Of a DNA stretch of 32,025 nucleotides, positions 1 to 32,025 are shown piece after piece. The stretch covers positions 1-32,025 of the forward strand of contig VXRD01000040.1 in assembly GCA_009838845.1 (NCBI GenBank), read 5' to 3'. The notes beneath the pieces are model-generated. The model ran no database searches, was not told the DNA's origin, and saw only the letters and a program-made list of their open reading frames with translations. The translations under genes were made by a program, and so were the position numbers. Within the stretch, counting starts at the first letter, position 1; each line of letters begins with the position of its first letter. Origin of the DNA: Gemmatimonadota bacterium (GTDB lineage Bacteria > Latescibacterota > UBA2968).

Positions 1-30
1 GGGTCGTCGTATATGTCTTGTCGATCCGCG

Positions 31-639
31 TCACGGGTGTTCATTAAGGGATATGTTGAGAAAAAACGGGACCGTGGGATCGCGTTTTTGGAGAAAGTCC
101 ATTGCTCTGTCGATACACCAGAAGGTGTGCATCTGTTCTTCGGGCAAGTGGTGTGGACGGCCAACCCATCCATTGGAGGAAATACCGTGGGCCATGCCGG
201 GATGCACTTCGTTACGTTTGTGATATTGCTGTAGCCATTCGACATAGTCGTTGTGGGCGCCCCGGGTGGCATCGGCCAGTTGCATGTGGTCAAAACCATA
301 GCGCTTGCGTGCAGGGGATAGGTGGAGTTTGCCGATCATTTCTGTTTGATACCCCGCCCTGGACAATTCGCCAGCGAGCGTGTGAGGCGGATGCCACTGA
401 GCACTTTTGAATCCGACAACGCCATTTGCTGCGGGTGCTGTGCCGGTCATCAGGCACCGGCGAGCGGGTATGCAACTGGGGCATTCGGAGTATCCGCGGT
501 GAAAGTGCGTGCCCGTGCGGGCAATCCAGTCCAGGTTGGGTGTTTGCAGACACGAGGGACTACACGGGTCGAGACCTATGCAGTCGCCGCGTTGCTGGTC
601 GGTCATGATGAGCAGGATATTTGGTCGAGAGTCTGACAT
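31..639 (-). pseudogene. Sulfatase, N-terminal part only (interrupted by a stop)
   Basis: This is an arylsulfatase/choline-sulfatase-type enzyme of the alkaline phosphatase superfamily. The N-terminal RPNILLIMTDQQRGD segment holds the first metal-binding aspartate. The motif C56-I-P-A-R60 is the canonical CxPxR site at which the cysteine is converted to formylglycine. Only 202 residues are open before a TGA at 31-33; complete relatives have about 450-500. The break falls just after the conserved FFLNISL strand, so the protein would lack the rest of the catalytic core. Either a frameshift (real or a sequence error) or a true pseudogene would explain it. I chose the ATG at 639, not an upstream one, because GGAG lies 6 bases before it and it begins one base after the stop of the CocE-like gene. 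The two are clearly co-transcribed. Confidence 0.75.
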
Positions 640-640
640 A

Positions 641-2320
641 TTATTCTCCGCAGGGAATGACGGGTAGCGTGATGTGAGAAGGATATGCTTTTGAGTGATA
701 GACGGTCTGATGGGCCTGGCGCATCTCGGTCTCACGACCCAGCGAGCCGCCTGTATTGAGGTTGCGGTCAAACCGGGGGAAATTGGAAGAAGATATTTCG
801 AGGCGAATGCGATGGCCTTTTTTGAAGACGTTTCCGGTTACGCCGAGGTCAATTTCGTAGGCATAGATGCTACCGGATTTGAGCAGGGTGGGGTTGGTGA
901 GGCTTTCCCGAAAGCGTGCACGCAAAATGCCGTCGCAGAGGTTCATGGCATACCCGGTGGGCGATACATCGACGAGCTTGGCGGTCCAGTCCGTGTCTGT
1001 GCAGTCGGTAGCGGCGTAGATGACGGCTTTGATGGGGCCCGTGACTTCCATGGCTGTTTCAAGGGGGGCGCTGGTGTAACAGAGTACGTCGCTTCGCATC
1101 TCTACGGGACGCTGGTCATAGGGACCCCACGGTACGATGTGGGGTGAGCAACAGTTGTTGCCGCCCATCGTCGGGACGGGGTAGCGAGGGTCATAAGTGT
1201 AGTGATCAGGCGATTCGTTCTCCGGTGATGCTGTGGAGAGCGTGCCGTTGCCGAGTAGCGTATTGGCACCGCCGCCGGAGTGCAGGTGCCATTTTTGCCA
1301 TTGGGTTCTCGCAAGCGGCCATTCGCGTTCGTCGCGCCACTGGTTGATGCCCATGATGAAGAGACGCAAAGGCGGTTCATCCGCGATGCCGTTGTCAATA
1401 CCCTTGAGCCAGTGGTCAAACCAGCGCTGTTCAAGACTTTCCAGATCGACCATTGACGGTGCTCCGAAGTCAATGTCGCCGGTTTTAGGCGATAGGCTGA
1501 GAGAGTGTGGCCAGGGGCCGACGATGAGTTTGCTCTTTTTGGCTTCTTCGGTGCGACCGTGCAGGCGCAAGCCGTTGAAGTTGGTGAAGGTCTGTGCCGC
1601 GTAAAGATCGTACCAGCCGCCCATGTTGAACGCGGGGACGGCGATTTCACCCCATTTGGTTTCGTCGTTGAATTGCTCCCAATAGTCGTCGTAAGCGGCA
1701 TGTTCGACCCAGTCTTTCCAGAAATTCAGGTTTCGGCCCGCCTGTTCGTCCATTTCTATGAGGGGTAGTGCGCGGAAGGCTTCGGTCCAGTTGTGGAATT
1801 CAATGGTTTGTGCGGTGCGGGCGTTGGTACGCATGCCCCAGGTCATCATGACGTTGAGCTGGAAAGCACCGCCGGGGTGGACCAGGCCTGAGTAATAGTC
1901 CGTGCATATAACGCGAGGTGTGATGCATTTGAGGTACTGGCTGCGATACGGCGCGCTGCGCCACTGGACCGTGCCGCCATAGGAACTGCCAGCCATGCCG
2001 ATGTTGCCATTGCACCATTCTTGTTTGCCAATCCATTCCTGAGTGTCGTACCCATCTTCGCCTTCCCGAAAGGCGTAATATTCCCCTTCTGAGTCCCACC
2101 GTCCGCGACAGTCTTGGATAACACAGGCATAACCATTGTTGGCAAGCCTCCGGGCTTTTTCAACCATGTTGTCGGCGTTGTTGCTATAAGGCGTTCGCAT
2201 GAGCACGGTGGGGAATTTACCATGCGCTCGAGGCAGGTAGATATCGGCAGAGAGATTGATATCATCTCGCATGGGCACTTTTACGTCTAATTGCATGTTG
2301 ACGTCGTAGTTGGTTTGCAT
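641..2320 (-). CDS. CocE/NonD family hydrolase (peptidase S15 type)
   Basis: This alpha/beta hydrolase of the cocaine esterase / X-Pro dipeptidyl-peptidase family hydrolyses ester or amide bonds; its substrate cannot be told from sequence. The N-terminal half carries the nucleophile elbow GMAGSSYGG, with the likely catalytic serine at residue 113. A conserved IQDCRGRWDSEGEYY segment precedes it, and the C-terminal jelly-roll domain ends with the usual HRIRLEISSSNFPRFDRN region. The length of 559 residues fits the family. No signal peptide is evident, which suggests a cytoplasmic enzyme. A TTG four codons upstream is in frame, but it is part of the ribosome-binding sequence TTGGAG, so the ATG six bases after that sequence is preferred. 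The gene runs into the downstream sulfatase with a one-base gap, pointing to joint breakdown of a sulfated ester or amide substrate. Confidence 0.88.
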   Translation of the reverse strand: MQTNYDVNMQLDVKVPMRDDINLSADIYLPRAHGKFPTVLMRTPYSNNADNMVEKARRLANNGYACVIQDCRGRWDSEGEYYAFREGEDGYDTQEWIGKQEWCNGNIGMAGSSYGGTVQWRSAPYRSQYLKCITPRVICTDYYSGLVHPGGAFQLNVMMTWGMRTNARTAQTIEFHNWTEAFRALPLIEMDEQAGRNLNFWKDWVEHAAYDDYWEQFNDETKWGEIAVPAFNMGGWYDLYAAQTFTNFNGLRLHGRTEEAKKSKLIVGPWPHSLSLSPKTGDIDFGAPSMVDLESLEQRWFDHWLKGIDNGIADEPPLRLFIMGINQWRDEREWPLARTQWQKWHLHSGGGANTLLGNGTLSTASPENESPDHYTYDPRYPVPTMGGNNCCSPHIVPWGPYDQRPVEMRSDVLCYTSAPLETAMEVTGPIKAVIYAATDCTDTDWTAKLVDVSPTGYAMNLCDGILRARFRESLTNPTLLKSGSIYAYEIDLGVTGNVFKKGHRIRLEISSSNFPRFDRNLNTGGSLGRETEMRQAHQTVYHSKAYPSHITLPVIPCGE

Positions 2321-2347
2321 AGAAAACTCCAATAGTGGAGATAGAGG

Positions 2348-2515
2348 TTAAATGAGCACCGGCCCCTGTGTATTACGCCAGTCCATTTTAATGCGATCCA
2401 CACTGCCATCTGGATGGGTAATGTGCGTGTTCCAGGTCCACGGCGGGTGATTCTGGAGGTGACGCCAGCGGTGTGAAATAATGTAAAACGCCACAACGGC
2501 AAAATCAAGTTGCAT
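2348..2515 (-). CDS. Small ORF, 55 residues, unknown; possible gene remnant
   Basis: An ATG-to-TAA frame encodes 55 residues that look protein-like, with codon choice similar to neighbouring genes and a C-terminal half containing PWTWNTHITHPDGSVDR and MDWRNTQGPVLI. I do not recognise a family. There is no clear ribosome-binding site at the ATG, and the N-terminus is less convincing than the C-terminus, so this may be the surviving 3' end of a decayed gene rather than a functional small protein. It lies just upstream of the CocE-like gene on the same strand. A competing 85-residue frame overlaps it but has a less natural composition. Confidence 0.3.
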   Translation of the reverse strand: MQLDFAVVAFYIISHRWRHLQNHPPWTWNTHITHPDGSVDRIKMDWRNTQGPVLI

Positions 2516-2614
2516 TCTCTAAAATACATAATGTTAATTTTCATAACCGCCCTTTATGGACGCTGATAAACTAATATCGTAATTATATCTCTCTGCTTAC
2601 CTCGAGTACACAAC

Positions 2615-2650
2615 AAAAGCCCGTCAATCGGTGATGATCGACGGGCTTTT
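2615..2650 (-). terminator. Intrinsic terminator after tRNA-Gln
   Basis: A perfect 11-bp stem, AAAAGCCCGTC with GACGGGCTTTT, encloses a 14-base loop. Read on the minus strand the 3' arm ends in TTTTGTTG. It begins ten bases past the CCA end of tRNA-Gln. A run of T also follows it on the plus strand, so it could work both ways. Confidence 0.85.
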
Positions 2651-2659
2651 TATTTTTTG

Positions 2660-2733
2660 TGGTTGCCCCTCAGGGATTCGAACCCCGATACCTGGAACCA
2701 AAATCCAGTGTCTTGCCATTAGACGAAGGGGCA
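2660..2733 (-). tRNA. tRNA-Gln(UUG), CCA encoded
   Basis: The cloverleaf folds with acceptor stem TGCCCCT/AGGGGCA, anticodon stem CTGGA/TCCAG, and seven-base loop TTTTGGT giving anticodon TTG (UUG, glutamine). The T arm has the standard GGTTCGAATCC core. The discriminator base is A and CCA is encoded in the DNA. It lies 150 bases downstream of glnS on the same strand, so the tRNA and its charging enzyme are neighbours. A promoter of its own sits at 2752-2780 and a terminator follows at 2615-2650. Confidence 0.96.
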
Positions 2734-2751
2734 ATACTATGTCGAGGGCTA

Positions 2752-2780
2752 AATATAAATTTTTAGCCGATTACAGGCAA
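2752..2780 (-). promoter_or_regulatory. Sigma-70 promoter for tRNA-Gln
   Basis: The -35 box TTGCCT and the -10 box TATATT are 17 bases apart, with the tRNA 5' end about 18 bases beyond the -10 box. The tRNA-Glu promoter at 9020-9048 has the same design (TTGCTT, 17 bases, TATATT), which strengthens both calls. Confidence 0.65.
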
Positions 2781-2865
2781 CTTACTTTTTAGAAATCAGC
2801 GATCAGCGGACAGCTAAACCTTCTGGATCGCGGCTCAACTTCATACCGCGATGACGGTTGTTACC

Positions 2866-2898
2866 ACTTCCCACTTCAAATTTCTTACTTCCCACTTC
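2866..2898. repeat. Short direct repeat at the 3' end of glnS
   Basis: The 12-mer ACTTCCCACTTC occurs at 2866-2877 and again at 2887-2898. The second copy encodes the last residues of GlnRS. This looks like a small simple-sequence expansion that reached the gene end. Confidence 0.6.
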
Positions 2899-4564
2899 TC
2901 ATCCTCGCCCATGTGTCGCGCAAGGTAATCGTTCGGTTTAATACGAGTTTTTCATCTGATGAGTCTGTATCGACACAGAAATAGCCCAGGCGCTCGAATT
3001 GGACCACGCTGCCAACTTCTGCCCCTTTCATGCTTGGCTCGACATAACATACAGGACGCACTTCCAGTGAGTTGGGGTTTAAGTTGTCTGTGAAATCCTG
3101 TCCATCTTCGGTTCGGGTGGGGTTTTCCGTCATGAATAGCCGGTCAAATAATCGGACTTCGGCTTTCAATGCGTGTTTGGCTGATACCCAGTGCAATGTC
3201 GAGCGAACCCTGCGTTTATCGGGTGTTGTGCCGCCGCGGCTTTCGGGATCCCAGGTGCAGCGGAGTTCGATCACATTGCCGTCGTCATCTTTTATTGCTT
3301 CCTGACAGGTGATATAACACGCCGCGCGCAATCGCACTTCGCGTCCAGGTGCAAGGCGGTAAAATTTGCGGGGAGGATCTTCCATGAAATCTTCCCGCTC
3401 GATGTACAATTCCCGCGAAAAAGGCACGGGGCGCGTGCCGGTATCGGGGTCTTCGGGATTGATCATCGCTTCAAATGTCTCTTCTTCGTCTTCGGGATAG
3501 TTTTCAATGACCACTTTTAAGGGGTCAATCACGCCCATTACCCGGGGCGCGACTTTGTTCAGGTGTTCGCGAATATAGAATTCAAACAAATCTATTTCCG
3601 CGGTTGTATCCCGCCGGTTCATTCCCACGCGCCAGATGAAATTTTTAATGGCTTGCGGCGGTATCCCGCGTCGTCGCATTCCCGAAAGCGTGGGCATGCG
3701 CGGGTCTTCCCATCCGTTTACGAGACCGCGCTCGACCAGTTGGGTCAACATGCGCTTGCTGGTCAATGTGTAGGTGATATTCAACCGCGCAAATTCAATT
3801 TGCTGCGATGGGAAAATTTCCAATTGCTGGATGTACCAATCGTACAGGGGGCGGTGTTCTGCAAATTCGATGCTGCACAGCGAGTGCGTGACTTGCTCTA
3901 TGGCGTCGGATTGCCCGTGTGCCCAATCGTACATTGGATAAATACACCATTTGTCGCCTGTGCGATGGTGCGATGTGTGTTTGATCCGATACATGACGGG
4001 ATCGCGCATGTTCATATTTGGCGATGCCATGTCGGCTTTTGCGCGCAATGTACACGCGCCATCGGGAAGTTCTCCATTTTTCATTCGCGCAAATAGATCG
4101 AGATTTTCCGACACGGTGCGATTGCGATAGGGGCTGTTTTTTCCCGGTTCTGTTACTGTGCCTCGGTATTCGCGTATTTCCTGTGGACTCAAGTCGCAAA
4201 CATAGGCTTTTCCCTGTTGGATGAGTTCCACTGCATAATTGTAGAGTTGGTCAAAATAGTCAGAGGCAAAGTACAATCCGTCGCCCCAATCAAAGCCCAT
4301 CCATTTCAAATCTTCTTGGATAGATTCGACGTATTCGGTGTCTTCCCGGTCCGGGTTGGTGTCGTCAAACCGGAGATTGCACTGTCCGTCAAATTCCTCG
4401 GCGAGACCAAAGTCCAGACAAAAAGCCTTGGCATGGCCGATGTGCAGATAGCCATTTGGCTCTGGGGGAAAGCGCGTTACGATTTTTTTGTGTTTGCCAT
4501 TTTTTACGTCTTCGCGAACAATTTCACGGATAAAATCCGTTGGTGTGTCTTCGGTTGTTGCCAT
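2885..4564 (-). CDS. glnS: Glutaminyl-tRNA synthetase
   Basis: This class I aminoacyl-tRNA synthetase joins glutamine to tRNA-Gln in the cytoplasm. The Rossmann fold opens with [21 protein letters not shown], where H41-I-G-H44 is the HIGH signature. The NLRFDDTNP segment is typical of the Glu/GlnRS family and distinguishes amino acids. The KMSKS equivalent reads LTSKRML, compared with MSKR in the E. coli enzyme. The C-terminal anticodon-binding beta barrels follow. At 559 residues it is close to the E. coli length of about 554. The ATG is preceded by AAAGGT. The gene starts 19 bases after proS, so the two form an operon, and tRNA-Gln lies directly downstream. Presence of GlnRS implies direct charging of tRNA-Gln rather than sole reliance on the GatCAB amidation route. 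The last codons lie within a short repeat, so the C-terminal tail may vary between strains. Confidence 0.97.
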
Positions 4565-4583
4565 TTTTAGACCTTTTGGGTTG

Positions 4584-6317
4584 TTAGTTGTTAGTCTTTA
4601 GCTTTTTTATTTCACACTTCACCTGTTCTACGACCTGATCCAGAGGCACATCTGTGCGATCATTTTCGTGTCGCAATTTCATCTCTATCTGTCCATTTGC
4701 CAGGCCGCGCGATCCCACGGTCAACCGTATTGGTATGCCGATTAAATCTGCATCGTTGAATTTTACGCCTGCGCGTTCATCGCGGTCGTCGAGCAATACA
4801 TCCAGTCCAGTAGCCTTTAGTTGCCCGTACAATTTTTCGGCAGCTTCCAGTTCTCCTGCGGGTTTTCTGCCCGTCAGGACTACGATTTGCACCTCAAAGG
4901 GCGCGACCGATATTGGCCAGATAATGCCGTGGTCATCGTGATGGGCTTCGATAATACACGCCAATAATCGGCCCACGCCAATGCCGTAACATCCCATGAA
5001 GAGGGGCTGCATTTTACCGTTTTCATCCAGGACCTTCGCGCCCATGCTGTCGCTGTATTTTGTGCCGAGTTTGAAAATATTACCCACTTCAATGCCGCGC
5101 GTGCTGTCGAGCGGGGTTTCGCATACTGGACAGGGCATGCCTTTTTCTACGGCGATGAGGTCTGTGACGATATCGGGATCAAAATCGCGTCCCACATTGA
5201 CGTTTAAGTAGTGATATCCTTCCTCATTCGCGCCCGATACAAAATTTGTCCCTTTTGCAATGGCTTCATCTACGACTACGATTGCATTTTTCACGGCCAT
5301 TGGCGACGCATATCCAGGGACTGCGCCCACTGCGGTGATTTCCTCGTCTGTTGCTGGGCGCAATGCCTGCGCCTTTACTACGTTGGCGAGCTTGGTTTCA
5401 TTTAATTCTCGATCGCCGCGCAATACTGCAAAAATAAATTTTTCTTCGCCGCTTATTGTGCCGATTAAAAATACGGCTTTGGCTGTCTCGCTCTGCGGTA
5501 CGTTCAAAAACGACGCGACTTCTTCAATGGTTTTGCAATTGGGGGTCGCCACTTTTTGCAGGGGTTTTTCACTTCCCGCTTCGATGGCTTCCCTCTTATA
5601 TGTCGCTACCTGTCGATTGGCCTGATAACCGCAGGCATCGCATAAGAGCAGGGTGTCTTCGCCGCCCGGGTTTAAGTACATAAATTCATGCGCTTCTGTT
5701 CCACCCATCATTCCCGGGTCGCTTTCTACTGAGATGACGTGGTCTCCCAATCCCGCGCGCTCAAATATCCGCTGATATGCCTCGTACATGCGCGGATAAT
5801 ACGCATCTAAACTCGCCTGGTCGATGTGAAAGCTGTACCCGTCTTTCATCGTAAATTCGCGTACGCGAATCAATCCACCGCGGCTGCGCGGCTCGTCGCG
5901 GAATTTGGTCTGAAGCTGAAACGCGCTCAAGGGCAATTGTCGGTAGCTCTGTACCATGTGACGCGCCAGGTCGGTTACGGCTTCTTCGTGCGTCATTGCC
6001 AAACACATGTCGCGGTCTGCGCGGTCTTTCATGCGCATCATTTCCTGGCCCACATCGTTCCACCGTCCACTCTCGTGCCAGATTTCCGCAGGTTGTACCA
6101 CGGGCATCGAAATTTCAAAGCAATCTGCGCGTTCCATTTCTTCGCGCAAAATCTGTTCGATGTTCCGCTTCACGCGCAGTCCCAGCGGTAAGAAGCTAAA
6201 GATTCCCGATGCGAGAGGACGAATTAGCCCCGCGCGCAAAGCCAACTGGTGACTGATGGCTTCTGCATCTGCGGGCACCTCGCGCAGGGTTTGTGTCAAT
6301 AATTGAGAGTAACGCAT
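4584..6317 (-). CDS. proS: Prolyl-tRNA synthetase, bacterial type with editing insert
   Basis: This class II synthetase charges tRNA-Pro. Motif 1 lies in the N-terminal 80 residues ([17 protein letters not shown]), motif 2 in [20 protein letters not shown], and motif 3 in [17 protein letters not shown] YbaK-like editing domain, which hydrolyses Ala-tRNA-Pro, lies between motifs 2 and 3, as in the bacterial (E. coli-like) form. The C-terminal anticodon-binding domain follows. It is 577 residues long; the E. coli protein has about 572. An in-frame start exists 13 codons upstream, but the ATG giving MRYSQLL matches known N-termini and has AAAGGA about seven bases before it. It is followed by glnS after 19 bases. 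The final residues KLKTNN are encoded by an AACTAAC-type repeat. Confidence 0.97.
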
Positions 6318-6425
6318 TTCTATTCCTTTAGAAAATTCTCGGGAAAATATAAACAAAATACGGGAATTAGAGCCAAATATTGTGTTTAGTTTGATATTGT
6401 GGACGATTTGGCATTGTATAAAGTT

Positions 6426-7109
6426 TCACGATGGGCGTCCAAGTGCGATTAACAGATCTGGACGATTCGAGCCGATGGCGTCAACTCCCAGATCGATAAC
6501 ACGCTGTATCTCCTCAACCGTGTCGGGGTTCCAGGCGCGGATCAGGAGGCCGTGTGCATGGGCTTTCTGAACGAGCTGGGCGTCAATATTTGGATGGAGG
6601 ATGTGTATCCCTACCGCTCCCATATCGATAGCCTGTTCACACGCATCAGATGGTGGATTCGACCACAACGCACCCAGTGCCAGGCTCGGATTAAGCTGGC
6701 GCGCTTCGCGTAGCCGCTCATGGACAAATGAGGTCAGAAGTACCTCGCTTTCTATATTATTTCGCTCAACCGTCCGGACGACCGGCTCGGCGGTGTCGGG
6801 TCCTTTCAGTTCGATCTGAAGAACCACTTTCTCGCGCACCAGGTCTATGACTTCCTGTAGTGTCGGAATGCGCTCTCCTTTACCGGCGTCCAACCGCTTG
6901 ATTTCCTCTAACGTAAAGTCGGCGACCGCACCCTGTCCATCGGTCGTTCGATCTACGGTGGTATCGTGAATGACGACGAGGTGCTGATCGCGCGTGAGGT
7001 GTACGTCAAGCTCGATCTGATCGACGCCGAGATCTATCGCTTTTTGCATGGATAGCAGCGTATTTTCAGGCTCGAGTGCTGCTGCTCCCCGGTGTCCTGT
7101 AAGAATCAT
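6426..7109 (-). CDS. Glycerophosphodiester phosphodiesterase family protein
   Basis: This GDPD-family TIM-barrel enzyme hydrolyses glycerophosphodiesters to glycerol-3-phosphate and an alcohol. The motif HRG (H6, R7) is followed by PENTL (E16, N17), IELDVHLTRD (E33, D35) and VVIHD (H49), which together give the catalytic histidine pair and the metal ligands. The C-terminal part keeps the usual IRAWNPDT strand, equivalent to the WTVN segment, and ends with IGSNRPD. At 227 residues it matches short bacterial family members and has no signal peptide. The ATG giving MILTGHRG has AGAGGA just upstream, while the ATG six codons earlier does not. It is the last gene of the dehydrogenase/MBL/GDPD operon. 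Confidence 0.9.
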   Translation of the reverse strand: MILTGHRGAAALEPENTLLSMQKAIDLGVDQIELDVHLTRDQHLVVIHDTTVDRTTDGQGAVADFTLEEIKRLDAGKGERIPTLQEVIDLVREKVVLQIELKGPDTAEPVVRTVERNNIESEVLLTSFVHERLREARQLNPSLALGALWSNPPSDACEQAIDMGAVGIHILHPNIDAQLVQKAHAHGLLIRAWNPDTVEEIQRVIDLGVDAIGSNRPDLLIALGRPS

Positions 7110-7131
7110 TTGAGTCCTCTCTTCCATAAAT

Positions 7132-7947
7132 TTATCCGATTTCGACTATCAACCCATCTTCGCCGACCATGACTTCGCCGTCGTATTTTTGGCGAATCTG
7201 GTCGCCCATGCGATGCACAGCTTGTAGATCACCCGTGATGTCTTCGATTACCAGATGCTTGATTATCACGCGTTTTACATTGGCTGCGGTCGCGATTTCT
7301 GCAATTTCTGGCGGTGTAATATGCCATGATCCCCAGGGTTGGGTCGCCAGGAATTCAGCGGTGCCCGAACATTCTATGGATAATAAATCGGCATTTTGAC
7401 AGAATGCCGGGAATTCCGCATCGGGATTCCCGTCGCCCGTGATTACGACGCGGTGATCTCTCGTATCGACGCGATAGACGAGCGTGGGGATGCCGCCGTG
7501 GTCTGTGAATGTTGCGGATAATTGAAAGTCGTCCGTAGATAGAAATTTGCCTTTTGATCCGATCTCAGTAACTTCGGGATCGAGTACACTGTCGTCTTTG
7601 CCATGCCCAATTCGACTTTGAATATCCTGCTCAAAGGGCGGGCGAATGACATGCGATATAAAGTGTTTTGTCCCGACAGGACCATAAATTTGAAGGGGCT
7701 TTTTGCGTACTTTCACCCATCCCACAAATACGAGATAGGGGACATCGACGATGTGATCGAAGTGCAGGTGGGTCAAGAATAGTCGATCTATATCTTCGCA
7801 ATTCACACCTGCGCGCGCCAGGTTTGTACACGCTGACCGACCGCAGTCAAACATCCAGTTTTCATTGCCGATTTGCAATAATTGCGATGGGCCGCCGCGA
7901 TTCGGGTTGTCCCGCACCGCACCACTGCCGAGCATGATATATCGCAT
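7132..7947 (-). CDS. MBL-fold metallohydrolase, RNase Z-like
   Basis: This is a metallo-beta-lactamase-fold hydrolase. The zinc motif THLHFDH (H60, H62, D64, H65) is intact, and later ligands probably come from the FTDHGG, GDGNPD and IKHLV segments. This arrangement resembles the RNase Z / arylsulfatase-like subgroup rather than glyoxalase II. At 271 residues it lacks the long flexible arm of true tRNA 3'-endonuclease, so tRNA processing is not assumed and the substrate is unknown. AGAGGAT precedes the ATG at a suitable distance. It starts 11 bases after the dehydrogenase gene, and the phosphodiesterase follows, so the three are probably one transcript. Confidence 0.88.
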   Translation of the reverse strand: MRYIMLGSGAVRDNPNRGGPSQLLQIGNENWMFDCGRSACTNLARAGVNCEDIDRLFLTHLHFDHIVDVPYLVFVGWVKVRKKPLQIYGPVGTKHFISHVIRPPFEQDIQSRIGHGKDDSVLDPEVTEIGSKGKFLSTDDFQLSATFTDHGGIPTLVYRVDTRDHRVVITGDGNPDAEFPAFCQNADLLSIECSGTAEFLATQPWGSWHITPPEIAEIATAANVKRVIIKHLVIEDITGDLQAVHRMGDQIRQKYDGEVMVGEDGLIVEIG

Positions 7948-7958
7948 GGTTAGATCCT

Positions 7959-8921
7959 CTATAACGGTCCGTTGACAGGAAATTCGGGTTTTTGTCGGTT
8001 GAGAACGCGCACGATGTCCGCTGCGACCATTGCCATTTTTTGTATTGATTCAGCCGAGTGGCCGGAATAATGGGGCGACAGGAGCACGTTGTCGAGTTCG
8101 CACAGGGGATTGTCTGGCGTTGCGGGTTCACTTTCGAAGACGTCGATGATTGCGCCTCCAATTTGTTTGTTTTTCAATGCGGTTACGAGTGCCTGTTCGT
8201 CGATAACTGGACCGCGGCTGCAATTGGCGATAATGGTGTGGGGTTGCATGCGGGCGAGTGTGTTGGCATTGATGAGGTGATGCGTGCTGTCGAGGAGAGG
8301 GACGTTGAGGCTGATATAGTCCGAGGTAGATAGGAGGTCGTCCAATTCCACGCGGCGCACATTCAGGCGGTTTTCTTCTTCTGGAGGAGGGGGATATTCA
8401 TCGGTGTAGATAACATTCATTCTGAAGCCGAGGGAGCAAATTTCCGCAAGGCGACGGCCAATGCGACCAAAGCCGATAATGCCCAGGGTTTTGCCGATTA
8501 ATTCGGGGGCGTGTACGCGGTCTCGGAGTGCCCAGTCGCCAGAGCGGGTCGCGGTATCGGCTTGACCAATTTTGCGCGGCAGGGCGATGAATGACATGGC
8601 GATATATTCGGCGACGGCTTCAACGGGGGCGCCGGGTGTGTTGACGACGTAGATACCGCGCTCGGTGGCGGCGTCAACGTCGATGTTATCGACGCCAATG
8701 CCGTGGCGACCTATGACTTTGAGGCGCGGTGCCCGGTCCATTACGGGTCCGTCTATGATGCCCCGAGCGCGTGCGAGAATGCCATCTGCGTCTTTGACCG
8801 AGGCAATGATTTGATCGGGTTCAAATCCTTGTGCCCAGAGGATTTCGCAGTCGTTTTTGAGAAGGTGATCCTGTCCACAGGGATGTACGGGTTCAAAGAG
8901 CAGGATGTTGAATTTTGCCAC
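7959..8921 (-). CDS. D-2-hydroxyacid dehydrogenase (phosphoglycerate dehydrogenase-like)
   Basis: This NAD-dependent dehydrogenase interconverts 2-keto acids and D-2-hydroxy acids. The nucleotide-binding loop is GIIGFGRIGRR (residues 147-157), with an aspartate (D174) at the end of the next strand, which favours NAD over NADP. The catalytic arginine is R236 (NCSRGPVID), the glutamate E265 (DVFESEP) and the histidine H284 (SPHYSGHS). The 320-residue length and lack of a C-terminal ACT domain fit a simple dehydrogenase rather than full SerA. The start is GTG with AAAGGA eight bases upstream; no better ATG is in frame. It is the first gene of the three-gene operon and has a strong-looking promoter at 8959-8987. 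Confidence 0.93.
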   Translation of the reverse strand: MAKFNILLFEPVHPCGQDHLLKNDCEILWAQGFEPDQIIASVKDADGILARARGIIDGPVMDRAPRLKVIGRHGIGVDNIDVDAATERGIYVVNTPGAPVEAVAEYIAMSFIALPRKIGQADTATRSGDWALRDRVHAPELIGKTLGIIGFGRIGRRLAEICSLGFRMNVIYTDEYPPPPEEENRLNVRRVELDDLLSTSDYISLNVPLLDSTHHLINANTLARMQPHTIIANCSRGPVIDEQALVTALKNKQIGGAIIDVFESEPATPDNPLCELDNVLLSPHYSGHSAESIQKMAMVAADIVRVLNRQKPEFPVNGPL

Positions 8922-8958
8922 AGTGCGTCCTTTCTATTGTTGTTTTTGCGAAAAATAT

Positions 8959-8987
8959 AGTGTATATCCAGAGTGTGATTTTGTCAA
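8959..8987 (-). promoter_or_regulatory. Sigma-70 promoter for the dehydrogenase operon
   Basis: A consensus -35 box TTGACA and a -10 box TACACT are 17 bases apart. The -10 box lies about 38 bases before the GTG start of the dehydrogenase gene. Confidence 0.7.
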
Positions 8988-9019
8988 GGTGTGAGGAATT
9001 TATTTTTTTAGATTCTGCC

Positions 9020-9048
9020 TTGCTTCGTTTTTGGGTTTTATATATATT
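9020..9048 (+). promoter_or_regulatory. Sigma-70 promoter for tRNA-Glu
   Basis: The -35 box TTGCTT and the -10 box TATATT are 17 bases apart, and the tRNA 5' end lies 17 bases past the -10 box. Confidence 0.6.
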
Positions 9049-9064
9049 TCCCTATCTATGAGGC

Positions 9065-9139
9065 GACCCCGTCGTTCAGTGGTTAGGACACCGGGTTTTC
9101 ATCCCGGCAACGGGGGTTCGATTCCCCTCGGGGTCGCCA
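9065..9139 (+). tRNA. tRNA-Glu(UUC), CCA encoded
   Basis: The acceptor stem is GACCCCG/CGGGGTC, the anticodon stem CCGGG/CCCGG, and the seven-base loop TTTTCAT gives anticodon TTC (UUC, glutamate). The T arm is CGGGGGTTCGATTCCCC-like, the discriminator base is G as in E. coli tRNA-Glu, and CCA is encoded. It is a single tRNA gene with its own promoter and terminator. Confidence 0.96.
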
Positions 9140-9160
9140 TTAATGTGCGTGTATTATTCA

Positions 9161-9194
9161 AAGGGTCGTGACTTCACGACCCTTATTTTATTTG
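9161..9194 (+). terminator. Intrinsic terminator after tRNA-Glu
   Basis: An 11-bp perfect stem, AAGGGTCGTGA with TCACGACCCTT, encloses a two-base centre and is followed by ATTTTATTTG. It begins 22 bases after the tRNA. Confidence 0.85.
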
Positions 9195-9273
9195 TGGATG
9201 AATGAGATATAAAGACTATATTGGGGAATGGTCTGTTTGTTGATCAATATTCCAAATAAAGAAAGGAGTTCTT

Positions 9274-10410
9274 TTGACAATTGCACCTCTTCTTTCACCT
9301 GATGCTTTTGAAGGTATTGAAGGCATGGCCCACCTGTGTACGGGGGGTGAATCCCCATGGCTCAAAAGTCAGGCTGAAGTATATGCCGATTTTGCCAGAT
9401 TTAAGGGTGGATCGCACAAGGGCCGCGATAAAATTTACGACAGGGGAGAACGCTGTCGCAAGCGCATGGGGCAGCTCTGGAATGTGCCGGCCAATCGCAT
9501 TGCGTTTATGCCTTCTGCTGCCGAGGGCATGGGCTGGTTTTCGCGGGGGTTGGACTGGCAACCAGGCGATAATGTCGTGACCAATAATCTCGAGTTTCCC
9601 TCTGTGGCGTATGCGTGGAAGCATCTGCGATCCAGGGGTGTTGAGGTTCGTCTGGTGCCGCATAAACAGTGGCGGGTGCGCGAAGAGGATCTCCTCGACG
9701 CTGTTGATTCCCGTACGCGCGTTCTCGCTGTCAGCCATGTGGGGTTTTATACGGGACAGTGTTTAAATTTGGCGCAACTCTCTGAAGGCGCGTGGAAAAA
9801 AGGCGCTTTATTCGCCGTTGATGCCACGCATTCTTCGGGTGTTTTGCGCGTGCCAGCGCATTTGACCGATCTTACGGTGAGTAGCAGTTACAAATGGCTT
9901 TTGGCAACGCACGGTACGGCGCCTTGTTTTTTGAGCGAACGCGTAGAAGAGCAGGTGGCTTCGACGTGTTTTGGCTGGCACAATCTCAAAGTGTGGCCCG
10001 AACAAACTGCCGAGCGCGATCCCGAAGTCGCCGAACAACCGATGCCGGAAAAACTCGAACCCGGGAATCCAGCTATGCAGGTGGTTATGCACCTGGATCA
10101 CGCGCTGGGCGTGATTTTAGATATTGGTCCCGAGAAGATTGAGAATCACGCACGCGATTTGTCCGAACTGGTGTCCCAGGGACTTGCGAAGTTGGGCTAT
10201 GAGGTTATTTCGCCCAATAACCGGGAAGCGCGGTCGGGCAATACCTGCTTTGCGTGTAATGATGGTCGCGAGATGGTCAATCGTCTCGAAGAGCGCAATG
10301 TTTTTTGCTGGGGCGAGTTTGGGCGGGTGCGCGTTTCCACGCATTTGTACAATGGTAGCGATGATGTGGCGCGATTGCTCGATGCGCTGAATGAAGTAAT
10401 CCGCAGATGA
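9274..10410 (+). CDS. Aminotransferase class V family protein (PLP enzyme)
   Basis: This is a fold-type I PLP enzyme of the class V group, which includes cysteine desulfurases, isopenicillin-N epimerase and kynureninase-like enzymes. The PLP-binding aspartate is D183 (FAVDATHSSG) and the Schiff-base lysine is probably K207 (SSSYKWLLATHG). No cysteine-bearing loop typical of desulfurases is evident, so an aminotransferase, epimerase or lyase role is more likely; the substrate is unknown. At 378 residues it is a normal length. The start is TTG, chosen because GAAAGGAG lies eight bases before it. The stop codon falls inside a CGCAGAT tandem repeat. A sugar-isomerase-like gene follows on the same strand after 71 bases containing a hairpin. 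Confidence 0.88.
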   Translation: MTIAPLLSPDAFEGIEGMAHLCTGGESPWLKSQAEVYADFARFKGGSHKGRDKIYDRGERCRKRMGQLWNVPANRIAFMPSAAEGMGWFSRGLDWQPGDNVVTNNLEFPSVAYAWKHLRSRGVEVRLVPHKQWRVREEDLLDAVDSRTRVLAVSHVGFYTGQCLNLAQLSEGAWKKGALFAVDATHSSGVLRVPAHLTDLTVSSSYKWLLATHGTAPCFLSERVEEQVASTCFGWHNLKVWPEQTAERDPEVAEQPMPEKLEPGNPAMQVVMHLDHALGVILDIGPEKIENHARDLSELVSQGLAKLGYEVISPNNREARSGNTCFACNDGREMVNRLEERNVFCWGEFGRVRVSTHLYNGSDDVARLLDALNEVIRR

Positions 10411-10427
10411 CGCAGATGGTCGCAGAT
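10402..10427 (+). repeat. CGCAGAT tandem repeat at gene end
   Basis: CGCAGAT occurs at 10402, 10411 and 10421, a spacing of 9-10 bases. The first unit contributes the last codons and TGA of the aminotransferase gene. Similar units are a common intergenic decoration in genomes of this type; that comparison is from memory. Confidence 0.6.
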
Positions 10428-10439
10428 ATAAATGTAGGA

Positions 10440-10464
10440 GCGGGTTTCAAACCCGCCCGTTTTT
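10440..10464 (+). repeat. REP-like palindrome, possible weak terminator
   Basis: GCGGGTTT and AAACCCGC pair around a single C, extended by near-complementary flanks, and five T residues follow at 10460-10464. The shape is that of a mobile intergenic palindrome that may also stop transcription after the aminotransferase gene. Confidence 0.6.
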
Positions 10465-10481
10465 AAGAAAGGATATTAGCT

Positions 10482-11312
10482 ATGATGAAATTGGGTTGTA
10501 TGTCTCTGAGTTACAAAGATCAGTTCACTGCTGGCGAAATCGATATGGCGGGGTTTATCGACAAGGCTTATGATTTGCGTCTGGATGGGATTGATATTCA
10601 CACCCGCGCGTTTGAATCTGAAGACCCGGCGTACTTGCGGGATATTCGCATGCGCTGTCTCAGGCGCGGTCTGGTGATTTCGTATCTGGGCGTGAGCAAT
10701 GATTTTGGCAGGCCCCAGGAAGAGTTGCAGGAGGTGATAGATAGTGTCAAGCACTGGGTCGATGTTGCAGAGTTTATGGGTGTGCCACTCGTGCGGATTT
10801 TTGCGGCGTGGAATCGCAATGACGAGCCTGAAGAACAGGTTTGGGATCGCATGATGCCCTGTATGGAGGAGGTCGCAGAATACGGACAACAAAAGGGCAT
10901 TGTCCTGGGTTTGCACAACCACAATCACGGGTGTGTTACGCGCACGGGTAAAGATGTGCGCCGGATTCTCGAGACGGTCGATAATCCCCATTTGTCCCAT
11001 ATTCTCGATACGGGGCAATACGTCGGGTCGCCGGGGTCGAGTGGTCAGCGCGGGACTGAAGATCCGGCATTGGATTTCTACGGGAGTATTGCAGAGACAG
11101 CCCCTCTTGCCGTGCATGTCCGCGCAAAGGTCTATCGCATTTCTACGGGAGAAGAGGTCTGGCTGAATTATCCGCGCATTTTCGAGATTTTGAATGGGGT
11201 GAATTACAACGGCTGGGTATCAATCGTGTATGAGGGACAGGATGAAGAGGCAGAAGAGACAGCGGTTCCCAAAGCTGTGAATTATTTGCGGCAGTTCGTG
11301 CCGGGTGGGTGA
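10482..11312 (+). CDS. Sugar phosphate isomerase/epimerase family TIM-barrel protein
   Basis: This xylose-isomerase-like TIM-barrel protein belongs to the family that holds sugar epimerases, inosose dehydratases and endonuclease IV-like folds. Probable metal ligands are in LGLHNHNHG (about residues 145-153), HILDTGQY (aspartate), VHVRAKVY (histidine) and SIVYEGQD (glutamate). In many relatives the first ligand is a glutamate in an E-N-H context; here that position seems to be histidine. The 276-residue length fits and there is no signal peptide. AAAGGA precedes the paired ATG codons. It sits 71 bases after the aminotransferase gene on the same strand, so a shared sugar or amino-sugar pathway is possible but not shown. 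Confidence 0.85.
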   Translation: MMKLGCMSLSYKDQFTAGEIDMAGFIDKAYDLRLDGIDIHTRAFESEDPAYLRDIRMRCLRRGLVISYLGVSNDFGRPQEELQEVIDSVKHWVDVAEFMGVPLVRIFAAWNRNDEPEEQVWDRMMPCMEEVAEYGQQKGIVLGLHNHNHGCVTRTGKDVRRILETVDNPHLSHILDTGQYVGSPGSSGQRGTEDPALDFYGSIAETAPLAVHVRAKVYRISTGEEVWLNYPRIFEILNGVNYNGWVSIVYEGQDEEAEETAVPKAVNYLRQFVPGG

Positions 11313-11392
11313 AGGAGATGTCTGTGAGGTGCAGTCGAACTTTGAAGTCAAATAGAAAGGGCATTTAATGAGATGATCGAACAAAACGTCGC

Positions 11393-11417
11393 TCATTGCG
11401 TTTCGATGCCGCAATGA
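11393..11417. repeat. Intergenic hairpin TCATTGCG/CGCAATGA
   Basis: Two perfect 8-base arms flank a 9-base loop in a 220-base gap between the isomerase gene and the toxin-antitoxin locus. No gene was seen in the rest of this gap. There is no T-run, so it is more likely an interspersed palindrome than a terminator. Confidence 0.5.
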
Positions 11418-11532
11418 CAACCGTCGTTACGTAGATTTAGCAGATTAGGGAATAGGGCGTAGTGATCAAAGAGAATGCAGACCTTGTAGTTGTCACTCCA
11501 ATGGTGCTATTGACAACCCCTTAGAACTCGCA

Positions 11533-11901
11533 ATGTTAAAAGAAAAACAATACCAGATATATCGGAATCGAATTGAAGTGCTTCGTAGCGATGCCCAGCG
11601 CGATGGTTTCGCTATGAACGAGGTGTCTGAAGCGGATTTCTGGTCATTTATCGAGTCAATATCCTTCGCGCAGAAAGCAGGGGTAGTGTTCTTGGATAAT
11701 GGGAATCTGCGTGCTGTCTGGAAAGACGAGAATGGTAGCCACCTCGGGCTTCAGTTCCTCGGTAACCGATTGGTAGAGTATGTTATTTTTAAACGCCGTC
11801 AGGCTACCAAAGATATTTTGCGAGTAGCTGGTCAAGACACGATAGAAGGTATCAAGAAAAAGATTCGTGCTTTCGATCTCACAGCGTTGATGAATGTGTG
11901 A
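11533..11901 (+). CDS. Hypothetical protein, 122 residues, upstream of MNT-HEPN pair
   Basis: I cannot assign a function. The protein has a charged N-terminal helix, then a compact core with AGVVFLDNGNLRAVWKDENG, LGLQFLGNRLVEYVIFKRR and a C-terminal DTIEGIKKKIRAFDL. The alternating strand pattern with two helices suggests a small folded alpha/beta domain. No signal peptide or membrane segment is present. There is no clear ribosome-binding site, but a stop just upstream in this frame leaves the ATG at 11533 as the best start. It ends 30 bases before the nucleotidyltransferase antitoxin gene on the same strand, so it may be a third member of the locus or a separate cargo gene. Confidence 0.7.
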   Translation: MLKEKQYQIYRNRIEVLRSDAQRDGFAMNEVSEADFWSFIESISFAQKAGVVFLDNGNLRAVWKDENGSHLGLQFLGNRLVEYVIFKRRQATKDILRVAGQDTIEGIKKKIRAFDLTALMNV

Positions 11902-11931
11902 TAATGAGAAAGTAAAGGAACTGGAGGACTG

Positions 11932-12222
11932 ATGAATAGAGATGAAGTTCTGAATGTGCTCCGAGCACACAAGCCGATTCTTTTGCAACGCTTTGGCGTC
12001 AGAGAACTCGCCTTGTTTGGGTCCTTCGCCCGCGACCAGGCGACGGACACCAGCGATATTGATATTTTGGTGCGGTTTGACGCGCCGCTCAATTGGCAAC
12101 GCTACTTTGGAGCCCAAGGCTATCTGGAAGACCTGCTTGGTCGGCGAGTGGATCTGGCAACTGACCAGGATCTGCGTGTCGAGATACGGCCCTACGTAGA
12201 ACGTGAGGTGATTGATGTCTAA
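11932..12222 (+). CDS. MntA-type minimal nucleotidyltransferase, antitoxin
   Basis: This single-domain nucleotidyltransferase is the antitoxin of the HepT-MntA type VII family. The signature G30-S31 followed by ten residues and D42-I-D44 (GSX10DXD) is intact, and a third acidic residue, D74, lies in RRVDLA, so the enzyme looks active. In the characterised relatives it transfers AMP units to a tyrosine of the HEPN toxin and silences it. At 96 residues it is a typical length. GGAGG lies just before the ATG. It overlaps the toxin gene by eight bases, the usual coupling in this family. Confidence 0.92.
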   Translation: MNRDEVLNVLRAHKPILLQRFGVRELALFGSFARDQATDTSDIDILVRFDAPLNWQRYFGAQGYLEDLLGRRVDLATDQDLRVEIRPYVEREVIDV

Positions 12223-12586
12223 TGCCGAGCAAGAAGCACGGGAGTGGCGCTTCTATGTGAACGATATGATAGAATTTGGCGAAAAGGTACTTTCCTATAC
12301 CGAAGGAATGGATCAAGATGCGTTCATCTCGGATGGGCTCACTTATGACGCGACTCTGCGAAATATAGAACTGATCGGTGAGGCAGCAACCCACATTCCG
12401 AGTGAGGTGCGCGAGGCGTATCCAGAAATTCCCTGGCGCGCCATCGTAGGGGCACGCAACCGCCTGGCGCATGCGTATTTGGGTATTCGGGACGATGTCA
12501 TCTGGACAATCATTCAAGACGCCGTTCCAAAACTACTACCCGCGTTGCGAAAACTATTAGACACAACAAGTAAGGATTCTGAATAG
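12215..12586 (+). CDS. HepT-like HEPN ribonuclease toxin (DUF86)
   Basis: This HEPN-domain protein is the toxin partner of the MntA-like gene. The RX4HXY motif is complete: R81, H86 and Y88 within GARNRLAHAYLG. In studied HepT proteins this motif forms the RNase site and the tyrosine is the residue AMPylated by MntA. The rest is the four-helix bundle expected for DUF86. The 123-residue length is normal. I use the ATG at 12215 rather than the TTG one codon earlier, because GAGGTG is well placed for it. Both catalytic motifs in the pair are intact, so the module is probably functional. It may act as an addiction or anti-phage element. Confidence 0.92.
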   Translation: MSNAEQEAREWRFYVNDMIEFGEKVLSYTEGMDQDAFISDGLTYDATLRNIELIGEAATHIPSEVREAYPEIPWRAIVGARNRLAHAYLGIRDDVIWTIIQDAVPKLLPALRKLLDTTSKDSE

Positions 12587-12643
12587 ATGGCTAAACGAAG
12601 ATCATCCAAAAAATCGGAGTTCCTGGATGACCTGCAGATGTAA
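12587..12643 (+). pseudogene. 18-codon ORF after hepT, possible truncated gene start
   Basis: An ATG directly abuts the stop codon of the toxin gene and opens 18 codons (MAKRRSSKKSEFLDDLQM). From memory, a similar lysine-rich opening followed by a leucine-rich helix is seen at the N-terminus of Mrr/DUF2034-type restriction endonucleases, where a WW-containing membrane helix follows. Here TGG TGG comes right after the stop. The rest of such a gene is absent, as the opposite-strand PhyH gene ends 22 bases further on. The family link is a guess; the truncation is what makes it notable. Confidence 0.25.
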
Positions 12644-12664
12644 TGGTGGAAGTGGTGTAGAGGA

Positions 12665-13486
12665 CTATCCATAGGCCATTTCGGGGTGTTTTCCGAGGAC
12701 GCGCAGGAGGCGTTCGTCGGCGCCTTCGAGGACGTAATCTGGCATGTGATAGTTGAGATAGGGCCAGAATCGCTGGGCGACGAAACGCTGACCATAGACC
12801 TGGTGAAAGAGATAGCGGATGCGGTCGGATGTATTGGGGGCACCGCGATGCCAGGTCTGGCTGCTGAGGAGGTAGAGGTCTCCTGCTTTCATGTGCAGAG
12901 ATTTTGGTTCTTGACCGTCGAAGGTTGGATTTTCCGGATCGTTGGGTTGTCTGCCCGCGTAGTGGCTGCCCGGCACGAATTGGCTGGGGCCATACTGGTC
13001 TTCATTCTGGTCTGTCAGGGCGATCTGGAACGACATGCGGAAAACGGGCATCTGAAGACGCCTGTCATGACCGCTGATATTGTCATCCGTAATGGGAAAT
13101 TCCAGGCTGTCATCTACGTGAAAGCGGTTAATGCCGAGATCTGTGCGGTTCAAGATGCATCCCTGTGCCATGCAATGGCACTGTGCCCCGAGGACTGTTT
13201 CGGCGATAGATATGATAGGCTCGCGCACGAGCAGGTCGCGGAACATCCGGTCGCATTCAAATAGCCGATGCACAACGATGGGTTCTTTGCCATCGTGCTG
13301 CGGCTTTATTTTTACATTTCGCATTTCAGCGAAATAGGGTTCTGCAAAGATCTGATCGACGCGTCTGCATATTTGCTCGCATTCTTCCCGAGATAAGACG
13401 TTTCGGATGATGGTCGCGCCGTTTTTATAAAAATCTTCGAGAATCGGCGATAATTCTTCTTCTGTAAAGGGTTCGTGAAGTGACAT
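12665..13486 (-). CDS. Phytanoyl-CoA dioxygenase family protein (HxD form)
   Basis: This non-haem Fe(II)/2-oxoglutarate oxygenase belongs to the PhyH family. The facial triad is intact: H123-V-D125 (RFHVDDS) and H213 (QTWHRGAPN), with an arginine (R222 or R224) to bind 2-oxoglutarate. The conserved FVPGSH turn is at about 170-175. At 273 residues it is a normal family length and has no signal peptide. Relatives hydroxylate small molecules; the substrate cannot be deduced. GAGAGGA precedes the ATG. It is the last gene of the six-gene operon, 15 bases after the sulfatase gene, and converges on the toxin-antitoxin locus. Confidence 0.92.
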   Translation of the reverse strand: MSLHEPFTEEELSPILEDFYKNGATIIRNVLSREECEQICRRVDQIFAEPYFAEMRNVKIKPQHDGKEPIVVHRLFECDRMFRDLLVREPIISIAETVLGAQCHCMAQGCILNRTDLGINRFHVDDSLEFPITDDNISGHDRRLQMPVFRMSFQIALTDQNEDQYGPSQFVPGSHYAGRQPNDPENPTFDGQEPKSLHMKAGDLYLLSSQTWHRGAPNTSDRIRYLFHQVYGQRFVAQRFWPYLNYHMPDYVLEGADERLLRVLGKHPEMAYG

Positions 13487-13501
13487 GGGATATTCCTCTC
13501 C

Positions 13502-14944
13502 TCAAATCGCGCCTTTGGGTACGCCTTTGCCGACGTGGGGAAGCAGGCCCTGGATGGGCTGCCCGGGCGCCAGTTTTCCATTCTGGACAAATCCCTCTGG
13601 ACGCCCTGTGAGTTCCTCAATCAGTTGATCGCGCCACCAGGCCAATCGGTCGGGACGCTCGCGGGACAGGTCGTTGATTTCGCGGGGGTCTTCGGTTAGA
13701 TCAAAGAGCAATTCTCTTCCCGTCTGGGTAAACCAGGCGTACTTCTCCTTGCCGTCCGTGAGCCACTGATTGGCAGATGTCGCGTGTTCTCCGTGTATAA
13801 ACGGACGCCAATTATTCCCGCCGCAATTCAACACACTTTCGCCGTCGAGATCGGCAGGGGTATCGATTCCCGCGATGTCGCAGAAGGTTGGGAAGATGTC
13901 CCGCAGTTCTACCGGCGATTCTACGAGGGATTCACGCGGCACTGCGCCAGATGTTCTGGGCATTCGCAGGATGAAGGGCACGCGAGCGGATCCGTCATAG
14001 GGCACGCCTTTTCCCACATGGTTGTGATCGTATAGCATTTCGCCGTGATCCGCGGTGAAGAGTATGGCTGTGTTGTCCTGGACATCGTATTCGTTGAGCG
14101 CCATGATCATGCGGTTGATCTGGAAATCGATGTGTGAAATCTGTGCGTAATACGCTCTTCGGGCATAGGCCACCAGCGCCGGGTCTCGTGGGATTGGGCT
14201 GTCGTGGCCGCCCTTGCGGAGTTCGTGGTCAACCCAGTTTCCCATGGCGGGTGGGGGAATGTCCTTTTGCAAATATCGATTCAAGAAAGACGCGGGAGGG
14301 TCCAGCGGTGGGTGGGGCCGGTGGTAGGACAGCGTGAGGAAGAAGGGTTTGGATGTATCGCGTCTGCGCAAGAAGTCAATGCCCTGCGAGGTCACCCAAC
14401 TCGTGGGGTGAAGCATTTCGTGGTAGGGCCAGGCTTGCGCTGCGTATCCATTGCATCCCACGCCAGAGTCGTTGTGGTCGGCATAGACCGCGCCGAGTTT
14501 TTCCCGAAGCCAGGGGGTGTAATCGTCGTTCAATCCAAATTCGCGGTTTTCCCGCCGGGCGCGATGCATATAGCCGTCGTGTAGTACGACGTTGTGAAAA
14601 CCCACGAGATTGCGCCAGGGATAGACGTGCATTTTGCCGACGCACTGGGTGTGATAACCCGCATCTGATAGGGTTCCGGGGAGGGTCACTGGATAGTCCC
14701 ACTGCACGCCGCCGTTGGTGAGATATCCGTGGCGCTTGGGGGCGAGGCCCGTGAGGATCGTGGCGCGAGCAGCAACGCATACCGGGCACGAGGCATAGGC
14801 CTGGGTAAATGTGACACCTTCGTCTGCCAGACGATCCAGGTGGGGAGTTTCAACTGCGGGATGACCGGTATATCCCAGGCAATCTCCTCGCCATTGATCG
14901 GTCAGGATAAAGAGTATATTGGGAGAAGTTTCGGTTGTCGGCAT
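13502..14944 (-). CDS. Sulfatase with a CxAxR active-site motif
   Basis: This is a full-length sulfatase (480 residues) of the alkaline phosphatase superfamily. PNILFILTDQWRGD provides the first metal aspartate; FTADHGEMLYDH provides the second metal pair and a catalytic histidine region. The formylglycine site reads C56-V-A-A-R60, so the usual proline is alanine. This still fits the wider C/S-x-P/A-x-R consensus described for sulfatases matured by formylglycine-generating enzymes, especially the radical-SAM type. No signal peptide is seen, so it probably acts in the cytoplasm. AGGAGA is well placed before the ATG. It lies between two PhyH genes with 15-base gaps, so its substrate is probably shared with those oxygenases. 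Confidence 0.94.
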   Translation of the reverse strand: MPTTETSPNILFILTDQWRGDCLGYTGHPAVETPHLDRLADEGVTFTQAYASCPVCVAARATILTGLAPKRHGYLTNGGVQWDYPVTLPGTLSDAGYHTQCVGKMHVYPWRNLVGFHNVVLHDGYMHRARRENREFGLNDDYTPWLREKLGAVYADHNDSGVGCNGYAAQAWPYHEMLHPTSWVTSQGIDFLRRRDTSKPFFLTLSYHRPHPPLDPPASFLNRYLQKDIPPPAMGNWVDHELRKGGHDSPIPRDPALVAYARRAYYAQISHIDFQINRMIMALNEYDVQDNTAILFTADHGEMLYDHNHVGKGVPYDGSARVPFILRMPRTSGAVPRESLVESPVELRDIFPTFCDIAGIDTPADLDGESVLNCGGNNWRPFIHGEHATSANQWLTDGKEKYAWFTQTGRELLFDLTEDPREINDLSRERPDRLAWWRDQLIEELTGRPEGFVQNGKLAPGQPIQGLLPHVGKGVPKGAI

Positions 14945-14959
14945 TGGGTGTATCTCCTG

Positions 14960-15751
14960 TTATCCCCTTCGCTTGTTGGCTAAAACCCAGACGTCGCGGA
15001 AGAAAGACTGACGGCTTTCTTCCAGGCGATTGATCACGACCGGGTTCATGCAGGGCTTGGGTTCGTGGAATCGCACGGTTACGTGATTGTACGCGATGAG
15101 GATGGCGCGTCGCGGATTGTCCGGATTGGTCCAGGTAGATCCCGTGTGCCGCACGCCTTCTGAAAATACGACGAGGCTTCCCGGCGGGCAGCCATAGGTT
15201 TCCCAAACCCCCGAGTTTGGATTATCGGCTTCTTCGGGCCAGGTGCCGTCCTGGGCGGAAGCGAGATTGGCTTTGTGCGAGCCGGGAACGAGGCAGGTGC
15301 CGCCCTGGCCTTTTTTTACCTCGTTCAATTCCCAGACAATGCGCGTCATTGCGCTGTAGATGCGACCGTTGTGGAAGCGAAAGGAAAACGAAGGGTGGAG
15401 ATTTGTTCCTCCCACGTGTGGCCGCCACTCGTTGCCGGTTTTCTCAGCGGACCGGCCAGATATGAATACGCTTTCCAGTCGGATGCGCTCCCGATCCTGG
15501 TCAATGACTTCTTGCAGAATGCCCATGACGCGCGGGTGATCGATTAAAAATTCCGTGGGACCAGAAATGGGCGAGCGATGGTGTTCGGGAAGGCTTTCGG
15601 GCGTTTTCATATACGTTTCGATATGGTCGCGTGCGATCGCGATTTCTTCGTCGGTGAGCACACTGGGGATGACGAGAAAGCCTTTTAAGTCGAAGAGGAA
15701 TTTTTCGTAATCCGACATGGGCAAATGCTCACGCGCTGTTTTCTCAGACAT
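14960..15751 (-). CDS. PhyH-family oxygenase, apparent HxG variant (HVG)
   Basis: This phytanoyl-CoA dioxygenase-family protein of 263 residues has the conserved LVPGSHKAN turn (155-162) and a distal histidine H202 with R214/R215 (EGVRHTGS then NPRRAILIAYNH). Where the iron-binding HxD is expected it reads H112-V-G114 (RPHVGGT), so the carboxylate ligand seems absent. A similar change to glycine or alanine defines Fe/2OG halogenases such as SyrB2 and WelO5, but it may also mark a PhyH clade with another ligand set. I chose the ATG at 15751: AGAGGAG is nine bases upstream, and the longer GTG start would overlap the previous gene. The gap to the upstream PhyH gene is 14 bases. Confidence 0.88.
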   Translation of the reverse strand: MSEKTAREHLPMSDYEKFLFDLKGFLVIPSVLTDEEIAIARDHIETYMKTPESLPEHHRSPISGPTEFLIDHPRVMGILQEVIDQDRERIRLESVFISGRSAEKTGNEWRPHVGGTNLHPSFSFRFHNGRIYSAMTRIVWELNEVKKGQGGTCLVPGSHKANLASAQDGTWPEEADNPNSGVWETYGCPPGSLVVFSEGVRHTGSTWTNPDNPRRAILIAYNHVTVRFHEPKPCMNPVVINRLEESRQSFFRDVWVLANKRRG

Positions 15752-15765
15752 GGGCTTTTTCTCCT

Positions 15766-16584
15766 CTATTTTTCGGGCCACGGTCGAAACAAATTGCGCT
15801 GTTCTTTTGTATATCGCGCCAGTGTGTGCGATGTGATATGCTGGGGTTCATCCATGGTGGCGATATTTTGCGACATCATCCAGTAGGGACCATAGCCTAC
15901 GTGGATGGTTTTGCGGACTTGATCTGAGCGGTTGGTCAAGCCACCGTGCCGCAGGTGTTCTGTAAAAAAGATCGCGTCGCCCGCTTTGGCTTCCAATCCG
16001 ATCATTCCCGGTTCTACATCAGGGTCGTTGTCATAAGGGCAGAGCAAGGTGCTTTTGTGCGTGCCGGGGACGACGCAAAACGCGCCTTGTTCATTGGTGA
16101 CATCGTGTATAAAGTAAATCATGCGCACCATCATGCAGTCGATGCGATCACCACTGGTATAGCGGTATTTTTGATTTTCCGGTCTCGTGCCGCCGTGGCT
16201 GCGCGATGTATTGTTTTTGTACCGAATGCGGATCTCTGAATTGTTGATGGTGTAGCGACCGCGGATAACGGTTTGCACGTATGGCAATGTTTTTTCGTGG
16301 TTTACCAGGAGATCAAATGTTGAATCTGCATTCCAAAAGTCTTCTATGATCAGGGTTTTCCCCTCGGCACATGATCCCTGAACGTGGTAGCCTTTCTCCT
16401 TGTTGACGTGATATTCGGCTCCCCATGCACTGTGTTTTCGAGGCGGTAGAGCGACATTGGATAGGGCGTGTTCTTCCAATTTGTCAACGGCTTTGCGCAG
16501 GGTTTGCACTTCTGCATTCGTGAGCAGGTTTTTGATTGTGATATATCCCTGGCGGTCAAATTCGTATTGTTCGACTTCGTTCAT
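15766..16584 (-). CDS. PhyH-family oxygenase, apparent HxG variant (HGG)
   Basis: This PhyH-family protein of 272 residues is paralogous to the next gene downstream. The proximal motif is H130-G-G132 (SRSHGGTRPE), again without the usual aspartate two residues after the histidine. The distal ligand H213 (EHLRHGGLTN) and R224 are present, and the VVPGTHKS turn is at about 171-178. The fold and the 2-oxoglutarate site therefore look preserved while the iron site is altered. Alignment of the GGT triplet with the downstream paralogue puts the two histidines one residue apart, so which histidine binds iron is not certain. GGAAGGA lies before the ATG. It starts 14 bases after the HlyD-like gene. 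Confidence 0.88.
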   Translation of the reverse strand: MNEVEQYEFDRQGYITIKNLLTNAEVQTLRKAVDKLEEHALSNVALPPRKHSAWGAEYHVNKEKGYHVQGSCAEGKTLIIEDFWNADSTFDLLVNHEKTLPYVQTVIRGRYTINNSEIRIRYKNNTSRSHGGTRPENQKYRYTSGDRIDCMMVRMIYFIHDVTNEQGAFCVVPGTHKSTLLCPYDNDPDVEPGMIGLEAKAGDAIFFTEHLRHGGLTNRSDQVRKTIHVGYGPYWMMSQNIATMDEPQHITSHTLARYTKEQRNLFRPWPEK

Positions 16585-16598
16585 TGTGGTCCTTCCCG

Positions 16599-17927
16599 TT
16601 AGTTCTTCCGGAATAACAGCATTGCGATTCGTCTTTCTCCCACCACGACCTTCACAATTGCCTTGATATAGATGGGTTTTTTTAGCAATGCCAGTTCCCG
16701 GACTTTTGCCTTGAGCACCGGATGTGGATCGTCGATTCTGATCACGCCCTTAAAAGAACGCTTTGATTTTTCGGCATCGACCATCTGTCCGTTCTGGACC
16801 ATCTCGTTATTCTCTGGCTCATCGGCATCCATCTCGATAATCATACTCAGATCTGTGATTTCATTTACGGATAGGGGCAGTCCACCCGTGTCGAATTGCC
16901 GTTCCACAATGCGGTCTTGAAGCGTATTCTGGATTTCCTGTTGAATCTCGTTGGGAAAAGTGTGAATCCTGAATTCCGCGGTGTGGGTACCTTCGATGAC
17001 TGTGCCGGTTAGCGCTATCCGGTTTAATGGCTCGGCTTCGATCTTTTCTCCGGGATCGAGTGGCCCGGCATTTTGCACGTTTAATGTGCTGTGGAGATCT
17101 ATTTTTTTTACCTTGCCGAGTGCGAATACCGTGTCGTCTTCTATCGTGACGAGTTTGCCCGAAAAATACTCTTCCAATTGCTTGGTGACCTGACCATCCG
17201 AGATATCGTTGAATTGCGCAAATCCCGTGCTCCACCAATCCGGCAAATCGAGGTCTGTTCTCAGTATTTCGCCGTCTCCATAAGTTGTAATCAATTCAAT
17301 CTGAGCCGGTTGACCGACGCGTGCGAGCCTTTGTGCGGCACCTTTTAGACCTGCGGAAATTCGCAGATCGTCAAAATCCAGGATACGCGCGATTTCGTCT
17401 CCTTTCGGTACAACTGTTCCGACGACTTCCTTCTCGAACAGGATGACGCCGGCGTGCGTGGCTGTCAATGTTTCGCGCTGGGATAGCTCTTGTTCCCAGG
17501 CGGACGTCGCACTTCTCATTACGCCCTGAAGCTCCCGTTCCGATAGAGTTAGAGAAGATGATATTGCAAGACTGTCGAGTTCACCACTCAGTTCTTCTGC
17601 AACTTGTTTTGCGCGATAGCGGTTGACCTGGGATTTATCTCTGGAAATTTCAAATAGTGGCTGACCAATTGTTACGTCAGTTTTATTTTTTACCAGTGCT
17701 TCTATGACTATGGCATCCTCATCAGAAGATAGGACATATTCGTGCGGCTTGATCGGTTCGGCATTAGATAACACGAGGTCTTCTGTCTTCGTAAACCACA
17801 GAAAGGCGATGGCTGCGGCGACCGCAAAAACAAAGCCATATCCGAATATTTCCAGATATTTGACATACTTCGCGATAAATCTGCGGGTTCTCAAGTTCTG
17901 TGTTTTCGGTTTCTCTGTCGTTTGCAT
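16599..17927 (-). CDS. HlyD-like membrane fusion (adaptor) protein
   Basis: This 442-residue protein has one N-terminal membrane helix (about 27-45, GYGFVFAVAAAIAFLWF) after a basic cytoplasmic tail, with the remainder predicted outside the inner membrane. A lipoyl-like barrel-sandwich domain is split by a helical hairpin rich in E, L and S (about 95-150). Its second half contains GVILFEKEVVGTVVPKGDEIARI, followed by barrel domains. This is the layout of adaptors that link an inner-membrane transporter to an outer-membrane channel, although overall similarity to classical HlyD is weak by eye. It lies 30 bases after an ABC exporter gene in the same transcript, so it probably serves that exporter. 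No outer-membrane TolC-like gene is in the window. Confidence 0.75.
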   Translation of the reverse strand: MQTTEKPKTQNLRTRRFIAKYVKYLEIFGYGFVFAVAAAIAFLWFTKTEDLVLSNAEPIKPHEYVLSSDEDAIVIEALVKNKTDVTIGQPLFEISRDKSQVNRYRAKQVAEELSGELDSLAISSSLTLSERELQGVMRSATSAWEQELSQRETLTATHAGVILFEKEVVGTVVPKGDEIARILDFDDLRISAGLKGAAQRLARVGQPAQIELITTYGDGEILRTDLDLPDWWSTGFAQFNDISDGQVTKQLEEYFSGKLVTIEDDTVFALGKVKKIDLHSTLNVQNAGPLDPGEKIEAEPLNRIALTGTVIEGTHTAEFRIHTFPNEIQQEIQNTLQDRIVERQFDTGGLPLSVNEITDLSMIIEMDADEPENNEMVQNGQMVDAEKSKRSFKGVIRIDDPHPVLKAKVRELALLKKPIYIKAIVKVVVGERRIAMLLFRKN

Positions 17928-17957
17928 TTTTTTACCTGTGGTTATGAGAAGATCGCG

Positions 17958-19754
17958 TTACCCAACTTGTCTGGTATCATCCAGGCCGAGGTATCGCCGG
18001 TACATCTCTGCGTACTCGCCTCCATTGCGAATCAGTTCTGCGTGTATCCCTTGTTCGAGGATCTGACCGTCGCCGAGAACGATGATCAGGTCGGCATTTG
18101 CCACTGTTGTGAGTCTGTGAGAGACTATGAATGTGGTGCGTCCTTCTGCCACGCGGTCCAGGCTTTGTAAAAATCGCTGTTCTGTGGCGCTGTCCAGGGA
18201 TGATGTGGGCTCGTCCAGAATGAGAATTTTGGGATCGCGAACCATGGCCCGGGCAATCCCGATCCGCTGTTTCTGACCCCCTGAGATTCGCGTGCCTTCT
18301 CGAAGGTCGGTGTCATATCCGTTGCGTTGGGATGAGGCAAATGCGTCTATGTCCGCCAGTTGGGCGGCTCTGACCACCTCATCGTCAGATGCATGGGGCT
18401 GACCGAATAGGATATTTTCTTTGATTGTTCCGTTGAACAAATGCGTTTCCTGTAAAACCAGACCAACCTGGTCCTGATAGGTGCTCGATTTTACTTCTCT
18501 GAGGTCCTGGCCATCTACTATTACCCTGCCCGAATCCGGGTCGTATAGCCGGAGAAGCAGGTTCGCTACCGTGGTTTTGCCCGATCCACTGTGTCCCACC
18601 AGGGCGATTTTTTGACCTGCCTGAACGGTGAAGCTCAGGTTGCGCAGGATCGGTGTGCCATCCTCGTAAGAAAAGGAAACATTGTCAAAGACGACATCGC
18701 CCCTGACAGGTGGCATTGCCGGTGCATTGGGACGGTCTGTAACAGCGGGAACCTGATCCAGTGTTTCGAGAATGCGCTCGGCGGGAACCATTGCAATGCG
18801 AACTTGCTGAAAATACCGAATCAGGACTTGAATGGGATTGGACAGGCGATTCGTATAGGAGAAAATGGGGAAGACAGACCCATAGGAGAGGTTGCCTAAA
18901 ATAACTTCTCTGAGAAAGTACAGTCTTATCAGTCGATTTTTTAAATAGGGAAGCAGGCCGTTATTGCGCGCGAGTTCTCCTTCGATGACACGCATATAAA
19001 ACAGGCGCATCGCGGCGCGATATCCTTCGATGGTGAGATTGAGATATCGCTTTACTTCGTGCCGACGCCGACCAAATGTCTGTACGACAGCTGCCCCGGC
19101 AACGCCTTCTTGAAGCCCGGCGTCGCGCGCCTGCCATCTCTCTCTTACGCGGCGATCGAATCTGCGCTGTATGGTCGCGATCTTCTGGGCGACCATTCCA
19201 TAAGGGATTGAGTAAATCAGAATGACCAGCGAGACTCGCCAGTCCAACCAGGTGGTGAAGATGAGTATGAGTATGAACTCATAGACCGCACGCAATGTCG
19301 CTGGCAAGATGTCCGTAATCATGCGCATTACGGCCCCCGTATCTGCGCTGGCGCGATACATGTGCTCGCCAATACCACGACTCTCGTAGAAGGTCATGGA
19401 GAGACGCTGGAGGTGGGTGAAGAAGTGGGTTTTGAGGGCTAAGCTCACGCGTAGATCTACGTAGTGATTGAGTATGGTCGTCATGGTACCGACCAATCTC
19501 TGAATCAGAACAAGCACGACATAGGCGACAAAGATACTGTAGAACAGGTTCCAATCTTGATTTGGAAATGCATCATCGATGAGAAACTTGCTCAGCCACG
19601 GATTCACAACCCGAAACGTGCTGACGACAATCGTGCCCATTACGACGAGCAGTGCCTTATCCCAGACGGGAATCATTAGCCTGAGAAAACGCAGAAAGAC
19701 TCTTATGAGTGACTGTTTTACCCCCTTGCGGGGAGGAGGAAAATAGTTGAACAT
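17958..19754 (-). CDS. ABC exporter half-transporter (fused membrane and ATPase domains)
   Basis: This type IV ABC exporter half of 598 residues has six transmembrane helices (about 30-330) followed by an ATPase domain. Walker A is G387-HSGSGKT, the signature motif is SGGQKQR from 491, Walker B is ILILDE (510-515) and the switch histidine is H546. All are intact, so it can hydrolyse ATP. The membrane domain keeps the RGIGEHMYRASADT segment found also in the second ABC gene at 22410-24263, so the two are paralogues and probably form a heterodimer. The ribosome-binding site is weak. It is the first gene of the operon that continues with the HlyD-like adaptor, three PhyH genes and a sulfatase. 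Confidence 0.92.
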   Translation of the reverse strand: MFNYFPPPRKGVKQSLIRVFLRFLRLMIPVWDKALLVVMGTIVVSTFRVVNPWLSKFLIDDAFPNQDWNLFYSIFVAYVVLVLIQRLVGTMTTILNHYVDLRVSLALKTHFFTHLQRLSMTFYESRGIGEHMYRASADTGAVMRMITDILPATLRAVYEFILILIFTTWLDWRVSLVILIYSIPYGMVAQKIATIQRRFDRRVRERWQARDAGLQEGVAGAAVVQTFGRRRHEVKRYLNLTIEGYRAAMRLFYMRVIEGELARNNGLLPYLKNRLIRLYFLREVILGNLSYGSVFPIFSYTNRLSNPIQVLIRYFQQVRIAMVPAERILETLDQVPAVTDRPNAPAMPPVRGDVVFDNVSFSYEDGTPILRNLSFTVQAGQKIALVGHSGSGKTTVANLLLRLYDPDSGRVIVDGQDLREVKSSTYQDQVGLVLQETHLFNGTIKENILFGQPHASDDEVVRAAQLADIDAFASSQRNGYDTDLREGTRISGGQKQRIGIARAMVRDPKILILDEPTSSLDSATEQRFLQSLDRVAEGRTTFIVSHRLTTVANADLIIVLGDGQILEQGIHAELIRNGGEYAEMYRRYLGLDDTRQVG

Positions 19755-19808
19755 TATCTGGTCTTACCTGTTCAATATACGCGCGTGGACTGCTCTCAAA
19801 GATACCAC

Positions 19809-19837
19809 AATTAGGCGAAGATATGTTTGAATGTCAA
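19809..19837 (-). promoter_or_regulatory. Promoter-like element upstream of the six-gene operon
   Basis: A TTGACA box lies 17 bases from a weak -10 box CTAATT, about 55 bases before the ABC gene start. The interval and both boxes are closely repeated at 31063-31091 upstream of the SDR gene, including an invariant ATATCTTCGCCTAATT stretch between and across the boxes. Confidence 0.5.
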
Positions 19838-19954
19838 TTGGATTTTCGGGTTTGTGGGAGAACAGAAAACAATTGCGTCTGGCAGAAAATCCACTTTTTT
19901 ATACAATAGTCTATATGTTGTGGCACATTTATTGCATCTGCAGGAGCCTGCTTC

Positions 19955-22405
19955 ATGTTTAATCTGATCGGAAATTACGCCAAAATTGCTATCAGGAATT
20001 TGATGCGGAACAAAGTGTATTCCGCGCTCAATATCCTCGGTTTGGGCATCGCCATGTCCTGCTGCCTTTTAATCGTGTTGTTTTTACAACGCGAACTGCA
20101 ATACGATCACAGATATGAAAAGGGGGATCGCATTTACAAGGTTGTGCGAGAAATAAATATCCAGGGCGGATCGCGCAATTTTTCCTGGGGTACGTCGGGA
20201 TCTTTGGCCCCCGCGTTGCAACGCGATTTCCCCGAAGTGGAGTCAGCTATTCGAATATGGCCCTGGAATGTGAAGGTCGAACGCGAGAATATTTTGTTTC
20301 CCACACGGCTCAATCGCGTTGACAAACACGTATTTGACGTGTTTGAAGCCGAATTTGTTCAGGGCAGCGCACAGACGGCTTTTGAAGATCCAACGAGTAT
20401 TGTGATTACCGAGCGCATGGCGAATGTTATCTACGGCGAGGAAAACCCGATGGGCAGGGTGCTCACCGTTGTCAATTCGATTTTTGGAGGCGATTATATT
20501 GTGCGGGGTGTGTTGAAAGATCGCTTCGAACCCACGACAATCCCGTTTAATATGTTCATATCGAGAGACCCCAATGCCCAATGGAGTAACAAATTGCACA
20601 GATGGGATCCGGCTGCGGGTTTTCGACCGGTACAAACCTATATTTTGCTTCAAGAAGGTGTTTCTCCCAAAACACTGGAGCAAAAATTTCCAGATTTTAT
20701 AACGCGCTATATGGGCGCAGAAATCCAAAAATACAATGCGTATCATCTTCAACCCCTGCATCGGGTCTATTTGCATTCGCGCGCAGATTACGACATCCAG
20801 AGCTTCGGCGATATCGATCAACTCTATACGATGTGTGTGATTGCTGCATTTATTCTGATCATTGCCTGCGTGAACTTTATGAATCTGGCGACAGCCCAAT
20901 CAGTCCGGCGCGCAAGAGAGGTGGGCTTGCGAAAAGTGGTCGGTGCCAGTCGCGGGCAGTTGATCCAGCAATTTCTGGGAGAGTCCCTGATTGTCGCCTG
21001 TCTCGCGTCGTTGCTGGCACTTATTGTTGCGCACGCGGCACTGCCCGTGTTTAATGATTTGATCCAGCAAAATCTGGTATTAGATCTCAGGGCATATATG
21101 ACTTTGATCCCGGCGTTGATCGGCGTGGTACTGGTATCCGGGATACTCGCCGGAGGTTATCCCGCCTTTGTTTTATCTGCCTGGCAACCGATTGATACAT
21201 TGAAGAGCCAGGTTCAATCCAGATCGGGTGGTTCGTGGTTCTGGAAGGGTCTGGTGATATTCCAATTTTCAATTTCGATTTTTTTGATCGTAGGGACGCT
21301 GGTCGTGCGCAACCAGATCTCTTATATGCTGGATCGGGATCTGGGGGTTGATACAGAACATCTGGTCATGTTACCCATTTTTATTTCGAGCCGGGAGGCG
21401 CATTTTGTTCACGCCAACCGCCTGTCGTCGCGATACAGTACTGTGAAGCAGTCGTTTTTGAGGCATCCCAATGTCGTTGGGGCAACAGCATCTCAGTATC
21501 GCGCCTTTCCCAGCGGGGGTGGCTCGCGGAGCAAGCCCATTCGCCCAGAGGATTTGCCGGGAGATGACTGGTGGATTCTGATCAACGAGGTCGATCAGGA
21601 CTTTGTAAAAACAATGGGTATCGAGCTGGTTGCTGGCAAAAACTTCACCCCGGGCAAGGGCAATCCCCTCAGGGGATGGACGCGCGAATTTCTGATCAAT
21701 GAGTCGGCAGCCAAATTATTTGGCTGGGATAATCCCATCGGCAAACAAATTCAGAAGCTGGATGGGGGCGGCGGCACGGGTACTGTTGTGGGCGTGTTTA
21801 AGGATTACCATTTTGATTCCTTAAAAGAAAAAATCGCGCCCCTCGCATTTGTCAAGTGGGCCAGGCTATATGCGTATTTAACGCTTAAAATAAAGGGCGG
21901 ACAGTTTGTAGAGACGATGGATTTTTTGGAAGAGGAATGGTATAAGTTCGTGCCCAACGAAGCGTTTAACCCCATTTTTATGGACGATGGATTAGCATCT
22001 GCGTACCGCAATGAACTTCGCCTGAGAAGAATTGCTGGCATTTCTTCATTGCTGGCGATCGTGGTGTGCTGTTTGGGTCTGTTCGGTTTGGCCGCTATCT
22101 CTGCCCAACGGCGCACAAAGGAGATTGGTGTGCGCAAGGTGCTCGGTGCGTCTGGCGGACAAATTGTGACGATGTTTTCAGCCGAATTTGTCAAGCTGGT
22201 CGCGTTTGCCAGTCTTATTGCCTGGCCTCTGGCTTATTATATGCTCAATGACTGGTTAGCCGATTTTGCCTATCGCATCGGTCTGGATATCTCGGTATTT
22301 GTATTGAGCAGTGTACTGGCTATTGCCATTGCCCTGATCACTGTGAGTTACCAGGCCTGGAAAGCGGCGCAGACCAATCCGATTGAGGCGCTTAAGTACG
22401 AATAG
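19955..22405 (+). CDS. FtsX/MacB-type ABC permease, no linked ATPase
   Basis: This 816-residue inner-membrane protein has the double MacB/FtsX architecture: a first helix (about 22-45), a large periplasmic MacB-like core domain, an FtsX block of three to four helices starting near 285, a second periplasmic domain, and a final three-helix FtsX block near 690-800. The cytoplasmic coupling sequences are typical: REVGLRKVVGASRGQ and KEIGVRKVLGASGGQ. Such permeases move lipids, peptides or drugs, or transmit force, with a separate LolD/MacB-like ATPase. None is encoded in this window. AGGAG precedes the ATG. It lies head to head with the ABC gene at 17958-19754 and ends four bases from the convergent ABC gene at 22410. 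Confidence 0.92.
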   Translation: MFNLIGNYAKIAIRNLMRNKVYSALNILGLGIAMSCCLLIVLFLQRELQYDHRYEKGDRIYKVVREINIQGGSRNFSWGTSGSLAPALQRDFPEVESAIRIWPWNVKVERENILFPTRLNRVDKHVFDVFEAEFVQGSAQTAFEDPTSIVITERMANVIYGEENPMGRVLTVVNSIFGGDYIVRGVLKDRFEPTTIPFNMFISRDPNAQWSNKLHRWDPAAGFRPVQTYILLQEGVSPKTLEQKFPDFITRYMGAEIQKYNAYHLQPLHRVYLHSRADYDIQSFGDIDQLYTMCVIAAFILIIACVNFMNLATAQSVRRAREVGLRKVVGASRGQLIQQFLGESLIVACLASLLALIVAHAALPVFNDLIQQNLVLDLRAYMTLIPALIGVVLVSGILAGGYPAFVLSAWQPIDTLKSQVQSRSGGSWFWKGLVIFQFSISIFLIVGTLVVRNQISYMLDRDLGVDTEHLVMLPIFISSREAHFVHANRLSSRYSTVKQSFLRHPNVVGATASQYRAFPSGGGSRSKPIRPEDLPGDDWWILINEVDQDFVKTMGIELVAGKNFTPGKGNPLRGWTREFLINESAAKLFGWDNPIGKQIQKLDGGGGTGTVVGVFKDYHFDSLKEKIAPLAFVKWARLYAYLTLKIKGGQFVETMDFLEEEWYKFVPNEAFNPIFMDDGLASAYRNELRLRRIAGISSLLAIVVCCLGLFGLAAISAQRRTKEIGVRKVLGASGGQIVTMFSAEFVKLVAFASLIAWPLAYYMLNDWLADFAYRIGLDISVFVLSSVLAIAIALITVSYQAWKAAQTNPIEALKYE

Positions 22406-22409
22406 GGTC

Positions 22410-24263
22410 TCAATCGGCTGCATCGACGTCTGTGCCCAACTGCATCTGCTCATCCCATATTCTGCGGTAGAGACCGTTTGCTGATAGCAAGTCGTCGTGT
22501 GTGCCATTTTCGACGATTCTGCCCTGATCCAAAACGTAGATTCGGTCTGCTTTTTGAACGGTCATGAGTCTGTGAGAAACCATCACGGTGGTTCGCCCCT
22601 CCGATACGTTCCAGATCGTGTCCATGACGTGTTCTTCCGATCGAGAATCCAGGTTCGAGGTCGCTTCATCCAGAATGAAAACCGCGGGATCTCTGATCAG
22701 GGCGCGGGCAATGCCTATTCTTTGCTTTTGTCCGCCGGATAATCTCGTTCCCTCTCCAAGATCTCTTTCAAATCCCTCCGGGTGGGCGATGACGGCATCG
22801 TAAAGCGCGGCCATGCGGGCTGCTTCTTCTACGTCTGCGTCCGAAGCCTTTAGATTTCCATACCGGATATTCTCGCGGATAGTTCCGGAAAATAAAAAGG
22901 TGTCTTGAAGCACAACGCCGAGTTGATTGCGGTAGCTCAAGAGTCGGACATCTTTCAGGTCGTGTCCATCTACGAGAACCGATCCGGTGGTGGGATCGTA
23001 AAGCCTCAAGATGAGGTATAGCATTGAGGTCTTGCCCGATCCACTCGGTCCCACGAATGCGACGCGCTCTCCAGGACGGATTGTGATGTTGATATTTTCC
23101 AGCACGGGCTGTCCCGATTCGTATTCAAATCCCACGTTTCTGAATTCGATTGTGCCGCTGAGGGACGGTATGGTGCTCGCATCGGGCGCATCGCTTATCT
23201 CGGGTTGAACGTCAAGGGTTTGCAGGACGCGTTCGGCCTGGACGAGTTGAAGGCGAATGCTCTGGATCAGCCTGATCATTCTCTCCATCGGGCCTTCAAA
23301 TTGCCGGGCGAGGAAAAACACAACACTGAATTCTCCGATGCTCAACTCCCCGGTCATGGTGTGGTAACCTACGTAGAGCCACAACACTTTTTCAACGCCT
23401 TCAGAGAGAAACCACAGAACGCCCTGGTGCGTAAAGATATGTAGAACGCGGTACTTGATCCAATATCTGCGGTTCTCGATAAAAGTTGATGCATATCGGC
23501 GGGCAGACCAGCGCATGCGGCCGAAACCTTTGACGGTCTTGGTCGCGGCTATACCGTCTCTCAAGATCGTCCTCAGGTACTGTGCCTGCATTCTCATGTC
23601 CCATCGGACTCTCTGAAGGCGCGTGTAGAAGTAGTGGGATAGGGCTGTGTAGGGAAAGGAGTAGAGAAAAATCAGCACTGTGAGATAGGGATCGACCAGA
23701 CTGAGGATGATGCCCGTCCAGATAATCCGGTAGGCTATGGTGATCGCATTGGGAACATCGTCGGTGATCATGGTGATCAGGCCACCTCCGACGTCAGCAG
23801 TGCTGCGATACATGTGTTCGCCGATGGGCCGACTCTGAAGAAAGCCCAGGGAAAGTTTGTGGAGGTGGTCGTAGAAGATCGTGCGCAGGTGGATGGTGAC
23901 TTTCATGTCGATATACCACCCGAGGATACGCCGTGTTATTTGAGAGACATTCGAGATGATCCACATCAGGAATTGGATACCAAAGACAAAAAAGAAAAGC
24001 TGCAAGCGGCGATCTACTGGCAGGTCGATGTTCAGAATGACTTCATCGACCTGATATCGATTCAAAAAGACGCCTATCTCACGGAGCGGAACGCCTACCA
24101 TGATGAATAGCATCCCGAGGATGACTTTCGTCTTGTGGGGATACAGGTACTTGAAAAATCGCCAGAAGGTTTCCCATTCGCGGTTTGCCCGTTCCTGTTC
24201 TGGAGACCAGGCCGGACCTCGCCACACTTCGGGCTTTCTCTGTCGGATGTCGAGAATTCTCAT
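22410..24263 (-). CDS. ABC exporter half-transporter, probable partner of the 17958-19754 protein
   Basis: This second ABC exporter half of about 617 residues has a long charged N-terminal tail (about 30 residues) before six membrane helices and an ATPase domain. Walker A is GPSGSGKT near residue 400, the signature is LSGGQKQR, Walker B is VFILDE and the switch region is VSHRL. All catalytic residues are present. The RPIGEHMYRSTADV segment matches the other half-transporter. Two ATG codons are possible; GAGG overlaps the first and is six bases before the second, so I use 24263. The N-terminal ~30 codons and 20 bases upstream are duplicated at 26330-26439. The gap to the DUF6785-like gene upstream is about 85 bases. 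Confidence 0.92.
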   Translation of the reverse strand: MRILDIRQRKPEVWRGPAWSPEQERANREWETFWRFFKYLYPHKTKVILGMLFIMVGVPLREIGVFLNRYQVDEVILNIDLPVDRRLQLFFFVFGIQFLMWIISNVSQITRRILGWYIDMKVTIHLRTIFYDHLHKLSLGFLQSRPIGEHMYRSTADVGGGLITMITDDVPNAITIAYRIIWTGIILSLVDPYLTVLIFLYSFPYTALSHYFYTRLQRVRWDMRMQAQYLRTILRDGIAATKTVKGFGRMRWSARRYASTFIENRRYWIKYRVLHIFTHQGVLWFLSEGVEKVLWLYVGYHTMTGELSIGEFSVVFFLARQFEGPMERMIRLIQSIRLQLVQAERVLQTLDVQPEISDAPDASTIPSLSGTIEFRNVGFEYESGQPVLENINITIRPGERVAFVGPSGSGKTSMLYLILRLYDPTTGSVLVDGHDLKDVRLLSYRNQLGVVLQDTFLFSGTIRENIRYGNLKASDADVEEAARMAALYDAVIAHPEGFERDLGEGTRLSGGQKQRIGIARALIRDPAVFILDEATSNLDSRSEEHVMDTIWNVSEGRTTVMVSHRLMTVQKADRIYVLDQGRIVENGTHDDLLSANGLYRRIWDEQMQLGTDVDAAD

Positions 24264-24290
24264 TGCCATCCTCAGGTCTTATGAGACCTT
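24181..24290 (-). repeat. Direct repeat copy A (start of ABC gene)
   Basis: About 110 bases match copy B at 26330-26439 in the same orientation, with nine differences by eye and a run of 58 identical bases (24230-24287). This copy covers the first ~30 codons of the ABC gene, its start and about 20 upstream bases, including the palindrome AGGTCT-TATG-AGACCT. Confidence 0.9.
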
Positions 24291-24348
24291 CATAAAATCA
24301 ACATTGACGCGTAAATTTATGAATATTCCGAATAATTCGCTACCTAAT

Positions 24349-26304
24349 TTAGTATAGCGCGAGTGAATGCCCGTCATCGGGAAACCAGATCAGATCAATG
24401 ACAAACGAAATCCCGACACCAACGAAATACCCCAGCATCATACCAAAGAAGAAGGGTGAGGCTTTACGATACAGGCTGATGCCGCCTATACGGAGGATGG
24501 CGGCTTTGGCGAACCAGGCGAAGAAAATCGAGAATATCGTGCGATTGGCAGGGTATGAGGTTGCCGAGACCAGGCCGATGGGGTGCAGCGGAAAAGCCGG
24601 ATAGATATAGCGGAGGACCATATTGGCGACGGTGACTGCAGTTCCGATCAGACCCCACAAGGCGAGATGTCGCTTCATTGCGAAGGGGTCGCGGATGTAA
24701 CCAACGCCTCTATCAAATACGGCCTGGACGGATCCCGCGTAGATGCTGCCGTAGTTGAATGCGCCCGTCTGGTAGCCGGAAGCGATCGCGTAATAGGCGC
24801 TGCCTCCCACAACAACGGCAACGGCGATTGCGACTGCGAGGATCATTCTTCCCCGGTCTTCGCGAACATCATCGAAGAGTTTCGTGGCGTTGGCCATAGG
24901 GGCCATCAGGACGGTTTTCAGATCGCGGTGCCAGGTGTAGGTCAACGCCAATGCCACAATGCTCTGCGCGTTCATGTTTGTGAGCCCGACAATATGGTAG
25001 GTCGCGAACTGTGCGTGTATGATGCGAGAGCTGATCAGTCCTGTTTCGATGCTGATCTTTGAGATCCCAAGCCAGACCACAATGACAAGGCCGACGAAGA
25101 CAAATGCCACATATACGGTCATTCCCGATGCGACGCACCACGCGCAGATGAACAGCGCACTGAGGATGAGTCCGAATACTGCTGAACGGTAGGAGAGCAT
25201 CTCCCGAGTATCGTCTATCGTCGGGTCCTTTATAAATGCCTTTCTGGCGACATCTCTCAAATGGCCGCGGGCGGTCCACAGTCCCCAGGGAATCAGGACG
25301 AAAAGTGCGCCAAGTCCTTGCCAGTTTTCAAAATCGGAAGTGTCTGCACGCAGTGGACCTGTTTCGAATCCAAATCTTCTGAACATACCAAGCTGAAACG
25401 TCAGGAACAGGAAGTAGATAATGATGCTTCCGGATACTTCGAGCTCAACGAAGTAAGAGGCACCGATGATCAGTGGATAGAATCGGGTCTCGATGGGGGG
25501 AAAGTCTCGACCCAGTTGGATAAGCCCGAAATCTCTTGGAATGGCCGGGAATAAGGGTGTGAAGTATCCGATCATGTTCCACATAATCGGGAAGATCGCG
25601 AAAGCGAAGCCGATCCAGAAAACAGGCTGGTTCATGAACCCGGCGGTGAAAAATCCACGAGGTTCTTCGTCCGCCATGTTCATCGGCAGCTTCATCAGGG
25701 GGAAGGAGAGCCGTTCGTTCTCGACCCACTGCTTCCGGAAGATCGCGACCATACAATAGCAGAAGCAGGCGACCGCGCCTACGAGCGATAGGCGCCAGGT
25801 CAACGGTATGAACCAGGCTCCCCACGGGATCGAAGCGCCGCGGGGGAGTCCTTCGTAGAACCATTTGGTAGCCATAACATCCGTTACGACTGCCCAATCG
25901 ACGAGATATGGATGCAGTTCGGTCGCCCAGCCGTTCTCGGATGATGGAAAGTAATAGGGCGCACCGATGTTCGCGATCATGTGCGCCATGAAGTAGCTGG
26001 GCAGAGCCGATCCAATCAGGGCCATTGCAAAGATGACGAGAAGCTCGGCTCTTGTGAGCATGGCCCCCGGGCGGATGGCCTGGATGACTTTGTTGAGGAT
26101 GACAGCGATGATGAAGAAGGGAACCATCACGCCCCAGGGGAGATGGTCCTGCGCCATTTTGGTCGTATGGCCGATGTGACGCGTGTAGTGACCGCCCCAG
26201 GCCATGAAAGTCACACACAGGGTACCCAGCGCAATGGATCGAGCCGTTATGGCGTGCCGAAGGGGACGAATCTCCGGTTCAGCTATGGGTTGTACCTCGG
26301 CCAA
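24349..26304 (-). CDS. DUF6785/OPT-like multi-pass membrane protein
   Basis: This 651-residue integral membrane protein has at least twelve hydrophobic segments spread along the sequence, for example near residues 23-43, 57-78, 85-112 and 170-190. The segment ENERLSFPLMKLP after the fourth hydrophobic stretch recalls oligopeptide-transporter (OPT)-like proteins and the DUF6784/DUF6785 family common in Planctomycetes and Poribacteria-type genomes. Function and substrate are unknown; uptake of an organic solute is a reasonable guess given the surrounding sulfatase and dehydratase genes. The start is TTG, supported by GGAGG six bases before it, and follows directly on an in-frame TGA that ends a short ORF. 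The gene is bracketed by 110-base direct repeats. Confidence 0.85.
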   Translation of the reverse strand: MAEVQPIAEPEIRPLRHAITARSIALGTLCVTFMAWGGHYTRHIGHTTKMAQDHLPWGVMVPFFIIAVILNKVIQAIRPGAMLTRAELLVIFAMALIGSALPSYFMAHMIANIGAPYYFPSSENGWATELHPYLVDWAVVTDVMATKWFYEGLPRGASIPWGAWFIPLTWRLSLVGAVACFCYCMVAIFRKQWVENERLSFPLMKLPMNMADEEPRGFFTAGFMNQPVFWIGFAFAIFPIMWNMIGYFTPLFPAIPRDFGLIQLGRDFPPIETRFYPLIIGASYFVELEVSGSIIIYFLFLTFQLGMFRRFGFETGPLRADTSDFENWQGLGALFVLIPWGLWTARGHLRDVARKAFIKDPTIDDTREMLSYRSAVFGLILSALFICAWCVASGMTVYVAFVFVGLVIVVWLGISKISIETGLISSRIIHAQFATYHIVGLTNMNAQSIVALALTYTWHRDLKTVLMAPMANATKLFDDVREDRGRMILAVAIAVAVVVGGSAYYAIASGYQTGAFNYGSIYAGSVQAVFDRGVGYIRDPFAMKRHLALWGLIGTAVTVANMVLRYIYPAFPLHPIGLVSATSYPANRTIFSIFFAWFAKAAILRIGGISLYRKASPFFFGMMLGYFVGVGISFVIDLIWFPDDGHSLALY

Positions 26305-26418
26305 TCAGAGCCTCCAGATCCATTGGTCGCGGCTTGCCCGTTCCTGTTCTGGAGACCATGCGGGATTTCGCCATACCCCGGGCTTTCTCTGTCGGATGTC
26401 GAGAATTCTCATTGCCAT
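26305..26418 (-). pseudogene. 37-residue ORF duplicating the ABC protein N-terminus
   Basis: The frame encodes 37 residues whose first ~28 match the N-terminus of the ABC half-transporter at 22410-24263 (MAMRILDIRQRKP then VWR-PAWSPEQERA) before diverging into DQWIWRL and a TGA. It keeps the same ATG-GCA-ATG start and GAGG sequence. It begins 19 bases after the sulfatase stop and ends directly at the TTG of the DUF6785-like gene, in the same frame. It is most simply a truncated duplicate. It could still be translated and act as a short leader coupled to the next gene. Confidence 0.75.
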
Positions 26419-26439
26419 CCTCAGGTCTTATGAGACTTT
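26330..26439 (-). repeat. Direct repeat copy B (start of 37-residue ORF)
   Basis: This is the second copy of the repeat at 24181-24290. Similarity stops at the sulfatase stop codon on one side and within the short ORF on the other. The palindrome in copy A is degraded here to AGGTCT-TATG-AGACTT. Confidence 0.9.
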
Positions 26440-27829
26440 AATTTTTATTCCTATTCTCGTGATCTGGATACACAACATTGAACACACGCGTTACCACATC
26501 GGGCGATGTGCGATTTTCAAAAGCCTCCAAAACCGGATCATTGGTTTCCCGCATTTGGGCCTGTAGAATCGCCCGTATTTCATCAGCTTTTGCACTGTAT
26601 TCCGGGTCGTCAATCAGGTTTTTCAAACAATTGGGGTCCTGCTCCAAATCGTATAACTCTTCCGGTACGCGATACCGAAACATCCGCACCCGTTCTGCAA
26701 TATCTGGATTGCCCGGTGCAGCCTCCTCCATTGCGTGCATCGTCAAGCCTTCATTGTTATTGCGGTACCGATAGTCATCTCGCACCCACATATTAAATAT
26801 GTACCCAAATTGATGATCCTGCACACACCGCATCGGCGTTGCTGCTCCACCAGCCTTAGAATCGATCTGCGTAAATACATGCTCTCGACCCTCCTGCTTT
26901 TCACCTCTCAGCAGCGGCACAAAAGATTGTCCATCCACACCATCCAAAGCGGGCAATCCAATCGCATCTAATGCGGTCGGCAAGAAGTCAATGCCGGACA
27001 TTAGTTCACTACATGTTGTACCCTCTTTTGCAACACCGGGCCACCGCACCAGCCACGGTGTGCGTGTACTCGCCAGATATACATTACACTTGGCAAACGG
27101 CACGGCCATCCCGTTATCCGACAAAAAAGCGACCAGTGTATTGTCTCGCAATCCCGACTCTTCCAGAGCATTCATCACCGCTCCAAATGTATCATCTAAG
27201 CGTCTCACCGAATTGTAATACCACGAAAGTTCTTTGCGAATCAATGGAAGATCAGGCAAGAATCCGGGCACTTCAATTTCATTGGGGTTATACAACCGCG
27301 ATGGCACCTCAGCACCACCCTTTGGTCCTTCATCTGGATTGTAAAATGGTCGATGGGGATCATGAGAGTTTACCATAAAATAAAAGGGTTTGTCGGCACT
27401 TTTACAGTTCTCGAAGAATTCCTTACAATACGCCCCATACTTCTGAGGACTACGGCCAAAACCCAGGTCTTCTTGATCCCGACTAAAATCCCATGTAATC
27501 GACTCTTTTGGCGTTGAATGATTCACTTTTCCGAGAAGGCCAGTCATATACCCCGCATCGCTCAACGTTTCGATGATCGTCGGTGTGTCCTCAAATGTAT
27601 GAAAAAATCCCATTCCGCCATTGTTATAACTATAGCGCCCGGTGTTCAATACATTGCGACTTGGCATACAAATGGCAACATTCACATGCCCATGACTGAA
27701 CCGCACACCCTCTTCGGCAAATGCATCCAGGTTGGGGGAGATATCTGGCACGTTTGATCCAAAACAACCGAGTGAATCGCAACCCAAATCATCTGCTGTG
27801 AACAGCAAGATATTTAATTTACCTACCAT
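26438..27829 (-). CDS. Sulfatase (canonical CxPxR)
   Basis: This sulfatase of 463 residues has the formylglycine motif C54-M-P-S-R58, the first metal aspartates in NILLFTADDLG (D13, D14) and the second metal pair in VAFLSDNGMAVPF. The DPHRPFYNPDEGP segment and the C-terminal YDLEQDPNCLKNLIDDPEY stretch are typical of heparan N-sulfatase-like (SGSH-like) enzymes. Without a signal peptide it is likely cytoplasmic. GAGGAT precedes the ATG. It follows the enolase-superfamily gene by 30 bases on the same strand, so desulfation and dehydration of one sugar acid is a plausible joint task. Confidence 0.93.
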   Translation of the reverse strand: MVGKLNILLFTADDLGCDSLGCFGSNVPDISPNLDAFAEEGVRFSHGHVNVAICMPSRNVLNTGRYSYNNGGMGFFHTFEDTPTIIETLSDAGYMTGLLGKVNHSTPKESITWDFSRDQEDLGFGRSPQKYGAYCKEFFENCKSADKPFYFMVNSHDPHRPFYNPDEGPKGGAEVPSRLYNPNEIEVPGFLPDLPLIRKELSWYYNSVRRLDDTFGAVMNALEESGLRDNTLVAFLSDNGMAVPFAKCNVYLASTRTPWLVRWPGVAKEGTTCSELMSGIDFLPTALDAIGLPALDGVDGQSFVPLLRGEKQEGREHVFTQIDSKAGGAATPMRCVQDHQFGYIFNMWVRDDYRYRNNNEGLTMHAMEEAAPGNPDIAERVRMFRYRVPEELYDLEQDPNCLKNLIDDPEYSAKADEIRAILQAQMRETNDPVLEAFENRTSPDVVTRVFNVVYPDHENRNKN

Positions 27830-27859
27830 ACGATCCTCACTTCTTCAAATCTTTGTCTG

Positions 27860-29011
27860 TCAATTTACCCTATACTTTTCCAGTGCATCCTCATCGAGTT
27901 CACATCCAAGTCCCGGCTTTGTCGGAACAATGGCTTCGCCCTTTTCAAATTGGATGCCATCTACAATCAGGTCATCTTCTCGCGTCCAACTCCCGACAAA
28001 ATCGCTGGGCATAACGCAATTTCGCGGCACACTTGCCGCGTGAAGATAGGCCATTTCCATTATGCCGAGGTCATTTCCAGATCCATGCCAGCAGGGAATA
28101 CCAGCGGCATCGGCAATTGCCGCGTTATGGACAAATTGCCACATGCTGCCCCCCAGATTGAAAATATCTACTGCTTCCACCTTGATTGCGTTGATGATGT
28201 CATGGGGATTCGCCAGATGCAATGCGACCGGGATTGTGGTTGCCGCTCTTAGCTGGCAATACCAATCCAGGTTCCATTTCGCCATTGGATCTTCGAGCAC
28301 ACCGACATTGCCGACTGCTTCGAATTGTTTTGCCAATGCAATGGCTTCTGCCGGGCGATAAAATCTCTGATTCGGATCGATTGTGCATTTGAACGATATA
28401 TCTGTGGCCTCCAGGATTGCCTGCACGCGAGCGACCATTGGTTCATCAGAGGTACATTTCATTTTTACACCGTGAAATCCGCGTTCGTAACCGAGCCGCG
28501 CATTGAGGGCTGAGTCTTCAGGCGTTTGATGGCCGATCCAGTAATCCGCTGGCACGCGGTCTCTGTACGCACCGCCGAGCAATTCGTGGACCGGGCAGCC
28601 TCGAATTTTGCCCACGATATCAAAAACAGCCATTTCAAAAGCTTCATAACCCGCGCCCGTTCCCCAGCCGGTCAAATTCTCCCAATCGCGTGTGCCGCCC
28701 CCATCTTCAGATACAACCGGATCTCTGAAAGGCAGGACTGTGTTGCGATGCGTGGCGGCTTCTCTGAATACGTTTTGCAGGCTCAGTTTGAGAGGGTCTC
28801 TTCCTTTGAGTTGGTTAAATCCCTGCCGAATTGCTTCTTCAGGCGTCCCGCGCGAGGTTTCTCCCAGTCCGTAAATCCCTTCATCGGTATTTAGCTTGAT
28901 GATGTGTTTGGGTACCTGGTCCCAGCCCGCAGGACCAAATGATGCGCTGTGTACACGGCCGGGTATGGTTGGAACAACAACTGTAATGATGTCGATGGAT
29001 GCGATTTTCAT
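27860..29011 (-). CDS. Mandelate racemase/muconate lactonizing enzyme family protein
   Basis: This enolase-superfamily enzyme abstracts a proton next to a carboxylate; relatives dehydrate or racemise acid sugars. The KxK catalytic motif is K183-M-K185, and the metal ligands include D212 (CTIDPNQ) and E240 (VLEDP). The third ligand position, usually acidic, appears as H265 in PVALHLANP. A C-terminal histidine (CWHGSG) may act as acid or base. It is 383 residues long. The ATG giving MKIASID is preceded by GGGGGAA, while the in-frame start eight codons earlier has no such site. The 29231-30277 gene on the other strand is a distant paralogue and the two share a 219-base divergent control region. 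Confidence 0.92.
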   Translation of the reverse strand: MKIASIDIITVVVPTIPGRVHSASFGPAGWDQVPKHIIKLNTDEGIYGLGETSRGTPEEAIRQGFNQLKGRDPLKLSLQNVFREAATHRNTVLPFRDPVVSEDGGGTRDWENLTGWGTGAGYEAFEMAVFDIVGKIRGCPVHELLGGAYRDRVPADYWIGHQTPEDSALNARLGYERGFHGVKMKCTSDEPMVARVQAILEATDISFKCTIDPNQRFYRPAEAIALAKQFEAVGNVGVLEDPMAKWNLDWYCQLRAATTIPVALHLANPHDIINAIKVEAVDIFNLGGSMWQFVHNAAIADAAGIPCWHGSGNDLGIMEMAYLHAASVPRNCVMPSDFVGSWTREDDLIVDGIQFEKGEAIVPTKPGLGCELDEDALEKYRVN

Positions 29012-29230
29012 GGCGTTTTCCCCCGCAGTGTACAAACACTGTTTTCACATTGACGTATAAGAATACCTGCATAAATTGATTACTGACGTTACACACACGA
29101 AATAATTCCGTCAAGGTTATTTATCGCGGGGTGGGTTAAGAATAGTCCTGTTAGAATGCTATTGTAAAGTGCTTTGGCACATATTATTTATCAGGATCTT
29201 TTATCGCTGTTTTTTACAAAGGAGGCTGTG
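29012..29230. promoter_or_regulatory. Divergent control region between two enolase-superfamily genes
   Basis: Both genes must be transcribed from here. The hexamer TGACGT occurs twice on the plus strand (29051 and 29084), 33 bases apart, which could mark an operator. TTGACG boxes are present on both strands, but no -10 box is convincing. Confidence 0.3.
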
Positions 29231-30277
29231 ATGAAAATTACAAAGGTCGAGCAGATGCGCGTGTTCGTGCCATGGCAGGATTCCTATAAGGAGCCGATGG
29301 TGTCCTGGCGGGGGATGAGCGGCACAACGCCGGAGGAAGAGGATTCCTACGTGATTGTTCAGGTGCATACCGATGAGGGGATTGTGGGGATCGGGGAGGG
29401 AGGACGTTCGATGGTACAGACCGAGCAGCAGGCACAGCAGTATATCGGCAAGAATCCGATGGAACTGGATATGTTTAACCTCGGGCGTCCCTGGGCACAT
29501 GCTTTTCTCGATATAGCTGGCAAGGCGCTGGGAGTACCGGCTTATCGGCTGATTGGCAACGGCAAGCATAGAGACCGTGTTCCGGTGGATTACTGGTCGC
29601 CTTATCTGGCTCCGGAAGAGACCCGCAAGCACGCCGAGGAGGGCGCGAAGCGGGGGTTTAAGCTGCACAAGATCAAGGCGCGCCCCTGGGATACGGTGTG
29701 GCAGGTGAAGGTGATGACCGAGGCGGGCGGACCGGACTACAAGATTCGCATAGATCCAAACGAGAAGTTCAATACCCTGTCGGAGACCGTGCGGATCGAC
29801 GATGCGTTGCAGGAGTATCCCAATGTGGAATGCTTTGAAGACCCCGTGCCCAAGGCACATCCAGAGTGGTACGGGATTTTGCGGCAGAAGTGTCGGGCGC
29901 CTCTGGCGATTCATACCACGGATACGCGGTTGATTCTGAACCATTTGCGACACAATGGGATAGATATTGTCAATGTAGGGGGTACCATCAACCGGGTAAT
30001 CCGGGCCGCGGCAATGGCCCAGGCAGCCGGATGCCCGGTGTGGATCCAGATGGAGGGGCACTGCTATGCGATCCAGGCGGCGTTTAACGCACACATAGGC
30101 GCGGCTGTGCCGAATGCCACGCTGCCCTACGGGATGCGCCCGTTTATCAGAGAAGCGTGTATTACAAAAGAGGGCTATGGATTTGCCGTGGAAGACGCGC
30201 ACATGCCCGTGCCCGAAGATCCGGGGCTGGGCATTTCGCTGGATCTGAAAATGTGCGAGAAGTTCCGGATTGAGTGA
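29231..30277 (+). CDS. Mandelate racemase/muconate lactonizing enzyme family protein
   Basis: This second enolase-superfamily enzyme of 348 residues has the KxK motif K147-I-K149, metal ligands D175 (RIDPNEKF) and E203 (CFEDP), and histidine H228 (PLAIHTTD) at the third ligand position, like its neighbour. The C-terminal WIQMEGH segment parallels the CWHGSG segment of the paralogue. The fold is a normal capping domain (about 1-115) plus barrel. The true start is the ATG at 29231, with AAAGGAGG five bases before it, and not the longer frame from 29174. It converges on the SDR gene with a three-base gap. Substrate is unknown; an acid sugar is expected for the family. Confidence 0.92.
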   Translation: MKITKVEQMRVFVPWQDSYKEPMVSWRGMSGTTPEEEDSYVIVQVHTDEGIVGIGEGGRSMVQTEQQAQQYIGKNPMELDMFNLGRPWAHAFLDIAGKALGVPAYRLIGNGKHRDRVPVDYWSPYLAPEETRKHAEEGAKRGFKLHKIKARPWDTVWQVKVMTEAGGPDYKIRIDPNEKFNTLSETVRIDDALQEYPNVECFEDPVPKAHPEWYGILRQKCRAPLAIHTTDTRLILNHLRHNGIDIVNVGGTINRVIRAAAMAQAAGCPVWIQMEGHCYAIQAAFNAHIGAAVPNATLPYGMRPFIREACITKEGYGFAVEDAHMPVPEDPGLGISLDLKMCEKFRIE

Positions 30278-30280
30278 TGC

Positions 30281-31024
30281 CTATATGCTTCGCCCGCCAT
30301 CTACAATGAGGTTTTCCCCCGTGACAAAGGGGCTGAGGATGAGTCCGAGGATGGCGTCGGCACAGTCTTCGCCTGTTGCGACGCGGCCCATTGGTGTGGC
30401 TTCCAGATGGAGTTTGCGGAAGGCGTCCCAGCCGATTCCCCAGCGCGTATCGACAAAGCCCGGGGAGATGGCGTTGACCTGAATATCGGGTGCTTGACTG
30501 GTTGCCAGGGAATTCGTCAGGCATATCAGCGCGGCTTTGGATGCGGAATAGGCAATTGAGCTGCCTTTTCCAGAGATACCGGAGATGGAAGCGACGTTGA
30601 CGATGCTTCCACCGCCACTTTCTTTCATTTTTGGGATTGCTGCCCTGGCTACGAAGAAGGCGCCCTTTACATTGACGGCCATCGCGCGATCCCAATCGTC
30701 CTCTGTCAGGTTTTCCAGATCCTCCAGCGGCACGAACCGCGTCATGCCCGCGCTGTTGACGAGAATGTCGAGGCGGCCGAGTTCATCGACTACGCGATCT
30801 ACCATTTCCCGAACGGCTGAGTCTTCCGATACGTCTGCTTTGACGGCGACGGCTTTGCGCCCTAGTGCTTCGATATCCGCACAAGTTTTGTTGGCGTCAT
30901 CTTCAGATCGGCTGTAGTTGACGGCGACGTCTGCGCCTTCTGTGGCGAATAGCAGCGACGTCGCGCGACCGATGCCCGTTCCTCCTCCAGTGACAAGTGC
31001 TACTTTGCCATCGAGTTTTCCCAT
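30281..31024 (-). CDS. SDR-family oxidoreductase (FabG-like)
   Basis: This classical short-chain dehydrogenase/reductase of 247 residues has the cofactor loop T12-GGGTGIG19, the NSAG motif at 90-93, N118, S146 and the catalytic Y159-S-A-S-K163. Y40-type residues after the second strand (VNYSRSED) suggest NADP preference, as in FabG. It ends with the usual GENLIVDGG strand. Sequence alone does not separate 3-oxoacyl reductase from sugar or steroid dehydrogenase; context with two enolase-superfamily enzymes favours a sugar or sugar-acid substrate. The ATG giving MGKLDGK has AAGGGAG before it, while the longer frame lacks a site. The upstream element at 31063-31091 is shared with the six-gene operon. 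Confidence 0.92.
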   Translation of the reverse strand: MGKLDGKVALVTGGGTGIGRATSLLFATEGADVAVNYSRSEDDANKTCADIEALGRKAVAVKADVSEDSAVREMVDRVVDELGRLDILVNSAGMTRFVPLEDLENLTEDDWDRAMAVNVKGAFFVARAAIPKMKESGGGSIVNVASISGISGKGSSIAYSASKAALICLTNSLATSQAPDIQVNAISPGFVDTRWGIGWDAFRKLHLEATPMGRVATGEDCADAILGLILSPFVTGENLIVDGGRSI

Positions 31025-31062
31025 GGTGACTCCCTTCAATATTGTGTGTGTAAAATCGCTTA

Positions 31063-31091
31063 AATTAGGCGAAGATATACCCAAATGTCAA
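31063..31091 (-). promoter_or_regulatory. Promoter-like element upstream of SDR gene
   Basis: TTGACA and CTAATT are separated by 17 bases, about 39 bases before the SDR start. Together with flanks (31063-31101) it is near-identical to the element at 19809-19847. Its far end overlaps the stop of the adjacent PhyH gene. Confidence 0.5.
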
Positions 31092-31099
31092 TTGGGTTT

Positions 31100-31879
31100 T
31101 CAGGGCTGCCGCTCCCAGGCGAGCAGATTTTTGACCATAGCGCGAATGCGCGGATGATCGCTGTTTCGGAAGTGATCGTGTAGCCTATCGGCACCCTGGT
31201 TGTGTTTGCACAGGGCTTCGTAGTGTACAGGGGTTTGGGGTCGGGCGGCGAATTTCATTGCAATATAACTGCGCCCTTCTTGCTTGTCGTACACTGCGTG
31301 GTACAGATATTGATTAAAGAAGATCAGATCGCCCGGTTTGACCGATAAAATATAACCCGGTAATTCATTACCACGCACGGCAAAAACGTCCATACTGGTG
31401 CCCGATGTCTGGGGCTGAAGTGCCAGCAAGGGGCAGTGAAAATGAGGTAAGTGGGAGCCAGGGATGACCCGCAGTGCGCCCGTATCTCGATCCATCTTCT
31501 GTAGATATATCATAATTTTGATGCGCGTGTAGTTCAGATCAATCTGTCCGGCCCGATCGCTGTGCCACTCATGGTTGTTGGTCTCGTTAAAACTGCCGCG
31601 ATTGCCTTCAGATTGCCCCCATACAAAACCCGGTCCCAATAGATCTTCGATGGGTTTCCAGATGCGGTCGTCCCGGGGCAATTGTGATAGGATGGGGCGT
31701 CTTTCGATAAAGGGCACAATGGCTTGATAGCTGGTCGCTTCAAGGCGCGTTTGCAAATCTTCACGCCACAGAGATTCCGCCTCAGCGGTGATCACCTTCA
31801 TTTCAGCAGATGAGAAGACCCGACGCAGAGCCAGAAATCCAAAAGTATCAAAGTACGCTTTTTGCTGGTCGCTCAACAC
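31100..31879 (-). CDS. Phytanoyl-CoA dioxygenase family protein (HxD form)
   Basis: This Fe(II)/2-oxoglutarate oxygenase of 259 residues has an intact triad: H106-S-D108 (HEWHSDRAG) and H194 (QYLYHAVYD), with R203 for 2-oxoglutarate. RVIPGSHLP is the usual turn after the first ligand pair. The start is GTG with GAAAGGAG six bases upstream; a TTG next to it is less well spaced. No signal peptide is present. It lies upstream of the SDR gene on the same strand with a 75-base gap that holds its own promoter-like element, so the two can be separately controlled. Confidence 0.92.
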   Translation of the reverse strand: MLSDQQKAYFDTFGFLALRRVFSSAEMKVITAEAESLWREDLQTRLEATSYQAIVPFIERRPILSQLPRDDRIWKPIEDLLGPGFVWGQSEGNRGSFNETNNHEWHSDRAGQIDLNYTRIKIMIYLQKMDRDTGALRVIPGSHLPHFHCPLLALQPQTSGTSMDVFAVRGNELPGYILSVKPGDLIFFNQYLYHAVYDKQEGRSYIAMKFAARPQTPVHYEALCKHNQGADRLHDHFRNSDHPRIRAMVKNLLAWERQP

Positions 31880-31952
31880 TGCGGACTCCTTTCAGTGGTT
31901 TTACAGGATTTGATAGTATATGAGAAAAAGGAGGTGTGTTAAAGTGGAAATT

Positions 31953-31992
31953 GACGTCGTTCGAATCTGATACGGCGTCTTTTTTTTTTTTA
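31953..31992 (+). terminator. Hairpin plus T-run, terminator-like
   Basis: GACGTCG (31953-31959) pairs with CGGCGTC (31973-31979) with one T-G wobble and is followed by twelve T residues, one A and another T-run. No plus-strand gene ends here. A short AGGAGG-preceded GTG frame of eight codons (31944-31970) leads into it. Confidence 0.45.
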
Positions 31993-32025
31993 TTTTTTTT
32001 TTTTGATAACAAATTTTAATAAAGA

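Follow-up and report, generated by a model that had tools for sequence, protein, structure and literature searches.

A genus-restricted exporter operon of Candidatus Latescibacterota carrying two HxG PhyH proteins that most likely resemble HygX and AspH rather than halogenases

Introduction

Replacement of the HxD iron motif by HxG or HxA is the accepted mark of the Fe/2OG radical halogenases (PMC11186838, PMC12871659), and halogenase mining takes HxG/A as the sign of that class. Human AspH, a protein hydroxylase, coordinates its iron through two His ligands only; D721, four residues ahead of H725, holds a metal-bound water in the vacated site, the D721A variant is much less active, and the enzyme hydroxylates without halogenating (PMC13168262). 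HygX, the Fe/2OG oxygenase of hygromycin B biosynthesis (an aminoglycoside antibiotic pathway), has HxG, and its crystals bind iron or nickel together with 2OG according to the titles of its PDB entries (4XC9, 4XCA, 4XCB and 4ZPI).

Oxygenases of the PhyH family can be very numerous in candidate phyla. In the portion of the published account considered here, PhyH proteins are extremely expanded and mostly uncharacterized in sponge-associated Poribacteria (Kamke et al., 2014, PMC3909097). The host of the locus described below likewise belongs to a candidate phylum with a PhyH expansion, in this case the Latescibacterota, and neither HxG subtypes nor a six-gene operon of the present kind is described for Poribacteria in that portion of the account. 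A limited literature search found no paper on PhyH or sulfatase expansions in Latescibacterota. The other described systems closest to this locus are the S1 arylsulfatases (PRK13759/NF010322) and the type-I-like or MsbA-type exporters that work with HlyD adaptors.

The locus lies in a stretch of 32,025 nucleotides (contig VXRD01000040.1, assembly GCA_009838845.1), referred to here as the window. The same locus occurs in metagenome-assembled genome (MAG) records of Candidatus Latescibacterota, some of them filed as Gemmatimonadota, with the closed chromosome OX638329.1 among them. The organism is a marine bacterium, probably sponge-associated, judging from the record set and from literature on related phyla. 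Its genome of 5.75 Mb encodes at least 154 PhyH domains and at least 151 sulfatase domains.

Layout of the locus

Transcription proceeds from ABC1 through the HlyD-like adaptor, PhyH_HGG, PhyH_HVG and the sulfatase to PhyH_HxD. The genes, their active-site motifs and two adjoining transporter genes are as follows.

17958..19754, minus strand: ABC1, an MsbA/type-I-like ABC exporter half-transporter of 598 aa (PF00664 and PF00005)
16599..17927, minus strand: HlyD-like membrane-fusion adaptor of 442 aa with one N-terminal TM helix (PF13437, HlyD_3)
15766..16584, minus strand: PhyH_HGG, an HxG Fe/2OG-type oxygenase of 272 aa, predicted to be cytosolic (PF05721)
16189..16197, minus strand: H-G-G motif of PhyH_HGG, the metal His with Gly replacing Asp (from alignments)
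15946..15960, minus strand: E209-H-L-R-H213 of PhyH_HGG, the distal metal His and the acid four positions ahead of it
14960..15751, minus strand: PhyH_HVG, an HxG Fe/2OG-type oxygenase of 263 aa counted from the ATG (PF05721)
15410..15418, minus strand: H-V-G motif of PhyH_HVG, with H111 and G113 (numbering of window:14960-15748)
15146..15160, minus strand: E197-G-V-R-H201 of PhyH_HVG, the distal His and the acid four positions ahead of it
13502..14944, minus strand: S1-type (aryl)sulfatase of 480 aa, lacking a signal peptide (PF00884)
14765..14779, minus strand: C-V-A-A-R, the sulfatase active-site motif, identical in 9/9 congeneric loci
12665..13486, minus strand: PhyH_HxD, a canonical HxD Fe/2OG-type oxygenase (HVD) of 273 aa (PF05721)
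22410..24269, minus strand: ABC2, a second ABC half-transporter, outside the six-gene coordinates 12665-19754
19955..22405, plus strand: MacB/ADOP-type permease between ABC1 and ABC2 (PF12704/PF02687; TIGR03434 below its cut-off)

The sequence-only reading had described a six-gene minus-strand operon, and its structural description agrees with Pfam, which places the six open reading frames in the families claimed; the three PhyH genes score 67, 44.7 and 66.3 bits against a PF05721 gathering cut-off of 22, the matches spanning the entire domain. The reported gaps of 30, 14, 14, 15 and 15 bases hold when PhyH_HVG starts at the ATG (15751), while use of the upstream GTG (15781) would create a 16-base overlap with the preceding gene. 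A Shine-Dalgarno-like site of the AGG/GGAG type precedes all six starts, that of ABC1 being the weakest. The motifs HVD (12665-13486), CVAAR (sulfatase), HVG (14960-15751) and HGG (15766-16584) are all present. This spacing suggests that the six genes may form one transcript; a scan of the locus for sigma-70 promoter and terminator patterns performed no better than on shuffled sequence. Hydropathy analysis found no TM or signal segment in any of the four enzymes, so desulfation and oxidation would be cytoplasmic.

The two HxG oxygenases

The complete HxD...H iron triad is found in PhyH_HxD (HVD) and is lacking in PhyH_HVG (HVG) and PhyH_HGG (HGG), the key residues of the latter being H130-x-G132, E209, H213 and R224. 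All 18 aligned rows of PhyH_HVG, reaching down to 39% identity, keep the H-x-G-G motif, the distal His and the 2OG-type Arg unchanged. PhyH_HGG likewise keeps its first His, distal His and Arg in all of 15 aligned rows; its Gly position varies, with gaps in two rows and HMHG in the most distant (31%). The acid four positions ahead of the distal His (position -4) is invariant across orthologs of both proteins, for PhyH_HVG down to 39-46% identity.

The nearest solved relative of both proteins, by sequence and by fold, is HygX. Its profile matches have E values of 1e-12 to 1e-13, and in these alignments the two HGG motifs coincide, as do the two Glu residues; its fold matches reach 8e-11 for PhyH_HVG and 2e-16 for PhyH_HGG. 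HygX shares H-G-G in place of H-x-D and a Glu at position -4, the assignment of its metal ligands being drawn from the alignment together with the PDB entry titles. Identity in the structural alignments is 18-20%, and HygX serves an antibiotic pathway, whereas the HxG genes considered here stand in a metabolic operon or alone. At the aligned position -4, PAHX has Pro and AndA has Gly; both are HxD enzymes. Human AspH shares with the HxG PhyH proteins an iron site that has no carboxylate ligand in the HxD position and an acid at -4, a likeness that is functional and positional only.

Halogenation had been offered as one activity of these enzymes. Both proteins do carry a motif of the SyrB2/WelO5/AdaV kind (HxG/A), but no relationship in sequence or fold to a known halogenase was found for either: for both, halogenases were absent from PDB sequence matches up to E=10 and from the top 50 fold matches. 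With HygX as the nearest solved relative and an acid at -4 as in AspH, halogenation is not favoured, and PhyH_HVG and PhyH_HGG are most likely HygX/AspH-type oxygenases, as judged by homology and analogy. The acid at -4 would replace the missing Asp, either directly or through a bound water. This reading of a relocated carboxylate draws on HygX by alignment and on AspH by structure.

The same pattern recurs in a wider survey of PhyH motifs, which covered the window, 40 other stretches and one further stretch of the same genome. Among the 132 PhyH domains aligned, 90 have HxD, 21 HxG and 4 HxA, and the rest carry other motifs. Representatives of the window's own genome, taken at 60% identity, with a non-acid motif have the acid at -4 in 22 cases and lack it in 5, and those with HxD have it in 6 and lack it in 81; in other genomes the corresponding numbers are 11 and 1 for non-acid motifs and 2 and 38 for HxD. 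Three of the five own-genome representatives lacking the acid at -4 carry an Asp at -5. The association in the own genome has a Fisher value of 1e-13, a figure that overstates it, because there are only two well-supported independent contrasts (five if branches lacking support are counted). In the PhyH tree, the HxG proteins are mostly gathered in a single broad region with weak support. It is conceivable, at somewhat less than an even chance, that a large, conserved set of PhyH proteins from Latescibacterota, Poribacteria and cyanobacteria no longer has the HxD Asp and uses the acid at -4 in its place. If so, 'HxG plus E/D-x3-H' would mark oxygenases that resemble halogenases by motif only. 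Since 21 of 132 PhyH domains are HxG and nearly all of these have the acid at -4, the motif alone could mislabel many proteins of such symbionts as halogenases. The acid at -4 is proposed as a simple and testable second criterion for halogenase calls, and the assignment of the HxG proteins to the HygX/AspH type is a more useful outcome of this analysis than the operon itself.

Several further PhyH proteins in the survey depart from the common forms. Double-domain proteins of about 580-600 aa (L160:2-1765, L160:4783-6546, L161:638-2380, L165:635-2431 and L165:2574-4370) have an N-terminal domain devoid of both metal His residues (V/E/M/T-x-G...Q) and a C-terminal domain that keeps H-x-[GASN]-x-E-P with Asp at -5 of the distal His. 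Possible intermediates are an HxD protein with Glu at -4 nested among HxG proteins (L170:7587-8366) and a supported sister pair (L180:810-1517 and 1521-2270), one member having HxD with no acid and the other HxG with Asp at -4.

Sulfatase and exporter

The sulfatase scores 574 bits against the NF010322 arylsulfatase cut-off of 481 and has, as CVAAR, the [CS]x[PA]xR motif of a Cys-type S1 enzyme. Like described S1 arylsulfatases it thus exceeds a curated cut-off and has a Cys-type active site; it differs from them in reading CxAxR where CxPxR is common, and in having no signal peptide. Its nearest PDB relative is 7oz8, titled 'choline-sulfatase'. The window's genome contains nine FGE-type maturase domains, which could mature the operon sulfatase.

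The exporter genes have the ABC_membrane plus ABC_tran half-transporters and the one-TM HlyD-type adaptor of type-I-like or MsbA-type systems, but differ from these in having two different half-transporters and a very divergent adaptor. The Walker A, signature, Walker B and H-loop motifs of ABC1 are all intact, as are the nucleotide-binding motifs of ABC2. Relatives of ABC1 are found at 96-99% identity in ten congeneric genomes and at 66% in G021, a genome of another family. The adaptor, whose TM window lies at residue 27, belongs to a divergent family without a closely related solved structure (no PDB match better than E 0.057), and among 64 genomes of the phylum it occurs only in this genus and in G021 (43%). 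There, ABC2 (64%), ABC1 (66%) and the adaptor (43%) are arranged head to tail (L022 14841-20000), the contig stopping within the adaptor gene, so ABC2 (22410-24269) is the likely partner of ABC1. The two different half-transporters adjoin each other and the adaptor gene in G021, and are separated by the MacB-type gene here; from this gene order, ABC1 and ABC2 may be taken as a heterodimeric exporter with an HlyD adaptor. The description of ABC1 as an exporter half was correct in that it is a half-transporter, while the operon coordinates proposed with it omit the likely partner. The MacB/ADOP-type permease is found at this position in every congeneric locus that extends far enough, and is probably outside the operon. 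Pfam scans of the window found no gene for a TolC-type or other outer-membrane partner.

Conservation within the genus

The operon is present in nine loci of eight congeneric genomes, in the same order and on the same strand, 2/9 lacking PhyH_HGG; in G003 the contig stops ahead of the last operon gene. Gene order is intact across the nine loci at dS 0.1-0.46, and dN/dS is 0.01-0.27 for every operon gene, so that purifying selection acts on all six. The closed congeneric genome G008 lacks the adaptor, ABC1 and PhyH_HGG, and since the operon is not found there it is taken to be young. PhyH_HGG is missing from G006 and from one of two G010 copies; the latter copy retains the final codons of the gene (CCGAAAAATAG), which indicates that the gene was deleted. 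The conserved co-occurrence that the sequence-only reading called for is thus seen in order, strand and short gaps inside one genus, and fails elsewhere, where the enzymes occur apart from the exporter. On sequence evidence the operon is real but restricted to a single genus of Candidatus Latescibacterota, where it appears to be a recent genus-level assembly. Conservation of a six-gene pathway across phyla was considered and rejected, the exporter and adaptor being found only in one genus and in G021 (adaptor 43%).

Other irregularities were seen in individual genomes. The G010 MAG holds two near-identical operon copies (L020 and L021; one lacks PhyH_HGG), which are probably two strains binned together. 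In G009 an in-frame stop interrupts the adaptor gene (L019:9469-10768), which may be decaying there, or the stop may be an assembly error. G005 was at one point a candidate for a genome lacking the adaptor and was dismissed, as its contig ends just past ABC1.

Relatives of the enzymes outside the genus

Orthologs of the three PhyH genes occur in other genera and families at 64-93% identity, away from this exporter and among unrelated neighbours, an outcome that the sequence-only reading had named as refuting it and that is seen here for the PhyH genes. Five genomes of a different family (f4; L144-L146, L152) carry PhyH_HxD at 92-93% identity. Prolyl-tRNA synthetase (ProRS) is only 53-55% identical in 4/5 of these, the fifth giving no match, and this disparity marks a clear, recent horizontal transfer. 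Orthologs of PhyH_HVG (66-82%) and of PhyH_HGG (64-79%) are found in many other genomes, mostly as solitary genes with no exporter; PhyH_HVG in particular is found widely across Latescibacterota, Poribacteria and cyanobacteria, and usually stands alone. The neighbours of the oxygenase orthologs include metabolic enzymes (amidohydrolase-2, ADC-like and GFO/IDH/MocA); PhyH_HGG orthologs in f4 often adjoin an amidohydrolase-2 gene, and PhyH_HxD orthologs an ADC-like gene. For the sulfatase, no ortholog above about 49% was found outside the genus among the genomes searched.

The f4 neighbours of PhyH_HxD include a PIN-domain gene as well as the ADC-like gene. Cyanobacterial relatives of PhyH_HVG (46-53%) come from Xenococcus, Hyella, Pleurocapsa and Calothrix, and are solitary with varied neighbours (L220-L233).

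What the operon may do

The interpretation of the locus as a dedicated tailoring-and-export pathway is only partly upheld: the unit is conserved within one genus, and a joint pathway is possible, but its dedication to tailoring and export is not supported. The reading preferred here, to which about an even chance is given, joins a two-subunit exporter and its adaptor to four cytosolic enzymes in a catabolic or detoxifying unit, in which the HxG enzymes would be of the HygX/AspH type. In the cytoplasm, the sulfatase would desulfate a small sulfated compound, whose organic part the oxygenases would hydroxylate or oxidatively cleave using O2, 2-oxoglutarate and iron, and the exporter would expel the compound or its products. 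Such a unit would have been assembled from enzymes that the lineage holds in hundreds. The substrate, the direction of flux, the coupling of enzymes to exporter and the role of the acid are all parts of this proposal that we infer.

Because the operon is young and its enzymes occur apart elsewhere, the enzymes and the pump may instead be unrelated passengers, the enzyme genes having been inserted singly behind the promoter of an expressed exporter and co-transcribed only by position. This explanation, appreciably less probable than the catabolic or detoxifying unit but a serious contender, agrees with the exporter-less orthologs of each PhyH gene among unrelated neighbours, the recent movement of PhyH_HxD between families and the deletion of PhyH_HGG in a G010 strain, last codons left behind. 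PhyH and sulfatase genes are also so numerous that chance neighbours are expected: with at least 150 copies of each in the genome, their co-occurrence in one operon is unremarkable. Their pairing is moreover a genome-wide habit, since 38 of the 150 PhyH genes listed have a sulfatase within 2.5 kb, compared with about 18 at random (150 of each listed). What speaks for more than positional association is an order intact over nine loci at dS 0.1-0.46, with purifying selection on every gene.

Biosynthetic tailoring and export, in which the HxG enzymes would halogenate or cyclise a natural product that is then desulfated and secreted by the type-I-like pump, draws on the accepted halogenase mark, on the place of HygX in an antibiotic pathway and on the presence of an ABC exporter with adaptor. 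It is nonetheless unlikely: no core biosynthetic gene (NRPS/PKS or other) was detected by Pfam among the 20 larger window genes scanned, the oxygenase orthologs are solitary or have catabolic enzymes as neighbours, the HxG proteins share the acid at -4 with the non-halogenating AspH, and the sequence and top-50 fold matches hold no halogenase. Equally improbable is that the HxG proteins are catalytically dead paralogs retained for binding or regulation. Prolyl 4-hydroxylase becomes inactive when its Asp is lost (D414A/G), and the N-terminal domain of some double-domain PhyH proteins here has lost both metal His residues, but orthologs of the two operon proteins all keep both His, the 2OG-type Arg and the acid at -4 (for PhyH_HVG to 39-46%), and crystalline HygX, with HxG, holds metal and 2OG. 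The catabolic or detoxifying unit remains the preferred reading, and the operon illustrates how, through transfer and loss, these bacteria build metabolic units out of their stock of PhyH and sulfatase genes.

The genes around the operon (window 31-771 and 24349-31879) form a metabolic island comprising further sulfatases, a DUF6785/DUF6784 protein, two enolase-superfamily genes, an SDR and another PhyH. One of these sulfatases (26438-27829) had been taken to lack the active-site motif, a view that was discarded as its sequence reads CMPSR. A denser grouping of oxygenase genes is seen in G014 (L134:7035-10574), where four PhyH genes follow one another; among them are the outside ortholog nearest to PhyH_HGG (79%) and a gene related to PhyH_HxD at 38%.
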